DNA of 64,000 bases from Ralstonia sp. UNC404CL21Col (lineage in GTDB: Bacteria; Pseudomonadota; Gammaproteobacteria; Burkholderiales; Burkholderiaceae), in assembly GCF_000620465.1 (NCBI RefSeq), contig NZ_JIBE01000004.1, positions 186,001 through 250,000 of the forward strand, in the 5' to 3' direction. Made by a program: the position numbers and the translations under genes. Shown here piece by piece: positions 1 to 64,000 of this stretch. Under the pieces are notes generated by a model. The model worked only from the letters and a program-made list of their open reading frames with translations. It searched no databases and was not told where the DNA came from. Every line of letters begins with the position of its first letter. Within the stretch, counting starts at the first letter, position 1.

Positions 1-1
1 T

Positions 2-163
2 GGCGTACGCGGCGTGGCCGTGCCGTTGCGCGACCGGCACGGCAACGTGATTGCAGCGTTGAGCGTGAACATGCAAGTCGGCGACGAGACCTCCGAGCAG
101 GCCTTGCACCGTGTGCTGCAAGTGCTGCAGGACACCGCGCTTTCAATCATGCGGGTGCTGTAG
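2..163 (+). CDS. IclR-family transcriptional regulator, C-terminal fragment (partial)
   Basis: Only the last 53 codons are present; the gene begins before the window. The translated end carries the pattern found at the end of the IclR effector-binding domain in the PcaR/PobR-like branch: a VAVPLRD stretch, then an AALSV stretch, then an amphipathic helix to the stop. Regulators of that branch usually control aromatic or hydroaromatic acid catabolism. It lies directly upstream of a shikimate-type transporter operon on the same strand, so it is the likely regulator of that operon; this is inference from position. The substrate it senses cannot be read from the fragment. Confidence 0.7.
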   Translation, partial: GVRGVAVPLRDRHGNVIAALSVNMQVGDETSEQALHRVLQVLQDTALSIMRVL

Positions 164-243
164 TTCCACACGCGCCGCGCGCATACAACGCCCTTTCTCT
201 GGCAGGCGGACAGACTCGGAGAAACCCTTGAGTCGTACGTTAT

Positions 244-261
244 TCGCACCATATTGTGCGA
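244..261. promoter_or_regulatory. Inverted repeat upstream of the shikimate-type transporter, candidate IclR operator
   Basis: TCGCAC at 244-249 is repeated inverted as GTGCGA at 256-261, with a 6-base AT-rich centre. It lies in the 229-base gap between the IclR-type gene and the transporter start at 393, where an activator or repressor site is expected. The surrounding 240-275 segment is clearly more AT-rich than its neighbours. Binding is inferred, not shown. Confidence 0.4.
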
Positions 262-392
262 TTATCGAACGTTTTCAGCCGACAGTCGCTTGTGCCCCGC
301 CATGGCGGCGGACTACGCTGCGGTGCGTGTACAGACGGCCCTTGATTGCACCCATTGCACGACAGGCCGCACAGATAAAACCGGAGACAACC

Positions 393-1778
393 ATGACCGC
401 AGCCCCTGCCTACGAGCCTTTGGGCAAGCACCAGTCGAAGAAAGCTGCCGCCAGCGGCTGGATCGGCTCGGCGCTCGAGTACTACGATTTCTTTATCTAC
501 GCCACCGCAGCGGCGCTGATCTTTCCGCAGATTTTCTTCCCCAAGGGCGACCCCAAGACGGCCATCATCGCCTCGCTGGCCACGTACGGCGTGGGTTACA
601 TCGCGCGGCCGATCGGTGCATTCGTGCTGGGCCACATGGGCGACACGCACGGGCGCAAGAACGTGCTGCTCTGGTGCATGTTCCTGATGGGCTTTTCGAC
701 CATTGCCGTGGGCCTGCTGCCGACCTACGACCAGGTTGGGCTGTGGGCGCCAACGCTTCTGGTCATCATGCGGCTGATCCAGGGCTTTGCCGTGGCCGGT
801 GAAATTTCCGGGGCCAGCTCGATGATCCTGGAGCATGCACCGTTTGGCCGGCGCGGGTTCTTTGCGAGCTTTACGCTGCAGGGCGTGCAGGCCGGGCAGA
901 TCCTGGCGGCCGCCGTGTTCCTGCCGCTGGCGCACTACATGCCCGCCGAACAGTTCAACACCTGGGGCTGGCGCATTCCGTTCCTGCTGAGTTTCGTGGT
1001 CATCATCGCGGGCTACGTGATCCGCCGCGAGGTGCATGAGACGCCGGCCTTCACGGCAGAAAAAGAGCAGCAGGCGCGCCCGCGTTCGCCGGTGCTTGAC
1101 GCCTTCAAACACAGCACGCCCAACATGCTGCGCGTGGTCTGCATGGCCCTGATGAACGTCATTCCCGTGGTGGCGACCATCTTCGGCGCGGCCTATGCGG
1201 TGCAGCCGGCTTACGGCATCGGTTTCGCCAAAGACATCTACCTCTGGATTCCGGTGGTGGGCAACATCGTTGCCGTGCTGATCATCCCGTATGTCGGCGA
1301 TCTGTCCGACCGCGTCGGCCGCAAGCCGCCCATCGTGATCGGTTCGCTGCTCGCCGGGCTGCTCGCGTTCGCCTATCTGTACGCCATCAGCATCAAGAAC
1401 GTGCCGCTCGCATTTGCCATGTCGATTCTGATGTGGGGCGTGGTGTACCAGGGCTATAACGCGGTGTTCCCGAGCTTCTATCCGGAGCTGTTCCCGACGC
1501 GCACCCGTGTGTCGGCGATGGCGATTTCGCAGAACATCGGCACCGCCATCACCGCCATGCTGCCGGCCATCTTTACCGCCGTCGCGCCGCCGGGTTCCAC
1601 CAACATCTGGCTGACCGTGGGCGCCATTGCCTTTGGCGTGACCGTGGTTGCCGCCGCAGCCGCCATGAGCGCACGCGAGACCTACCGCATCCACATGGAT
1701 GACCTGGGCCAGCCCGCCGCCCAACCCGTCGACAAGGCAGAATACGCCCGCCAACGGGCCGGAGCCCTCGTCGCCTGA
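393..1778 (+). CDS. MHS-family MFS transporter, shikimate/related acid permease type
   Basis: A 461-residue inner-membrane proton symporter of the metabolite:H+ symporter (MHS) branch of the major facilitator superfamily, a group that includes ShiA and KgtP. Twelve hydrophobic segments can be traced. The loop between helices 2 and 3 has the family form GHMGDTHGRK, and the mid-protein repeat of that loop is GDLSDRVGRK. I chose the ATG at 393 because GGAGA lies 6 bases upstream and the protein then begins just before the conserved first helix; the frame is open further upstream, to 111, but that part is not transporter-like. Twenty bases separate it from an AroE-like dehydrogenase, so shikimate or quinate is the probable cargo. 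The exact substrate is inferred from this neighbour. Confidence 0.85.
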   Translation: MTAAPAYEPLGKHQSKKAAASGWIGSALEYYDFFIYATAAALIFPQIFFPKGDPKTAIIASLATYGVGYIARPIGAFVLGHMGDTHGRKNVLLWCMFLMGFSTIAVGLLPTYDQVGLWAPTLLVIMRLIQGFAVAGEISGASSMILEHAPFGRRGFFASFTLQGVQAGQILAAAVFLPLAHYMPAEQFNTWGWRIPFLLSFVVIIAGYVIRREVHETPAFTAEKEQQARPRSPVLDAFKHSTPNMLRVVCMALMNVIPVVATIFGAAYAVQPAYGIGFAKDIYLWIPVVGNIVAVLIIPYVGDLSDRVGRKPPIVIGSLLAGLLAFAYLYAISIKNVPLAFAMSILMWGVVYQGYNAVFPSFYPELFPTRTRVSAMAISQNIGTAITAMLPAIFTAVAPPGSTNIWLTVGAIAFGVTVVAAAAAMSARETYRIHMDDLGQPAAQPVDKAEYARQRAGALVA

Positions 1779-1797
1779 AACACGCCTTCCCTGAACC

Positions 1798-2631
1798 ATG
1801 ATTTCTGGAAAAACCACCCTCATCGCCCACATCGGCTACCCGACCGAGACGTTCAAGTCGCCGATGATTTACAACCCCTGGTTCGACCAGAAAGGCATCG
1901 ACGCCGTTGTGGTGCCGATGGGGGTCAAGGCGGAGGACTACGCGCAGAGCTTCGAATCGATCTGCCGTTTCACCAACCTGCGCGGCGCGCTGATCACCAT
2001 GCCGCACAAGGTGACGACGGTGGATCTGGTCGATGAAGTCACACCGGCGGTGCGGATTGCCGGCGCCTGCAATGCGGTCCTCAAGCGCGATGACGGCACG
2101 TTGCTGGGCGACCAGTTCGACGGTGCCGGCTTCGTGCGCGGCGTGCAGCGCAAGGGGCGTCAGCTGGAAGGCGCGCGTGTACTGCTTTCGGGGGCCGGCG
2201 GTGTCGGCTCGGCGATTGCGGCGTCGCTCGCGGCTGCGGGTGTCGGCGAGCTTGCCTTGTACGACACGCGCGCAGAATCGGCCGAATCGCTGGGCCGGCG
2301 TCTGCGGGAGCATTACCCCGCGCTGGTGGTGCGCACCGGTTCGAATGACCCGGATGGCTTCGATGTGGTCGTCAACGCCACGCCGGTCGGCATGAAGGAA
2401 GACGATCCGCTGCCCTTCGACGTGGCCCGCATCGCGCCGAGCTGCTTTGTCGGCGAGGTCGTCATGAAATCCGAATACACGCCGCTGCTGCGTGCGGCGC
2501 TCGACAAGGGTTGCGACGTCCAGGTCGGCACCGACATGCTGTTCGAGATGATTCCCGCGTATCTGGAGTTCTTCGGCTTCGGCACCGCCACCGCAGATGA
2601 GCTGCGGCGCAGCGCCGCCATCGCCTATTGA
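1798..2631 (+). CDS. Shikimate dehydrogenase family protein (catabolic-type AroE paralog)
   Basis: A 277-residue NAD(P)-dependent dehydrogenase of the AroE fold. An N-terminal substrate domain carries the MPHK motif, whose lysine is the expected catalytic base, and GACNAV; a Rossmann domain follows with the glycine-rich GAGGVGSA loop near residue 130. The protein departs from housekeeping AroE: the usual HSxSP carboxylate-binding segment reads TFKSP and the usual NTDG reads QFDG. The catalytic Asp is kept while flanking substrate contacts are changed. With the transporter upstream, this fits a catabolic shikimate/quinate-type enzyme rather than the biosynthetic one. Its true substrate could be another hydroaromatic acid. 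The next gene starts 5 bases after its stop. Confidence 0.8.
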   Translation: MISGKTTLIAHIGYPTETFKSPMIYNPWFDQKGIDAVVVPMGVKAEDYAQSFESICRFTNLRGALITMPHKVTTVDLVDEVTPAVRIAGACNAVLKRDDGTLLGDQFDGAGFVRGVQRKGRQLEGARVLLSGAGGVGSAIAASLAAAGVGELALYDTRAESAESLGRRLREHYPALVVRTGSNDPDGFDVVVNATPVGMKEDDPLPFDVARIAPSCFVGEVVMKSEYTPLLRAALDKGCDVQVGTDMLFEMIPAYLEFFGFGTATADELRRSAAIAY

Positions 2632-2635
2632 CCCG

Positions 2636-3826
2636 ATGACGCGTCGCCCTTTGAGCTTTGCCCTGCTGCTGCCGTTGCTGCTATCGGCACAGCCGGTCGC
2701 GACCGACAGTTACCTCCCCACCCTGCCCGCCATCGCCCAGACACTGGGATCGGCCAGCACGAGCCTCACGGTCTTCGCGCTGGCCTTTGGCATTGGGCAG
2801 TTGCCGATGGGCAGCCTGGCTGACCGGTTTGGCCGGCGTCAGGTGCTGCTGATCGGGCTTGCGTGCTACGCCGCAGCGGCGCTGGCAGGCGCACTGGCAA
2901 CAACCGCTTTCATGCTGACTGCGGCACGCGCCCTGCAGGGTTTCTCGATGGCGGCCATCCTGGTGTGCGCACGCGCTGCCGTACGCGATCTGCATCCGGC
3001 ACGCGAGGGGCCGCACGTCTTGGCGCGGGGGCTTACCGGATTGGGCTTCGTGGCGTTGGTGGCCCCGGTTCTCGGGGCCTTTGTCGCGCAGCACGCGGGT
3101 TGGCGCTGGGTGCTGGCGGGCATGAGCCTTTATGCAATCGTGCTATGGGCGATGTGCTGGTACGGCTTTGCCGAAACCCGGCGGGAGACCGGCAGCGAGG
3201 CAGGCGGCGTGCGCGAGATTTTTTCCAGCGCGGATTTTCGCGCCTGGGGACTGCTCGCGGCCTCGACCTATGCCGGCATCTTCTGCTTCCTGCTGCTCTC
3301 GCCGATGGTCTACATCGCCTACCTCGGCCTGTCGCCCGAGCTGTATGGCTGGATACCGGCCGGCGGCTCGCTCGTCTATATCCTCAGCACGACCGGTTGC
3401 CGGCGCCTGCTGCGTCGCCAAAGCCTTGTGCGGACGGTGCAGCAAGGCGCCACGCTCAGCCTGGTCGGCGCGGGCATCCAGGGCTTGGGCTGCTGGGTGC
3501 TTCCCGGGCACGCGTGGCCGCTGCTGCTCGGGCACGCCGTCTATTGCATGGGCCACGGCATCCACCAGCCTTGCGGCCAGGCAGGCGCAGTGGGCGAGCT
3601 GCCGCATCTTGCCGGGCGCGCGGTGTCATGGTCGGGTTTCATCATGATGCTGGCGGCCTTCTGCCTGGGGCAGACCGCAGCGGCCTTTGACGACGCATCG
3701 CACAGCCTGGGCGCCTGGCCCATGGTGGCGCCGATGATGCTTGCGGGCGGCGCGCTGGTGGCCATCGCGTTCCTCTGGCTCCCAAAGCTGCAGCATCGGA
3801 CGAATCCACAAAGGGCGGCCGCTTAG
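2636..3826 (+). CDS. Bcr/CflA-type multidrug MFS transporter
   Basis: A 396-residue inner-membrane MFS protein of the DHA1 Bcr/CflA type, proton-driven exporters of drugs, sulfonamides or dipeptides. The start of helix 1 has the family-typical DSYLPTLPAIA stretch and the loop between helices 2 and 3 reads GSLADRFGRR. The ATG at 2636 is chosen because it lies 5 bases after the preceding stop and places helix 1 at the N terminus. It sits inside the shikimate-type operon, so it may export an intermediate or related aromatic acid; that is inference from position only. Confidence 0.8.
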   Translation: MTRRPLSFALLLPLLLSAQPVATDSYLPTLPAIAQTLGSASTSLTVFALAFGIGQLPMGSLADRFGRRQVLLIGLACYAAAALAGALATTAFMLTAARALQGFSMAAILVCARAAVRDLHPAREGPHVLARGLTGLGFVALVAPVLGAFVAQHAGWRWVLAGMSLYAIVLWAMCWYGFAETRRETGSEAGGVREIFSSADFRAWGLLAASTYAGIFCFLLLSPMVYIAYLGLSPELYGWIPAGGSLVYILSTTGCRRLLRRQSLVRTVQQGATLSLVGAGIQGLGCWVLPGHAWPLLLGHAVYCMGHGIHQPCGQAGAVGELPHLAGRAVSWSGFIMMLAAFCLGQTAAAFDDASHSLGAWPMVAPMMLAGGALVAIAFLWLPKLQHRTNPQRAAA

Positions 3827-3907
3827 CGACTGGCGGTTGGGCATTGCCACGTGCGTGGTACACAATGCGGTGTCCTCATTCTTTGCTTCAGCCACAGGAG
3901 TTTCACC

Positions 3908-4981
3908 ATGAGCCGCAACGCCGACCTGCCATTCAAGACCGCCGGCTTGGAGTTCATCGAATTCGCTACGCAAACACCGGCCGCGCTCGGCCAGGTATTC
4001 GCATCCCTCGGCTTCAAGGCCATCGCGCGGCATGTGAGCAAGGACGTCACGCTGTACCGGCAAGGCGACATGAACTTCCTCGTCAACGCCGAAGCCGATT
4101 CCTTCGCACACCGCTGGGCCGAGGAATATGGCGTGGGCATCTGCGCCATCGGTATCCGCGTCGACGATGCCCAGCACGCCTACGACCGCGCCGTCGAACT
4201 GGGCGCCTGGCCGGCAGAGGCAGAGCCGATCGGCCCGAGCGAACTCGTGATCCCGGCCATCCAGGGCGTGGGCGATACGCACCTGCACTTTGTGGACCGC
4301 TGGCGCGGCAAGCACGGTGCCCGCGGCGGCCTGGGCGACATCTCCATCTACGACATCGACTTCCGGCCGCTGGACACTGCGACTGCGCATGAGGACTGGC
4401 ACCACGCCGGCGTTGGACTGGCCCGCGTCGACCACCTGACACAAACCGTCGGCCCCGGCCGCCTGCAGGATTGGATCGATTTCTATCGCAACCAGCTCGG
4501 CTTCAGCGAAATCCACGAACTGCACGCCAACTGGCACGTGGCGGCCGATTCACGGGTGATGGTCTCGTCGTGCGGGATGATCCGCATCCCGCTCTATGAG
4601 GAAGGCACGCACCGCGCCCACCTCATGCACGCCTACCTGCCCGACCACCCCGGCGAAGGCGTGCAGCACATCGCGCTGGCCACCGACGACATCCTGCGCA
4701 CAGCGACCGCACTGGCCGCCAACGGCCTCACCTTCGTCGAGCCACCCGCGCACTACTACGACACCGTCGACGCGCGACTGCCCGGCCATGGACTGGATCT
4801 GGACGCCTTGCGCCGATACGGCATCCTGGTCGACGGCGAGATCGTCGACGGCGTGCCCAAACTGTTCCTGCAGACCTTCATCAAGCGCCATCCGGGCGAG
4901 ATCTTCTTCGAGATCGTGCAGCGCCGCGGACACCACGGCTTTGGCGAGGGCAATCTGCCGGTGTTGACTGCGGCGGCCTGA
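3908..4981 (+). CDS. VOC-family protein resembling 4-hydroxyphenylpyruvate dioxygenase
   Basis: A 357-residue protein with two vicinal-oxygen-chelate repeats, the length and layout of bacterial HPPD. The three expected iron ligands are visible: His in VDHLTQT, His in GVQHIAL and Glu in FFEIVQR. Several residues that hold 4-hydroxyphenylpyruvate in true HPPD are different: the usual IPxN is IPLY, the QIQxYL segment is LMHAYL, and the terminal GNF is GNL. A GGAG-type site lies 8 bases before ATG 3908. It closes a shikimate-type operon. In known quinate/shikimate degraders such a domain can be fused to the dehydroshikimate dehydratase QuiC; here it stands alone. I therefore doubt a tyrosine-pathway role, and the activity is open. 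Confidence 0.7.
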   Translation: MSRNADLPFKTAGLEFIEFATQTPAALGQVFASLGFKAIARHVSKDVTLYRQGDMNFLVNAEADSFAHRWAEEYGVGICAIGIRVDDAQHAYDRAVELGAWPAEAEPIGPSELVIPAIQGVGDTHLHFVDRWRGKHGARGGLGDISIYDIDFRPLDTATAHEDWHHAGVGLARVDHLTQTVGPGRLQDWIDFYRNQLGFSEIHELHANWHVAADSRVMVSSCGMIRIPLYEEGTHRAHLMHAYLPDHPGEGVQHIALATDDILRTATALAANGLTFVEPPAHYYDTVDARLPGHGLDLDALRRYGILVDGEIVDGVPKLFLQTFIKRHPGEIFFEIVQRRGHHGFGEGNLPVLTAAA

Positions 4982-5003
4982 CCCCGGGGGAAACGTCGCA
5001 AAC

Positions 5004-5036
5004 AAAAAGCCCGCCAAGTTTCGGCGGGCTTTTTTT
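5004..5036. terminator. Strong bidirectional rho-independent terminator
   Basis: A perfect 12-bp stem (5004-5015 with 5023-5034) and a 7-base loop, flanked by an A-run on the left and a T-run on the right. It sits between the convergent HPPD-like gene and ggt and can end transcription from both sides. Confidence 0.9.
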
Positions 5037-5061
5037 CGTACTGCGGGTGCTGCGATGCCGA

Positions 5062-6792
5062 TCAATAACCAGCTGCCAGCCCCGTGTTGCGACGCGGGTC
5101 ATTTGCGCCATAGAAGCGGTTGTTGCCGACCGGCTTGCCGCCCAGCGACGGCGCACCGACAATGATCGCCGCCAGATGGTTGGCCGGCTGCGGCGCACCC
5201 AGGTTGTGACCCATCGACGTCAGGATCTTGCGCGTATCGTCCGACAGGGCATACGGCTCGACATTGGTCACATCCGGCAGCCATTGCTGATGGAAGCGCG
5301 GCATGTCGACGGCTTCCTGCACGTTCATGCCGTAGTCGATCGCGTTGATCATGGTCAGCATGACGGCCGTGATGATGCGGCTGCCGCCCGGCGTGCCCAC
5401 CACCATGACGGGCTTGCCGTCCTTGGTGACGATGGTCGGGCTCATCGACGACAGCGGACGCTTGCCCGGGGCGATCGAGTTGGCTTCACCCTGCACCAGG
5501 CCGTACAGGTTCGGCACGCCGACCTTGGCAGTGAAGTCGTCCATCTCGTCGTTCAGGATCACGCCCGTCTTGGCGGCCGTGACCTTCGCACCAAACCAGT
5601 CGTTGAGCGTGTACGTGACCGACACCGCGTTGCCGTACTTGTCGGCAATCGAGTAGTGCGTCGTGTTGCTGCCCTCATGCGGCTCGACGCCCGGCTTGAT
5701 GTCCTTCGACACGCCCGCCTTCTTCGGGTCGATCACGGCACGGATCTTGGCTGCGTAGTCCTTGCTCAGCAGGCGGTCCAGCGGGTTCTTCACGAAGTCC
5801 GGATCGCCCAGGTAGCTGTTGCGGTCCACATAGGCGTGGCGCATGGCTTCGATCTGGTAATGCGTCGCCTGCGCGGAATGCCAGCCCAGGTCCTTGAGCG
5901 GATAGCCTTCCAGGATATTGAGCATTTCGCAGATGATCACGCCGCCCGAACTCGGAGGCGGTGCCGACACCACGTGATAGCCGCGGTAGTCGCACTCGAC
6001 CGGCGCCAGTTCGCGCGTCTTGTAGCTGACGAGGTCTTCTTGCGTGATGAGGCCACCACCGGCCTTGCTCGATGCAGCAATGGCCTGCCCGACCCAGCCC
6101 TTGTAGAAGCCGTCGGTGCCCTTGTTGCTGATCTCGCGCAGCGTCTTGGCCAGGTCGCGCTGGACGAGCTTCTCGCCCACCTGGAACGGCTGGCCCTTGT
6201 TCAGGAAGATCGCGCCCGATGCGGCGTCTTCCTGAAAGTCCTTGGTTGAGGTGTGCAGCATGTCGACGTCGCCCTGATCGAGGGTGAAACCCTTCTCGGC
6301 CAGCGCGATGGACGGCGCGATCAGTGCAGCGCGTTGCATGGTGCCGTACTTCTGGCGGGCGTACTCCATGCCGGACACGGTGCCCGGCACGCCCACGGCC
6401 AGATGGCCCTTGGTGGACGCGCCCTTGATGACGTTGCCGTCCTTGTCCAGGTACATGTTGGCGGTGGCGGCCTTCGGGGCGACTTCACGGAAGTCGAGGA
6501 AGGTCTTGCGGCCATCGGCCAGCTGGATGGTCATGAAACCGCCGCCACCGAGGTTGCCGGCAGCCGGATAGACCACCGCCAGGGCGTAGCCCACGGCCAC
6601 GGCAGCGTCGACCGCGTTACCGCCGCGCTTGAGCACTTCCACGCCAACCTTGCTGGCCAGGTGCTGTGCCGAGACGACCATGCCGTTCTCTGCGGCCACG
6701 GGGGCGACGGACGCCGCGTGTGCGACGGTCGTGATGCTGATCGATGCGATTGCGGCGGCGATCCACCGCATGCCTGTTCTGGGATTCTGCAT
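5062..6792 (-). CDS. ggt: Gamma-glutamyltranspeptidase
   Basis: A 576-residue periplasmic N-terminal nucleophile hydrolase that cleaves glutathione and other gamma-glutamyl compounds. A signal peptide of about 26 residues ends at AHA. The autocleavage site is seen in NTTHYS; cleavage before Thr377 would release a small subunit with that threonine as nucleophile. The later PLSSMSP and GTPGG motifs are the substrate-binding and oxyanion elements of the family. Length is normal and all key elements are intact. It has no operon partner: it is convergent with the shikimate-type operon and separated from it by the terminator. An AAGGAG-type site precedes the ATG. Confidence 0.93.
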   Translation of the reverse strand: MQNPRTGMRWIAAAIASISITTVAHAASVAPVAAENGMVVSAQHLASKVGVEVLKRGGNAVDAAVAVGYALAVVYPAAGNLGGGGFMTIQLADGRKTFLDFREVAPKAATANMYLDKDGNVIKGASTKGHLAVGVPGTVSGMEYARQKYGTMQRAALIAPSIALAEKGFTLDQGDVDMLHTSTKDFQEDAASGAIFLNKGQPFQVGEKLVQRDLAKTLREISNKGTDGFYKGWVGQAIAASSKAGGGLITQEDLVSYKTRELAPVECDYRGYHVVSAPPPSSGGVIICEMLNILEGYPLKDLGWHSAQATHYQIEAMRHAYVDRNSYLGDPDFVKNPLDRLLSKDYAAKIRAVIDPKKAGVSKDIKPGVEPHEGSNTTHYSIADKYGNAVSVTYTLNDWFGAKVTAAKTGVILNDEMDDFTAKVGVPNLYGLVQGEANSIAPGKRPLSSMSPTIVTKDGKPVMVVGTPGGSRIITAVMLTMINAIDYGMNVQEAVDMPRFHQQWLPDVTNVEPYALSDDTRKILTSMGHNLGAPQPANHLAAIIVGAPSLGGKPVGNNRFYGANDPRRNTGLAAGY

Positions 6793-6936
6793 AGAAGCTC
6801 CTTTGGTACCTTCATGGACGCCGGTCGTGCCAGCGTACGTGTTATGGCGCGCGAACCTTATCAGGCACAGCGCTGCGGCACTATAGCCTCATCCCCGTAT
6901 TGACGCATTGCGCCGGCGGTGGAACGGCACGCGTCG

Positions 6937-7413
6937 CTAGCGCAGCGGCACTTCGAGGCCGACCTTCACCCGATTGAGCACCACGGCCGTGTGGTACCAC
7001 TTGATGTTGTCGTTGTCGTCGAACAGGCGTCGCGCGAGGGCTTCGTACTCGGTCATCGTGGCGACGTTCAGGATGAGGACGAAATCGGCTTCGCCCGTCA
7101 CGTAATAGCACTGCTGCACCTCGGGGCCCGAGAGTGCCTTCTTGAGCGCAGCCATCGCCGCGGTATTGGTGCGCTCGGCATGCACCTCAACGATCACGGT
7201 GATGGGTTTGCCCACCCGCTCGGGGTCGACCACCGCCACGTTGCCGACGATGATGCCCGCCTCCTCCATCCGCTTGATGCGCCGCTGCACGGCGGCGGTC
7301 GATAGATTGACCTCCTCCCCGATCACGCGCAGCGGCGTGGTGTAGCACCGCTGCACAGCATTGAGGATGGCGATGTCGAAGGCGTCGAGTTCGAGCGATT
7401 TCTGAGGGGCCAT
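6937..7413 (-). CDS. Lrp/AsnC-family transcriptional regulator
   Basis: A 158-residue regulator. The N-terminal winged helix has the family phrase LSTAAVQRRIKRMEEAGII around residues 35-55, and a RAM/AsnC ligand-binding domain follows, with VTGEADFVL. The ATG at 7413 is preferred because the longer frame to 7524 would run into the divergent gene and adds non-family residues. It is divergent from a cystathionine-lyase-like gene across a 110-base gap holding an inverted repeat, so it probably controls that gene in response to an amino acid. The effector is unknown. Confidence 0.88.
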   Translation of the reverse strand: MAPQKSLELDAFDIAILNAVQRCYTTPLRVIGEEVNLSTAAVQRRIKRMEEAGIIVGNVAVVDPERVGKPITVIVEVHAERTNTAAMAALKKALSGPEVQQCYYVTGEADFVLILNVATMTEYEALARRLFDDNDNIKWYHTAVVLNRVKVGLEVPLR

Positions 7414-7450
7414 GGCCGGGCTTTTGGCGAGAAATTTTTGCGTCTGGCTG

Positions 7451-7476
7451 GGCAGAATAGCGGAAATTGCTCTGCC
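7451..7476. promoter_or_regulatory. Inverted repeat between divergent Lrp-type regulator and PLP enzyme gene
   Basis: GGCAGA at 7451-7456 is mirrored by TCTGCC at 7471-7476, 14 bases apart, within an AT-richer intergenic segment. It lies midway between the two divergent start codons and is a candidate operator for the Lrp-type protein. Binding is inferred. Confidence 0.35.
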
Positions 7477-7523
7477 GACGTGACATAGGATTTCGTCATC
7501 ATTTCGTTCGCAGAGGCCATCCA

Positions 7524-8702
7524 ATGCATTGGCAATCCCAGCTCGTCAGCCCGGAAACACTTGCCCCTGGCGGCTTTCGTTCATTGGTGACACCCGTCTA
7601 CCGCGGTTCAACCGTGCTGTTCGACAACGCGGCGCAGGTGGTGGACAACTGGCGCCATGCGCAGCACGGCTATACCTACGGCCTGTACGGCACGCCGACG
7701 GCCATCGAACTCGGCGCGCGGATTGCGCAACTGGAGCGTGCACGCCACAGCTTTATCGTCCCCGGCGGGCAGGCTGCCATCGCGCTGGTCTACCTGGCCT
7801 GCTGCGGTGCGGGCAGCCACGCGCTGGTGCCGTTCAGCGCGTACGGGCCCAATCGGAGCATGGCGGAGGGCCTGCTCAAACGCATGGGCATCGAAGTCGA
7901 AACCTACGACCCGCTCATCGGCGCGGGCATCGCGGGGCGCATCCGCCCAAATACCGCGCTGGTGTGGACCGAAAGCCCCGGCTCGGTCACGATGGAAATC
8001 CAGGACGTGCCGGCCATCGTGGCCGCGGCGCACGCGCGCGGCGTGCCGGTGGCGCTGGACAACACCTATGCGGCGGGCGTGTATTTCGATGCCTTCGCGC
8101 ACGGCGTGGATATCAGCGTGCAGGCGCTGACAAAGTACGTGGGCGGCCACAGCGACCTGTTGCTCGGCTCCGTCTCGGTCAACTCCGAAGCGATGTTCGA
8201 GCGCGTGGGCAGCGCGTTTGCCGACCTGGGCATGGGCGCCTCGCCCGACGATTGCAGCCTCGCGCTGCGGGGCCTGCAAACGCTGGGGCTGCGGCTGGAG
8301 CGCCTGCAAGCCTCCACGCTGGCGGTGGCGCGCTGGCTCCATCTGCAGGATTGCATTGCCACCGTGCTGCATCCAGCGCTGCCGTCATGTCCGGGCCATG
8401 AACTCTGGAAGCGCGACTTTACCGGCGCAACGAGCGTGTTTTCGGTGGTATTCCAGGAAAGCGTCTCGGCCGAGCAGGTCAACGCGTTCATCGATGCGCT
8501 GCACATGTTCCGGATCGGCATGAGCTGGGGCGGCACGAGCAGCCTGGTGATGCCTTATCCGGATCTGGCGCGGCCGAATCGCCACTACCACGGCCGTCTG
8601 GTGCGGCTCAATGTCGGGCTGGAAGCACCGGAAGACCTGATTGCCGATCTGCGGCAGGCCATGGCTCGTGCAGCCATCCAGGAGCCCGCTGTCGCCGCAT
8701 AA
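7524..8702 (+). CDS. Cys/Met metabolism PLP-dependent enzyme (cystathionine beta-lyase-like)
   Basis: A 392-residue fold-type I PLP enzyme of the trans-sulfuration family, cytoplasmic, expected to act on cystathionine or a related sulfur amino acid. Seen in order: YTYGLYGTPT near residues 51-60, the PGGQAAI turn, the cofactor-stacking Tyr in SAYGPN near residue 107, TESPGS around 149-154, LDNTY with the PLP-nitrogen Asp near 179, and ALTKY with the Schiff-base Lys at about 204. All catalytic elements are present. It is most like bacterial MetC-type lyases, but lyase versus synthase cannot be separated by eye. Control by the divergent Lrp-type gene is likely. Confidence 0.87.
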   Translation: MHWQSQLVSPETLAPGGFRSLVTPVYRGSTVLFDNAAQVVDNWRHAQHGYTYGLYGTPTAIELGARIAQLERARHSFIVPGGQAAIALVYLACCGAGSHALVPFSAYGPNRSMAEGLLKRMGIEVETYDPLIGAGIAGRIRPNTALVWTESPGSVTMEIQDVPAIVAAAHARGVPVALDNTYAAGVYFDAFAHGVDISVQALTKYVGGHSDLLLGSVSVNSEAMFERVGSAFADLGMGASPDDCSLALRGLQTLGLRLERLQASTLAVARWLHLQDCIATVLHPALPSCPGHELWKRDFTGATSVFSVVFQESVSAEQVNAFIDALHMFRIGMSWGGTSSLVMPYPDLARPNRHYHGRLVRLNVGLEAPEDLIADLRQAMARAAIQEPAVAA

Positions 8703-8713
8703 CGGCCGGCACG

Positions 8714-9166
8714 TCAGTCAGCGGGGGCAAACGGCGGCGCGCGCCGCTTCACCGTTTGCGCCTTGACGATGGCGGTATTGGTTTCAGCGTGATAGGCCAC
8801 GCGATCGAGAATCTCATCGAGCTGATCGATCGAGCGCACATACAGGCGGGCGATGAAGCAATCCTCGCCGGTGACCTTGTCGCATTCGCCGATCTCCGGA
8901 ATCTCTTCGATCAGCTGCTGCACGATATGCAGCTTGCCCGGCATGGGCCGCACGCGCACGATGGCCTGCAGCGTGTAGCCCAGTGCCGCCGGGTCGATGT
9001 CGACGGTGTAATTGCGGATCACGCCGCGCTCTTCCAGCCGGCGCAGGCGCTCCGACACGCTCGGGGACGACAGCCCCACCTGCTCGGCCAGCTGCTTGAG
9101 CGAGATGCGGGAATCGGTCAGCAGGACGTCAAGAATGCGTTGGTCCAGGGCGTCGATCACGTTCAT
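8714..9166 (-). CDS. Lrp/AsnC-family transcriptional regulator
   Basis: A 150-residue regulator with an N-terminal helix-turn-helix (ISLKQLAEQVGLSSPSVSERL, residues 21-41) and a C-terminal RAM domain containing KVTGEDCFI. It is divergent from an EamA-type exporter across a gap with a 10-bp direct repeat; this arrangement is common for Lrp-type regulators and amino acid exporters. It lies tail to tail with the PLP enzyme gene, 11 bases apart. Confidence 0.9.
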   Translation of the reverse strand: MNVIDALDQRILDVLLTDSRISLKQLAEQVGLSSPSVSERLRRLEERGVIRNYTVDIDPAALGYTLQAIVRVRPMPGKLHIVQQLIEEIPEIGECDKVTGEDCFIARLYVRSIDQLDEILDRVAYHAETNTAIVKAQTVKRRAPPFAPAD

Positions 9167-9192
9167 TTTTCCTTCCGTGGTCCGTTCTGGCG

Positions 9193-9233
9193 TTTTGCCT
9201 TATTTCATGAGAAGTAACGTGGATTTTGCCTTA
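9193..9233. promoter_or_regulatory. Direct repeat TTTTGCCTTA upstream of EamA transporter
   Basis: The 10-mer TTTTGCCTTA occurs at 9193-9202 and again at 9224-9233, 31 bases apart, which is about three DNA turns. It sits in the divergent gap between an Lrp-type regulator and an EamA transporter. Lrp-family proteins bind phased sites, so this is a good candidate operator; not tested. Confidence 0.45.
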
Positions 9234-9300
9234 GAAAAGCAATGGAAGTCAGGCCATCCGCATGCGATCCTTCTTGCATCCAAAGCTCAAGGTGGTTCGC

Positions 9301-10203
9301 ATGAACGATAAGACGCGCGGCACGGTCGAGATGACCGCCGCCATGATTATCTCCGGGACGATCGGCTGGTTTGTCGTCCGCTCCGGCCAGCCCGTGGCCG
9401 ATGTTGTGTTCTGGCGCTGCGTGTTCGGGGCGCTGACGCTGCTGGTGGTATGCGCAGGGCTTGGGCTGCTGCGCGGCGCGATCACGTGGCGGCGCGCCGG
9501 CATTGCCGCGCTGGGCGGCGTGGCCATCGTCATCAACTGGCTGCTGTTGTTTGCAGCGTATCCGCGCGCGTCCATCTCGATTGCCACGGCGGTCTACAAC
9601 ACGCAGCCTTTCATGCTGGTCGGGCTGGGCGCGCTGTTCTTGTCGGAAAAGCTGACGGCGGCCAAGCTCACGTGGCTGGCCCTCGCCTTCATCGGCGTGG
9701 TGCTGATCGTGCAGGTGGGGCCTGCCGCCAGCGCTGGGACCGATTACCTGACGGGCATAGCGATGGCGCTGGGCGCGGCGTTTGCCTACGCGGTGGCCGC
9801 GCTGCTGATCAAGAAGCTGGCCGGAACGCCACCGCATCTGATCGCGCTCATCCAGGTGTGCGTCGGCGTGCTGATGCTAGCGCCGCTGGCCAATCTGTCG
9901 CATCCGCCAGCCGATGCCCATGCGTGGGTGATGCTCGTCACGGTGGGCGTGGTGCACACCGGGTTGATGTACATCCTGCTCTATGGCGCCATCCAGCGGC
10001 TGCCGACGCATCTGACGGGGTCGCTGTCGTTCATTTATCCGATCGTTGCGATCGCCGTGGACATTGTTGCGTTCGGACATCGATTGCAACTGGCGCAATT
10101 TCTGGGCGCGGCGGCGATCCTGCTGGCGGCGGCCGGCATGAATCTGGGGTGGTCACCATATCGGTGGCTGCGCGCGCGGAGCGAATCCGCCGTTTCCAAA
10201 TAA
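9301..10203 (+). CDS. EamA/DMT-family transporter
   Basis: A 300-residue inner-membrane protein of the drug/metabolite transporter superfamily with ten predicted helices formed by two EamA repeats. The first repeat ends near VQVGPAAS and the second runs to the C terminus. The ATG at 9301 is chosen over one at 9262 because AAGGTGG lies 5 bases before it and the earlier ATG has no ribosome site. Divergent from an Lrp-type regulator, so amino acid or related metabolite export is plausible. Substrate unknown. Confidence 0.85.
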   Translation: MNDKTRGTVEMTAAMIISGTIGWFVVRSGQPVADVVFWRCVFGALTLLVVCAGLGLLRGAITWRRAGIAALGGVAIVINWLLLFAAYPRASISIATAVYNTQPFMLVGLGALFLSEKLTAAKLTWLALAFIGVVLIVQVGPAASAGTDYLTGIAMALGAAFAYAVAALLIKKLAGTPPHLIALIQVCVGVLMLAPLANLSHPPADAHAWVMLVTVGVVHTGLMYILLYGAIQRLPTHLTGSLSFIYPIVAIAVDIVAFGHRLQLAQFLGAAAILLAAAGMNLGWSPYRWLRARSESAVSK

Positions 10204-10219
10204 CGCAATACGCGCAATA

Positions 10220-10251
10220 GGCCGCCCCACCGGCAGCACGAATGGGCGGCC
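10220..10251 (+). terminator. GC-rich hairpin after EamA transporter
   Basis: GGCCGCCC at 10220-10227 pairs with GGGCGGCC at 10244-10251 around a 16-base loop, 17 bases after the stop codon. The following T-run is weak, so it may act as a pause or mRNA-stabilising hairpin instead of a strong terminator. Confidence 0.5.
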
Positions 10252-10359
10252 CAACTGCTGTTATTCTTGTGCGTTTTCCGCTGGCGCCCGGCGCGCCCTG
10301 CGCCTGCCTCTCTCTCCCTTTGGCAGCCAGCGGACAGAAACCCCAAAGATACGTACAAG

Positions 10360-10629
10360 ATGAAGGAAGGTCACCCGCCGGAGCCGGGTCGCGACACCGC
10401 GATCGCCTGGATCCTGGAACAGATGCAGATGTACGGCCTGTCTGTCGAAGACCTGCAGGCGCATGGCTGCTTTGACGCGCCACCGCCGCCGCCCGCACCG
10501 CCCGCGCCCATCGGCCCCGTCTACATGAGCGCAGACGGCCAGCACTGGGACGGCTCGGGCGACATGCCGGACTGGCTGCAACGCGCCGTCAACGCCGGAC
10601 AGAGCATCGAGCATTTCCGCGTGGGCTGA
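10360..10629 (+). CDS. Small H-NS C-terminal-domain-like protein with degenerate DNA-binding loop
   Basis: An 89-residue protein. Residues 12-37 form a short helical segment ending in YGLSVEDL, like the linker region of betaproteobacterial H-NS proteins. Residues 41-50 are a proline-rich spacer (PPPPPAPPAP). Residues 54-88 match the H-NS C-terminal domain framework: an aromatic Y, HWDG, MPDWL, then a glycine and a terminal hydrophobic strand. The usual basic QGR or RGR core between Trp-x-Gly and Pro is replaced by SGD, so AT-rich DNA contact is probably lost. The ATG at 10360 begins the family-like part. No oligomerisation coiled coil of normal H-NS length is present. Function unknown; it could modulate another H-NS protein. 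Confidence 0.6.
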   Translation: MKEGHPPEPGRDTAIAWILEQMQMYGLSVEDLQAHGCFDAPPPPPAPPAPIGPVYMSADGQHWDGSGDMPDWLQRAVNAGQSIEHFRVG

Positions 10630-10751
10630 CACGCAGACAGCGCAGGTACGCCGGTTGCGTGGTTGTTGGCGTAAGCGCTGCCGGTTCATTGATCTGTGAG
10701 TTGTTCCACTGCATTGCCGGCCGGCGCTCCAACCCAACGGAGGACGTCATC

Positions 10752-11282
10752 ATGCCGGAACGCAAGACCGTAGAACGTGCGCGCGCCGACAAGCGCCACG
10801 GCAAGGCCGCCTCGACGCAGGCAGGCAACTTCGTGAAGGAAGAGATGGATCACATCCGCGAAGGCAAGCACGGTGCGAAAAACACCAAGCAGGCCATTGC
10901 GATTGGACTGTCCAAGGCGCGCCGCTCTGGCGTTGCCGTCAAGCCGCCTGGGGAAGGCAAGGCGTCAGCCGCCACCCGCAAGAAGGCAGAACACGACGTC
11001 AAGGCCGGCAGCAAGACTGGCGGCAAGAAGAGCAGCCACGCCAGTGCGAGCAAGGAATCCACGGCCAAGCGCAGCAAGACCACGACACGCACGCTGAAGA
11101 AGGAAGGCCATTCGGCGGCATCCAAGTCGTCGTTGTCCAAGCAGGCGCATAGCGCGGCTTCGAAGCGGTCGAGCAGCGAGCGCTCGGCGGCGGCCAAGAA
11201 GGGCGCCGCCACCAAGGGCGCAGCCGGCCGTTCCGCTGCCGCAAAGAAGGCGGCACGCACACGCGCTGCGCACGCCCGGTAA
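10752..11282 (+). CDS. DUF6496-type, lysine/alanine/serine-rich histone-like protein
   Basis: A 176-residue very basic protein. The first 60 residues form a compact conserved part: PERKTVERAR, then QAGNFVKEEMDHIREGKHGA, then KQAIAIGLSKARRSG. They match the DUF6496 type found in many Burkholderiales. The rest is a low-complexity tail of Lys, Ala, Ser and Thr with AAKK-like repeats, as in bacterial histone H1-like proteins, which suggests nucleic-acid binding. CGGAGG lies 8 bases before the ATG at 10752, and a clear terminator follows the stop. The molecular role of the conserved part is not known to me. Confidence 0.75.
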   Translation: MPERKTVERARADKRHGKAASTQAGNFVKEEMDHIREGKHGAKNTKQAIAIGLSKARRSGVAVKPPGEGKASAATRKKAEHDVKAGSKTGGKKSSHASASKESTAKRSKTTTRTLKKEGHSAASKSSLSKQAHSAASKRSSSERSAAAKKGAATKGAAGRSAAAKKAARTRAAHAR

Positions 11283-11301
11283 ATTTTTCCTGTCCAGCCT
11301 G

Positions 11302-11331
11302 AAGGCGGCCCGTTGGGGTCGCCTTTTTTTT
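11302..11331 (+). terminator. Rho-independent terminator after the DUF6496 gene
   Basis: A 10-bp stem (11302-11311 with 11316-11325, one G-T wobble) with a GTTG loop is followed by a run of eight T residues. It lies 20 bases after the stop codon and isolates the bufferin-type operon downstream. Confidence 0.88.
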
Positions 11332-11410
11332 GGCGGTTTGTCTCGCCTTCTTTGCCCTCCCCAAAAAAAACTCAAAAAAATTTCTGTTCTCCGTGTCAGG
11401 AACGCTGTCA

Positions 11411-11428
11411 TGCACCGACGAAGGTGCA
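11411..11428. promoter_or_regulatory. Inverted repeat TGCACC-N6-GGTGCA in the bufferin operon leader
   Basis: TGCACC at 11411-11416 is mirrored perfectly by GGTGCA at 11423-11428, and a third copy of TGCACC lies at 11455-11460. The site is about 100 bases before the peptide gene start. It could be an operator or part of a structured 5' leader. No promoter matching an ECF sigma factor consensus could be assigned with confidence. Confidence 0.35.
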
Positions 11429-11524
11429 CGGAACACATCTGCGCGATGCCGCAGTGCACCGTACGGCGAGGGATTTCGCCCTGCCAGCCGTTCAACGACA
11501 CCTGTTCAATCAAGGAGAACACCC

Positions 11525-11791
11525 ATGAAACAACACGCCATGATCGCCGCCGCCCTGGGTAGCCTGCTCGCGCTGGGCGCACTGTCGACGCCGGTGCAGG
11601 CCGCCGACGCTGCCGGCAAGGAAAAGTGCTACGGCGTCGCCAAGGCCGGCCAGAACGATTGCGCCAGCCCCGGCAGCGCCCACGCCTGCGCAGGCCAGTC
11701 GAAGATCGACAAAGACCCGATGTCGTGGAAGTACGTGCCGGCCGGCACCTGCGCGCAGATGGGCGGCACGATGCAGCCTGCGTCCAAGTAA
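11525..11791 (+). CDS. bufA1: DUF2282 bufferin-type RiPP precursor (BufA1-like)
   Basis: An 88-residue secreted precursor peptide. Residues 1-26 are a signal peptide ending VQA. The mature part has four cysteines (C35, C46, C55, C76) in the contexts EKCYG, NDCAS, HACAG and GTCAQ, which is the DUF2282 four-cysteine pattern. The bufferin family is described as copper-sequestering peptides whose cysteines are modified by a DUF692 enzyme; that is known for relatives and inferred here. An AAGGAG site lies 8 bases before ATG 11525. The DUF692 enzyme gene follows after 22 bases. Cytoplasmic modification followed by Sec-type export would be expected from the signal peptide. Confidence 0.88.
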
Positions 11792-11813
11792 CGCGCGACG
11801 CCGGGTGACCGCC

Positions 11814-12683
11814 ATGCAGACTGCTCTGCCAACCTGCGCCGGCGCAGGCCTGCGCGCGCCGCACTTTCCCGCCCTGCTGCGCGGGGAAGCCCGCTTCCCG
11901 TGGGCGGAAGTGCACAGCGAGAACTATCTGTATGGCGGCCCCGCACGTGCAGCGCTGCTAGCCGCGCGAGAGCGCCAGCCGGTGAGCCTGCACGGCGTGG
12001 GCATGGGGCTCGGCAACGCAGATGGGCTGGACGTCGAACACGTTCGCGCCATCGCTGCCCTGGCGGACGCCGTTGCGCCTGCCGCGATTTCCGAGCACCT
12101 GTGCTTCAACCGCAGCAGCGCACAGGTCGTCAACGATCTGCTGCCCCTGCCCTATTCCCGCGAATCGCTTGAGATCGTCTGCGCCAACGTCATGCGCGCA
12201 CAGGACATCCTCAAGCGGCCGCTGCTGATCGAGAACATTGCCGCGTACATCGACTGCCGCACGCTGATCGATGCCGACGACGCCGTCTCCGAAGGTGCAT
12301 TCCTGACCGCCCTCGCCCGGCGCACGGGCTGCGGCATCTTGCTGGACTTGAACAATCTGTACGTCAACAGCGTCAACCACGGCGTGACCGTCGAATCGGT
12401 GCTCGCCGATATCGACCCAACGCTGGTCGGCGAGATTCACCTGGCGGGCTTCAGTGCGGAAGACGGCATGCTGATCGACACGCATAGCGCGCCCGTCCAT
12501 GCGCCCGTCTGGGCGTTGTACGACGCGTGGATTGCCAAGCACGGCCTGCGCCCGACGCTGATCGAATGGGACGCTGAACTGCCGCCCGTGGAGATGTTGC
12601 TCGGCGAAGTGGCACGCGCCCAGGCGACGCTCGATCGCCACGCCAACGCCGTCATGCAGGAGCCACGCCATGCGACTGCCTGA
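11814..12683 (+). CDS. bufB: DUF692 multinuclear iron enzyme (BufB/MbnB-like)
   Basis: A 289-residue TIM-barrel protein of the DUF692 family, multinuclear iron oxidative enzymes that modify cysteines of precursor peptides. Family-conserved acidic and His segments are visible in order: HSEN (34-37), LHG (59-61), SEHLC (93-97), IEN (139-141), LDLNN (177-181) with VNHG (187-190), EIHLAG (207-212), DTHSAPV (222-228) and IEWD (250-253). Start is ATG 11814; a GTG at 11805 would add three residues. It overlaps the next gene by 14 bases, indicating coupled translation. The substrate is presumably the DUF2282 peptide just upstream. Confidence 0.88.
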
Positions 12684-13428
12684 CTGGGAAGCGCACCTCA
12701 TCGGCGCGCTGACGGACCCTGCAACCAACGAAGAAACACGCGGCATCGCCATCTACCGCAACGCGCGTCTGGCCATTCTGCGCAACGCGCTGGCGGGGGC
12801 CTACCCCGTCTGCTGCGCGCTCGTCGGCGAGGACTGCTTTGATGCGCTCGTGCGCGACACGCTTGCCGTGCAGGCCTCCACATCACCGAACCTGCATCGC
12901 TACGGAAATGCGCTGCCGGCCGTCATTGCGCAATCGCCGTTGGCGCACAGCGTGCCCTATCTGGCCGATGTCGCGCGCCTGGAATGGTGCGTGCATTGGG
13001 CGCATTACGCCCCGGACGCGCACGTTGAAGCTGCGGACGCCACGCTGCTCGCGCAGCCGGCAGACACCATCCGCGCTGGGCTGGTCGAGGGGGTGCAGTG
13101 GGTGGCGTCGCAGTGGCCCGTGGTGTCGATTTGGCGCGCCCACCAGCCGGGCGAATCCATCGGGTTCAATCAAATCGACCTTGGGGTGGGCGAAGCCGCA
13201 GCGATTGCCGTGCGCGGGCATCGCGTTGCCGTGCTCGATCTCGATCCCCCGAGCGCTACGTTCCTCGCCGCTTGCGAAGCGGAGACCTCGCTTCAGGCCG
13301 CGCTCGAAACCACGTTGGCCGAGCGGCCGGATTTTGATCTGACTGCATGCCTGTCCGGCCTCTATCGCTCGGGGCTGCTCGCACTGTCTGCCTGCTCAAC
13401 AACCTCGTCTACTGGAGACACGCCATGA
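12670..13428 (+). CDS. bufC: DUF2063 partner protein (BufC-like)
   Basis: A 252-residue protein. The N-terminal third has the DUF2063 signature: [20 protein letters not shown] near residues 28-47, then [10 protein letters not shown], and later [11 protein letters not shown] and [12 protein letters not shown]2063 proteins accompany DUF692 enzymes and are thought to present the precursor peptide, as MbnC does for MbnB; the old label 'putative DNA-binding domain' is probably misleading here. It overlaps bufB by 14 bases and the DoxX gene by the ATGA tetranucleotide, so all three are translationally coupled. Confidence 0.85.
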
Positions 13429-13895
13429 ACACCCTCACCACGACGTTTGCCCCGCTTACGCGCCTGCGCGCGTCGTTCGATCGGCTTGCCGGTCCGCAAA
13501 GCACGCTGTGTTCGGTCATCCTGTTGATCGCGCGTGCGTATCTCTTTTACGTGTTCTTCCGCTCCGGCCTGACCAAGCTGCACGACTGGGACACCACGGT
13601 GCTGCTCTTCACCGAGGAATACAAAGTGCCGCTGTTGCCGCCCGCACTGGCAGCAGCGCTCGGCACGTTCGGCGAACTGGTTTTCCCTTCTCTGATGCTG
13701 GCCGGCATCGTGCCGCGGCTGGCGGCTGCCGGGCTGTTCTTCGTCAACGTGGTGGCGGCGGTGTCGTACTGGGCCAATCTGTCGGCATCGGCCATCGAAT
13801 TTCATTTTGTGTGGGGCGTGCTGATTGCGCTCGTGGCAACGGTGGGACCGGGTTGGCTGGCGGCGCAGACGCTCTGGCAGCGCCGCACGCGTTAA
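13425..13895 (+). CDS. DoxX-family membrane protein of the bufferin operon
   Basis: A 156-residue inner-membrane protein with four hydrophobic segments. The first is followed by FRSGLTKLHDW, the DoxX-family signature, and the segment TFGELVFPSLMLAGI lies mid-protein. Its ATG overlaps the stop of the DUF2063 gene by four bases. DoxX proteins are frequent fourth members of DUF2282/DUF692/DUF2063 operons, possibly acting in redox or in handling the modified peptide at the membrane. The biochemical role is unknown. Confidence 0.82.
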   Translation: MNTLTTTFAPLTRLRASFDRLAGPQSTLCSVILLIARAYLFYVFFRSGLTKLHDWDTTVLLFTEEYKVPLLPPALAAALGTFGELVFPSLMLAGIVPRLAAAGLFFVNVVAAVSYWANLSASAIEFHFVWGVLIALVATVGPGWLAAQTLWQRRTR

Positions 13896-13956
13896 GCAGA
13901 TTGGGTGGGCGGCGGGCTTATGATGTTGGCTTGTCGCCCTCTCTTCAGGAGCATCG

Positions 13957-14373
13957 ATGCGCTTCCCTCAGTTGTCCGTCGCAGCCTCGGTCGGTGTGTT
14001 GGCCGCAATTGGCGCCGCAGCATTGCTTACGGCTTGCGCGTGGGGCGATAGCCCGAACAGCGCCGGCGCGCACATGCTCGACGATTCGCTGCTCTCGTAC
14101 CAGGTCAAGGCGGCGCTGGATCAGGACACCGCGCTCAGCACACGCCAGATCCGCATCCGCTCCACCCCCGACGGCAAGGTCACGCTGACAGGCTGGGTCG
14201 ATACGCCCGAGATGGCCCGGCGCGCCGGCGACGACGTCAAACGCTTTGTTGACTCGGCCAAGCTCGACAATCAGCTGCGCGTGCTGTCGCGCATGCAGGT
14301 GCTGGGCGGCGGCCCGTACATCCCGGCCGGCTTGCCTCCCGAGGCACCCGCCAGCGCCCCGGCCGCGCGCTAA
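13957..14373 (+). CDS. BON-domain lipoprotein
   Basis: A 138-residue lipoprotein. The signal peptide ends in a LLTAC lipobox with Cys27 as the lipidated residue. A single BON domain follows at about residues 43-112, with the pattern Y-x-VKAAL, IRIRSTPDGKVTLTGWV and a second helix. BON domains bind phospholipids, and proteins of this kind tend to keep the envelope intact under stress. It starts 61 bases after the DoxX gene with a GGAG-type site, so it may be part of the bufferin transcript or have its own promoter. The C-terminal tail is rich in Pro and Ala. Confidence 0.82.
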   Translation: MRFPQLSVAASVGVLAAIGAAALLTACAWGDSPNSAGAHMLDDSLLSYQVKAALDQDTALSTRQIRIRSTPDGKVTLTGWVDTPEMARRAGDDVKRFVDSAKLDNQLRVLSRMQVLGGGPYIPAGLPPEAPASAPAAR

Positions 14374-14386
14374 ACGACGCAAGCAG

Positions 14387-14809
14387 TCACGCCGCCCGCG
14401 CGCCTGCTCGCCCGGGCACGCGGCCCACGGGCAGCGATTGCAGCAGCCCGAAGCCAACCTCCGCGATCAGGAACGGCACCACCAGCAGCGTCGCGCCCGA
14501 TGCCAGCGCGTATGCCTGCCACGCCGCAAACAGCCAGCGCGCCACGGCGTCGTACCGGCCGAGCGCCACACTCGTCTGTCGGATACGCAGCACCGACCAC
14601 ACGCACACCACCGACCCCATCAGATTGGCCATCAGCAGATGCGTTGGCTCAAATGCCGGCAAGCTGCCGATGCCCAGCGCATGCGCCAATGCGCTGAGCG
14701 CCTGATGCAACAGCGCGAACGTCCACGGCGTAGCAAATGGCGCGGTCACGATCAGGTCATACCAGGCGCTGGCCCGCACGATACGCAGGAAGGTCGATTC
14801 GGAAACCAT
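14387..14809 (-). CDS. Small integral membrane protein under MerR-type control
   Basis: A 140-residue protein with about four hydrophobic segments (near residues 15-35, 50-75, 90-110 and 110-130). I do not recognise a named family. The ATG at 14809 is chosen because the frame upstream runs through a MerR-type promoter and into the divergent regulator. The promoter at 14845-14875 has the stretched 19-base spacer of MerR-regulated genes, so the gene is very probably induced by the divergent MerR-type protein. Possible roles include resistance to the ligand of that regulator; nothing in the sequence fixes it. Confidence 0.65.
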   Translation of the reverse strand: MVSESTFLRIVRASAWYDLIVTAPFATPWTFALLHQALSALAHALGIGSLPAFEPTHLLMANLMGSVVCVWSVLRIRQTSVALGRYDAVARWLFAAWQAYALASGATLLVVPFLIAEVGFGLLQSLPVGRVPGRAGARAA

Positions 14810-14844
14810 GGGGAAACTCCAGAAGTGAAGTGAAGGAGTCGCCA

Positions 14845-14875
14845 CGGTAAAGCTTGGTGTACGCTCCAAGGTCAA
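14845..14875 (-). promoter_or_regulatory. MerR-type promoter/operator with 19-base spacer
   Basis: Reading the minus strand, TTGACC (14875-14870) is the -35 and TTACCG (14850-14845) the -10, separated by 19 bases. The spacer and -35 edge hold a dyad: CTTGG at 14853-14857 and CCAAG at 14866-14870. Overlong spacers with a central dyad are the hallmark of promoters untwisted by MerR-family activators. It drives the 140-residue membrane protein, and the regulator gene starts divergently at 14907. Confidence 0.75.
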
Positions 14876-14906
14876 GCCCCGACCGTACCCCTCCTCCCAA
14901 ACCACC

Positions 14907-15308
14907 ATGCCTGCCGCTCTTCCCGCTCCCATTTCCAATGCGCATGCCGGTGACCTGTCCATCGGTGATCTGGCCGCCGCCACCGGCGTCTCACGGGATG
15001 GCCTGCGCTTTTACGAGGCACGCGGGCTGATCCGTGCGCGGCGCCGAAGCAACGGCTACCGCGCCTATCCGCCCGAAATCGTGGAACTGGTGCAATACGT
15101 CCGCACGGCCCAGCAGCTGGGTTTCACCCTGGCGGAAATCAAGGAAGGCATGGCGCAGGTGTGGCAGCAACCCGACACCGATGCCGCCGTCACCGCGTTG
15201 CTGCGCGAGAAACTCGCCACGATCGATGCCCGGATCGCCAGCCTGCAGGCCATGCGCGATGCACTTGCGACCCGCGTCGGCATGGCATGCCCGCTTGCAC
15301 CGGCCTGA
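14907..15308 (+). CDS. MerR-family transcriptional regulator
   Basis: A 133-residue regulator. The N-terminal winged helix spans residues 17-50 (SIGDLAAATGVSRDGLRFYEARGLI), followed by RRRSNGYRAYPPEIVELVQYV and a long C-terminal dimerisation helix ending about residue 128. Only one cysteine is present near the end (ACPLAPA), so the paired metal-binding cysteines of CueR or ZntR are missing; it is more like the small-molecule or metal-independent members. It is divergent from, and very likely controls, the membrane protein gene at 14387-14809. Confidence 0.87.
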   Translation: MPAALPAPISNAHAGDLSIGDLAAATGVSRDGLRFYEARGLIRARRRSNGYRAYPPEIVELVQYVRTAQQLGFTLAEIKEGMAQVWQQPDTDAAVTALLREKLATIDARIASLQAMRDALATRVGMACPLAPA

Positions 15309-15465
15309 GACGGCCATCATGTCTTGTCATATAACTGTCGCAGACTGCCGCCGCAGGGCGCGTTTTTGCGCGTTTTCTAACGCCCTGACGGCTTGCTAAG
15401 TCGTGAAAGGCGCTTGAAAGTTCGCGTCGGTAAAAACGCTCCCGTCTCAAGGGGAGTCTGCTGCA

Positions 15466-16836
15466 GTGAAACATCGGGGTGCGTTCCATTCACGGGCGAG
15501 GGCCGTGCTGTGCGCGGTGGCCTGCCTGCCACTTGCCGCTGCCTGGGCAGCCACGCCGGCAACGGGCCCGGCCGCGGCCAGCATGCCGGTCGCCACCATG
15601 CCGCCGATCAAGCCTTCCGCGCCAGGCGTGACGGGCGCCGGCTTCAACCTGGTCGAACTGTTGCAGGAGTTGAAAGGCAGCAACCCGCAGCTGATCCAGG
15701 CACGCCATAACTACCTCTCCGCCAAGTCGATACCGCCGCAGCTTGCGTCGCCCAACAACCCGCAGCTCGGCTACATCTGGAACAGCATCCCCAAGGGATT
15801 CCCGCTGGCGGTCAACCGCGCTGGCGGCAGCCAGTACAACCTGACGCAGCAGATTCCGTTTCCGGGCAAGAAAGCGTTGGCCGCCGAGATTGCCGATCGC
15901 CAGGCGGAATCGCTGAACGCGCAAAACGACGCGCTGTACCTGCAGCTCTACGCGCAGCTTTCCACCACGTACTACCAGGCGATCGCGCTGCAGAAACAAA
16001 TCGACGTACAGAAGCTGACCATCACGCGCCTCGAGCAGGTCAAGCAGATCACGCGTGTGCGGTACGCCAACAACGCCGCCGCCTACGCCGACTTCCTCAA
16101 CGCGCAGGTCATGCAAAGCAGCGCGCAGAATGACCTGTTTGCCGCGCAACGCCAGTACGACACCACGCTGCAGACACTGAACACGCTCATCGGCAAGGAG
16201 CCGAGCTTCCCGCTCGTGCTGCGCGCTGACGACGAGTCCGTGCACCTGCCGGAGGAACCGCTGCCCGAGCTGGAAAACCAGGCGCTGCGCGAGCACCCGT
16301 CGATCAAGGCATCGGCCGAGCTGATGGACGCCGCGCGCAAGAGCGTGACGCTGGCGCGCAAGGCCTATCTGCCCGACTTCCAGGTCATCGCCACCGTCAC
16401 CACCGACAACCCGCCGTATGGCGTGCGCCCGAACAGCTACCAGATCGAGCTGGACGTGATCATTCCGTTCTGGTTCCTGACCAAGGAAAAGTACGGCGTG
16501 AACCAGGCGGTGGAAAGCCAGATTGCCACCGAGGCGAATGACGTGTCGGTGCGCCAGCAGACGTTATTGGCCGTCGATACCGCTTACAACACGCTGCGCC
16601 AGACGCTTGCGCAACTCGACTTCAACAAGCAGCGGCAACTGCCGCAGGCGCTGGCGGCGTATCGCGTCACGATGACCAACTATGCCAGCAACAACGCCGA
16701 TTTCAACGACCTGCTCACTGCCCAGGGCGCGCTCAAGAACGCGGAACTGGCGGTCGCGCAGGCGCAGGCCACGGCCCTGCAGGCCTATCACGCGCTGCTC
16801 GCGGCCACCGGCCGCTCGCCGGTTCAAGCTCAATAA
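15466..16836 (+). CDS. TolC/CzcC-type outer membrane efflux protein
   Basis: A 456-residue outer-membrane factor of a tripartite efflux system. A signal peptide (about residues 1-28, ending AWA) is followed by two outer-membrane-efflux repeats with long alpha-helical stretches. It starts at GTG 15466, with GGGGAG 9 bases before it; no better ATG exists. It is followed after 4 bases by the periplasmic adaptor gene and then the RND permease, so the three form one operon. It is expected to carry metal ions across the outer membrane. Confidence 0.87.
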   Translation: MKHRGAFHSRARAVLCAVACLPLAAAWAATPATGPAAASMPVATMPPIKPSAPGVTGAGFNLVELLQELKGSNPQLIQARHNYLSAKSIPPQLASPNNPQLGYIWNSIPKGFPLAVNRAGGSQYNLTQQIPFPGKKALAAEIADRQAESLNAQNDALYLQLYAQLSTTYYQAIALQKQIDVQKLTITRLEQVKQITRVRYANNAAAYADFLNAQVMQSSAQNDLFAAQRQYDTTLQTLNTLIGKEPSFPLVLRADDESVHLPEEPLPELENQALREHPSIKASAELMDAARKSVTLARKAYLPDFQVIATVTTDNPPYGVRPNSYQIELDVIIPFWFLTKEKYGVNQAVESQIATEANDVSVRQQTLLAVDTAYNTLRQTLAQLDFNKQRQLPQALAAYRVTMTNYASNNADFNDLLTAQGALKNAELAVAQAQATALQAYHALLAATGRSPVQAQ

Positions 16837-16840
16837 CATC

Positions 16841-17989
16841 ATGAAGAAGTTCTCTCCCGTTGTTGCAGTCATCGCCCTGGCCGCAGCCCTCGCTGTGGGC
16901 GTGGTGGTCGGACGCAAGTGGCCTGCCGCCGTGCCGGCCGAGACCGCGAAACCTGCAGCAGGTCCGGCCTCTGCGCCGGCTGCCGCGTCGCGTCCGAAAC
17001 CCGACTCCGTTGAAATTCCGGCCGGCGGCTTCGATCCCCAGCAGGTGAAGGTCGCGCAGGTCGGTCAGCTTTCGGTGCCGGTAGAACTGTACACGCCGGG
17101 CAAGCTCGCCTACAACGCCGAACGGACCAAGCTGGCCTCGGCGCGCGTGGCTGGGCGGCTGGACCAGATCCTCGTGTTCGAAGGTGCGCAGGTGCGCGAG
17201 GGCCAGCCGATTGCCCAGCTGTACGCACCGGATTTCATCTCCGCGCAGAAGGAATACCTGCTGGCCCTGAATACGGCGCGCCAGCTCAAGGGTTCCAACA
17301 TGAAAGACCTGCAGGACGATGCCGACGCCACGGTGCAGTCCGCCGCGGGCCGCCTGCACGTGCTGGGCATGTCCGATGCCGATGTCGCGCAGATTGCCAA
17401 GCGCGGCACCCCCGCTGAACACCTGACGCTGCGTGCGCCCATCTCGGGCACGATCGTCAAGCGCAACATGGATCCGGGCGCCTTCCTGAACGTGGGCGAC
17501 TCGTTCATGAGCATCGTCGATACGCGTGTGTTGTGGTTCACGGGCAATGTGTATGAGAACGACATTGCCAGCGTGCGCATCGGCCAGCCGATCTCGCTGC
17601 ACACGTCGGCGTATCCGGACCGCGAGTTCACAGGCCGCGTGAGCTTCATTGCCCCGAACATCGACCCGGCCACGCACACGTTGACGGTACGCTGCGACGT
17701 GCCCAACACCGACGGCCTGCTGCGCCCCGAGATGTACGCCACGGCGCGCATCCAGACCGGAAGCGGCCAGGCCACGGTGGTGCCGAAGTCTGCCCTGGTG
17801 AAAGACCATGGCAGCTACTTCGTGATCGTCCAGAGCGATGCCACGCACTTCAAGCGCGTGGAAGTGCACGGCAAGGACACCGGCACTGACGGCAACTTTG
17901 CCGTGACGGCCGGGCTTGAGGCTTCGTCGCAGGTGGTGGTACGCGGCGCCGCGCTGCTCAACGAGATGATCGTCAAGGCAGGAGCGTAG
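16841..17989 (+). CDS. RND efflux periplasmic adaptor subunit (CzcB/CusB-like)
   Basis: A 382-residue membrane-fusion protein. One N-terminal hydrophobic segment anchors or exports it, followed by a Pro/Ala-rich stretch up to about residue 50. The barrel-sandwich hybrid starts near GRLDQILVFEGAQVREGQP, then comes a helical hairpin, then LRAPISGTIVKRNMDPGAFLNVG closing the lipoyl half, and a beta-barrel domain. No His-rich or Met-rich metal-binding extension is visible, unlike CzcB or CusB of some organisms. It sits between the outer membrane factor and the permease. Confidence 0.88.
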   Translation: MKKFSPVVAVIALAAALAVGVVVGRKWPAAVPAETAKPAAGPASAPAAASRPKPDSVEIPAGGFDPQQVKVAQVGQLSVPVELYTPGKLAYNAERTKLASARVAGRLDQILVFEGAQVREGQPIAQLYAPDFISAQKEYLLALNTARQLKGSNMKDLQDDADATVQSAAGRLHVLGMSDADVAQIAKRGTPAEHLTLRAPISGTIVKRNMDPGAFLNVGDSFMSIVDTRVLWFTGNVYENDIASVRIGQPISLHTSAYPDREFTGRVSFIAPNIDPATHTLTVRCDVPNTDGLLRPEMYATARIQTGSGQATVVPKSALVKDHGSYFVIVQSDATHFKRVEVHGKDTGTDGNFAVTAGLEASSQVVVRGAALLNEMIVKAGA

Positions 17990-17991
17990 GC

Positions 17992-20900
17992 ATGGGCTTC
18001 AACCCCATCGCGGGCATTCTCAAGCGCCGGCTGCTGATCGTCTTCCTGGCGATCGCGCTGCTGGTGGCCGGCGTACTGTCCTTCCGCGAACTGCCGCTGC
18101 AGGCGTATCCGGGCGTGGCGCCGCTGTCGGTGCAGGCCATCACGCAATGGCCGGGCCGCAGCACGACCGAAGTCGAACAGCAGATCACCATCCCGATCGA
18201 AAACGCGCTGGCCGGCGTGCCGGATGTGCAGTCGTTCCGCTCGGTATCGCTGTTCGGGCTGTCGGTGGTGACGCTCAAGTTCAAGGAAGGCACCGATAGC
18301 TTCAAGGCGCGGCAGAATTTTTCGCAGTATCTGGCGAGTGCCAACCTGCCGACGGGCGTGCAGCCGTCGCTCAGCCCCGACTCGGACGCGACCGGTGAAA
18401 TCATGCGCTTCCGCCTCGTGGGCGATGGTGTCGACCTCACCACGCTCAAGAGCTACCAGGACTACGACATCTCCAAGGGGCTCAAGCACGTGCAGGGCGT
18501 GGCCGATGTCAGCTCCTTTGGTGGCAAGGTGAAGGAGTATCACATCGTGCCGTCGCCCGCGAAGCTGCAGTCGTACGGCATCACGCTGTCGCAGCTCATC
18601 ACAGCCATCGGCAACGCCAACAACAACACGGGCGGCAATCTGCTGCGCGACGGCGAGCAGCAGTTCGTCGTGCGCGGCGTCGGCCTGCTGCAGACGGTGG
18701 ACGACATCCGCAACGTGGTGGTGGCCGCCAACAACGGCGTGCCGGTGCGCGTGCGCGATATTGCCGAAGTGGAAGTCGGCAACGTGCAGCGTCTGGGCCA
18801 GGTGCAATACAACGATCAGCCCGACGTGGTGGAAGGCATCGTGCTGCTCAAGCGCGACGCCAACGCCACCGAGGTGCTGGCCAAGGTGCGCGAGAAGGTG
18901 GCGGAGCTGAACAACGGCGTCCTGCCCAAGAGCATTCAGATCAAGCCGTTCTATGACCGCCAGGTGCTGCTCGACATCACCATGGGCACCGTGGAACACA
19001 CGCTGGTGGTCGGGATCTCGCTGGTGCTCGCCGTGCTGTTCGTCTTCCTCGGCAACTTCCGTGCGGCGGCCGTGGTGGCGGCGGTGATTCCGCTGGCGCT
19101 GTGCGTGTCGTTCATCAGCATGGAGCACTTCCATGTGCCGGCCAACTTGATTTCGCTCGGGGCGATCGACTTTGGGGTGATTGTCGATGCGGCCGTGATC
19201 GTGATGGAAAACATCATGCGGCACCTGGAAGAAGGTGCCGAGAAGCTGGATGACGCCATCGTCAAGGCGACCAGCGAAGTGCAGCGCGCGATGATCTTTT
19301 CCACCGGCATCATCATCGTGGCCTATTCGCCGCTGTTCTTCATCGGCGGCGTGGAAGGCATCATCTTCAAGCCGATGGCGTTCACGATGGGCTTTGCGCT
19401 GATGGCGTCGATCGTGCTGAGCCTGACGTTCGTGCCGGCCACCACGTCGTTCGTCTTCGGCAAGACGCTGCATCCGCACTCGCCGGCGTTCATCACGGCG
19501 ATCCTGCGCTGGTACAAGCCCCTGCTGCGCAAGCTGATCGCCCGGCCGATGGCGGTCTTTGCCACGGCCATCATGGCACTCTTGCTGACGCTGTACAGCG
19601 CCACGTTCCTCGGCACGGAGTTCCTCCCGACGCTGGAAGAAAACAACCTGTGGCTGCGCATTACGCTGCCCAATACGGTCGACCTCGATTACTCGGCGTC
19701 CGTGGCAAGCGACCTGCGCGCGTACTTCGTCAAGCAGCCGGAAATCAAGCAGGTTTCGGTGCAGATCGGCCGCCCGGACGACGGCACCGATTCCACGGGC
19801 GTGTTCAACCAGGAGTACGGCCTGTATTTCGCGCCGCCCGACCAATGGCCCGCCGGCATGACGAAGGGCCAACTCGTCGAGCGGCTATCTAAGCATCTGG
19901 AGAAGATCCCGGGCATCGAATACAACTTCTCGCAGTACATCCAGGACAACGTCGATGAAGCGCTTTCGGGCGTGAAGGGTGAAAACTCGGTCAAGCTGTT
20001 CGGCAACGACCTCAACGTGCTCGAAGCCAAGGCCAACGAAATCCAGGCGCAGCTCAAGAAGGTCTCGGGCCTGGTGGACGTGGGCATCTTCCGCGAGCTG
20101 GGCCAGCCGACGCTGAACGTTTCGATCGACCGCCAGGCGGCTGCGCGCTTCAACATCAACGTGAGCGACGTCCAGAACCTCGTGCAATACGCCATTGGCG
20201 GCGCACCGGTCACGCAGATCCTGGAGGGCGAAAAGTCGTTCGGCCTGGCGGTGCGCCTGAATCAGCAGGCACGTGCGTCTTACGACGCCATCCGAGAACT
20301 GTTGATCGATACGCCCGACGGCCAGCACATTCCGCTGTCGATGATCGCCAAGGTGGAAATGACCGACGGCCCGTTCTTCATCTACCGCGAGGAAGGCAAG
20401 CGCTACATCGCCATCAAGTTCGGCGTGCGCGGCCGTGACCTGGGCGGTGCCGTGGACGAGGCACAGCGTGTGGTGGGCAGCAGCGTAAAACTGCCCGAGG
20501 GCTACACCGTCAAGTGGGACGGCCAGTTCAACGAGATGAAGGTCGCGCAGAGCAAGCTGATGGTGATCGTGCCATTGACCATCCTCGTGATCTTCCTGCT
20601 GCTCTACAGCACGTTCGGCAATTTCAAGGATGCGCTGATGGTGGTGCTGAATGTGCCGTTTGCCGCCATTGGCGGGCTGCTCGCGCTGCACCTGGCCAAC
20701 GAGACGCTGTCGATTTCGGCGGGGATCGGCTTCCTGTCGCTGTTCGGCATCGCCATCCAGGACGGGGTGATTCTGATCTCGTACGTCAATCGTCTGGCGC
20801 AATCGGAAAACGTGCGGGAAGCCACCGTCGACGGTGCCGCGCTGCGTCTGCGCCCGGTGATCATGACCGCCATGCTGGCCGGCCTGGGCCTCTTGCCGGC

Positions 20901-21087
20901 GGCGCTCTCGCACAGCATCGGCTCGGAAGCGCAGCGCCCGCTGGCGCTCGTGATCGTTGGCGGCATGGTGACGACGACGATCCTCACGCTGCTGGTGCTG
21001 CCGGTGGTCTTCACCTGGGCGCACCGAAACCGCCGGCCGCCGTCGCGCGATTCGGACGTCAGCCCGACGGCGGCCATGCTGCCTTAA
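17992..21087 (+). CDS. Heavy-metal-type RND efflux permease (CzcA family)
   Basis: A 1031-residue inner-membrane, proton-driven exporter of the HME-RND family. Helix 4 carries D393, D399 and E406 in the pattern DFGxIVDxAVxxxEN; the spacing equals that of CzcA D402, D408 and E415, residues needed for proton-coupled divalent cation transport. The Cu/Ag subgroup (CusA) has a different helix 4, so a divalent cation is more likely than copper, though the metal is not proven. Twelve helices and two large periplasmic loops are intact. It starts 2 bases after the adaptor stop. No CzcD, CzcE or two-component regulator lies nearby. Confidence 0.9.
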   Translation: MGFNPIAGILKRRLLIVFLAIALLVAGVLSFRELPLQAYPGVAPLSVQAITQWPGRSTTEVEQQITIPIENALAGVPDVQSFRSVSLFGLSVVTLKFKEGTDSFKARQNFSQYLASANLPTGVQPSLSPDSDATGEIMRFRLVGDGVDLTTLKSYQDYDISKGLKHVQGVADVSSFGGKVKEYHIVPSPAKLQSYGITLSQLITAIGNANNNTGGNLLRDGEQQFVVRGVGLLQTVDDIRNVVVAANNGVPVRVRDIAEVEVGNVQRLGQVQYNDQPDVVEGIVLLKRDANATEVLAKVREKVAELNNGVLPKSIQIKPFYDRQVLLDITMGTVEHTLVVGISLVLAVLFVFLGNFRAAAVVAAVIPLALCVSFISMEHFHVPANLISLGAIDFGVIVDAAVIVMENIMRHLEEGAEKLDDAIVKATSEVQRAMIFSTGIIIVAYSPLFFIGGVEGIIFKPMAFTMGFALMASIVLSLTFVPATTSFVFGKTLHPHSPAFITAILRWYKPLLRKLIARPMAVFATAIMALLLTLYSATFLGTEFLPTLEENNLWLRITLPNTVDLDYSASVASDLRAYFVKQPEIKQVSVQIGRPDDGTDSTGVFNQEYGLYFAPPDQWPAGMTKGQLVERLSKHLEKIPGIEYNFSQYIQDNVDEALSGVKGENSVKLFGNDLNVLEAKANEIQAQLKKVSGLVDVGIFRELGQPTLNVSIDRQAAARFNINVSDVQNLVQYAIGGAPVTQILEGEKSFGLAVRLNQQARASYDAIRELLIDTPDGQHIPLSMIAKVEMTDGPFFIYREEGKRYIAIKFGVRGRDLGGAVDEAQRVVGSSVKLPEGYTVKWDGQFNEMKVAQSKLMVIVPLTILVIFLLLYSTFGNFKDALMVVLNVPFAAIGGLLALHLANETLSISAGIGFLSLFGIAIQDGVILISYVNRLAQSENVREATVDGAALRLRPVIMTAMLAGLGLLPAALSHSIGSEAQRPLALVIVGGMVTTTILTLLVLPVVFTWAHRNRRPPSRDSDVSPTAAMLP

Positions 21088-21107
21088 GGCACGCTCATCC
21101 CCAAGCA

Positions 21108-21144
21108 AAACGGGCGCATCGCTTCACCGGCGGTGCGCCCGTTT
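21108..21144 (+). terminator. Terminator-like hairpin after the RND operon
   Basis: An 11-bp perfect stem (21108-21118 with 21134-21144) around a 15-base loop, about 20 bases after the permease stop. It is followed by a broken T-run (TTTCGCTTT), so termination is likely but perhaps incomplete. Confidence 0.7.
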
Positions 21145-21240
21145 CGCTTTGAATCGGCATCAGAAATCGGACCAATCTCATGGTTGCGCGCGCGCCCGAC
21201 GTGCAGAGTGCACCTCTGACTTCATCGCCGCACCGCCACC

Positions 21241-21654
21241 ATGCAGACCACGCCCAACGTCGACGCCAGCATTACCGCACAGTTCCCGCCGCAGGTCGTC
21301 GCCACGCTCATCGACCTCTTTGGCGCCGACGTCCAGCAATGGCGTTTTATCGTCGATCTGTTTTCCGAGACGATGGAACAGGATCTCGCCAACCTGGAGA
21401 ATGCGCTCCGCGGCGGGGACGACGCGCAGATCGTTGAAGCGGCACACCGCATCGTCGGCTCCGCGCGCATGCTCGGCCATCAGCCGATTGGCGACGCTGC
21501 CCGCAGCATCGAGCGCACCGCACAGAGCGTGGGCCCCTATCCCGAGCGCGCGGCGGACATGCAAACCGCTCTCGCCCGCCTCCGCACGCTGGCCGATGAA
21601 TTTCGCCAGCGCGCAAGCAGCTGCCCGTGGCCGGCCTCATCGGTGACGGGCTAA
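21241..21654 (+). CDS. Orphan histidine phosphotransfer (Hpt) domain protein
   Basis: A 137-residue all-helical protein. The phosphorylatable His is His69 in AHRIVGSARMLG, matching the HxxxGSAxxLG core of Hpt domains, and a LxxFxxxxxQWRFIVDLF helix precedes it. A phosphorelay role between a hybrid kinase and a response regulator is expected, but no kinase or regulator lies in this part of the window. Its 3' end overlaps the 3' end of the convergent permease gene by 18 bases. Confidence 0.78.
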   Translation: MQTTPNVDASITAQFPPQVVATLIDLFGADVQQWRFIVDLFSETMEQDLANLENALRGGDDAQIVEAAHRIVGSARMLGHQPIGDAARSIERTAQSVGPYPERAADMQTALARLRTLADEFRQRASSCPWPASSVTG

Positions 21655-23019
21655 CCGCGCTCCACGCTGTGCAGTCCATCGGTTGAACAGCAGCGGCACC
21701 GCGCCCACGGCGATGCCGCCCAGGCCAACCAGATTTGTCGTCAGATCGAACGTCGGTACGCTGTAGGCCGCGATCAACCACAAGAACAACGCGCTGCCCA
21801 ACGGCCAGCCGACCAGAAACACCGCATTGAATACCGAGCGCAGCGCTTCGCGCCGGTAGTGCCACGCGCAGGCGAAGCCCGCCAGCCCGTAGTAGAACGC
21901 CACCTGAAACCCGATCGCGTTGACTGAATCCTTGATGATGGCGTTGATGCTTGGGAAGAACGACGCACCAAACAGCAGCACCAACCCGATCGCAGCAATC
22001 ACGACGGTGGCCACCCATGGCGTGCGCCAGGTCGGGTGCAGCGTGGCATAGCGCGCATGCAACATGCCATCGCGGCCCTTGGCATACAGCGTGCGCGTGA
22101 ATTGCAGGATGGAAGTCTCGAGGGTGCCCACCGTGCTCAGCATGACGGCCACCACGGCCACGTAGCTCCACGGACGTGGCAGCAGCTTGTCTGCTACGGC
22201 GAAGATGACATTGGTGCTGGACTGGTCGATCTCCGCATCGCTCAGCACGAGCAGAATCACGGCACCAAAACCCATGAAGAGCGCCAGCACAATCACCATG
22301 GCCCATAACGCGCCACGGCCGGGCGCGCGATTGGCGTCCCGCGTTTCTTCCGTCAGGTTGACTGTCACGTCCCAGCCCCAGAAAAAGAACAGCGCGGTCA
22401 GCGCACCGGTCGCAAACAGCTGCGGTGTAAAGGCCGCGGGTGACAGCAACGCCCACGACAGCGCATGTGCCGGATGCGCGCCGAATTTCACCACCGCCAG
22501 CACGATCAGACAGACGAGGATGAGCGTCTCTGTCACCGTCATGGCGATCTGCGAATAGCTCGTCAGCTTGATGCCCTTGATGATGACGGCGGTCACCACC
22601 AGCAGCCACGCCGCTGCCACCAGCGCCACCACGGCGGGCTGCGCAGCCAGCGACGGGGCCACCAGTGTGAGCGTGGCCGTTGCGGCTGGAATCGTGCCGG
22701 ACACCATGAACACGCCCGATGCCACCAGCAGTGCCCACCCGGCAAAGAACCCCAATGTGCGATTGAAGATGGCGCCCACCCAGGCATACGCCGCACCGGC
22801 ATGCGGGTTGACGCGGTTCAGGTGCAGATAGGCAAACGTCACGCCAAACATGATCAGCCCGCAATACAGAAGGCTGGCCGGCGTAAGGGCCCCGACCGCG
22901 CCGATCAGCGTGGCCGTGGTGGCGGCAATGCTGAACGCAGGCGCGGTGCCCGCCACGCCCATGACGACGGATTCGCTCACGCCCAGCGCATGGGCCTCAA
23001 GTTGCGTATCGACTGCCAT
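21637..23019 (-). CDS. APC-family amino acid permease
   Basis: A 460-residue inner-membrane transporter of the amino acid-polyamine-organocation superfamily with about twelve helices. The first helix region has GVAGTAPAFSIAATTATL and the helix 6 region has FFFWGWDVTVNLTEETRD, the typical unwound segment and following acidic loop of this group. Cargo is unknown; relatives carry amino acids, gamma-aminobutyrate or amines. It stands alone and is divergent from the formate/oxalate operon. Confidence 0.85.
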   Translation of the reverse strand: MAVDTQLEAHALGVSESVVMGVAGTAPAFSIAATTATLIGAVGALTPASLLYCGLIMFGVTFAYLHLNRVNPHAGAAYAWVGAIFNRTLGFFAGWALLVASGVFMVSGTIPAATATLTLVAPSLAAQPAVVALVAAAWLLVVTAVIIKGIKLTSYSQIAMTVTETLILVCLIVLAVVKFGAHPAHALSWALLSPAAFTPQLFATGALTALFFFWGWDVTVNLTEETRDANRAPGRGALWAMVIVLALFMGFGAVILLVLSDAEIDQSSTNVIFAVADKLLPRPWSYVAVVAVMLSTVGTLETSILQFTRTLYAKGRDGMLHARYATLHPTWRTPWVATVVIAAIGLVLLFGASFFPSINAIIKDSVNAIGFQVAFYYGLAGFACAWHYRREALRSVFNAVFLVGWPLGSALFLWLIAAYSVPTFDLTTNLVGLGGIAVGAVPLLFNRWTAQRGARLARHR

Positions 23020-23361
23020 CCGCCACCTCCACGATTGCCTGCCGCCGACATGGCGCGCGCCTGGATCTCGTCAATCCAGTATTGGCGCTCAGAATCGGAA
23101 CACCAATGGCCGCGATCCCGGACGCGATTTGTTTATGTTTTCGGTCACATAAATTAAGCAATTCGGTTGTAAGTTGCGTAATTCGCAATACAACGGGCGC
23201 CTACAACTATTGATCTAGAACACGCTGCCCAACTATCTTTTGCGGGCAACGTCGGCGCAGTCCCACTGCAGCCGGCTGGCACGCACCGGCCATGACCGGC
23301 GCGGCCGCACCGTTTCACCACACACGTCACAACACGGGCTCAACTTATCCGGGGGGATTCG
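23020..23361. promoter_or_regulatory. 342-base divergent intergenic region with a dyad at 23166-23194
   Basis: The gap between the APC permease and the OFA transporter has an AT-rich core at about 23125-23215, probably holding promoters for both sides. Within it TTGCG (23174-23178) mirrors CGCAA (23184-23188), nested inside GTTGT (23166-23170) and ACAAC (23190-23194). This is a candidate operator for the formate/oxalate operon. The remainder, about 23220-23350, is ordinary GC-rich leader; I see no gene or RNA motif in it. GGGGGG lies about 10 bases before the start at 23362 and may serve as ribosome site. Confidence 0.4.
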
Positions 23362-25017
23362 ATGTCCGAAGCAGTCCTGCATCCATTTTTTTCACGCGAG
23401 CGCACCGTCGCCGCGGTTGGTTTCAACCGCTGGCTGGTTCCGCCTGCCGCACTGGCCATCCATTTGTGCATCGGCATGGCCTACGGTTTCTCCGTCTTCT
23501 GGCTGCCGCTTGGCCGCGCGCTGGGCATCACCAAGCCGCTCACCTGCGGCGCCGACGTCTCGCTGATCGCCGAGCTGTTCACCACCACCTGCGACTGGCG
23601 CGTCTCCAGCCTTGGCTGGATGTTTACGCTGTTCTTCGTGTTCCTGGGCGCATCCGCTGCCATGTGGGGCGGCTGGCTTGAGCGCGTTGGCCCGCGCAAG
23701 GCCGGCGTCGTCTCGGCCGTGTGCTGGTGCGGCGGCCTGCTGATCTCCGCGCTCGGCATCCAGATGCACCAACTGTGGCTGCTGTGGGTGGGTTCGGGTG
23801 TGATCGGCGGTATCGGCCTGGGGCTGGGCTACATCTCGCCCGTGTCGACGCTCATCAAGTGGTTCCCGGACAAACGCGGCATGGCGACCGGCATGGCCAT
23901 CATGGGCTTCGGCGGCGGCGCGATGATCGGCGCCCCGCTGGCTGATCGCCTGATGAAACTGTTTGCGACGCCCGAATCTGTGGGCGTGTCGCAAACGTTT
24001 ATCGTGCTGGCCGGCATCTACTTCGTCTTCATGATGGCCGGCGCGCTGGGTTACCGCGTGCCGCCCACGGGCTGGAAGCCGGCCGGCTGGACACCCTCGC
24101 CCGCCAAGGCGAAGGACACGATGGTCACGCAACGCCACGTGCACGCAAATGAAGCGCTGAAGACGCCGCAGTTCTGGCTGATCTGGGCCGTGCTGTGCCT
24201 GAACGTATCGGCCGGTATCGGCGTGTTGGGCATGGCCTCGCCGCTGCTGCAGGAAGTCTTCGGTGGAAAGCTGCTGGGCGTGACGACGTCGTTCATGGAC
24301 CTGACGGCCGCGCAAAAAGGCCAGATCGCGGCCATCGCTGCAGGCTTCACGGGTCTGCTGAGCCTGTTCAACATTGGCGGCCGTTTCTTCTGGGCTTCGC
24401 TGTCGGATCGCCTGGGCCGCAAGATGACGTACGCGGTCTTCTTCGTGCTCGGCTTCGTGCTATACGCATCGATTCCGTGGACCTCGCACACCGGCAATAT
24501 CGCGCTGTTCGCACTGGCCTTCTGCGTGATCCTGTCGATGTACGGCGGCGGTTTTGCGACCGTGCCGGCCTATCTGGCCGACATGTTCGGCACGCAGATG
24601 GTGGGCGCCATCCACGGCCGCCTGCTCACGGCGTGGTCGACGGCCGGCATCCTGGGCCCCGTGCTGGTGAACTACCTGCGCGAATACCAGATCGCCCATG
24701 GCGTGGAACGCGCAGCCGTGTACGACATCACGATGATGATCCTGGCCGGCCTGCTGATCCTCGGCTTCATCTGCAACCTGCTGGTGCGCCCCGTCAACGC
24801 GAAGCACTTCATGACCGAAGCGCAACTCGACGCGCTGCGTCACGCTGCGGCAAGCAAGAGCCCGACGCCGTCGGTGGCTGCGCCGGAAACGTCGCTGGAA
24901 TGGAAGGCGCATCCGGGTTCGGCCGTGGCCGTGGTGCTGGCCTGGGCCGCCGTGGGTCTGCCGTTGGGCTGGGGGGTTTGGATTACACTCCAAAAAGCTG
25001 CCGTTCTGTTCTCCTGA
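23362..25017 (+). CDS. OFA-family MFS transporter (oxalate/formate antiporter type)
   Basis: A 551-residue inner-membrane MFS protein, longer than OxlT because of a periplasmic insert after helix 1 (about residues 60-80, with two Cys) and a C-terminal extension with one more hydrophobic segment. OFA hallmarks include the N-terminal GMAYGFSVFWLPL, GLGLGYISPVSTLIKWFPDKRGMATG in the middle, and SDRLGRK. It starts an operon with a formate-dehydrogenase-like enzyme and FdhD, which supports formate or oxalate as cargo. The transport direction and mode cannot be told from sequence. Confidence 0.85.
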   Translation: MSEAVLHPFFSRERTVAAVGFNRWLVPPAALAIHLCIGMAYGFSVFWLPLGRALGITKPLTCGADVSLIAELFTTTCDWRVSSLGWMFTLFFVFLGASAAMWGGWLERVGPRKAGVVSAVCWCGGLLISALGIQMHQLWLLWVGSGVIGGIGLGLGYISPVSTLIKWFPDKRGMATGMAIMGFGGGAMIGAPLADRLMKLFATPESVGVSQTFIVLAGIYFVFMMAGALGYRVPPTGWKPAGWTPSPAKAKDTMVTQRHVHANEALKTPQFWLIWAVLCLNVSAGIGVLGMASPLLQEVFGGKLLGVTTSFMDLTAAQKGQIAAIAAGFTGLLSLFNIGGRFFWASLSDRLGRKMTYAVFFVLGFVLYASIPWTSHTGNIALFALAFCVILSMYGGGFATVPAYLADMFGTQMVGAIHGRLLTAWSTAGILGPVLVNYLREYQIAHGVERAAVYDITMMILAGLLILGFICNLLVRPVNAKHFMTEAQLDALRHAAASKSPTPSVAAPETSLEWKAHPGSAVAVVLAWAAVGLPLGWGVWITLQKAAVLFS

Positions 25018-25044
25018 ATCTGATCCAACGCCGCCCCGCCACCC

Positions 25045-27384
25045 ATGAAGCACCAGAAGATCGAGTTTTACCGTCACCCGGCCGGTGGCTGGGGCGCGCT
25101 TAAAAGCGTTGCGCATCAATTGCTGTCGCAAGGCATCGCGGCCAAGGGCGCCAAGACGATGCTGTCGGCCAACCAGCCTGACGGCTTCGACTGCCCGGGC
25201 TGTGCATGGCCTGACCGCGACCACGCGTCCACCTTCGAGTTCTGCGAAAACGGCGTCAAAGCCGTGGCCGCAGAAGCGACGTCCCGCCGCACCACGCCGG
25301 AGTTCTTCGCCCAGCACACCGTGCGCGAACTGGCCGAGTGGTCCGACTACGCGCTGGAAGACCAGGGGCGCTTGACGCATCCGATGGTCTACAACGCGGC
25401 TAGCGACAAGTACGTCCCAATCGAATGGGACGCCGCCTTCGCGCTCATCGCGCAGCACCTGCGCGCGCTGCCCGATCCGAACCAGGCGATCTTCTACACC
25501 TCCGGCCGCACCAGCAATGAGGCGGCCTTCCTCTACCAGTTGTTCGTGCGCGCCTATGGCACGAACAATTTCCCCGACTGCTCCAACATGTGCCACGAGC
25601 CCTCCGGCACGGGCATGCGGAGCAGCATCGGCGTCGGCAAGGGCACCGTCACGCTCGACGATTTCACCAAGGCCGATGCGATCTTCATCTTCGGGCAGAA
25701 CCCGGGGACGAACCACCCGCGCATGCTGGGCGAATTGCGCGAGGCATCGAAGCGCGGCGCGAAGATCGTGTCATTCAACCCGCTGCGCGAGCGCGGGCTG
25801 GAGCGCTTTGCCGATCCGCAAAGCAAGATCGAGATGCTGACGCTGGGCTCCACGCGCATCAGCACTGAGTACCACCAGGTGCGCATCGGCGGCGACCTGG
25901 CGACGGTCAAGGGCATCATCAAACACGTGATCGAGCGCGATGACGTGGCCCGCAGCCGCGGTGAGCCAGCCATCATCGACCACGCCTTCATCGCCCAGCA
26001 CACCGGCGGCTACGACGCCTTTGCCGCTGACGTGCGTGCCGAATCGTGGGCAACGATCGAAGCCGAATCGGGCCTGCCGGAACACGAAATCCGCCAGGCC
26101 GGAGACACGTACATCAAGGCCGGCAGCGTCATCGCGTGCTGGGGCATGGGGATCACCCAACACAAGCATTCGGTCGCGACGATCCAGATGATCGTCAACC
26201 TGCTGCTCCTGCGCGGCAATATCGGCCGCCCCGGCGCCGGTGCGTGCCCGGTGCGCGGCCACAGCAATGTGCAGGGCGATCGCACGATGGGCATTTACGA
26301 GAAGCCCGCCCCTGCGTTCCTCGACCGTCTTGAGCACGTCTTCGGCATCCAGGTGCCGCGCGAACACGGCTACGACACCGTCGGCGCCATCGAGGCGATG
26401 CAGCAAGGCAACGCGCGCGTGTTCTTCGCCATGGGCGGCAACTTTGCAGCGGCCACGCCGGACACCGCCGCCACGTGGGCGGGCCTGCGACAGTGCGACC
26501 TGACCGTGCACGTGACCACCAAGCTCAACCGCAGCCACATCGTGCACGGCAAGGCCGCGTTGATCCTGCCGTGCCTGGGCCGCACCGAGATCGACCAACA
26601 GGCCGGCGGCACGCAAGGCGTGACCGTGGAAGATTCGATGAGCATGGTGCACATGTCCGCAGGCATCAACCCGCCAGCCTCGCCGCATCTGCTGTCGGAG
26701 CCGGCCATCGTGGCGCGGCTGGCTGAGGCGACGCTGCCCGAGAGCACCATCCCGTGGCGCTGGCTGGTCGAAGACTACGACCGCATCCGGGAACGCATTG
26801 AAGCCGTGTTCGACGACTTTGCCGGCTTCAACGAGAAGATTCGCGTGCCGGGCGGCTTCCGCCTGCGCAACACAGCATCCGAACGTGTGTGGAACACGCC
26901 CTCGGGCAAGGCGGAATTCCACGCGCATGCCGTGCCGACCGACACGCCGGTCCACCGCGCCCGCGAGCGCCATGCCGACGCCACCGTCTTCACGCTCGCC
27001 ACGGTCCGTTCGCACGACCAGTACAACACCACGATCTACGGCATGGACGACCGCTATCGCGGCGTGTTCGGCCAGCGCCGCGTGGTCTTCATCAACAAGG
27101 AAGACCTGCACACGATCCGCATGAAAGACGGCGAGTGGGTCGACATGGTGACGCTGTCCGAAGACGGCACCACGCGGCGCGCCGATGGCTTCCGCCTGGT
27201 GGCGTATGACATTCCGCGCGGCTGCCTGGCGGCGTATTACCCCGAGACGAACCCGCTGGTGCCGCTGTCTTCCGTGGCCGACCAGGCCCGCACGCCGACG
27301 TCCAAGTCGATTCCTGTGATGCTGGTTCCGAGCCAGGCCGAACGCACCGCTGACGCCACCGCGGCCAACACGGCGGAAGCCTGA
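25045..27384 (+). CDS. FdhF/YdeP-family molybdopterin oxidoreductase (formate dehydrogenase alpha-like)
   Basis: A 779-residue cytoplasmic molybdenum or tungsten bis-MGD enzyme. Near the N terminus three cysteines, C50 and C53 in CPGC and C67 in FCENG, are set like an Fe-S site, but I see no fourth Cys in the usual place. NMCHEPSG (C183) aligns with the active-site Sec/Cys segment of E. coli FdhF and is the likely metal ligand. No signal peptide is seen. No electron-transfer beta or gamma subunit gene is nearby, so its acceptor is unknown. It lies 27 bases after the OFA transporter and shares its stop/start bases with the next gene. Formate as substrate rests on context and on FdhD downstream. 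Confidence 0.85.
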   Translation: MKHQKIEFYRHPAGGWGALKSVAHQLLSQGIAAKGAKTMLSANQPDGFDCPGCAWPDRDHASTFEFCENGVKAVAAEATSRRTTPEFFAQHTVRELAEWSDYALEDQGRLTHPMVYNAASDKYVPIEWDAAFALIAQHLRALPDPNQAIFYTSGRTSNEAAFLYQLFVRAYGTNNFPDCSNMCHEPSGTGMRSSIGVGKGTVTLDDFTKADAIFIFGQNPGTNHPRMLGELREASKRGAKIVSFNPLRERGLERFADPQSKIEMLTLGSTRISTEYHQVRIGGDLATVKGIIKHVIERDDVARSRGEPAIIDHAFIAQHTGGYDAFAADVRAESWATIEAESGLPEHEIRQAGDTYIKAGSVIACWGMGITQHKHSVATIQMIVNLLLLRGNIGRPGAGACPVRGHSNVQGDRTMGIYEKPAPAFLDRLEHVFGIQVPREHGYDTVGAIEAMQQGNARVFFAMGGNFAAATPDTAATWAGLRQCDLTVHVTTKLNRSHIVHGKAALILPCLGRTEIDQQAGGTQGVTVEDSMSMVHMSAGINPPASPHLLSEPAIVARLAEATLPESTIPWRWLVEDYDRIRERIEAVFDDFAGFNEKIRVPGGFRLRNTASERVWNTPSGKAEFHAHAVPTDTPVHRARERHADATVFTLATVRSHDQYNTTIYGMDDRYRGVFGQRRVVFINKEDLHTIRMKDGEWVDMVTLSEDGTTRRADGFRLVAYDIPRGCLAAYYPETNPLVPLSSVADQARTPTSKSIPVMLVPSQAERTADATAANTAEA

Positions 27385-27629
27385 TGCCAACCGAGCCGGC
27401 GTGGTCTGCGCTGCAACTGGCGCTGCTGGCCGCATTGCGCGAAACCGAGGCCAGCAAGCCGGTGTCGCTGCCCTGGCTGACCAAGCGCGTGGGTGAGCGC
27501 GCCAGCACGGTGCTGCGCGCGCTGCATCCGCTGGCCGACGCAGGCCTGTTGCGCGTTGCCATGGACGACACGCGCTGGCTCATTGTGCTGCTCGACCCCG
27601 GCCGCGCCCTGCCCGATTTTCCTGCATGA
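27384..27629 (+). CDS. Small winged-helix-like protein of the formate dehydrogenase operon
   Basis: An 81-residue protein. Residues 10-60 read as a winged helix: a first helix, LPWLTKRVGERASTVLRALHPL as helix-turn-helix, then ADAGLLRV and a beta hairpin with WLIVLLD. It starts inside the preceding stop codon (TGATG) and its end overlaps fdhD by the ATGA tetranucleotide, so it is translationally coupled on both sides. It may be a small regulator or a chaperone-like helper for the enzyme; neither is shown. Confidence 0.72.
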   Translation: MPTEPAWSALQLALLAALRETEASKPVSLPWLTKRVGERASTVLRALHPLADAGLLRVAMDDTRWLIVLLDPGRALPDFPA

Positions 27630-28438
27630 CTGCCCTGCCCCACCCCGCCGGCTTGCCCGTCGTTTCCACCTCCGCGACGAAACGCACGCGCGCCGGCATG
27701 CAAGACGACACCGCCACCGCCGTCGCCGAAGAAGCGCCGGTGGCGCTCGTCTTCAACGGCATCACGCATGCGGTGATGATGGCGTCGCCGACGGATCTGG
27801 AAGATTTCGCGCTGGGCTTCGCGCTGTCGGAAGGCATCATCGACGGTCGCGCCGATTGGCGTGGCGCAGACGTGGAAACGCATCCGCATGGGCTTGAAGT
27901 GCATGCGGAAATCGCCTCGCATTGCTTCGTCCGGTTGAAGGAACGCCGCCGCGCGCTCGCCGGCCCGACCGGTTGCGGCCTCTGCGGCATTGAAAGCCTG
28001 CAGACCTTTGAAGACGCACCGGCGCCGCTGACGCCGCCCGCATGGCTGGCGTCTCTTGCCGACGCGCAGGTGCTGGACGCCATGCAGGCGATGACGGCAC
28101 ATCAGCCGGCCAACGCGCTTACTGGTGGTTTGCATGCGGCCGGCTGGGTGCCTGCAGACGGCAACGCACCGCTGCATGTGCTGGAAGACGTGGGCCGCCA
28201 CAACGCGCTCGACAAGCTGATCGGCCGCCTGGCACGACTCGGCATCCGCCCCGCAGACGGATTCATCGTTATGACGAGTCGTGCAAGCTACGAGCTGGCG
28301 CGCAAGTGCGTGCAGCTGCAGGTGCCGCTGCTGGCGACCATCTCCGCGCCGTCTTCGCTGGCGATCCGCCACGCCCGGGCCGGGCAGTTGGCGTTGCTGG
28401 CGTTCTGCCGTGGGGATAGCGTGACGCGGTTTGCGTAG
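27626..28438 (+). CDS. fdhD: Formate dehydrogenase accessory sulfurtransferase FdhD
   Basis: A 270-residue cytoplasmic protein that passes sulfur from IscS to the molybdenum cofactor before insertion into formate dehydrogenase. The conserved CGLCG motif (residues 116-120, in GPTGCGLCGIES) provides the sulfur-carrying Cys residues. Other family segments are DLEDFALGFALSEGII, EDVGRHNALDKLIG and VMTSRASYELARKC. It overlaps the winged-helix gene by four bases. Its presence supports the view that the molybdoenzyme upstream is an active formate dehydrogenase-type enzyme. Confidence 0.93.
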   Translation: MTALPHPAGLPVVSTSATKRTRAGMQDDTATAVAEEAPVALVFNGITHAVMMASPTDLEDFALGFALSEGIIDGRADWRGADVETHPHGLEVHAEIASHCFVRLKERRRALAGPTGCGLCGIESLQTFEDAPAPLTPPAWLASLADAQVLDAMQAMTAHQPANALTGGLHAAGWVPADGNAPLHVLEDVGRHNALDKLIGRLARLGIRPADGFIVMTSRASYELARKCVQLQVPLLATISAPSSLAIRHARAGQLALLAFCRGDSVTRFA

Positions 28439-28454
28439 CGCACCACGCGCTGGG

Positions 28455-30350
28455 CTAAATCTCCACCTTGCTCCCCAACTCAACCAGTCGGTTGGCAGGA
28501 ATCCGGAAGAAGTCCGACGGCTTGGCGCTGTTGTGCTGCATCCAGGCAAACAGCGACTCGCGCCACATCGCCATCCCAGGCAGCGGCGACGGCACCACCG
28601 TGGCGCGCGTAATGAAGAACGATGTTTCCATATCTTCAAAAACGATGCCCAGACGCTCGCCCACGCTGCGCACGATCTCGTCCACGGCGGGGGTTTCCTT
28701 GAAGCCGAAATCCACCACTGCGGTGTGGATGTCGTCGCCAATGGTTTTGATGACGAGGCGCTTGGCGGGGTCCACATACGGCACGGCCAGCGTGCGGAAG
28801 TGGATGAACAGCACGCGCTTGTGCAGCACGTGGTTGTGCTTGAGGTTGTGCAGCAACGCCAACGGTACAAACTCGATGCTTGGCGTGAGATACACGGCCG
28901 TGCCGTCCACACGATACGGTGGATGACGCAGCAGCCCTTCCATGAACGGCTCGAGCGGAATGCCACCCTCGACATTGCGCGCCTTCAGCAGCTGCGTGCC
29001 GGTATGCCACGTCACCATCAGGAAGAAGATCAGGCCACCCAGCAGCAGCGGGAACCAGCCACCCGCGGCGATCTTGAGCAGGTTGGCGGAGAAGAACGAC
29101 AGATCCACCGCCAGGAACACCGCGCCGATGCAGGCCACCAGTGACAGGCGCCATTTCCAGGCGTTGCGCATGACCACCGTCACCAGCCCGGTCGTCAGCA
29201 CCATGGTGGTCGTCACCGCAATACCGTAGGCGGCCGCCAGGTTGTCGGACTTGCCGAAAGCCAGCACCACGGCCACCACCAGCACCAGGAGCATGTAGTT
29301 GACCACCGGCACGTAGATCTGGCCGATTTCCACATCCGACGTGTAGAGAATCTTCATGCGCGGCGCATAGCCCAGATGCACCGCCTGCGCCGTCATCGAA
29401 AACGCGCCCGAGATGACAGCCTGAGACGCAATGACGGTGGCCGCCGTGGCCAGCACCACCATCGGGCCAACAGCCCAGTTCGGCATCAACAGGAAGAACG
29501 GGTTCTGCACGGCGCTCGGCTCACGCAGCAGCAAGGCGCCCTGGCCAAAGTAATTCAGCAGCAGGCACGGCATGGCAATGTAGAACCACGCATAGCGGAT
29601 GGGGCGGGCGCCGAAGTGGCCCATGTCGGCATACAGCGCCTCGGCGCCGGTCAGTGCCAGAAACACCGAGCCGAACACGATGAACGCCAGCACCGTATGC
29701 CGGAATCCGAATTCGATGGCGTACAGGGGGCTCAGGGCCACCAAGATCTGCGGCGACTTCACCACGGAGGCCAACCCGATCAGCCCCAGCAGCACGAACC
29801 AGATCACCATGATCGGCCCGAACAGGCGCCCCACCACGTGCGTGCCCTGCTTTTGGATGAGGAACAAGGCGATCAGCACAATCAGCGCCAGCGGCAAGAC
29901 CCATGTCTGCAGCGCGGGCGCCATGATTTCCATGCCTTCAATGGCGGAGAGCACGGAAATGGCCGGTGTAATGACGGCATCCCCGTAGAACATGGCGGCG
30001 CCCAGCAGGCCCAGCAGCATCAACGTGCGCGTAAACCGGGCGCTGCCGCTGCTTGCGCGCATGGCCAGCGCCGTCAGCGCGAGGATGCCGCCTTCGCCGT
30101 TGTTGTCCGCCCGCATGACGAACAACACGTATTTGACGGAGACCACCAGCGTCATCGCCCAGAACAGCATCGACAGGATGCCGAAGACGGTCTGGTCGGA
30201 AAACGGCACCCCATGCTCGGGGTTGAAGCATTCCTTCAGGGCATACAGGGGGCTGGTGCCGATGTCCCCGAAGACCACGCCGATCGCGCCCACCATGGTG
30301 GCCATCAACGCGGGATTTTTCTTGGTGTGACTGGCTGCGGCTGTCGTCAT
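28455..30350 (-). CDS. kup: Kup-family low-affinity potassium uptake protein
   Basis: A 631-residue inner-membrane K+/H+ symporter. Twelve hydrophobic segments are followed by a cytoplasmic C-terminal domain. Family signatures include [17 protein letters not shown] near residue 28, [29 protein letters not shown], and [13 protein letters not shown]. The ATG at 30350 is used; the frame continues upstream for 32 more codons without Kup similarity. It is convergent with fdhD, 16 bases away, with no clear terminator between them. Confidence 0.93.
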
Positions 30351-30700
30351 GGGTAGGCTGCGACTGGAACGACGGGGGCGCACGCAATTTTCGTGCACCT
30401 CTGCGGCACCGGTTTTGCTGCGGGCCCCGAGTGCGGCAGAAGCCACTAAAGCTTAGGTGAAAACGCCCGGTTTTGCGCGGGTGTTTGCACCGATGGCAAG
30501 ACCGCGCCAACCCTGATGCAGCCCCGAAAACAGCGGCTGCGGCCGCTCCAAACGGAAACCTTAAAAAAACAGACTTTGACGGGGCGACGCGCCAAGCATA
30601 TATTCACCAAACGATCGTTTGGCCGGTTCGGCCGGGTCTGCCTGCTGTGTTTGTATTTGGCCGGCGGCCGATCGATTTCTCAACTTCACGACTCAAAATC
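30351..30700. other. 350-base intergenic region between kup and cspA
   Basis: Apart from the cspA promoter at 30576-30604 and a roughly 90-base cspA leader, the region shows no gene. The part next to kup (30351-30450) must contain the kup ribosome site and promoter, but no strong consensus boxes are visible there. The segment 30520-30575 is an ordinary spacer. Confidence 0.5.
30576..30604 (+). promoter_or_regulatory. Near-consensus sigma-70 promoter of cspA
   Basis: TTGACG (30576-30581) and TATATT (30599-30604) are separated by exactly 17 bases, close to the vegetative consensus and striking in such GC-rich DNA. Transcription would start near 30611, leaving a leader of about 90 bases before the cspA ATG. 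Leaders of this kind often fold in a temperature-dependent way in cold-shock mRNAs. Confidence 0.8.
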
Positions 30701-30904
30701 ATGGCTACTGGTACCGTCAAGTGGTTCAACGACGCAAAGGGTTTCGGCTTCATTACCCCGGATGATGGCGGCGAAGACCTTTTCGCTCATTTCTCCGCAA
30801 TCAATGCCGCAGGCTTCAAAAGCCTGAAGGAAGGTCAGAAGGTGTCGTTCGAAGTCACGCAAGGCCCGAAGGGCAAGCAAGCTTCGAACATCGTGCCCCA
30901 GTAA
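30701..30904 (+). CDS. cspA: Cold shock protein, CspA family
   Basis: A 67-residue single cold-shock domain, an RNA chaperone that binds single-stranded nucleic acid. Both RNA-binding motifs are intact: RNP1 as KGFGFI (about residues 13-18) and RNP2 as LFAHF (about 27-31). Length equals typical CspA/CspD-type proteins. It is driven by the strong promoter at 30576-30604. A GC-rich hairpin (30944-30966) follows, then a second gene encoding only the last half of a cold-shock domain. Confidence 0.95.
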
Positions 30905-30943
30905 CACGGAGCACGCGGGCGCGGTAGCCCGGTTTTGGCTTGC

Positions 30944-30966
30944 CGCGCGAGGTTTCCTCTCGCGCG
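30944..30966 (+). terminator. GC-rich hairpin downstream of cspA
   Basis: CGCGCGA (30944-30950) pairs with TCGCGCG (30960-30966) around a 9-base loop. There is no T-run, so it may stabilise the cspA mRNA or attenuate readthrough into the next gene rather than stop it fully. Confidence 0.4.
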
Positions 30967-31083
30967 TGTATTGGCCGGGATATTCCGCCAGGCAGGTTGT
31001 TTCAGTACGTGTTTGCCATCAAGCAGTCGGATGGCCGCCGGAAGCGGTGGCCTGGTTTGACGAACCCCTTTTGGGAGCATGCA

Positions 31084-31290
31084 ATGGCCAGCCGAATTGA
31101 AGAGAACGCCGTTCAATATGATCCGCCCGCCGGGGCAGCTGCAGAAATGCATGCTGCCCCGAGTTTTATTCGGGATTCGGAGATCCAGTTTTCGCGCTCG
31201 CAGACATTCCACGAGGGCCAGCGCGTCAGCTTCGATGTAGAAATCGGGCCCGATGGCGAACTCATCGCCGTCAACATCAAACCAATATGA
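31084..31290 (+). CDS. Small protein with a C-terminal half cold-shock domain
   Basis: A 68-residue protein. Residues 40-68 (TFHEGQRVSFDVEIGPDGEL and the following AVNIKP) align with the last three strands of the cold-shock domain in the CspA encoded just upstream. The first half, including RNP1 and RNP2, is absent; residues 1-38 are unrelated and not obviously structured. A GGGAGC site lies 6 bases before ATG 31084. The frame is clean, with codon use like its neighbours, so it looks like a maintained gene, not a decaying fragment. Without RNP motifs it should not bind RNA like CspA. Function unknown. Confidence 0.65.
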   Translation: MASRIEENAVQYDPPAGAAAEMHAAPSFIRDSEIQFSRSQTFHEGQRVSFDVEIGPDGELIAVNIKPI

Positions 31291-31323
31291 CACGCCGGTT
31301 TCAACTCGGCATGTTCAAACGAT

Positions 31324-31346
31324 AAAGGGAGGCATTGCCTCCCTTT
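31324..31346. terminator. Bidirectional terminator between the half cold-shock gene and mmsA
   Basis: A perfect 10-bp stem (31324-31333 with 31337-31346) ending in AAA/TTT lies between convergent genes. The T-run is short on either side but the stem is strong. Confidence 0.78.
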
Positions 31347-31366
31347 CTCATGAGCGATACGTCGGC

Positions 31367-32890
31367 TTACTTGGCTGTCGGCATCACGAATTCAGCGCCC
31401 TTGGCGATCGAATCCGGCCAGCGTTGCATCACGCTCTTGTAGCGCGTGTAAAAACGCACACCTTCTTCGCCATAGGCGTGGTGGTCTCCGAACAGCGAGC
31501 GCTTCCAGCCGCCAAAGCTGTGCCACGCCATCGGCACCGGAATCGGCACGTTGATGCCGACCATGCCCACCTGGATCTGCCGCGCAAATGCACGCGCCAC
31601 GCCGCCATCGCTCGTGTAGCACGACACGCCGTTGCCGAACTCGTGGGCGTTGATCAGCTTCACCGCCTCGGCCAGATCGTGCACGCGCACCACCGAGAGC
31701 ACCGGACCGAAGATCTCTTCCTTGTAGATCGTCATCTCGGGCTTGACGTGGTCGAACAGCGTGCCGCCCGTGAAGAAGCCCTCGGCGTGGCCGTCCACCG
31801 TGTGGCCGCGGCCGTCCACCACCAGCTCGGCGCCCTCTTCCACGCCCTTGGCGATGTAGCCTTCCACCTTGGCCTTGTGTGCAGCCGTCACGAGCGGACC
31901 CATTTCGCTGTCGGCCTGCATGCCGTTGCCAATCTTGAGTGCGCGGGCGCGTTCGGCGAGGCGCGGGACCAGCTTGTCGGCCACGTCGCCCACCGCCACG
32001 GCCACGGAAATCGCCATGCAGCGCTCGCCGGCAGAACCGTAGCCGGCGCCGATCAGCGCATCGACCGCCTGGTCGAGATCCGCATCCGGCATGACGACGA
32101 GGTGATTCTTTGCACCGCCCAAGGCTTGCACGCGCTTGCCGCGTTTGGTGCCCTCGGCGTAGATGTATTCGGCGATGGGCGTGCTGCCGACGAACGAGAC
32201 GGCCTGCACATCCGGATGCTCGAGCAGCGCATCGACGGCGTCCTTGCCGCCCTGCACGACGTTGAACACGCCGTCGGGCAAGCCCGCCTGCTTGAGCAGG
32301 TCGGCAATCATGAGGCTGGGGGTCGGGTCACGCTCGCTCGGCTTGAGGATGAACGTGTTGCCGCACGCCAGCGCCACGGGCGCCATCCACATCGGCACCA
32401 TGAACGGGAAGTTGAACGGCGTGATGCCGGCCACGACGCCCAGCGGCTGGCGCAGGTTCCAGTTGTCGATGCCGCCGCCGATGTTGTCGGTGAATTCGGT
32501 CTTGAGCAGGTTCGGAATGCCGCAGGCAAATTCCACCACTTCAATGCCGCGCGTGACTTCGCCCTTGGCGTCGGAGAACACCTTGCCGTGCTCGCGCGTG
32601 ATGGCGGCCGCCAGGGCATCCTGGTTTTGATCGAGCAGTTCCTTGAACTTGAACAGCACGCGCGAACGCTTGAGCGGCGAGGTCTCGGCCCAGTCGGCGG
32701 CGGCGGCGTGGGCAGCGGCCACGGCGGCGCCCACTTCGGATTTGCCGCCCAGCAGCACTTGCGCGCTCACGGCGCCCGTGGCCGGGTTGAACACATCGGC
32801 GGTGCGTGTGCCGCTGCCGGCATGGCGTTGGCCGCCGATGTAATGGCTGACGACGGATTCCGTCACGGCAGGATCAATCGGTCGGTTCAT
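31367..32890 (-). CDS. mmsA: CoA-acylating methylmalonate-semialdehyde dehydrogenase
   Basis: A 507-residue aldehyde dehydrogenase that oxidises malonate or methylmalonate semialdehyde to acetyl- or propionyl-CoA. Catalytic Cys291 sits in GERCMAIS. The usual ALDH general-base region reads ALGGAKNH instead of LELGGK, the mark of the CoA-dependent MMSDH group. [13 protein letters not shown] and KPSERDPT are also typical. It begins 1 base after the omega-aminotransferase gene stop, so both are one operon: amine to semialdehyde to acyl-CoA. Probable roles are beta-alanine or valine degradation. Confidence 0.93.
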
Positions 32891-32891
32891 T

Positions 32892-34229
32892 TCAGGCTAC
32901 CTCTTGCAGAACGGTACGAACGGTGTCGAAGATGCGCGCGATCTGCGCCTCTTCGATGATGAGCGGCGGCGAGAACGCCAGGATGTCGCCGGTGTAGCGC
33001 ACCAGCACCCCGCGCTCCAGGCATTTCAGGAAGACTTCGTAAGCGCGCGCGCCCACGGCGCCGGGGCGGGATTCCAGTTCGATGCCGGCCACGAGGCCCA
33101 GGTTGCGGATGTCCTTCACGTGCGGCGCGCCCTTGACCGAATGCGCTGCCGCTTCAAACACTGGCGACAGCGAACGCGCACGCTCGAACAGCCCTTCGCT
33201 TCGATACAGATCCAGTGCAGCCACCGCCGCGGCCGCAGCCAGCGGGTGCGCCGAATACGTGTAGCCGTGGAACAGCTCGATCGCGCCCGGCGCACCGGCG
33301 TCGACAACGGTGTCGTGCACCGACTGGCGCACGGCCACGGCGCCCATCGGCACGGCAGCATTGTTGATGCCCTTGGCCATCGTCAGCAGGTCGGGCGTCA
33401 CGCCAAAAAACTCCGCCGCCGTTGCCGCGCCCAGCCGGCCAAAACCGGTAATGACCTCATCGAAAATCAGCAGGATGCCGTGCTTGTCGCACAGCGCGCG
33501 CAGGCGCTGCAGATAACCCTTGGGCGGCACCAGCACACCCGTGGAGCCTGCCAGCGGCTCGACGATGACGGCGGCGACGGTCGATGCGTCGTGCAGCGTG
33601 ACGATGCGCTCCAGCTCGTCGGCCAGATGTTCGCCCCATGCCGGCTGGCCCTTGGAGAACGCGTTGTGCTCCGGCGCGTGCGTATGCGGCAGGTGGTCAA
33701 CGCCGGGAATCAGGTTGGCCGAGAACGCCTTGCGATTCGGCGAGATACCGCCCACCGAGATGCCGCCAAAGCCGACGCCGTGATAGCCGCGCTCGCGGCC
33801 GATCAGGCGCGTGCGCTGCCCTTCGCCGCGTGCGCGGTGGTAGGCCAGTGCAATCTTGAGCGCCGTATCCACCGCTTCGGAACCGGAGTTGGTGAAAAAG
33901 ATGCGGTTCAGCCCTGCCGGCATGATCTCGGCGACCTTTTCGGCCGCACGGAACGCCAGCGGGTGGCCCATCTGGAAGGTGGGCGCATAGTCCAGCGTGC
34001 TCGCCTGCGCGGTGATGGCCTCGACGATCTCCTTGCGGCTGTGCCCGGCGTTCACGCACCACAGACCCGCCGTGCCGTCGAGCACTTCACGGCCGTCGGC
34101 GTCGCGGTAATACATGCCCTGGGCCGACGTCAGCAGGCGCGGCGCAGCCTTGTACTGACGGTTGGCCGTGAACGGCATCCAGAAGTAGGACAGATCGGTG
34201 GTTTCCAGCGGGTGCGGTGCGGGTTTCAT
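32892..34229 (-). CDS. Omega-amino acid:pyruvate aminotransferase (beta-alanine type)
   Basis: A 445-residue class III PLP transaminase. Asp257 in [11 protein letters not shown] holds the PLP nitrogen and Lys286 in TMAKGINN is the Schiff-base residue. [13 protein letters not shown] near the N terminus and [15 protein letters not shown] in the middle match beta-alanine:pyruvate transaminases. The product, malonate semialdehyde if beta-alanine is used, is the substrate of the next gene, mmsA. Transcription is divergent from a MocR-type regulator, which probably controls it. Other omega-amines could also be substrates. Confidence 0.9.
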
Positions 34230-34286
34230 CGGTCACTCCGAAAAAACAGCGGAAAGGGAACAGGCTGGCGGGCCAGCAGTTGGAGC

Positions 34287-34351
34287 AAACTGTACAGAGT
34301 CGAACGCGACACGGACATGCACAGATGGCAGTTCTATAAGAAACTGTATAG
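34287..34351. promoter_or_regulatory. Direct repeats AAACTGTAyAG, candidate MocR operator
   Basis: AAACTGTACAG (34287-34297) and AAACTGTATAG (34341-34351) differ at one base and start 54 bases apart, about five helical turns. An inverted CAGTT half site lies at 34329-34333. MocR-type regulators typically bind direct repeats in divergent promoters of this layout. The second copy also overlaps a possible -10 of the regulator gene. Confidence 0.65.
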
Positions 34352-34369
34352 GCGCCCACCACCGCTCCC

Positions 34370-35788
34370 ATGCCGCATCGCAACATGCAACTCGAACTCG
34401 ATCCTTCTCATCCCCAGCGTACGTTGGTCGACCAGATCGTCCAAGGCATTCGTGCGGCGGTCGACAGCCATGCCTTGGTGCCGGGCACGCGGCTGCCCTC
34501 CGTGCGCAAGTTGGCGCAGGCCCACGACGTGAGCACCTTTACGGTGGCGGAGGCCTACACGCGGCTGGCGGCGCTGGGCGCCATCGTCGCGCGGCCGCGT
34601 TCGGGCTACCTGGTGGCGGCTCGTACACCAGCCCAACCGGCTTCCGTGGCCCCGCGCTGGGAGCCGCCGACGCTCAACGCGGCGTGGCTGCTGTCGGATG
34701 TCTTTGCCGATCGCTCCATCGCCATCAAGCCAGGCTGCGGCTGGCTGCCCAACGACTGGCTGGACGAGCGCGGTGTGCAGGAAGCCATGCGGGCGGTGAG
34801 CCGTGTGTCGGCGTTGCGCGTGGCGGGCTACGGACATCCGTGGGGCTATGCGCCGTTGGGCGAATACGTGGCGCAGTCGCTGGCGCTGCGCGGGCTGCCG
34901 GTGGAGCGCTCGCAAGTGCTGCTGACCAGCGGCGCGACGCAGGCGCTCGACCTGATCGTCCGCACGCTGTTCAAAGCCGGCGACGTCGTCGCGGTGGATG
35001 ATCCGGGCTACTGCAACGTGCTCCAGGTGCTGAAGCTGGCCGGCCTGCGCGTGGTCGGCGTGCCGCGCACGCCGGATGGGCTCGACACCGTGGCGCTGGA
35101 AAACATCCTGCGCGCCGACGATGCCGACCGGCCGCGCGCCCTCTTCACCAGCTCCGTGCTGCAGAATCCCACCGGCTCATCCATGACGGCACAGAACGCT
35201 TATCGCGTGCTGCAACTGGCTGAGCAGCACGGCCTGTGGATCGTTGAGGACGACTTGCACCGGGAACTGGCCGACCCCGCCGCCCCGATGCTGGCCGCGC
35301 TCGACGGCCTGCGCCGCACGCTCTACGTGAGCGGCTTTTCCAAGACGATCTCGCCCTCATTGCGCGCGGGCTACGTGGTGGCCGATGCCGCCATCACCCG
35401 CGAGCTGGCGCGCACGAAGATGGCCGTGGCGCTCACCTCGTCCGAAATTACCGAGCGCATCGTGCATGCGTTCGTCACCCGGCCCGTCTATGCCGAACAC
35501 GTGGCGCGACTGGTTGCGCGACTGGGCGAGGCCCACACACGTGTCGAAACCCTCATGCGCCAACATGGTGCCGAGCCGTTCGATACGCCGGGGCGCGGCC
35601 TCTTCCTGTGGGCGCGTTTGCCCAGCCATGCAGATGCCGCCGCGCTAGCCAATCAGGCCATCGACCACAACATCTGGCTCGCGCCCGGCCAATACTTCCG
35701 GCCGCATGACGAGCCGAGCCCGTGGCTGCGCTTCAACGTGGCGTATTCCGCCGAACCGGCGCTCTGGGAATTCCTCTCGCACGCCTGA
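34370..35788 (+). CDS. MocR-type regulator (GntR winged helix fused to aminotransferase domain)
   Basis: A 472-residue PLP-dependent transcription factor. Residues 15-85 are a GntR winged helix (PGTRLPSVRKLAQAHDVSTFTV). Residues from about 105 form a class I aminotransferase fold, with Lys325 in SGFSKTISPSLRAGY as the PLP lysine, NPTGS near 266 and VEDDLHREL near 292. It is divergent from the omega-aminotransferase/mmsA operon with repeated AAACTGTA elements between. It is probably a regulator responding to an amino compound such as beta-alanine; the effector is inferred. A second in-frame ATG at 34385 is possible. Confidence 0.9.
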   Translation: MPHRNMQLELDPSHPQRTLVDQIVQGIRAAVDSHALVPGTRLPSVRKLAQAHDVSTFTVAEAYTRLAALGAIVARPRSGYLVAARTPAQPASVAPRWEPPTLNAAWLLSDVFADRSIAIKPGCGWLPNDWLDERGVQEAMRAVSRVSALRVAGYGHPWGYAPLGEYVAQSLALRGLPVERSQVLLTSGATQALDLIVRTLFKAGDVVAVDDPGYCNVLQVLKLAGLRVVGVPRTPDGLDTVALENILRADDADRPRALFTSSVLQNPTGSSMTAQNAYRVLQLAEQHGLWIVEDDLHRELADPAAPMLAALDGLRRTLYVSGFSKTISPSLRAGYVVADAAITRELARTKMAVALTSSEITERIVHAFVTRPVYAEHVARLVARLGEAHTRVETLMRQHGAEPFDTPGRGLFLWARLPSHADAAALANQAIDHNIWLAPGQYFRPHDEPSPWLRFNVAYSAEPALWEFLSHA

Positions 35789-35819
35789 CAGGCGCATGCT
35801 GCATGCGGCGCAATGACGT

Positions 35820-35831
35820 ATTGCATGCAAT
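35820..35831. promoter_or_regulatory. Perfect 12-bp palindrome ATTGCATGCAAT with nearby GCATGC copies
   Basis: ATTGCATGCAAT is self-complementary. Two more GCATGC cores lie just upstream at 35794-35799 and 35801-35806. The cluster is about 150 bases before the acetoacetate decarboxylase gene and just after the MocR-type gene. A regulatory site is possible; no regulator is assigned. Confidence 0.35.
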
Positions 35832-35982
35832 CAATCACGTTACGGGCACTCAAACGTGAAATTCGCGTGAACGGAAGGTTGCAGCGTCACAAAGGCGCGA
35901 CACGATGCGCTGTCGCCTACCGTTCTCTTGCGCCGTATCGATTCCCAACGCGACCTGCAGCCCAACCTGCACAAGGAGTGCC

Positions 35983-36726
35983 ATGGACATCAAGACCATC
36001 CGCGAAACCGCCTTCGCGATGCCGCTGACGAGCCCCGCTTATCCGCCCGGCCCGTACCGCTTCATCCACCGCGAATTCTTCATCATCACGTACCGGACCG
36101 ACCCGGCCAAGCTGCGTGCCATGGTGCCCGAGCCGCTAGAAGTACCCGAACCGCTCGTCGCCTACGAGTTCATCCGCATGGCCGACTCCACTGGCTTTGG
36201 CGATTACACCGAAAGCGGCCAGGTCATTCCCGTCACCTACGAAGGCAAGCCCGGCACGTACACGCTGGCGATGTACCTGGACGACCACCCGCCCCTGGCC
36301 GGCGGCCGTGAAATGTGGGGCTTTCCCAAGAAACTCGCCTCGCCCCGGCTGGTGACCGACAAGGACACGCTGATCGGCACGCTCGACTACGGCCCCGTGC
36401 GCGTAGCGACCGGCACCATGGGTTACAAGCACCGCGAGCTGGATCTGGCCGAGCAGAAACGCCGCCTGGAGCGCCCCAACTTTCTGCTCAAGATCATTCC
36501 GCACGTGGATGGCAAGACCGCGCGCATCTGCGAGCTGTCGCGCAACTACATGGTCGACATCGACATGAAAGGAGCATGGACCGGCCCGGCATCGCTGGAA
36601 CTGGCGCACCATGCGCTGGCACCCGTGGCCGAACTGCCCGTGCTGGAAATTGTCGAAGCGCGGCACATCATCGCAGACCTGACCCTCGGCATGGGCGAAG
36701 TTGTGTTCGATTACCTGGCGAAGTAA
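35983..36726 (+). CDS. adc: Acetoacetate decarboxylase
   Basis: A 247-residue cytoplasmic enzyme converting acetoacetate to acetone and CO2. The Schiff-base lysine pair is K116-K117 in [11 protein letters not shown], and the acidic residue Glu77 in DYTESGQ matches Glu76 of the clostridial enzyme. ATG 35983 is chosen because AAGGAG lies 7 bases upstream. The frame is open further upstream without similarity. It precedes a 3-hydroxybutyrate dehydrogenase gene by 47 bases, so both likely act on ketone bodies coming from poly-3-hydroxybutyrate. Confidence 0.93.
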
Positions 36727-36773
36727 AACCTGCCCAACGCCATTCCTTTCCCGCCAACCCTCGGAGTACACAC

Positions 36774-37559
36774 ATGTCTGATTTGAAAGGCAAAGTTGCC
36801 GTCGTCACGGGTGCCGCCAGCGGCATCGGCAAGCAGATCGCCCTCACGCTCGCCGATTCGGGCGCGGCCATCGCCATCGTTGACCTGAACGAAGACGGCG
36901 CCAAGGCCGTGGCCAAAGAGATCACCGATGCCGGCGGCAAGGCCATCGGCCTGCGCATGGACGTGACCGATGAACAAGCCGTGGACAGCGGCATCGACCG
37001 CGTGGCCGAAGAATTCGGCTCGGTCGACATCCTCGTTTCGAACGCCGGCATCCAGATCGTCAATCCGTTCGTGAGCTACTCGTTTGCCGACTGGAAAAAG
37101 ATGCAGGCCATCCACGTCGATGGCGCGTTCCTGACCACGCGTGCAGCGCTGCGCCACATGTGCAAGGACGACCGTGGCGGCGTGGTGATCTACATGGGGT
37201 CGGTGCACTCGCACGAGGGTTCGCCGCTCAAGTCGGCCTACGTAGCGGCCAAGCACGCGCTGCTCGGCCTGAACAAGGTGCTGGCCAAGGAAGGTGCCGC
37301 GCATAACGTGCGTTCGCATGTGGTGTGCCCCGGTTTTGTGCGCACGCCGCTGGTCGAAAAGCAGATTCCCGAGCAAGCAAAGGAACTCGGCATCAGCGAA
37401 GAGGATGTCGTGAAAAAGGTCATGCTCGGTGATACCGTGGACGGCGTGTTCACCACCGTGGAAGACGTGGCCGAGACGGTGCGCTTCCTGGCCACGTTCC
37501 CGAGCGCCGCGCTGACCGGGCAATCGTTCGTGGTGAGCCACGGCTGGTTCATGCAGTAA
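36774..37559 (+). CDS. 3-hydroxybutyrate dehydrogenase (short-chain dehydrogenase)
   Basis: A 261-residue SDR enzyme that interconverts 3-hydroxybutyrate and acetoacetate with NAD. The cofactor loop is [10 protein letters not shown] near residue 12, NAG follows near 91, and the catalytic set is Ser in GSVHSHEG with Tyr-Lys in [12 protein letters not shown]. The C-terminal [12 protein letters not shown] is characteristic of bacterial D-3-hydroxybutyrate dehydrogenases. It lies between acetoacetate decarboxylase and a patatin lipase, a consistent storage-polymer module. Confidence 0.9.
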
Positions 37560-37591
37560 ATCTAAGCACCCGCAAGGAGGTTGGAGGAGAT

Positions 37592-38854
37592 ATGCCCGCA
37601 CCCAAACTACGCGTGGCCGCAACCAAGCGGCCCACGCCGGCAGAGTCGTCACGCCCCGCAGATGCGCCGCTCACTACAGCGCAGCGCATCGTGCTTCCCG
37701 AATACGAAAACATCGCGCTGGTGCTGCAAGGCGGCGGCGCACTGGGCTCGTACCAGGCGGGCGTGTTCGAAGGGCTGGACGAAGCCGGCATCGTGCCGAA
37801 CTGGATTGCGGGCATCTCCATCGGGGCATTGAATACGGCCATCATTGCAGGCAACGCGCCCAAGCATCGGCGAGAGAAGCTGCGCGAGTTCTGGCAGATC
37901 ATCACGCAACCGACGTTCTCGCCGCCGCTGCCCGACATCCTGGAGAACGCCTGGTTTGACGGCAACGCGCATCTGCGCAAATGGCTGACCGCCATGCAGG
38001 CGGCCGACACCCTGCTTGAAGGCCAGCGCGGCTTTTTTACGCCGCGCTTTCCGGCGCCGCTGCCGGCCAACGAGGTCGACCCGCTCGAAGCCAGCTACTA
38101 CGACACAACGCCGCTCAAAGCGACGCTGGAACGCCTGTGCGATTTCGACCGCATCAACGACGGTGGCATCCGCGTATCGGTGGGCGCCGTAAACGTCCGC
38201 ACCGGCAACCTGGAAGCGTTCGACAACACCGAGCGCCGCCTACGGGCCGAGCACTTCATGGCATCGGGCGCGCTGCCGCCGGGCTTTCCGCCCGTGCTGA
38301 TCGACGGCGAGTATTACTGGGACGGCGGTGTCGTCTCCAACACGCCGCTGTCGTATGTGCTGGGCTCCAAGCCGCGCCGCGACACGCTGGTGTTTCAGGT
38401 GGACCTCTGGAGCGCGCTGGGTCCGGTGCCCAATACGATGATCGGCGTAGCCAGCCGGCAGAAGGACTTGCAGTACTCCAGCCGTACGCGGCTCACCACC
38501 GACTGGATGGAGCGTTCGCAATCCACCCGCCGGTTGATACGGAAGCTGCTCGATCACCTGCCGCCCAAGGAATTCGAGCGCACGCAGTGGTACAAGCACG
38601 CGCAGGAGATGGCCTGCACCAAGCGCTACAACGTCTTCCACCTCATCTACGCTGCAAAGGAACACGAAGGGCCGGGCAAGGACATCCAGTTCGGGCCATC
38701 CACCATGCGGGACCATTGGGCCTCAGGCCTGGCGGATATTCGCGAATCGCTTTCGCACCCGGAGTGGCTGGAGATGCCCGATAACGAGACGGGCTTCATC
38801 ACGCACGACATCCACCGCCATCCGGGCTTAGAGCGGGAAGACAAACGGCTCTGA
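37592..38854 (+). CDS. Patatin-like phospholipase with DUF3734-type C terminus
   Basis: A 420-residue serine hydrolase. The oxyanion loop GGGALGSYQAG spans about residues 48-58, the nucleophile Ser76 is in GISIG, and the catalytic Asp244 is in WDGG. The last 120 residues resemble the DUF3734 extension found in proteobacterial patatins. No signal peptide is seen. It begins 32 bases after the hydroxybutyrate dehydrogenase gene. In PHB-forming bacteria such patatins often accompany this dehydrogenase, so a role with polymer or membrane lipid is likely but unproven. Confidence 0.88.
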   Translation: MPAPKLRVAATKRPTPAESSRPADAPLTTAQRIVLPEYENIALVLQGGGALGSYQAGVFEGLDEAGIVPNWIAGISIGALNTAIIAGNAPKHRREKLREFWQIITQPTFSPPLPDILENAWFDGNAHLRKWLTAMQAADTLLEGQRGFFTPRFPAPLPANEVDPLEASYYDTTPLKATLERLCDFDRINDGGIRVSVGAVNVRTGNLEAFDNTERRLRAEHFMASGALPPGFPPVLIDGEYYWDGGVVSNTPLSYVLGSKPRRDTLVFQVDLWSALGPVPNTMIGVASRQKDLQYSSRTRLTTDWMERSQSTRRLIRKLLDHLPPKEFERTQWYKHAQEMACTKRYNVFHLIYAAKEHEGPGKDIQFGPSTMRDHWASGLADIRESLSHPEWLEMPDNETGFITHDIHRHPGLEREDKRL

Positions 38855-38860
38855 GCCACA

Positions 38861-40972
38861 CTACCGCGATGCGGCCGGCATACGCAGCGCAGTCGACAGC
38901 GGCGGCCGCGGCAGCGCGGCCGTCCATGCACGGCGGATCACCGCGCTGATCTGCTTGTAGACCTCTTTCGAGATCACCGTTTCGGCCAGCATCGTGTCGA
39001 TCTTGCTCTGGCCGATGTACAGCGCGAACAGCACCAGCAGGCGTTTTTCCAGCGCAGCGCTGTAGTCGCCGAACTTCTCGCGCAGCTCGGCCAGGCCCTC
39101 CTCCGCCGCCTCGATACGGGTGATCAACACGCCGTCGAGCAGGTCTGCCATGCGCTCGCCCAGCACGGGCTGCAGCGACGTACGGTTGTACGCGCGCAAG
39201 CGTTCCAACACCGTCTGGCGGCAAATGAGCAGCTCAAAGCGATCGGCCAGCGCGTTGGCCAGTGGCCGGTCGATATGCGCCACGCGGTGCAGCCACACCG
39301 CAAAGCGGTAGCCGGCGTTCTTGGCGAGGATGCGCCGCGATGCGCGCTTGTAACCCAGGCGGCCCTCCGTGCGCGCCGCGTCGATCATGTCGGCGGTGTT
39401 GCGCATCATGGCGTCGAGGTTGCGGATCGAGACGAGGCCGTTGCCGTACTCGGGAATCAGCTCGCGCTCCCGCGTGGCGAGCGATACCAGGCCGATGGTC
39501 AGGCGCTCGCGCTCGGACAGCGCTTCTTCAAGGTTCAGCTCGAGCGCGCCGGCCGCGACTTCCCGCCGATACACCTCCGCCGCCTGATCGGTGGCGCCCG
39601 ACGTGAAATGAAAATGCCCGCCGATACGGCGCATGGTCGATTCCACTTCCTCCGTCGACATGCTCAGCGCCTGGCCTTGCAAGGCTTGCTCTTGCGGCGA
39701 CAACTGATCGAGCCCCAACTGCCGCATCACCCAGCGCAGCGTCGCCCCGTTGAAGAGCACGCTCACCAGCACAAAGCCGGTGGCGAGGATGGTGACGAAA
39801 TGACGATCGGCTTCGTGCACGGCCTGGTTTTCGGCCACCCCCAAGGCCAGCACCAGCGTGACGGCACCACGCAGGCCGCCCCACGCAATCGCGAGCTTGT
39901 ACGCATGGCTGACCGGCGCGGAGAGCTTGAGCCACGCCAGCGCGGGCAGCAGGCCGAACAGCACGGCAAGGCGCGCCACCAGTGCCGCCAGCACGATCAC
40001 CGCGAGCCATAGCGCGTCTTTCCACACCACGCCGTGCAGCAGTTCCGGCACGCGCACCGCCGCCAACAGAAAGACCACCGCCCCAGCCAGCGCCGCAATC
40101 TGCTCCCAAATCAGTTGCAGATGCGACCAGTTGCGCGGCGTCAGGCGCGTGCGGCCCAGCGCGCCGATCACCAGCCCGGCGCAGACCACCGACACCACAC
40201 CCGACACGCCCAGCATGTTTTCCGCCACGAGATACAGGGGATACGGGAGCGCGAGCGTCCACGCGGCTTCCGCCTGGGCGATGCCGCGCAGCGCCGGCAG
40301 CAGGAATGCGGCGATGCGCCCGGCGATCAAACCGAACACCACGCCGCCACCAAACGCCCTGGCCAGCTCACGCAGGCCGGCGACGATGGACGCATCGCCG
40401 CCGTGCCCCGTCAGCATGGCAAGCAGCACGCCCATGATCGCAATGGCGGCCGCATCGTTCAGCAGCGCCTCGCCTTCCACCAGGCGGATCAGCCGCGCCG
40501 GTGCGCCCACATCGCGAAACACCGCAATCACGGCGGACGGGTCGGTCGTGGCAATCATCGCGCCGAGCAGCAGGCACGTGACGATGCCAAACGGCGTGAC
40601 GGCCGCCGCTGCGAGGCCGATCACACCCGTAGCCACCACCACGGCCACGATGGCGAGCATCAGGATTGGCGCGGCATCCGGCGCCATGCTCCGCACATCC
40701 ACCGACAGCGCTGCCTGAAACAACAGCGGCGGTAGGAAGAGCCACAGGTACGCCTCCGCCGGCCAACTTGGATCGACCAGCGGCGCGAAGAACGTGGTGG
40801 CAAAGGCAGGCGCGCTGCTCCGCAAGATCACATAGGCGCCGCCGATACCGATGCCCGCCAGCGCCAGCAAGGTCGATTCCGGCAACGTCAGGCGCGAGGC
40901 CAGCATCTGCACCAGCGCCACCACCGCCAGCAGACCGCCCGCCACCAGCAACAGGATCACGACGCCGTTCAC
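38861..40972 (-). CDS. CPA1-family Na+/H+ (cation/proton) antiporter
   Basis: A 703-residue inner-membrane protein with about twelve helices in the first 400 residues and a long cytoplasmic tail rich in charged helices. Family motifs are TDPSAVIAVFRDVGAP and EGEALLNDAAAIAI, which carry the ion-binding Asp residues, and later WGGLRGAVTLVLALG. I use GTG 40972 because it overlaps the stop of the upstream oxidoreductase gene as GTGA; a TTG at 40999 would also keep the frame. The long tail suggests cytoplasmic regulation. The ion (Na+, K+ or both) is not decided. Confidence 0.85.
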   Translation of the reverse strand: MNGVVILLLVAGGLLAVVALVQMLASRLTLPESTLLALAGIGIGGAYVILRSSAPAFATTFFAPLVDPSWPAEAYLWLFLPPLLFQAALSVDVRSMAPDAAPILMLAIVAVVVATGVIGLAAAAVTPFGIVTCLLLGAMIATTDPSAVIAVFRDVGAPARLIRLVEGEALLNDAAAIAIMGVLLAMLTGHGGDASIVAGLRELARAFGGGVVFGLIAGRIAAFLLPALRGIAQAEAAWTLALPYPLYLVAENMLGVSGVVSVVCAGLVIGALGRTRLTPRNWSHLQLIWEQIAALAGAVVFLLAAVRVPELLHGVVWKDALWLAVIVLAALVARLAVLFGLLPALAWLKLSAPVSHAYKLAIAWGGLRGAVTLVLALGVAENQAVHEADRHFVTILATGFVLVSVLFNGATLRWVMRQLGLDQLSPQEQALQGQALSMSTEEVESTMRRIGGHFHFTSGATDQAAEVYRREVAAGALELNLEEALSERERLTIGLVSLATRERELIPEYGNGLVSIRNLDAMMRNTADMIDAARTEGRLGYKRASRRILAKNAGYRFAVWLHRVAHIDRPLANALADRFELLICRQTVLERLRAYNRTSLQPVLGERMADLLDGVLITRIEAAEEGLAELREKFGDYSAALEKRLLVLFALYIGQSKIDTMLAETVISKEVYKQISAVIRRAWTAALPRPPLSTALRMPAASR

Positions 40973-42066
40973 GAGGCGGTCTCCCGCGCGGCGCACCAAT
41001 CCGCGCGTTCGGCATCGGTCAGGTCCGGCACGACGGCCGTGCCGGTTTCGGCAGCGGCCACGGCGGCTTCGAGCACAGCCATGACGGCCACCGCCTGCAC
41101 GGGCGGGACAGGATTTGCGCGCTCGCCGAGGATGGCGTCGCGCACAGCGGCGTAGTACGCGCGCTGATCGCCACCAGGCGTTGCGACGGCGGTTTCGGTG
41201 GATGTTGCGCCGTCGATGAGCAGGCCCGCGTCGTCGTCGGCGCCCCAGCCTTGCGCGCCGGGTTGCATGCCGGCCAGCAGCTGGGCTTCCTGCTGATCCA
41301 TCCGCCGTTTGATGAACGAACCGCGCGTGCCGTGGACGATCCAGCGCGGCGAGCCGCCCGCCACCAGCATGCTCGCGTGCAGGACAGCCCGGCGCTCGCC
41401 CAATTCCAGGACGACATGCGCCCAGTCCGGCGTTTGCGCGCCTGGCCGCTGGCGTGCGAACGAAGCGCTCACCGCATCGGGCAGGCCAAGCAGTTGCAGC
41501 GCCTGGTCGATCAGGTGCGGGCCGAGGTCGAACCAGATGCCCGTGCCCTGCCCCGCCTGCTCCCGCCAGCGCGCACGCACCTGCGGGCGATAGCGGTCGA
41601 AATGCGCCTCGACGTGCATGGCTTCGCCGATGGCGCCACTCGCAATCGCTCCTTGCACGGCCAGGAAATCGCTGTCCCAGCGGCGGTTTTGGAATACCGA
41701 CAGCAAGCGCCCCGTCTCACGCGCGACCCGCGCCAGATGCCGCGCCTCTGCCAGCGTGACGGTGAACGGCTTGTCCACGACGACATGCTTGCCCGCGCGC
41801 AACGCAGCTTCAGCCAACGGCGTGTGGCGGTCATTTGGCGCGGCGATGACGACGAGGTCGACATCCGGGTGCGTGGCCGCCGCTTCCGGCGCGCAGACCA
41901 CAGCCTGCGGCCGATCCGCATGCACCGCCTCCGGCCGGTTGGAGCCGATGACCTGCAAATGCAGCCCTGGCGTGGCGTCGATCAATGCAGCGTGAAAGAG
42001 CTTGCCCGCATAACCGTAGCCGATCAAAGCGGCGCTCAATGGCATCTGATGTGATGAATGCGACAT
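40969..42066 (-). CDS. Gfo/Idh/MocA-family oxidoreductase
   Basis: A 365-residue NAD(P)-binding dehydrogenase. GYGYAGKLFHAAL near residue 16 is the nucleotide loop, VDKPF (about 97-101) carries the catalytic Lys, and GTGIWFDLGPHLIDQAL is the substrate-side segment. It is closest in style to the YdgJ/YvaA-like sugar or inositol dehydrogenase group. Its stop overlaps the start of the antiporter gene. Substrate unknown. Confidence 0.85.
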   Translation of the reverse strand: MSHSSHQMPLSAALIGYGYAGKLFHAALIDATPGLHLQVIGSNRPEAVHADRPQAVVCAPEAAATHPDVDLVVIAAPNDRHTPLAEAALRAGKHVVVDKPFTVTLAEARHLARVARETGRLLSVFQNRRWDSDFLAVQGAIASGAIGEAMHVEAHFDRYRPQVRARWREQAGQGTGIWFDLGPHLIDQALQLLGLPDAVSASFARQRPGAQTPDWAHVVLELGERRAVLHASMLVAGGSPRWIVHGTRGSFIKRRMDQQEAQLLAGMQPGAQGWGADDDAGLLIDGATSTETAVATPGGDQRAYYAAVRDAILGERANPVPPVQAVAVMAVLEAAVAAAETGTAVVPDLTDAERADWCAARETAS

Positions 42067-42217
42067 GTCGAAAAAATGGCAGAAAACAGGCGAGTCAGAC
42101 GACGGCGCCGCAACTTGGTGCCCAAAACCTTAGGGCATCGCGTTAAAAAGTTGCTGGACCCGCGGCCAGCAAACGTTGCGCATCGTCAAAAACACGCTTT
42201 AACTCTCTTGTAAATAG

Positions 42218-42237
42218 GAATTGTTCTCATTATTATC
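42218..42237. promoter_or_regulatory. Fur box upstream of TonB-dependent receptor
   Basis: On the minus strand the site reads GATAATAATGAGAACAATTC, close to the Fur consensus GATAATGATAATCATTATC. It lies 77-96 bases before the receptor ATG, inside an AT-rich island in otherwise GC-rich DNA. Iron-dependent repression of the receptor and the PepSY gene is expected. Confidence 0.75.
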
Positions 42238-42313
42238 TGCGCCTTCACATTCTGAAGGCGCCGCACCTCGGGGGAGGGAGTCGCGTCCTACTTTTCACTT
42301 TACGGGAACTGCA

Positions 42314-44434
42314 ATGCCGCCGAAACGTTTGTGCCTGTCTCTGGCCGTCCTTGGAACGCTGCCATTTGCCCATGTGGCAACTGCAGCCGACACCGTTGCC
42401 GCAGCCGATGCGGGCACGTTGCCGACGTCCACGGTCAAGGGCACACGCAGCAGCACGAGCTACGACACGCCCATCGCGAACACCGCCACGAAGATTCCCG
42501 TGCCGCTGCGCGAGATTCCGCAGTCGGTGAACGTCGTGCCGCGTGCGGTGATTCAGGACCAGGGCGCGCTGTCGATCAACGACACGCTGCGCAACGTGCC
42601 GGGCGTGTCGGCCTCGCTGGGCGACGCGCAGCGCGACCAAGTGACCATTCGCGGTTTCTCGTCGATCAACGACCAGTACGTCGACGGCCTGCGCGACGAC
42701 TCGCTCTACTTCCGCGACCTGTCCAACATCGACCGCATTGAGGTGTTGAAAGGCCCGGCGGCCGTGCTGTACGGGCGCGGTTCGTCCGGCGGCATCATCA
42801 ATCGCGTGACAAAGAAACCGCTGGCCACGCCGCTGGCCGAAGTGGGCGTCGTGGTCGGCACGGAGCGCCAGAAGCGCGCCGAGTTCGACCTGAACACGTC
42901 CATCAACGACGACGCCATCCGCGCGCGCATTACCGGTGCGGTTGAAGATTCGGGCGGCTTCCGCAACGACTACTTCCTGCGCCGTCAGGCAATCTCGCCG
43001 TCGTTCCTGTTCAACCTGGCGCCCGATACCAAGCTCACGGTGCAGTTCGATTACCTGCACGACAAGCGCATCGCTGACCAGGGCGTGCCGTCGTATCGCG
43101 GTCGTCCGGTGAACGTTCCGATCGAGACGCGCTATGGCTCGGCCGATGCGGGCGCCGGCAATGTGGAATCCACCGTCAAGAGCGTGACCGGCACGCTGGA
43201 CCACCGCTTCAACGACAAGTGGTCGTTCCACAGCGTGGTGCGCAACTACGAATACTCGCTCGGCCGCAACAACTACACGACGGTCAGCCGCGTCACCGAT
43301 GGGCCGATCCCGACCGTCACGCTCGCCGTCAACCAGCGCAACCGCAACGACCGCGGCACGCTGTGGCAGAACGAGCTGACCCAGAAGGCCGAGACCTGGG
43401 GCATCCAGCACACGCTGCTGTACGGCATCGAGCTGGGCTATCAGGACAAGAGCGACCGCGTGGCCGCGGCGCCAGGCAGCACGACGTACAACCTGTTCAA
43501 CCCGACGCTGCAGGTGTTGCCGACCGTACCGGGCAACGCGGTGCCGACCAACTACGGCCTCTCGCACAACGAGACGTATGCAGCGTACGTGCAGGACTTG
43601 ATCAAGTTTTCGCCGCAATGGACGGTGCTCGCCGGCCTGCGCTATGAAATCCTCAAGCAGAGCCGCGACGACCTGACCCCGCGCAATGTCGATCTGTCAC
43701 GCACCGACAAGCCGGTCAGCCCGCGCTTCGGCGTTGTGTATCACCCGATCGAGCCGCTCTCGCTGTACGCGTCGTACAGCCGCTCGTTCCAGCCGCTGGC
43801 CGATAGCTTTACCTTCTTCCCGAACAGCGGCGCGCTGGCTCCGCAGTCGACCACGAACTACGAGATCGGCGCCAAGTACGACCTCTCGGCCGGCGCGAGC
43901 GTCACGGCCGCGCTGTTCGACATGAAGCAGACCAACCTGACGGCGGCCGATCCGGTTACGCTGCTGGGCGTGCCCATCGGCACGCAACGCACGCGCGGGC
44001 TGGAGCTGTCGTTCACGGGCGAGATCGTGAAGACGTGGTCGCTGATGGCGAGCTATGCCTACCTGAACGGCCGCCTGGAAAACCCGAACGACCGCAGCGG
44101 TGGCGTGGCCGTCAACGGCAACCAACCGTCCCTCACGCCGCGGCATAGCGGCTCGGTGTGGCTCAAGCACGATCTGCCGAACGGCTTCTATGTAGCCGGC
44201 GGCGTGCGTGCGGAAGCTGCGCGTTATGCATCGCAGTACAACCTGACAACGCTGCCCGGTTACATGACCGTCGACCTGGGCGCCGGTTATCGCAGCAAGC
44301 ACGTTGACGTCACGCTGAACCTGCAGAACCTGTTTAACCGCGCGTACTACGTGTCGGCGCATGGCGGCGCCGAGAACTACAACATGCCGGGCGCCCCGCG
44401 CATGGCGCTGCTCGGCGTGCGCTACAAGATGTAA
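42314..44434 (+). CDS. TonB-dependent siderophore receptor
   Basis: A 706-residue outer-membrane receptor. A signal peptide of about 26 residues ends ATA. A plug domain follows with LREIPQSVNVVPRAVIQDQG, RGFSSINDQYVDGLRDD and IEVLKGPAAVLYGRGSSGGIINRVTKKP. A 22-strand barrel ends with GAPRMALLGVRYKM; the last residue is Met, not the usual Phe. The type is the FhuA/FcuA-like hydroxamate or catecholate group; the siderophore is not known. The start at 42314 is chosen because the open frame upstream covers the Fur box. The PepSY gene downstream is 22 bases away. Confidence 0.92.
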   Translation: MPPKRLCLSLAVLGTLPFAHVATAADTVAAADAGTLPTSTVKGTRSSTSYDTPIANTATKIPVPLREIPQSVNVVPRAVIQDQGALSINDTLRNVPGVSASLGDAQRDQVTIRGFSSINDQYVDGLRDDSLYFRDLSNIDRIEVLKGPAAVLYGRGSSGGIINRVTKKPLATPLAEVGVVVGTERQKRAEFDLNTSINDDAIRARITGAVEDSGGFRNDYFLRRQAISPSFLFNLAPDTKLTVQFDYLHDKRIADQGVPSYRGRPVNVPIETRYGSADAGAGNVESTVKSVTGTLDHRFNDKWSFHSVVRNYEYSLGRNNYTTVSRVTDGPIPTVTLAVNQRNRNDRGTLWQNELTQKAETWGIQHTLLYGIELGYQDKSDRVAAAPGSTTYNLFNPTLQVLPTVPGNAVPTNYGLSHNETYAAYVQDLIKFSPQWTVLAGLRYEILKQSRDDLTPRNVDLSRTDKPVSPRFGVVYHPIEPLSLYASYSRSFQPLADSFTFFPNSGALAPQSTTNYEIGAKYDLSAGASVTAALFDMKQTNLTAADPVTLLGVPIGTQRTRGLELSFTGEIVKTWSLMASYAYLNGRLENPNDRSGGVAVNGNQPSLTPRHSGSVWLKHDLPNGFYVAGGVRAEAARYASQYNLTTLPGYMTVDLGAGYRSKHVDVTLNLQNLFNRAYYVSAHGGAENYNMPGAPRMALLGVRYKM

Positions 44435-44456
44435 GCGTCGAACAGGCGAACGGGCG

Positions 44457-45599
44457 ATGCTGCGACGGGTGCTTTTCCGCTTGCACTGGCTGATCGGGTT
44501 GTCAGCCAGCGTGGTGCTGGCCATCGTCGGCGCCACCGGCGCCCTGATGGCCTACGAGGATGAACTGCTGCGCGCGCTCAATCCCGGCGTGCTCACCCTG
44601 CCCGCGCGCAGCGGCCCCGCGCCGACGCTGCTGCAGGTCGCAGCGCAGGCGCGTGCGGCCATGCCCAAACGCCCCGTCACCTTCATCACCGCTGCGTCCG
44701 CCCCAACCGAGCCGTGGCGCGTCTGGTATGCCTGGCCGCCCGGCAAACACGGCGGCAGCAGCCGCGGAGAGCTGCGCTACATCGATGCCGCCACCGGCAC
44801 GTTGCTGCCTGAAGCGCGCGCGCAGCACTTCTTTGCCACCGTCAAGCTGCTGCATCGAACGCTGCTTGCTGATGAGATCGGCAAGCAAATCGTCGGAGCC
44901 AGCACGGTGGGGCTTGTCGTAATGGCCCTCTCGGGCCTGTACCTGCGCTGGCCGCGTCGCGTCACGAACTGGCGAAGCTGGCTCGTGATCCGATGGAGCC
45001 GCGCCGGTCGCATTCGCTGGTGGGACGTGCACACCGTCCTCGGTACCCTGGTGTTGCCGCTGTATTTGCTCGCCGCCTTCAGCGGGCTGTATTGGGCGTA
45101 TGACTGGTACCGCGATGGCCTGCAGCGCCTGGCCGGCATGCCCGTTGTCACCAAGGCAAAACCGGTGGAAGGCGCGCGACAACCGCTCGACGGTGCGGCA
45201 TTGGAGCGCACGTGGAACGTTTTCCTGGCCAACGCGTCGAACTACGGAACCGCCACCCTGCGTATTGACGATGCCCGCACGGGCAAGGTCGATATCAACT
45301 GGCTGCCCGCAGATGCACCGCATGACCGGGCCTTCAACCGCTTGACGCTAGACGCCAGCACCGGCGTCGTCATCCGCAACGAATCCTTCGCCGACAAGCC
45401 GCCGATGCAACGCTTGCTGGCAGGCATGTTGCCGCTTCACAATGGACGCTACTTCGGACCGATCGGCGTCGTGCTAGTGTTGATTGGAGCATTGATGCTG
45501 CCGGTGTTTGCGGCAACGGGGTGGTGGCTGTATCTCGATCGGCGCCGACGCGCGCAACCGCAGCGCAAACACGCATCCGCAGCGACACGTCCTTGCTGA
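44457..45599 (+). CDS. PepSY-associated transmembrane protein (iron-uptake reductase-like)
   Basis: A 380-residue inner-membrane protein with four strong hydrophobic segments (about residues 10-32, 150-170, 200-225 and 345-365). The first begins [10 protein letters not shown], typical of PepSY-TM proteins, and periplasmic PepSY-like parts with WDVHTVLGT lie between. Conserved His residues at helix edges (HW, HRTL, DVHT, LHNG) would fit haem binding. Such proteins follow siderophore receptors and are thought to reduce ferric siderophores. It is coupled to the receptor gene by 22 bases. Confidence 0.85.
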
Positions 45600-45654
45600 G
45601 AACGCAGGGGCGTCGACGCGATGTCGGGCGCCTCAACACAACAAGGACAACATC

Positions 45655-46197
45655 ATGGTGATCGAAAAATCCCGCGACCTCTGCCTGCGCCCGCTCGAGC
45701 GCAACGACCTGCGTTTCGTGCACGAGCTGAACAACGACGCGAAGATCATGCGTTATTGGTTCGAAGAGCCGTACGAAACCTTTACTGAACTCTCGCAACT
45801 CTACGACCGCCACGTGCACGACCAGCGCGAGCGCCGCTTCATCTGCGAAAACGATGCCGGCGAAGCCGTGGGTCTGGTCGAGTTGATGGAGCTGAACTAC
45901 ATCCACCGCCGCGGCGAATTCCAGATCATCATCGCGCCCGGCTGGCAAGGTCACGGCTATGCGTCAACCGCGACGCGACTGGCCGTCGACTATGCATTCA
46001 TGGTGCTGAATCTGCACAAGCTGTATCTCGTTGTCGACGTGGTGAACGAACGCGCGATCCACGTGTACGAGAAATGCGGCTTCCAGCGCGAAGGCGAGCT
46101 GATCGAAGAGTTCTTCAGCAACGGCGCGTATCACAACGCGCTGCGCATGTGCGTGTTCCAGCGCGATTACGTCAAGTCGATCCGCGGCGCCACCTGA
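45655..46197 (+). CDS. speG: Spermidine N(1)-acetyltransferase
   Basis: A 180-residue GNAT acetyltransferase. The sequence follows SpeG closely: [12 protein letters not shown] near residues 32-43, [10 protein letters not shown], then [13 protein letters not shown], the acetyl-CoA loop [10 protein letters not shown], and [17 protein letters not shown] at the end. It inactivates excess spermidine and so helps under polyamine or cold stress. An AAGGAC site lies 9 bases upstream of ATG 45655. No polyamine gene is adjacent. Confidence 0.9.
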
Positions 46198-46214
46198 CGC
46201 ACAACAGCGCGGCC

Positions 46215-46931
46215 CTACGCCGTGCGCAGCCACGCATGCAATTCGCGCTGCCCGACCTCAGTCATGTTCAGGGCCCGCGAGTGCTTTTGCCGCGCCAGCC
46301 ACCCCAGCGCGATACAGCACTCCGCCACAGCGGCCCCGAGCGCGCCTGCCAGGTGGGGGCGACGTTCGCTCCAGTCCATGCAGCCATAAGCAAAGCGGCG
46401 TCGGCCGTTGCGCAGTGCATTCACATCGACGCCGATGGCGGCCAGCGCCTGCTCACCTTCGGGCGTGACATCGTAGGCGCCGTGCGTTTCATCGAGCTGC
46501 GTCAGCCAGCCGCGCGACAGGAATTTCTCCGACACCTCCGTGCCGAGCTGCCCGGCCAGGTGGTCATAGCACAGGCGTGCCGCACGCAGGTTTTCGGGCA
46601 CGGCTGAGCGCCGCGGGTCCGCCGGCTTTTCAGGCGCGACCACCAGCAGTGATTCGATCATCTCCGCCACCGCCGGAGAGCGCAGCCCGAAGTACTTGTA
46701 GCGCCCGCTCGACAACGAGGTGATGAGCGCATCGGCCTCGAGCCGGCGCAAGTGCGCGCTGGCCGTGGCCGGCTCCACACCGGCGCCGTAGGCGAGTTCC
46801 TTGGCGGTGAGCGAGCGGCCTTCCATCAACAGCAGCAGCATGCGGATGCGGGTGGGGTCGCCAATGGTGGCGGCCACGCGGCCGATGTCCGGCTGGGTTG
46901 TCGATGCGGTGGCTGGGGAAGATGCGGTCAT
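46215..46931 (-). CDS. ArsR-type winged-helix regulator with extended C terminus
   Basis: A 238-residue regulator. Residues 10-90 form an ArsR-like winged helix (AATIGDPTRIRMLLLLMEGRS, then TAKELAYGAGVEPATASAHLRRLE). The rest, about 140 residues, is longer than in classical ArsR proteins and ends in a region with KHSRALNMTEVGQRELHAWL. Cysteines occur but not as the ELCVCDL metal site. It is divergent from a P450/ABM gene pair across 82 bases with an inverted repeat, and probably senses the substrate of that pair. ATG 46931 is used; the frame continues upstream over the P450 promoter. Confidence 0.82.
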   Translation of the reverse strand: MTASSPATASTTQPDIGRVAATIGDPTRIRMLLLLMEGRSLTAKELAYGAGVEPATASAHLRRLEADALITSLSSGRYKYFGLRSPAVAEMIESLLVVAPEKPADPRRSAVPENLRAARLCYDHLAGQLGTEVSEKFLSRGWLTQLDETHGAYDVTPEGEQALAAIGVDVNALRNGRRRFAYGCMDWSERRPHLAGALGAAVAECCIALGWLARQKHSRALNMTEVGQRELHAWLRTA

Positions 46932-46988
46932 GGTTCGATGGAGACCAAACTGTTGGTGCGTGACAGGCGGGCGGCCAGTCCAGAGAAT

Positions 46989-47006
46989 GGGAGCCATCTT
47001 ACTCCC
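46989..47006. promoter_or_regulatory. Inverted repeat between ArsR-type gene and P450 gene
   Basis: GGGAG (46989-46993) mirrors CTCCC (47002-47006) with 8 bases between, right before the P450 start at 47014. It is a candidate repressor site for the divergent ArsR-type protein. Confidence 0.35.
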
Positions 47007-47013
47007 GCGCCCC

Positions 47014-48153
47014 ATGCTGATGACCGCCCTCAACACCGCCCCGCCCGCCGACGTGCTGCAAGCCATTGGGCATGCTGATCCCGCCCCTTACTACGCCGAA
47101 CTGGCCGCCACGCGTCCGTTCTTCTTCGATGCCACCCTCGGCTGGTGGGTGGCCGCCGGCGCCGAAGCCGTCGATGCCGTGCTTGGCAGTGCCGCCTGTC
47201 GCGTACGGCCTGCAGAAGAGCCGGTGCCCAAGGCCGTGGCCGCAACGCCCACGGGCGCATTTTTTGGCCGCCTCGTGCGCCAGATCGACGGCCCTGATCA
47301 CAGCACACGCAAAGCCAAGGTGATGACCGCGTTGGGCCGACTGGATGTATCTGCGCTGGCCGGCCACGCGCAGCGGCATGCGCGCACTGCGCTGCCCGAT
47401 GCGGCAAGCCTGGACGCTGCGCTGGATTCCGATGCCCACTTTCGCGTGCCGCTCGCCACGATGGCGCAAACGCTGCTGGACGATCACGCCGATGCGCCTG
47501 CCTGCCAGGCCGACATTGCCGCCTACCTGGCCGCGTTGGGCCCGGGGGCCAGCGCAGGGGTGGTCGCGCAGGCCGATGCTGCCGTGGGCCGCTTGCAGCA
47601 GCGCTTTGCCGCCTCGCCGTTCGCCGACGGTGACAACGATGCCGACATCGCCAATCTCGCCGCCCTGCTCGCGCAAACCTACGACGCCTGCGCCGGGCTG
47701 CTCGGCAACTGCATTGTTGCGCTGTCGCGGCACGCCGGGTTGACTGCCCGGCTGCGCACGCAGCCGCACGCCATCGAGCCTTTCGTGCGTGAAGTCCTGC
47801 GCCGCGATGCGCCGGTGCAGAACACGCGCCGCTTCGTCGCGCACGATATCGTGCTGCTGGGCCAGCCGCTGCGCACCGGCGACAAGATCCTGGTGGTGCT
47901 GGCCGCCGCCAACGTGGATGGCACAACCAACCCGGACCCACTACGCTTCGACATCGACCGCGCAGCGCCGCGCTTGTGGACGTTCGGCGGCGGCGCGCAC
48001 CGCTGCCCCGCCGACGCATTGGCCACCACCATCGCGCGCGAAACGGTGCAGCATCTGCTGAGCCTGCCGGGTGTCGAGCGATGGCTCGCCGGCCTTGGCG
48101 AGGTGGCATACCGCCCCTCGCCCAATGCGCGCATTCCCCGCTTTCAAGCTTGA
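47014..48153 (+). CDS. Cytochrome P450, atypical I-helix
   Basis: A 379-residue soluble P450. The haem-binding loop is FGGGAHRC with Cys331, and ExxR is E260-R263. The I-helix, where most P450s have (A/G)Gx(D/E)T, reads YDACAG: Asp224 is kept but the following Thr is Ala-Cys, so the usual acid-alcohol pair for O2 activation is incomplete. The protein is shorter than most bacterial P450s. ATG 47014 is used; another lies two codons later. No ferredoxin or reductase gene is adjacent; instead an ABM-domain protein follows after 48 bases. Substrate unknown. Confidence 0.82.
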   Translation: MLMTALNTAPPADVLQAIGHADPAPYYAELAATRPFFFDATLGWWVAAGAEAVDAVLGSAACRVRPAEEPVPKAVAATPTGAFFGRLVRQIDGPDHSTRKAKVMTALGRLDVSALAGHAQRHARTALPDAASLDAALDSDAHFRVPLATMAQTLLDDHADAPACQADIAAYLAALGPGASAGVVAQADAAVGRLQQRFAASPFADGDNDADIANLAALLAQTYDACAGLLGNCIVALSRHAGLTARLRTQPHAIEPFVREVLRRDAPVQNTRRFVAHDIVLLGQPLRTGDKILVVLAAANVDGTTNPDPLRFDIDRAAPRLWTFGGGAHRCPADALATTIARETVQHLLSLPGVERWLAGLGEVAYRPSPNARIPRFQA

Positions 48154-48201
48154 AGTTGCACCCACGAACGCATCACGAAAACACCCCACAGGAGACTTGC
48201 C

Positions 48202-48546
48202 ATGATCGCCGTCATCTTTGAAGTCGAGCCTGCACAAGGCCAGCGCGACACCTACCTCAACCTTGCCGCACGGCTGAAGCCCCTGCTTGAGCAGGTGGAC
48301 GGCTTCATCTCGGTGGAGCGCTTCCAGAGCATCACGAATCCGGACAAGATGCTCTCGCTGTCGTTCTTTCGCGATGAAGACGCCGTCAAGGCCTGGCGCA
48401 ACATGGAGCAGCACCGCGGCGCGCAGCACGTCGGCCGCGACCACGCGTTTGCCGACTACCGCCTGCGCATCGCCCACGTGGTGCGCGACTACGGCATGAC
48501 CGAGCGCGACGAAGCCCCGACCGACAGCCGCGCCGAGCACGCCTGA
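48202..48546 (+). CDS. Antibiotic biosynthesis monooxygenase (ABM) domain protein
   Basis: A 114-residue protein. The first 95 residues are one ferredoxin-like ABM domain: IAVIFEVEP, then FISVERFQSI, LSLSFFRDEDAVKAWRNMEQH, ending in a short beta strand. ABM proteins are cofactor-free oxygenases, haem-degrading enzymes, or small helper proteins. CAGGAG lies 10 bases before the ATG. Its gene is the second of the P450 pair, so it may oxidise the same compound or deal with a reactive product. The last 15 residues are polar and likely disordered. Confidence 0.82.
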   Translation: MIAVIFEVEPAQGQRDTYLNLAARLKPLLEQVDGFISVERFQSITNPDKMLSLSFFRDEDAVKAWRNMEQHRGAQHVGRDHAFADYRLRIAHVVRDYGMTERDEAPTDSRAEHA

Positions 48547-48698
48547 GCGCAGGGCCGCGCACCTCTGCGGGCCCGATGTGACGCCTTTTGCGCCCGCCGG
48601 GCACCACCTTTGCTTAATCAGTCAGAACCCGCACGGCCGAGCGCGCCGCATCACGGCCCCGGCATGCTGCCGTGCGCAACGATTGCAAAGGAATTGTC

Positions 48699-49853
48699 AT
48701 GAATACCGCTTCTCATGAGGCTGAACGTGAGCCGCAAGTCGCTCCAGCCCGTACCGTTCAGAGCCCGGTGCGTTATGCCGTGGTCGGCGCGGGGTGGATT
48801 TCCCAGGCCGCGTTTCTGCCGGGCGTAGCGCAAAGCGGCAACTCCGTCGTCACGGCGCTGGTCACCGGCGATGAGGTCAAGGCCACCGCGCTGGCCGAGC
48901 GCTACGGCATCGAGCATGTCCACGGCTATGCGGACTATGACCAGCTGCTCGCCTCGGGCGATATCGACGCGATCTACCTCGCGCTGCCCAACGACATGCA
49001 CCGGCAGTACGCCCTCCCCGCCCTCCAGCGCGGCATCCACGTCCTGCTTGAAAAGCCCATGGCCACCAGCGAGGCCGATTGCGAAGCGATGATCGAAGCG
49101 GCCCGCAACGGCAATGCGAAATTGATGATTGCCTACCGGCTGCATTTCGAGCCCGCCACGCTGGCCGCCATTGAACTGGTGCGAGCCGGCAAGCTGGGCC
49201 GCATTCGCGCGTTCTCGGCCGTGTTCAGCCAATCGGTGGCGCCATCCAACCACCGAGCCAATCACGGCTATTGGGCCGGGCCGGTGTCCGACATGGGCGT
49301 GTACCCCATCAACGCGGTGCGCAATCTCTTTGGCGAAGAGCCGGTCGAGGTGTCGGCCTGTGGCGTGCGCGACCCCGACCTCCCGTTCAACTTCGACGAC
49401 ACCGTCAGCGTGACACTGCGCTTTGCCGACCACCGCGTCGCCCAGTTCGTCGTCAGCTACAGCGGCGCAAGCATCGACCAGTACCGCATCCTCGGGACGA
49501 AAGGCGATCTGGAAGTTTCGCCTGGGTTCATGTTTGGCGTGGGGCTGAAATACCGCGCCACCATCGACGGCAAGACGCACGAACAGGCGTTTGACGCGAC
49601 CGACCAGTTCGGCGGCGAGCTGCAGTATTTCTCCGATTGCATCCTCAACAACCGGGAGCCCGAGCCGAACGGCGAGGAGGGCTTGGCCGACGTGCGCGTA
49701 CTGGCCGCCATCGAGCGCGCGCTGGAGTCGGGGCAGCCGCAAAACCTGGGGCCGTTCCAGCGTCAAGGCCGCATGGAGACTGCGCAGGTGCGCAGGCTGC
49801 CGCCCGTGCCGTCGCCAGAACTCGTGGACGCAGCTGAACCCAGCCAGGGATAA
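48699..49853 (+). CDS. Gfo/Idh/MocA-family oxidoreductase (glucose-fructose oxidoreductase-like)
   Basis: A 384-residue NAD(P) dehydrogenase. The nucleotide loop is VVGAGWISQAAFLPG near residue 28, the catalytic Lys is in LLEKPMA, and DMGVYPINAVRNLFGEEP is the substrate-side helix of glucose-fructose-oxidoreductase-like members. No Tat or Sec signal peptide is visible, so the protein is cytoplasmic, unlike the Zymomonas enzyme. ATG 48699 has a GGAA site 5 bases upstream. No partner gene helps to define the sugar. A terminator for the opposite strand lies downstream. Confidence 0.87.
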   Translation: MNTASHEAEREPQVAPARTVQSPVRYAVVGAGWISQAAFLPGVAQSGNSVVTALVTGDEVKATALAERYGIEHVHGYADYDQLLASGDIDAIYLALPNDMHRQYALPALQRGIHVLLEKPMATSEADCEAMIEAARNGNAKLMIAYRLHFEPATLAAIELVRAGKLGRIRAFSAVFSQSVAPSNHRANHGYWAGPVSDMGVYPINAVRNLFGEEPVEVSACGVRDPDLPFNFDDTVSVTLRFADHRVAQFVVSYSGASIDQYRILGTKGDLEVSPGFMFGVGLKYRATIDGKTHEQAFDATDQFGGELQYFSDCILNNREPEPNGEEGLADVRVLAAIERALESGQPQNLGPFQRQGRMETAQVRRLPPVPSPELVDAAEPSQG

Positions 49854-49872
49854 GAAGAACCGAAAAAGAAAA

Positions 49873-49896
49873 ACGCCCGCGACGAACGGCGGGCGT
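49873..49896 (-). terminator. Rho-independent terminator of the 96-residue membrane protein gene
   Basis: An 8-bp stem (49873-49880 with 49889-49896) has an 8-base loop. On the minus strand it is followed by TTTTCTTTTT, a good termination tract, 17 bases after the stop of the minus-strand gene. It may also stop plus-strand readthrough weakly. Confidence 0.78.
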
Positions 49897-49912
49897 GGGT
49901 GGGATTCAGGAT

Positions 49913-50203
49913 TTACAGATTGATGCGCTGGACGGCGTCGCGCATGCGCTTGCGGATCGAAACGTCCGAATTGGTGTTGCTGCTGGAGCCGTCGGTTTCC
50001 ATGGCGTTATCGCAACGCCATTCCGTGGCTTCGCCGTTGTCGGTCAGCGCACAGACGCGGTGGGTCCAGCGGTCCCACACAAACACATCACTGCCGGCCT
50101 CACCGGAGAGCAGCGGCTCAAAACGGTACATCCACAAGTACCCGACACCCAGCAGGGTGACCAGGAAGATCGCCATCCAGGACGCTTTGATTCGGCGCCA
50201 CAT
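49913..50203 (-). CDS. Small single-pass membrane protein of unknown function
   Basis: A 96-residue protein with one hydrophobic helix at residues 8-25 (short basic N terminus inside) and a periplasmic part. Two Cys (C51 and C64) lie 13 apart in HRVCALTDNGEATEWRC and could form a disulfide. The tail is Ser/Asn-rich, then a basic helix. ATG 50203 has GAGGAG 8 bases upstream; an ATG two codons earlier is too close to that site. I do not recognise the family. Confidence 0.7.
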   Translation of the reverse strand: MWRRIKASWMAIFLVTLLGVGYLWMYRFEPLLSGEAGSDVFVWDRWTHRVCALTDNGEATEWRCDNAMETDGSSSNTNSDVSIRKRMRDAVQRINL

Positions 50204-50373
50204 TCTCATTTCTCCTCGTGGAGCCACTGCGCCGGACGCACCTGACAGGGCGTCGCTGGGCCAAAAGCGCGGTACTCCAAGGGGCAAATCGTAACATGTG
50301 GCATCCCGGCCCCGGCTCAAGCGGGCAGCCGATGCGGCAGCGCCACAACACCAACAACCACCTTATCGGAGCG

Positions 50374-53300
50374 TCAGTTGAAGACGTCCTGCCGGTAGCG
50401 GCCGGATTGCATCTGCGCCGCCAACCAGTCCGACGCGGTCGACAGATCGCTGCCGTAGCGCGCCTGATGCATGCCGATGAGCGTGTCGCGCACCGCTGGC
50501 GCCATCGCACGGCCGTCGCCACAGACATACAACGTGGCGCCCACATCGAACGCCGCCCACACAGCTTCGCGCGCATCCCACAGGGCATGCTGCACGAAGC
50601 GATGCGGATGCTCGGCCACGCAGGAATACGCGGGAAAGACGCGCACCACGCCTGCCTCTTCCCACGCACGCACAGTGTCTCGGTAGAGAAAGTCGTGCTC
50701 GGGGTGACGGCAGCCGAAGCACAGCAGCGACGTTGCCACCGCCTCGCCCGCCGCCTGCTGCGCGGCGCGCTCCTCCAGGAAGCCCCGGAACGGCGCGATG
50801 CCCGTGCCGGCACCGATCAGCACCATCGGCTTGCTGGCGTCTGCGTCGGGTGCGAACGACGGATTGGGCGTGCGCACGGCGGCAGCGATCTCGGCGCCTG
50901 CATGCAGCGTCATCAGGTAGGTCGATGCCGTCCCGCGATACGTGCCGACGCCAGACCATGCCGGCCCCGACACCGTGCCCACCGTCAGTGCGGCCACACC
51001 CGGCGACACTCGCGCCGACGACGCGATGGAATAGAAGCGCGGGCGCATCGGCCCAAGCCGCGCGAGAAACGCCTCCAGCGTCAGCTCGATCGCGGGGAAG
51101 CGGATCAACAAGTCGAGCACGCTGACATGCGCGACTTGAATGTCACGGTCGAAGCGCTCGGCCGCGTCATCGCCTTCCAGCCAGACGGCAAGCTGACCGC
51201 GCGTGAACGGACAGCGCGTGGCCGCGTGCAGCGCGGTGATATCGCGCACGGTAGCGGTGTCCTGCAGCTCGACGAAATCGCGCAGCAGCTGGCGCACGGA
51301 CACCGGCTGGTTCAGCGGCAGGTGCCGCACGTGCACATGGCGCGCAGTCAGGGTGACGAGCGCATCGCCCTCCAACGCAAGCCGCGCGATGGCGGCGTCG
51401 ACACGGTCATCGGCATTGCGCGGGTAGACGGCGAGGTGGTCGCCGGTGGCGTAGGTCGCGTCGTCGGGCAACCGCACCGTGAGATGACGCGTGGGGCCGC
51501 GCGGCGCCTCCCGCGTGAAATCCCACAGGCCGGTGGCGTCGCTGACGAGTTCTTCATTGGCGAGCACCGTCATCGTGCGTGCGGCCGGCGGCAGCGTGGC
51601 GGCGCGGAGCGCATCAGGCGCAACGTAGTCGACGTGGACGGACGGGCCGTCGGCGTGGGTTTGGCGGGCGCCCAGGGCGCTCCACAGGCTGCGCGTCCAG
51701 GCGTCGACGGCAGCATCGAAACCGGCATTTCCGTCCGCCTCGCCACGCGGCACGATGGCTTGCGCGCCGGCTGCAGCAAGCATCGCTTCCACCCGCTTCG
51801 GGAACGCCTGGAACGCGGGCCATTGCGAGTTGCCGCAACCCAGGACGGCATAGCGCAATCCGGCTGCCTGCCTGGTGAGCGCATCGGCGGCATCGAGCCG
51901 CGCCTCCAAGGTGCGGGCGCTGTCCGGTGCGCGGCCGTTGTAGGTGGCGGCTACCACAATGAGCGTGCCCTGCTGCGGCAGCGCGTCGGCAATGGCGTCG
52001 AGCGGCGCCACCTTGGCGTCGAACCCGGCACGCGATGCGGTGGCTGCGAGTTGCTCGGCGATGTCCTGGCAGGTGCCCAGGCTGCCGCCATACAGCACGT
52101 GCATCGGCTCACCGCCGCCGGCAAGTGCAGATTCGGCGGCGTCTTGCGTGACGGCCTCGGTGCACGCAGGCGTGGCGATCGACAGCCGCTCCCGCGCGTT
52201 GCGCAGCCGCGCGCGCAAACGGAAACCGTCCGGTTTGAGCGTCAGCGTTTCCTTGATCTGGAAGCCGTAGTCGTACGGGTCGGACAGCGCAAAGCGCTGC
52301 AGGATCACCGCAAGCGCCAGCTTGGCTTCGGTCAGCGCAAACTGGCGGCCGATGCAGGCGCGCTCGCCGTTGCCGAAGGGCTTGTAGGCGTGCGGGTGGA
52401 GCTTGGCTTCGTTCTCTGGCAGGAAGCGGTCGATATCGAAGACTTCGGGGCGATCCCACACCGCCGGATCGCGATGCAGCGCCAGCAGCACGGTTACCAC
52501 GCGCTGGTCCTTGCGGATGGCGTAGCGGCCGCCAATGCGCGTGTCTTCATACGGCGCCACGCCAAAGCTCGGGGCGGTCGGCCACAGGCGCAGCGTTTCC
52601 TTCAACACGCGCTCGATCACATCCAGCTGCGCGAGGTGCGCATACTGCGGCACGGTATCGCCCGGCAGCACGCGGTCAACCTCGGCATATGCCTGCGCCA
52701 GCACGGCCGGATGGCGCAGCAGCATGTACAGCGCAAAAGTCAGCAAGCCGCTCGTGGTTTCATGCCCGGCAATCAGGAAGGTGATGACCTGGAAGCGGAT
52801 GTTGGTGTCATCCAGCGGCTCGTCCGACACGGGATCGCGCGCGTTGAGCATCAGCCCAAGCAAGTCGCTCGCGCCGATGCCGCCATCTTTTGCCTGACGG
52901 CGTGCGCGGATCACCTCGTCCACCAATTGATGCATGGCGGCCACGTCCTGCTCGAACCGCCGATGGTGCTCGTGCATGAAGCGGTCTTTGAGCGGCAGGC
53001 GCGTGAGCTTGCCCATCGCTTCGGACAGCACCCCCACCATGGCCGCCAGGAACGGATGCAGCTCCGGCGTATTGAACGAATCGAAGCGATATCCGAAACC
53101 CGCCAGCGAGATGGTGTCGAGCGTGAGCCGCGTCATGTCGTCGGCCACGGGGATATCGGCGTCTGGCCCCTGGCGCGCCCATTTGTCGGCCAGCGCATTG
53201 GCCACGTCGAGCATCACATCGAAGTAACCCTTCATCGCACGCTGGCTGAAGGCCGGCAGCAGAATGCGATGCGCCTTGCCCCAGTTGGGCTCGTCCTGAT

Positions 53301-53613
53301 GCGCCGTGAAGAGGCCATCGCCCGCCCCCGCCCGCAGGAACGAGAGCGGCGGGCCGATCAGTTTGCGAAAACGCGTTTCGTCGCAGAGTTCGGCCACCAG
53401 ATCGGCGGAATAGACAAACGGCACGCGCCGCCCGGCAAAGTCGAGCTGGTAGAGACCTTGGGGGAACTGGCGGCTGGTTTCCAGAAGCGTCTGGGCCAGG
53501 CGGTCTTTGGGGAGTTGCAGCAGGTTGCCCAGCCACGGCAAGCCCTTAGGCTGGGGGATGGGCTCCGCCGCAGCGGGCGAGGCATTGGCGGGTAACTCGG
53601 AGGCGGAACGCAT
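50374..53613 (-). CDS. Self-sufficient cytochrome P450 / NADPH-P450 reductase fusion (CYP102-like)
   Basis: A 1079-residue soluble fatty-acid-hydroxylase-type enzyme built like P450 BM3. The haem domain (about 1-475) has AGHETTSG in the I-helix (282-289), ETLR as ExxR (339-342) and FGNGERACIG with Cys420. The FMN flavodoxin domain begins near 504 with LYGGSLGTCQDIAEQL. The FAD/NADPH part has RFYSIASS and GAGTGIAPFRGFLEE and ends RYRQDVFN. All domains and motifs are intact, so electrons can flow from NADPH to haem in one chain. Expected reaction: subterminal hydroxylation of medium or long fatty acids; the actual substrate is not known. No dedicated regulator gene is adjacent. Confidence 0.93.
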   Translation of the reverse strand: MRSASELPANASPAAAEPIPQPKGLPWLGNLLQLPKDRLAQTLLETSRQFPQGLYQLDFAGRRVPFVYSADLVAELCDETRFRKLIGPPLSFLRAGAGDGLFTAHQDEPNWGKAHRILLPAFSQRAMKGYFDVMLDVANALADKWARQGPDADIPVADDMTRLTLDTISLAGFGYRFDSFNTPELHPFLAAMVGVLSEAMGKLTRLPLKDRFMHEHHRRFEQDVAAMHQLVDEVIRARRQAKDGGIGASDLLGLMLNARDPVSDEPLDDTNIRFQVITFLIAGHETTSGLLTFALYMLLRHPAVLAQAYAEVDRVLPGDTVPQYAHLAQLDVIERVLKETLRLWPTAPSFGVAPYEDTRIGGRYAIRKDQRVVTVLLALHRDPAVWDRPEVFDIDRFLPENEAKLHPHAYKPFGNGERACIGRQFALTEAKLALAVILQRFALSDPYDYGFQIKETLTLKPDGFRLRARLRNARERLSIATPACTEAVTQDAAESALAGGGEPMHVLYGGSLGTCQDIAEQLAATASRAGFDAKVAPLDAIADALPQQGTLIVVAATYNGRAPDSARTLEARLDAADALTRQAAGLRYAVLGCGNSQWPAFQAFPKRVEAMLAAAGAQAIVPRGEADGNAGFDAAVDAWTRSLWSALGARQTHADGPSVHVDYVAPDALRAATLPPAARTMTVLANEELVSDATGLWDFTREAPRGPTRHLTVRLPDDATYATGDHLAVYPRNADDRVDAAIARLALEGDALVTLTARHVHVRHLPLNQPVSVRQLLRDFVELQDTATVRDITALHAATRCPFTRGQLAVWLEGDDAAERFDRDIQVAHVSVLDLLIRFPAIELTLEAFLARLGPMRPRFYSIASSARVSPGVAALTVGTVSGPAWSGVGTYRGTASTYLMTLHAGAEIAAAVRTPNPSFAPDADASKPMVLIGAGTGIAPFRGFLEERAAQQAAGEAVATSLLCFGCRHPEHDFLYRDTVRAWEEAGVVRVFPAYSCVAEHPHRFVQHALWDAREAVWAAFDVGATLYVCGDGRAMAPAVRDTLIGMHQARYGSDLSTASDWLAAQMQSGRYRQDVFN

Positions 53614-53713
53614 GCGCGGTCGACTGCGAAAATGGGTTGTCCGCCAATGTACGCGCCGCCCTGCCCTGCATCAAACAAAGTCGCCATGTTTGAATGCGGC
53701 CCCCTAAAAGTGA

Positions 53714-53739
53714 ATCGGGCGACCCGTGGGCCACCCGAT
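53714..53739 (-). terminator. Possible terminator after the DUF2968 gene
   Basis: ATCGGG (53714-53719) pairs with CCCGAT (53734-53739), with further inner GC pairing. On the minus strand it is followed by TTCACTTTT, an incomplete T-tract, 25 bases after the DUF2968 stop. Confidence 0.45.
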
Positions 53740-53763
53740 CTGGGGACGATGTGAAGCGCTGGA

Positions 53764-54555
53764 TCAGCGGCGGCGCGGCTGTGAATTGAACGGCGCGTTG
53801 ACCTGGGCTTCGAGTTCGCGAATCTGACGCTGCAATTCGTCGACGCGGGCGCGGGCGGCACGGCGTTCGATATCCAGCGCCTCGGCTTCCGTGCGGGCGA
53901 CCTTCTGTCGTTCCTGGGCCTGGGCCTGCTGCTGACGCTGGATATCCAGGTCGGTCTTCAGGCCACGCAGCTTTTCCTGCTGGGCGGCAATCTGGCGCTC
54001 GGAACGCTCTTTCTGGGCTTCCAGACGAATCCGCTGCAGCTCCAGATCGGCCATCGTGCGGGTTTGCCGGGCGAAGTCGCTGTACAGACGTTCGGCAGCG
54101 GCTTCATTGGTGGTCTTGATGACTCGCCAAAGGTCTTTCTGCTGGAACAGTGTGACGTAGTACGTCAGGTCGCTCTGGGCAAACAGCAGGCTGGCGCCGT
54201 AGGCCCCGTTATAGGTGGTGCGCAGCTCGGACAGTTCATGCGCCTGCATGCGCTGTTGCAGCTCGAATACGGCGCTGGCAGGTGCCGGACCGTCGGTGCG
54301 GGCTGCGCCGGCGGGCGTGGCAGCCGTACTGGCGGCGGGCGCCGTGGCAGCCGGCTGACCAACCGTGGCGGTCAATGCCGGCACAGGCGCGGCGGCGGCA
54401 ATCGGTGCAATGGCGGTGGGCGGCGCGGCGGGGCTTTGCGCCACGGCTGATGTGCAGGCGGCCGTACCGGCCACGACTGCGACTGCGGCCGCGATGGCCA
54501 ATCCCCTCTGAAACGCGCGATGCGACGCTTTCCCTGACTGTTTTTTTGTTCTCAT
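53764..54555 (-). CDS. DUF2968 envelope protein with coiled coil
   Basis: A 263-residue exported protein. The signal peptide includes LAIAAAVAVVAGTAACTS; an A-A-C lipobox-like site could make it a lipoprotein (Cys34). An Ala/Pro/Thr-rich spacer follows to about residue 95. The conserved DUF2968 part has ELSELRTTYNGAYGASLLFAQSDLTYYVTLFQQKDLWRV in segments from about 110, then a long charged coiled coil to the end. ATG 54555 is chosen because upstream residues in this frame overlap the sigma-54 regulator gene and are not protein-like. Function unknown; such proteins are confined to Burkholderiales as far as I know. Confidence 0.82.
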   Translation of the reverse strand: MRTKKQSGKASHRAFQRGLAIAAAVAVVAGTAACTSAVAQSPAAPPTAIAPIAAAAPVPALTATVGQPAATAPAASTAATPAGAARTDGPAPASAVFELQQRMQAHELSELRTTYNGAYGASLLFAQSDLTYYVTLFQQKDLWRVIKTTNEAAAERLYSDFARQTRTMADLELQRIRLEAQKERSERQIAAQQEKLRGLKTDLDIQRQQQAQAQERQKVARTEAEALDIERRAARARVDELQRQIRELEAQVNAPFNSQPRRR

Positions 54556-54661
54556 CTCGACCCTGTGGATTCTGCGCAGGTGTTGCAGCCGAAAACTATA
54601 CGCGATCCGCCGCCCGAGTGGCACGCCGGGCGCCCGCCGCGCGGTAGGGTGTTGTATGGCG

Positions 54662-56077
54662 TCACTCCAGCTCGCGCAGCTCGGTTTCGCCGTCGGCGAT
54701 CTGGTATTTGCGCATCTTTTCCCACAGCACCTTGCGGCTGATGCCGAGCGTGGCGGCAGTGTCCTGGCGGCGCCAGTTGTTGGCGTCCAGCGCGGCCAGG
54801 ATACGGCGGCGCTCTTCTTCGCCACCTGTGCCCCCATTTCCACCGCTGCTGCGCTCGCCATAGCCGCCATGGCTGCCATTACCGCCCTCGCGCTCGAAGG
54901 CGTCGCGCTGCAGGCCGGCGAACAGCGGCAGGATGCGCGCTTCGTCCCAGCGGCCGAACTGACGCAGGGTGATGCCGATGCGCTCGGCCAGGTTGCGCAG
55001 CTCGCGCACATTGCCGGCAAAGTAGGCCCGGGCGACCGATGCCCGCACCCATTCGGGCACCGGCGGCATGGCGTCGAAGGTCTTGTCGCCCAGCAAATGC
55101 CGCAGGAACGAGAGCAGCAGCGCGATCTTGTCGTCCGCGCCGCGCTGCTCAAGGCTGGGGATGCGCAGCTCGATCACGGCCAGGCGGAAGTACAGATCGG
55201 CGCGGAATTTGCCCGTGGCGACCATCTCGCGCAGGTTCTTGTTGGTGGCAGCCACCAGGCGGAAATCCAGCTTGACGGGCACCGTTGACCCCAGCCGCGT
55301 GCATTCGCTGTCTTCGAGCACACGCAAGAGCTTCACCTGCTGATACAGCGGCAGGTCGCCCAGCTCATCGAGGAACAGCGTCCCGCCATTGGCCTGTTCG
55401 AAGTAGCCGCGGTGCGCGTACATGGCGCCCGTGAACGCGCCCTTGGCATGGCCGAAGAACTGCGATTCGAACAGCCCATCGGGAATCGCACCACAGTTGA
55501 CCGCCACGAACGGGCCTTTGCCGTAGACGCTGTTCTTGTCGTGCAGCAGGCGCGCGATCCGCTCCTTGCCGGCGCCGGTCTCGCCGTAGAGCATGACGTT
55601 GCTGTCGCAATCGGCAAAGGTCTCGACCTGCTCCAGCAGCCCGTGCATGGCCGGCGATGCGGCTACGAGGTCGCTCTGGTCCTGCGCCTGAGCCTGCGCA
55701 GACGACATCGACGGCAAGACCTTGCTGATCTGTGCGCGGAGTTCGGTCGCGCCAAAATCCGGCCCCAGCACATACGTGTATTCGGGCGGAAAGCGGCTGG
55801 AATCATGCTGCGTATCCGCCGCCACCCAGATCACCGGCATGCCTTGGGCAGCCTGCCAGTCGAGCACCGTAAAGCCGCCGCTTTCGACCACCGACGCGCT
55901 GATCACCGCCACCGCCGGCTTCAGCCGAGGCTCGGCCGGCTGAAAATCGATCCCACCCGCGCGGATCACCTCCGCCCCGAACGGCGCCATGAACCGCGCC
56001 ACACGATCGGCAATGTCGTGACGGCCTTCCCAGACAAAAATCTCAAGCGTTTCGTACGCCCAGCGATCGGTTTTCAT
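54662..56077 (-). CDS. Sigma-54-dependent transcriptional activator of the tad locus
   Basis: A 471-residue activator. Residues 10-120 form a receiver-like fold without the expected phosphorylated Asp at the end of strand 3 (VAVISASV). The AAA+ domain (about 135-375) has Walker A GETGAGKE (165-172), the sigma-54 contact GAFTGA (213-218) and Walker [10 protein letters not shown] (233-241). A Gly/Ser/Asn-rich linker spans 396-420, and a Fis-type helix-turn-helix 424-460. GGAAG lies 8 bases before the ATG, 15 bases after the tadG stop, so it is the last gene of the tad transcript and probably controls tad or pilin expression. Confidence 0.88.
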
Positions 56078-56092
56078 GTCGTCGCTTCCATG

Positions 56093-57808
56093 TCAGTAAA
56101 CCAGCTCGACGGCGTCGCAGTCGAGGGAGAGGAGTTTGATGTCGGCGTAGCCGAGTTGGATGCCGAGGACTTCGAGTAGAGGGGTGAGGACGGCGTCGAG
56201 GGTCGAGCCAATCAGAGCCAACACCGGCGCCAGAATCGCCGCACCGATCGGCCCCAGCGGAATTCCGAGGACTGTCAATTGCAGTTGATTGAGATTGCTG
56301 TTCAGGATCGAGCCGAATACCGCCTGTGTCGCAACGCGCGGCGGTGAATTGCCGCTCGTATCGGTCTGCGGATTCAAGCCGATCTGAGTGGCCGCGATCG
56401 TTTCATCGGTCCAACCAGAATTGGCGGCTGGCGACACATTGGCCTTGATGCTGACCGCGCCAATCCCCAGCAAATCGACGAGATGCGCTGGCGTAGCGGA
56501 AGAGCAATTCAACGAGCCACTGACTGCTGTATCTGCACCCGCAGCAATACATAGCGAAACAGGCTGCGGCTGTACCGAGATGGTGGCTGTCGAGTTCTGA
56601 CGAGGAACCACACAGTTGTTCGATTTCGCGTGTCCTTGCGCGCCGGCAACTTGCAAGCCGATCGGCAACGTAATGCCAGCAAGCCCCAGCACGTTGGCAT
56701 TGATGCCTAAACCCAACCGAACCTGGGCTGTCCGCGCTTGCGTCCGCCACTGCCCAGCGTTCGGCCCTGACAAGAACTGTCCCGGAGGCCCCACCGCGAT
56801 GGCCGGCGGCTCGATGATTTTCAGCGACAGCGTGACCGCCCCCAACCCAACAAGGTTCAGCGTAACGGGCGCCACATTCACCGCCGACTGGCTGTTGGCA
56901 ATCTGTGCAGCCGTTGTCAGAAGATCGAGCACGTTGACGGTGGCATTGAGTGCCGCCTGTTCATTGCCTGCCAGCGCCAGCACCTGGAGCAAGCCCGGCG
57001 ACGAGGCGCCGCCATCGCCGATATTGATTGGCACATTCAAGTCGTTGCCGAACGACAGCGCATTGCTGGCGCCCGCCCCGCCCACAGATACGCCGGCAAG
57101 CCCGGACTGCGATGCGACCGAGATGACGGCATTGAAAAGGCTTCCCAGGCTCGGTGACAAGGACAGCAATTGCTGCATCGAACCCGCTCCCAACGCGACC
57201 GCCAGATCGGCGAGCCGGATGTTGGTGGTAGCCAGCCCCTGATAAGACGCGGCGTCGAGATTCAGATTCGTGTGAAGCAAATATCCGAGCAGCTGGTTCA
57301 GCAGTCCGTTATTGACGGATGCCAAGCCGGACCCGAGCGAGAACGCCACGATGGACGTGTTCTTGGCAATCGCCGTCGCCTGCAACCTCCGCTGACCGAC
57401 CATGAAGAAATACGGCACGTTTCGCGTGATCGTCACCTGTGCGGCGTTCGTATTGCCGTCCACCGCAGCTTGCGCGGTGAAGTACGTCGGCGCAGTGCCC
57501 GCGCTTGCATCCCACACGCCCGGCACGACGGCCAGCGTGATGTTGGTGCCATCCACCGTGAGCCCGTTCTGCACGACGGACTGCTGGGCTGCGGTCGGCA
57601 AATCCAGTCGCTGCACCGCTGCCATGGCGGCGAGGTCGGCAGAGCGCTGCAACGCCCGCTGCGTGTAGAACAGATTGCCAATGTCGATGGACACCAGCAC
57701 CGCCAGACCGACTGTGGCAATAAAGGTGGCCGTCATCACGCTCACCGCGCCGTGCAGGCGGCGGCGCAGCTTGGCGGCTCGACGAAGGCGGGAGGTGGCT
57801 CGAGTCAC
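56093..57808 (-). CDS. tadG: TadG-like pilus assembly / minor pseudopilin protein
   Basis: A protein of about 571 residues. Near the N terminus GAVSVMTATFIATVGLAVLVSIDIGNLFYTQR, in two parts, is the TadE/TadG-type anchor helix followed by the RALQRSADLAAMAAVQ stretch. The rest is a long Gly/Ser/Leu-rich periplasmic region with repeated L-G-I-P/L patterns and four or five Cys after residue 400. I start it at GTG 57808, before the anchor; no clear ribosome site supports it, and the true start could be nearby. It anchors the Flp pilus apparatus in the inner membrane. No von Willebrand domain is evident. Confidence 0.78.
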   Translation of the reverse strand: MTRATSRLRRAAKLRRRLHGAVSVMTATFIATVGLAVLVSIDIGNLFYTQRALQRSADLAAMAAVQRLDLPTAAQQSVVQNGLTVDGTNITLAVVPGVWDASAGTAPTYFTAQAAVDGNTNAAQVTITRNVPYFFMVGQRRLQATAIAKNTSIVAFSLGSGLASVNNGLLNQLLGYLLHTNLNLDAASYQGLATTNIRLADLAVALGAGSMQQLLSLSPSLGSLFNAVISVASQSGLAGVSVGGAGASNALSFGNDLNVPINIGDGGASSPGLLQVLALAGNEQAALNATVNVLDLLTTAAQIANSQSAVNVAPVTLNLVGLGAVTLSLKIIEPPAIAVGPPGQFLSGPNAGQWRTQARTAQVRLGLGINANVLGLAGITLPIGLQVAGAQGHAKSNNCVVPRQNSTATISVQPQPVSLCIAAGADTAVSGSLNCSSATPAHLVDLLGIGAVSIKANVSPAANSGWTDETIAATQIGLNPQTDTSGNSPPRVATQAVFGSILNSNLNQLQLTVLGIPLGPIGAAILAPVLALIGSTLDAVLTPLLEVLGIQLGYADIKLLSLDCDAVELVY

Positions 57809-57827
57809 AGCAGCGTTCTGTGAAGGT

Positions 57828-58157
57828 TCAACGTGCGGTTGTGGCCTGGCTCGAGCTTGTCGACTTCGCGCTCGAGGCCGTCTGCGAAAGGCCGGGCATC
57901 GGCCGACTGAACGAATCCAGGTAGCGCTGGTACGCCAGCGCGGCCTGCTCGCCGCGGAGCGGGACGAACTCCCCCGCATACGTGCCATCGCGTTGCGCCT
58001 TGAGCAAGGCGCGCGTGGCGTCGCCCATGTCGCTACCCACGTTGGGCGCGGCCTGCGCTGCGTTTTGCGGATTGCCGCCCGAGAAGCCCTGCGCTCCTGC
58101 CGGGTTGGTCATCAGCCATGCCGCCGCACCGGCAGCCATCAGAATGCGGTGGATCAT
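57828..58157 (-). CDS. DUF3613 protein of the tad locus
   Basis: A 109-residue exported protein. A signal peptide of about 22 residues ends in AGA. The conserved part is GDATRALLKAQRDG with EFVPLRGEQAALAYQRYLDSF, the DUF3613 pattern known from Burkholderiales tad clusters. The C terminus is Ser/Thr-rich and disordered. It overlaps tadD by four bases and precedes the tadG start by 19 bases. Its role in pilus assembly is not established. Confidence 0.82.
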   Translation of the reverse strand: MIHRILMAAGAAAWLMTNPAGAQGFSGGNPQNAAQAAPNVGSDMGDATRALLKAQRDGTYAGEFVPLRGEQAALAYQRYLDSFSRPMPGLSQTASSAKSTSSSQATTAR

Positions 58158-59089
58158 TGTGCGGTCTCCAAGGTGTCGAGCAAGCGGCCGCGCTGCAACG
58201 CCAGCGGACGGGATTGGGAGGTGGCATTGGTGGCGGCATTGGGCACAGCCGTTACGGCAACGCCGGCGGCGGACGAACCGACCGCGACGGCACGCGGGGC
58301 CACCGAAGCGGCGTCGCGCGCGATGCGACGATCGCGCCAGGCGCCGCGAACGCGCGCCACGTCTTCGTCAATGGCCTTGCGCGCGGAGGCGGTCAGTTGT
58401 GCATGCGACGCGAGCGACGCGGCATCGTCCTTGCGATCGTTCACGGCCAGCCAGATCACGAGGTTGCCGGCAATCTTCGGGCTGCCGGCGGCCATCTGCT
58501 GCGCCTGCATCAAGGGCACACGGGCTTGCTCGACCTCGCCGGCACGCATCAGCGCATAGCCGAGATCGCTGGCCGTGCTCGCATCGGTCGGATTGGCTTG
58601 CGCGGCAAGCTGCAGCCGGCGCGCCGCTTCGGCAAAGTTGCCCTGGCGCCCAGCGACGATGCCCAGGCCGCGCCAGGCCGAAGCATTGAGCAATCCGCCT
58701 TGCGTGCCTGCGCCCATGGCCGAGGTGGCGCCCACCACCGCGCGGTATTCGGCATCGGCCGCCGCGAGCTGGTCGGTTTCGCGCAGCGCGTCGGCGCGCA
58801 GCAGCATGATTTCGGGCGCCCGGCCATAGCGCTGCTGGTAGGCATCGATATGCGCGAGCGACGCGTAATACAGGCCTTGCTCCTGCATCCGTCGGATCAG
58901 CGAAAGATACGTCGCCGGACTGGTGATCTCGGCCTTCTCCTGGCTCTGGCGCTGACGTGCCATTTCGATATCGGCATCGGTGCGCAGGCTCATGTCGGAT
59001 GTGGCCATCGAGCCGCAGCCCGACAAAAGCAGCGGCAGGATCGACAGCGCGCCCAGCCACGCATGTTTGATGTTCGGGAACGGTGCCAT
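58154..59089 (-). CDS. tadD: TadD-like TPR lipoprotein
   Basis: A 311-residue lipoprotein. The signal peptide ends LLLSGC, with Cys25 as lipidated residue. Tetratricopeptide repeats span about residues 60-230, for example SAWRGLGIVAGRQGNFAEAARRL and ASDLGYALMRAGEVEQARVPL. TadD supports secretin assembly in the outer membrane. It lies 1 base after tadC and overlaps the DUF3613 gene by four bases. The last 60 residues are low complexity. Confidence 0.87.
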   Translation of the reverse strand: MAPFPNIKHAWLGALSILPLLLSGCGSMATSDMSLRTDADIEMARQRQSQEKAEITSPATYLSLIRRMQEQGLYYASLAHIDAYQQRYGRAPEIMLLRADALRETDQLAAADAEYRAVVGATSAMGAGTQGGLLNASAWRGLGIVAGRQGNFAEAARRLQLAAQANPTDASTASDLGYALMRAGEVEQARVPLMQAQQMAAGSPKIAGNLVIWLAVNDRKDDAASLASHAQLTASARKAIDEDVARVRGAWRDRRIARDAASVAPRAVAVGSSAAGVAVTAVPNAATNATSQSRPLALQRGRLLDTLETAQ

Positions 59090-59090
59090 C

Positions 59091-60080
59091 TCAATTTCCC
59101 CCGGTATGTTGCAGGCTGCGCATGACGTTCATGAAGCCCGGCCCAGCTGTGATGATCAGCAGCGCCGGCAGCAGCGTCATGACCATGATCATCGTCATCT
59201 TGACGGTCAGTTTGCCCACGCGCTCCTTCAGGCGAGCACGACGGTTTTCCTGCAGACGCCCCCCAAACTGGCGCAGCGGTTCCTGCACCGCGCCGCCAAA
59301 ACGGTCGACCTGGGTCAGCAGCGTAATCAGCCCCTTCAGATCTTCGTTGTCGAACAGTCGAGCGATACGCAACAACGTCTGCTCGCGCGGCCGGCCCGAC
59401 GCAAACTGCTGATTGGCGCGTCCGAATTCGCCGGCCAGCACGGGCAGCATGCTGTGGAACTCGTTGGCGATGACCTGCAGGCTTTGATCGATCGACAGGC
59501 CAACCCCTTGCAGCAGACGCAGCATGTCGACCATGACGGGCAATTCGTCATCCACACGGCGGCGACGGCTCTCCTTGCGGCGGCCCAGCAGCCATTTAGG
59601 CCCCAGGTATCCGAGCGCAAAGCCGACAAAACCCCACACGAACACAAACAGGATCGACGTGGCGTTCAACGCGCCGACCACCGCCAGCACCGGCGGCAGG
59701 ACAATACGCGTGCCGCCAAAAACGGTGCGCGCGTGCTCTCCGTAGTAGCCGCACTCCTCGAGCAGCTTGCGATCCTCTTCCGTGACGATGCGTTGCCCCA
59801 GGCTGGTGTCGATCCAGCGCTGGCCCACCTTGGCGATCTGCTGCTGGAGCTGCTGGGCTTCGCGCGTGCCATGCGGACGCGCCTTGACGGCCGGCGGCAC
59901 GGCCGGTGCGGCAGTGGTTGCGGCGGGGTTGGCGGCCGTTGCCCGAATGTCGGACAACGCCGTGTCGAGTTTGCGCGCACTGCGATAACGCGTGAGCGTT
60001 GCCCGCAGCGCCAGGCCGCCGAACACCAGCACCCCCGCGGCGGCGGCGGTCAGGCTGAGCGTGATGAGCGTCTCGTCCAT
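59091..60080 (-). CDS. tadC: Tad pilus inner-membrane platform protein TadC
   Basis: A 329-residue type II secretion F-domain protein. One helix lies at the N terminus and three more towards the middle and end, with the F domain from about residue 185 (VDMLRLLQGVGLSIDQSLQVIANEF). It forms the platform with TadB. A Pro/Ala-rich cytoplasmic loop is seen around residue 50-65. It begins 9 bases after tadB. Confidence 0.9.
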   Translation of the reverse strand: MDETLITLSLTAAAAGVLVFGGLALRATLTRYRSARKLDTALSDIRATAANPAATTAAPAVPPAVKARPHGTREAQQLQQQIAKVGQRWIDTSLGQRIVTEEDRKLLEECGYYGEHARTVFGGTRIVLPPVLAVVGALNATSILFVFVWGFVGFALGYLGPKWLLGRRKESRRRRVDDELPVMVDMLRLLQGVGLSIDQSLQVIANEFHSMLPVLAGEFGRANQQFASGRPREQTLLRIARLFDNEDLKGLITLLTQVDRFGGAVQEPLRQFGGRLQENRRARLKERVGKLTVKMTMIMVMTLLPALLIITAGPGFMNVMRSLQHTGGN

Positions 60081-60089
60081 GCGCCCTCC

Positions 60090-61016
60090 TTAGACCGATT
60101 TCGCCAATCTGGCGAGCATGACCGCACCGATGACTTCCATGCCGAATGCCGTCAGGATCAGCGTTTCGCCGAACGGGTCGCGCCACATCGACATGATGTA
60201 AGCGGCGTTGAACATGATGATCACGCCCCCCACCACGACGGGCAGCAGCCCGATGATCCAGGCCGACAGGCGCGTCTCGGCCGACAGCGCAAACAGCTCC
60301 CGCTGCGCCTGCTGCCGATCGCGCATGAACGCCGCCGTGCGCTCCATCACAATGTCTGCCCGGCCACCGTAGCGCAACGAGAGGCGCAACACCGACGACA
60401 GCAGGATCAGCTCATTGACGCGGTACTGCTGGCCGACCGTCAGTACGGCAGCGTCCAGATCCTTGCCCGCACGCTGCATCTGCGTGATGGCGATCAGGCA
60501 GTTGCGCAACGGTTGCTCGGTATTGGCGCTTGCGGCCTGAAACGCGGCCGGCACGGCGCTGCCGATGCTCATCAGCCGCACCACGCCATCCAGGAAGCCC
60601 GGCAGTTGTTGCAGCAGGCGCTCGTTCATCTTGCGCGTGCGGTTCCAGAACAGGAACGCGACGATCAACACGTACAACCCGAGCGCCGTCACAGCCGACA
60701 CCACGCTCGACAACGCCCATACGACCAGCGCAATCGCGACGGCCGGCACGATCAGCACGATGTAAAAGCGACGCGTCGGTTCGATATCGGCGCGGCGCAG
60801 CGCGTCGTTCCACACGCGGTGCAGTGAATCGGGCACGCTGGCCGGTGCGGCCTCCACATTCGGCTGGTAGCGCGCGTTGATCTGGTCGGTCTGTGCACGC
60901 ACGAAACTGCGCGATGCCTCGCGCTCGCGACGGCGCACGGCCTCCGCCCACAGCATGAGCGACGCGCCCATCAGCAGCAGCGCCAGGCAACCGAACCAGA
61001 GCGTCATGCTAGACAT
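60090..61016 (-). CDS. tadB: Tad pilus inner-membrane platform protein TadB
   Basis: A 308-residue F-domain protein with an N-terminal helix, two central helices (about 88-122) and two near the C terminus. LLQQLPGFLDGVVRLMSIGSAVPAAFQ marks the F domain. It overlaps the end of tadA by 8 bases and precedes tadC by 9, the standard tadA-B-C order. Confidence 0.9.
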   Translation of the reverse strand: MSSMTLWFGCLALLLMGASLMLWAEAVRRREREASRSFVRAQTDQINARYQPNVEAAPASVPDSLHRVWNDALRRADIEPTRRFYIVLIVPAVAIALVVWALSSVVSAVTALGLYVLIVAFLFWNRTRKMNERLLQQLPGFLDGVVRLMSIGSAVPAAFQAASANTEQPLRNCLIAITQMQRAGKDLDAAVLTVGQQYRVNELILLSSVLRLSLRYGGRADIVMERTAAFMRDRQQAQRELFALSAETRLSAWIIGLLPVVVGGVIIMFNAAYIMSMWRDPFGETLILTAFGMEVIGAVMLARLAKSV

Positions 61017-62364
61017 GGAAACGGCCTCCGCCGCCGAATCCGGTCATGCCGCCGTCCATGCCACCGCCTTCGCTGTTGCGCAGGCGGGCGAGCTTGGGCG
61101 AATGCGGCTGCAGGCCCAGCGCCGTCCAGCGGTCGACTTCTTCGCCGTCCGGGCCGATGTAGGGTTCGTAGCGATACAGCTCCTGCGTCGAGATGATGTT
61201 GTCCCCCAGCCCAGTGACTTCCGTAATCGACAGGATGCGGCGTTTGCCGTTGGACAGCCGCCCAATCTGCACGATGAAATCAATGGCGTTGGTGATCTGC
61301 CGGCGCAGGCTCACCTCGCTGCCCTGGAAACCGGCAAAGCCCGCCAGCATCTCGAGCCGATAGAGGCACTCGCGCGGGCTGCTGGCGTGGATGGTGCCCA
61401 TCGAGCCGTCGTGGCCGGTACTCATGGCCTGGAGCATTTCCAGCACCTCGCCGCCGCGCACTTCGCCCACGATGATGCGATCGGGCCGCATGCGCAGGCT
61501 GTTGCGCAGCAGCTCGCGGATCGTGACGACGCCCGTGCCCTCAAAGCCGCCTGGCCGGCTTTCCAGGCGCACCACGTGCGGGTGGTTGAGCGACAGTTCC
61601 GCCGTGTCTTCAATGGTGATGACGCGCTCGGTCGTCGGAATGTGATACGCCATCGCGTTGAGCAGCGACGTCTTGCCCGAACTCGTGCCGCCGCTGACCA
61701 GGATGTTGCAGCGCGCGCGCACAGCGGATTCGATCAGCGCGCCGATCTCTTCGCTCATCGTGCCCAGGCCGAGCAGATCTTCAGGCTTGAGCGGATCTTT
61801 CCGGAACTTGCGGATCGACACGACCGGCCCTTCAAGGGCCAGCGGCGGAATGACCACGTTGATGCGGCCGCCGTCGGGTAGGCGCGCATCGACCATCGGG
61901 TTCGATTCATCCAGCCGGCGCCCGATCGGCGCGAGGATGCGGCGCACGATGCGCAGCAGGTGGTTGTTGTCGGCAAAACGCACCGGAATGCGCTCCAGAA
62001 TGCCGTGCCGCGACACATAAACGTCGAGATGACCGTTGACGAGAATGTCTTCCACCGCCGGATCCGCGAGCAGGTCTTCGATCGGGCCGAAGCCGGCCAG
62101 CTCCTTCGTCAGCGCCTCGGCAATCTGCCGGATCTCCGTTTCGTTGACGGGGATGCGGCGCATGCGCGTAAAGCCTTCCACCTCCAGATCGACAAACCGT
62201 TGGATGGCCGTGCGCGACCAGCGGCCGAACTCGGCGCCAAGCTCTTCGATGCGCGTGAGCAGATGTTCGTGCGCGGCTTCCTTGATGTCCTGGAAGGCCT
62301 GCGAAACGGCAAACACGCCGTTGCCGGCGTCCGCCTGGTTGGAGAACTCGATGGGTTGTGTCAT
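61009..62364 (-). CDS. tadA: Tad pilus assembly ATPase TadA (CpaF family)
   Basis: A 451-residue cytoplasmic secretion ATPase powering Flp pilus extension. Walker A is [12 protein letters not shown] (about residues 224-235), the Asp box and Walker B include [14 protein letters not shown], and a His box [13 protein letters not shown] follows. The N-terminal domain has [16 protein letters not shown], typical of CpaF. The C-terminal tail is Gly-rich. Its start overlaps the tadZ stop by four bases. Confidence 0.93.
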
Positions 62365-63704
62365 GTCGCGTTCCGTTCGGTGGTCCCGATATCCAGTTCA
62401 GTGGCGTCTGCCGACTTGCGCTTGGAACGTCCGCCAAAGCGCCCACCCAGTCGCGCACCCACGCCTGACACCCAACTCGAGACACCTGAGGCGCGCTCGC
62501 TCTGCTGCGCATAACCCAGCGTCTGGGCGATCTGGGCAAGCGCGCGCACGTAGGCGTCGGTGGGGTGCGTTTCGGCCAGCATCGCGCCCTGGTTGGACGC
62601 AATCACCAGCGCTTCGCGGCGGTTCGGCACGGTCAGCACCGAGGGGATCTCCAACCGCTCCGCGATCTGTGCCGCGTCCAACGACAAGCGTGTATCGAAC
62701 TTTGAAATGGTCAGGTGCAGGTGGTCGCGGTCAATTTCGCGCTTCTTGAGTTCCTGCATCAGCTCTGCGGCCGAGACGATGGCGCCCACACTCTGCTCGG
62801 TCACGAGCATCACGTCATCAGCGGCCTTGATGATCTGTGCGATGAAGTCGATGTTGCCGAAACCGCCCAGGTCAACCACCTGAAGGTCGAAGAACGTGCG
62901 CAAGCGGTTGAGCAGCCCGAGCGCCTCGGAGAACGAGATGTCACGCATCTCCGCAAGCGAAATGGGCAGCGGCAGAACGGCCAGCCCGTTCGGATGCCGC
63001 GACAGCGCGGTCTGCACGAACACCTGGTCAAAGCGGCGCAGGTTGCGCACGGCTTCAACAAAATGGAAGTTGGCCTGCACGTTCAGGTACAGCGCGCCAT
63101 CACGCAGCGGCTGGCCGAGGTCGAGCAGCATCACATCGCTGGCGGAGGTGCGGCGCACCACGGTGGCGAGGTTGGTGGCCAATGTGGTGGCACCCACGCC
63201 AGGACGGGCGCCCAACACGGCCAGCACGCGCCCGCGGCGGGTCGGCTCGGCTGAAGCGCGCTCGGCCAGCAAACGACGCACCACGCGCACGGCTTCGGCC
63301 GGCGCGCCATCCACATCGACGAAATCCTTTACGCCGGCGCGCAAGGCGGCGAGCATCGCGCGGCCATCGGCAGCCGAGCCCACCGCCACCAGCGGCAAGC
63401 CCGGAAACAAACGCGTGAGTTGCGCAACAAGCTGCGTGGCCTCGTTGATTGCGTCGGTGCCCTCGCCCAGCTTCTGGTCCTGGTCGGGTACGTCGATCAG
63501 CGTGGGGGACGAGGCAAAGCGCACAAACACCACCTCGGGGTTCACGGCGCCAATCTGCTCGATGAACGCGTCGTGGCCCGTCGTCTCTGCCACCAGCACG
63601 CCCAGCTCCCGAATCGCCGCGGCCAGCCAGCGGTGCACGCCTGCCGACTGGGCGTCGACCTGCATGCCGCCACGCGCGCCGCCGTGCAGAAGGAAGTAAT
63701 CCAT
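62361..63704 (-). CDS. tadZ: Tad pilus localisation ATPase TadZ (CpaE family)
   Basis: A 447-residue ParA/MinD-type protein. The first 150 residues form an atypical receiver-like domain. The ATPase domain opens with a deviant Walker A, GARPGVGATTLATNLA (about residues 170-185), and continues with LLDLGQPLRDGALY and VVDLGGFGNIDFIAQII. TadZ places the pilus machine at the cell pole. A basic C-terminal tail (KRKS) follows. It begins 9 bases after the secretin gene. Confidence 0.9.
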   Translation of the reverse strand: MDYFLLHGGARGGMQVDAQSAGVHRWLAAAIRELGVLVAETTGHDAFIEQIGAVNPEVVFVRFASSPTLIDVPDQDQKLGEGTDAINEATQLVAQLTRLFPGLPLVAVGSAADGRAMLAALRAGVKDFVDVDGAPAEAVRVVRRLLAERASAEPTRRGRVLAVLGARPGVGATTLATNLATVVRRTSASDVMLLDLGQPLRDGALYLNVQANFHFVEAVRNLRRFDQVFVQTALSRHPNGLAVLPLPISLAEMRDISFSEALGLLNRLRTFFDLQVVDLGGFGNIDFIAQIIKAADDVMLVTEQSVGAIVSAAELMQELKKREIDRDHLHLTISKFDTRLSLDAAQIAERLEIPSVLTVPNRREALVIASNQGAMLAETHPTDAYVRALAQIAQTLGYAQQSERASGVSSWVSGVGARLGGRFGGRSKRKSADATELDIGTTERNAT

Positions 63705-63713
63705 GCCCGCCCC

Positions 63714-64000
63714 TTACTTCGAGAACCCGGGCATGGTGGCCGGATCTGCCACCCCCAGAGCAAACGGCCGCCATACCGGCTCGCCCGCGACATCACGATC
63801 CTGCCCGCCGCTTCGGCCCGGCAGCATCTTGTCGATCGGCGCATTGCGTGCCATCGGCTTGACCAGATGCGGCGTAACGATGATCACGAGTTCCCGCTCT
63901 TCCTGGTTGTAATTCAGTCGCTTGAAGAACGTCCCGATGATCGGCACGTCGCCCAGGAACGGAACCTTGTCGATGTTGGATAGCGTTGACCGGCTGACCA
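63714..64000 (-). CDS. Tad secretin RcpA/CpaC, C-terminal end (partial)
   Basis: The last 95 codons of a type II/III secretion-type outer-membrane secretin; the gene begins beyond the window. KVPFLGDVPIIGTFFKRL and ELVIIVTPHLVKP are the classic end of the secretin domain. After it comes a short tail ending ATMPGFSK. It is the first visible gene of the minus-strand tad operon; pilin, prepilin peptidase and RcpC genes should lie further upstream, outside the window. Confidence 0.88.
   Translation of the reverse strand, partial: VSRSTLSNIDKVPFLGDVPIIGTFFKRLNYNQEERELVIIVTPHLVKPMARNAPIDKMLPGRSGGQDRDVAGEPVWRPFALGVADPATMPGFSK

Follow-up and report, generated by a model that had tools for sequence, protein, structure and literature searches.

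Among described systems, the closest to the operon studied here is gigPABT of Cupriavidus metallidurans, in which a four-cysteine precursor, an MNIO enzyme, a DUF2063 protein and a DoxX protein are encoded in this order in one operon, and for which induction by copper and gold has been reported (PMC10304878). The Buf1 (DUF2282) bufferins, e.g. that of Caulobacter vibrioides, likewise combine a four-cysteine precursor with a BufB-type MNIO, a DUF2063 protein and a DoxX protein (PMC12452194). According to that paper, the central cysteines of Buf1 are modified and the first and last ones form a disulphide; bufferin precursors have a Sec signal peptide, and export has to follow modification; and the signal peptide belongs, according to preliminary results, to the recognition sequence. 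DUF2282 proteins are also one of the three precursor groups of the captophorins (PMC13097082). For this wider class, the thiooxazole assignment and copper binding have been published (PMC13097082; for the family also PMC12452194).

We analysed a stretch of 64,000 nucleotides (hereafter the window) from Ralstonia sp. UNC404CL21Col (NZ_JIBE01000004.1, positions 186,001 to 250,000), in which an initial annotation had placed a bufferin-type RiPP operon of four genes, coding for a DUF2282 precursor, a DUF692 enzyme, a DUF2063 partner and a DoxX protein, the last three tied together by overlaps. The four genes and both overlaps (12670-12683 and 13425-13428) were confirmed (Table 1), and the order precursor-MNIO-DUF2063-DoxX is that of gigPABT. 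Pfam E-values were 2e-24 for DUF2282, 3.5e-89 for MbnB_TglH_ChrH, 9.9e-16 for DUF2063 and 3.7e-14 for DoxX, with bit scores of 85.7 vs a cut-off of 22.4 for the precursor (PF10048), 58.2 vs 27.2 for the DUF2063 partner (PF09836) and 53.5 vs 23.6 for DoxX (PF07681). The enzyme is assigned to NCBIfam MNIO_BufB by a narrow pass (311.4 vs a cut-off of 310), and its blocks of His, Glu, Asp and Asn residues line up, by eye, with 3bww and 8hci. The NCBIfam models HvfC and HvfX stayed below their cut-offs (42 vs 142 and 46.5 vs 80), and a comparison of the DUF2063 protein with solved structures gave no match at E ≤ 0.01. A Buf2 (BufA2) identity was rejected, as NF050166 scored 32.1 vs a cut-off of 60 and the precursor has four cysteines where BufA2 usually has six. 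These cysteines, at positions 35, 46, 55 and 76 of 88 residues as annotated, are conserved in all 81 aligned BufA sequences (that of the window and those of 80 loci, L017-L096, recruited by similarity to it). Judged from the Pfam and NCBIfam matches and the gene order, the cluster is an ordinary Buf1 bufferin/gig operon of gigPABT order. No further one was found in the genome (5.09 Mb), which holds a single DUF2282 match and a single MNIO match. Ralstonia sp. and R. pickettii are among the nearest records; in the plasmid collection, neither the operon nor its leader was matched.

By analogy with the family, BufA would be synthesized with a Sec signal peptide, and its N-terminus has, by eye, the appearance of one (basic start, hydrophobic core, VQA-AD). 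BufB and BufC would oxidise the central Cys46 and Cys55 to thiooxazoles, and Cys35 and Cys76 would join as a disulphide, an expectation drawn from the Buf1 pattern (PMC12452194). The exported peptide may buffer periplasmic copper, and DoxX may assist in some step. The initial annotation had related peptides exported with an intact signal peptide: PMC12452194 gives bufferin precursors a Sec signal peptide, and its accessible part contains no statement of an uncleaved state. It had also left the modification and the metal open, which holds for the window member but not for the family, where thiooxazoles on the central cysteines and copper binding are published.

That no ECF sigma factor is linked to the operon, as the initial annotation had said, was borne out. 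An HMM made from eight sigma factors of this genome (E ≤ 1e-6) gave no ECF match at positions 5001-20000 of the window. Of the 24 sigma region-4 matches in the genome, none lies within the 64-kb window, and NrsF had no match anywhere in the genome. The gigPABT-rpoQ type, with an adjacent ECF gene, was therefore set aside for the window operon; in C. metallidurans itself, RpoQ is described as dispensable for expression of gig (PMC13192273). Absence of an ECF gene at bufferin loci is common, not unusual: with the same HMM, an ECF gene was nearby in 16 of 101 loci and none in the other 85, the window counted, a rough frequency because loci were picked by BufA similarity and by hand and their flanks are of unequal length (80 loci by BufA similarity, 20 others and window slice 5001-20000). 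In locus L139 (genome G088), a BufA domain and a cytochrome-like portion bearing a CxxCH motif are, by eye, apparently fused, a type of fusion named in PMC12452194, and four small genomes of genus g22 (L136-L138, L150) each have two adjacent bufA matches.

Downstream of the operon, a BON-domain gene (13957-14373) starts 61 nt past doxX, no terminator being found between the two, and is nearby in 10/10 Ralstonia loci. Positions 14907-21087 hold genes for a MerR-type regulator, then a TolC-like protein, an adaptor and an RND protein of the CusA/CzcA family (TIGR00914, 943 bits vs a cut-off of 701). A TolC gene is near bufA in 10/10 Ralstonia loci and a MerR gene in 9/10. This metal-efflux neighbourhood fits a metal role.

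Upstream of bufA, the initial annotation had pointed to an inverted repeat, TGCACC-N6-GGTGCA, with an extra half site, as a candidate operator. Both are present, and conservation extends well beyond them: it spans most of the ~140 nt from ~11385 to the start codon in 16 leaders from 15 Ralstonia genomes (among the 16 genomes of the genus, G013, 88% complete, had no MNIO match). An alignment of 15 leaders left out G012, which is included in the final leader sets as SET104. Features are collected in Table 1. The A/T-rich tract that precedes the conserved leader has no conserved boxes inside it in the 15-leader alignment; no sigma-70-type promoter was matched in 11250-14450, and none is recognisable upstream of 11385.

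Table 1. Features of the bufA leader and operon, in window coordinates.
Feature	Position	Strand	Remark
Terminator-like hairpin and T-run	11301..11331	+	Closes the upstream lysine-rich gene (10752-11282); also in 15 aligned leaders
A/T-rich tract before conserved leader	11363..11384	+	Possible promoter region/UP element (15 leaders aligned)
Anti-Shine-Dalgarno arm	11385..11392	+	Predicted pairing with 11514-11521
Conserved block A, CCGTRTCAGGAAY	11391..11403	+	T replaces the first C in G015; contains helix arm 11397-11400 (in the rival reading, a -35-like box)
Hairpin 1 (inverted repeat of the initial annotation)	11411..11428	+	Exact palindrome in window genome only
Hairpin 2	11428..11462	+	Contains the extra TGCACC half site, 11455-11460
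Hairpin 3	11463..11491	+	Inner stem 11470-11472 / 11479-11481
bufA Shine-Dalgarno region	11514..11521	+	Predicted occluded
bufA	11525..11791	+	DUF2282 (Buf1) precursor, 88 aa; ATG 11525, stop 11791
bufB	11814..12683	+	MNIO (DUF692) maturase; start ATG 11814 or alternatively GTG 11805
bufC	12670..13428	+	DUF2063 partner (PME1-type); 14-nt overlap with bufB
doxX/gigT-like membrane protein gene	13425..13895	+	4-nt overlap with bufC

For this conserved leader, a fold with covariation support is predicted. The RNAalifold consensus is nested, with 35 pairs and -35.6 kcal/mol, and five of its pairs show two-sided changes. Paired cells amount to 96.2% of 525, vs 34-49% in slid controls. In 500 partner shuffles, the paired share, the 16 two-sided cells and the covariation score were never equalled, whereas the count of five pairs with two-sided changes was reached by 38 shuffles and that of further pair types by 35; these counts favour the predicted structure because it came from the same alignment. 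All five structure pairs that vary in both columns have two-sided changes and leave two rows or fewer unpaired. Anywhere in the alignment, 79 of the 2156 variable-column pairs pass this loose test as well, and the two-sided changes come from few clades. The inner stem of hairpin 3 has undergone a two-sided G-C to C-G change in 4/15 distinct leaders. Hairpin 2 pairs 11428-11431 with 11459-11462, 11434-11436 with 11454-11456 and 11440-11443 with 11450-11453.

When columns were shuffled within conservation classes, the leader reached z -6.4 (0/300), the interior without the anti-SD end (alignment columns 24-128) z -5.05, and hairpin 2 alone was not significant (z -1.6, 19/300). With 80 shuffles and 11 loci, whose leaders form 10 distinct rows, z was -5.2 for the leader vs +1.3 to -2.6 for 17 equal-sized segments over or just past the operon. 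Single leaders compared with their own dinucleotide shuffles gave a mean z of -2.4, ranging from -0.7 (H2Cu5) to -3.6 (ASV6), and window stretch 11380-11530 a fold z of -2.1. Predicted folds vary in the interior, soli and REEB24 being without hairpin 1 in their own minimum-energy fold. No Rfam 15 family was matched at E ≤ 1 in window 11200-14000, nor at E ≤ 0.1 in L017, L021 and L026.

In translational riboswitches and other leaders that occlude the ribosome binding site (RBS), the 5' leader pairs the Shine-Dalgarno sequence (SD) with an upstream anti-SD. Such a pairing is predicted for the Ralstonia leaders, the SD GGAGAA being paired with an anti-SD ~120 nt upstream in 16/16 minimum-energy folds, with 6/6 SD bases paired in 14 leaders and 5/6 in TCR112 and H2Cu5. 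The mean predicted probability that the SD is unpaired is 0.05 (maximum 0.21), vs 0.46 with a shuffled leader. It is 14-21% in ASV6, TCR112, H2Cu5 and G011a, a level matched by 10-20% of shuffled leaders. The 13 window genes with an SD have a mean of 0.42, one of them at ≤0.05. Among bufA leaders of other genera, 14/71 are at ≤0.2 and the mean is 0.39 (of 87 loci whose start could be located, these 71 also had a recognisable SD and sufficient sequence upstream).

We thus favour, with a probability of about 0.6, the reading that the Ralstonia leader is a translational-control RNA hiding the bufA SD, on a standard bufferin operon. The bufA mRNA would begin near 11385 or upstream, and its leader of ~140 nt is predicted to fold into three hairpins, closed by the long-range SD/anti-SD helix. 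This helix would hold translation of the precursor low until the leader is opened, and a stress- or metal-related signal or factor may release it. Occlusion of the precursor RBS alone could explain a precursor synthesis set apart from that of its enzymes; what is particular to Ralstonia, in this best reading, is the control of the first gene of the operon.

Several candidate mechanisms of release were considered and rejected. Opening as in an RNA thermometer is not predicted: from 20 to 52 °C, the mean SD unpaired probability rises only from 0.026 to 0.034 (these values are below 0.05 because a shorter 3' end was folded). When the SD was forced free in silico, no alternative conserved pairing appeared, and therefore no switch was seen; a toggle among the three blocks A, B and C (ACGG/CCGT) was also absent under this constraint. 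CsrA has no match in the genome.

The distribution of the leader was examined with a covariance model. In a 150-genome sample of the family, it matched 14 Ralstonia genomes with bufA, twice in G011; as the model was built from those same Ralstonia leaders, the informative part is the matches outside Ralstonia. These were weak, in nine genomes (G102, G150, G124, G117, G048 and four of genus g8; E 0.005-0.93), and were judged to be chance matches, the downstream frames showing nothing bufA-like by eye. In a 300-genome sample of the order, only the window was matched, under strict filters that could lose weak matches. Among the genomes sampled, the folded leader was seen only in Ralstonia. In G011, its second copy precedes an orphan bufA (C2:1792450; L133, L170) with no MNIO gene found adjoining and a patatin-like gene next to it, in a genome that also has a complete operon (compare L109/L171); leader and precursor apparently travel together there. 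A further Ralstonia genome, G012, holds two bufferin clusters, the second of which is of the gig type and has a divergent ECF gene (L169, C10:158200-165000). The model matches only the first G012 cluster, not the gig-type one, so that two control types coexist in the genus.

A serious rival, which we consider possible but distinctly doubtful, is that the conserved boxes are a DNA promoter for an alternative (ECF-type) sigma factor encoded elsewhere. The A-tract would serve as UP element, the -35-like and -10-like boxes would be block A and CGACNAAG, respectively, and the remaining conserved leader would be an operator or a structured 5' end. Consistent with this, the stretch between the boxes varies in sequence and is constant in length in the 16 leaders, CCGTRTC and CGAC lie ~23 nt apart centre to centre with the A-tract upstream, and candidate sigma factors are at hand in the 24 region-4 matches. 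However, the 12 nt from GGAAY to CGAC make a short spacing for an ECF promoter, and no autoregulated promoter matching the boxes was found at the 24 sigma-factor loci. There, blocks B and C were slightly above controls (12.0 vs 8.9 and 11.6 vs 9.5 bits), but block A, and B and C jointly, scored below the best of 21 control loci, and the best scores remained far under the full scores (28 to 88 bits). One high-scoring control match for block A (L119) sits inside a long open frame. Nor would a promoter lead one to expect the long-range pairing, the z from column shuffling or the occlusion of the SD.

The leader might also be folded without being a translational regulator, for instance by shielding the bufA mRNA from decay or as the target of a small RNA, the SD occlusion being incidental. 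The significance of the interior without its anti-SD end agrees with such a role, which we nevertheless regard as unlikely: the anti-SD binds the SD in every one of the 16 folds, and an exact 7-nt anti-SD is present by chance in only ~0.7% of 4500 shuffled leaders (8% when G-U is allowed). At the other extreme, the leader could represent a new class resembling riboswitches, which would respond to copper(I), to a different soft metal or to the state of the bufferin pathway by opening the bufA RBS under metal stress. We rate this as quite unlikely; if true, control at the RNA level would stand in place of the gig-type ECF sigma factor. No report of a copper riboswitch was found in the literature searched, the broader search covering part of the literature only, and the co-mention of bufferins and riboswitches found there concerns, in the accessible text, the gcvH riboswitch only.

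The weakest reading, binding of a dimeric regulator to TGCACC-N6-GGTGCA as an operator with its extra half site, is very improbable, since the palindrome, perfect in the window and ending 96 nt upstream of the start codon, is exact in just 1/16 Ralstonia leaders and neither a regulon nor a candidate regulator was found. The comparison across Ralstonia that had been suggested as a check found no other perfectly palindromic leader: the left arm is TGCGCC in 8 of the other 15 leaders and differs otherwise in the rest, and the right arm is GGTGCA in 10 (window included), GTTGCA in 5 and GCTGCA in 1. The genome has one exact site and 14 sites with ≤1 mismatch, vs 37 for a reversed control pattern, and the window 3 sites with ≤2 mismatches vs 7.05 expected. 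Paired TGCACC half sites elsewhere are not enriched (61, i.e. 33 + 28, vs 71, i.e. 37 + 34, in the control). As RNA, hairpin 1 has its pairs intact in 95.6% of 90 cells, a level reached by 2/500 shuffles, and is retained in most relatives through G-U, A-U and U-G pairs. At columns 33/42 of alignment A1, for example, the 15 distinct rows have C-G in 8, G-U in 3, A-U in 1, U-G in 1 and a broken pair in 2. The palindrome bases are thus better explained as an RNA hairpin in the conserved folded leader than as a DNA operator.

Compared with known systems, the Ralstonia leader, taken as a translational-control RNA, shares with translational riboswitches the SD/anti-SD pairing, but no aptamer, ligand, alternative fold or Rfam match was found for it. 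With the captophorins, which are 5-thiooxazole metallophores (PMC13097082), the window operon shares the MNIO and PME1 pair, its own chemistry being predicted from the family. The gig operon of C. metallidurans has a divergent rpoQ ECF/anti-sigma pair, whereas the window operon has none. With respect to Buf1 bufferins such as that of C. vibrioides (PMC12452194), the window locus has the same genes without sigma or NrsF genes, and with a folded leader, as predicted, that was seen only in Ralstonia. The operon itself is ordinary, and the leader is the new part: most sampled bufferin loci are without a linked sigma factor, and for one such group the leader is a concrete candidate regulator.
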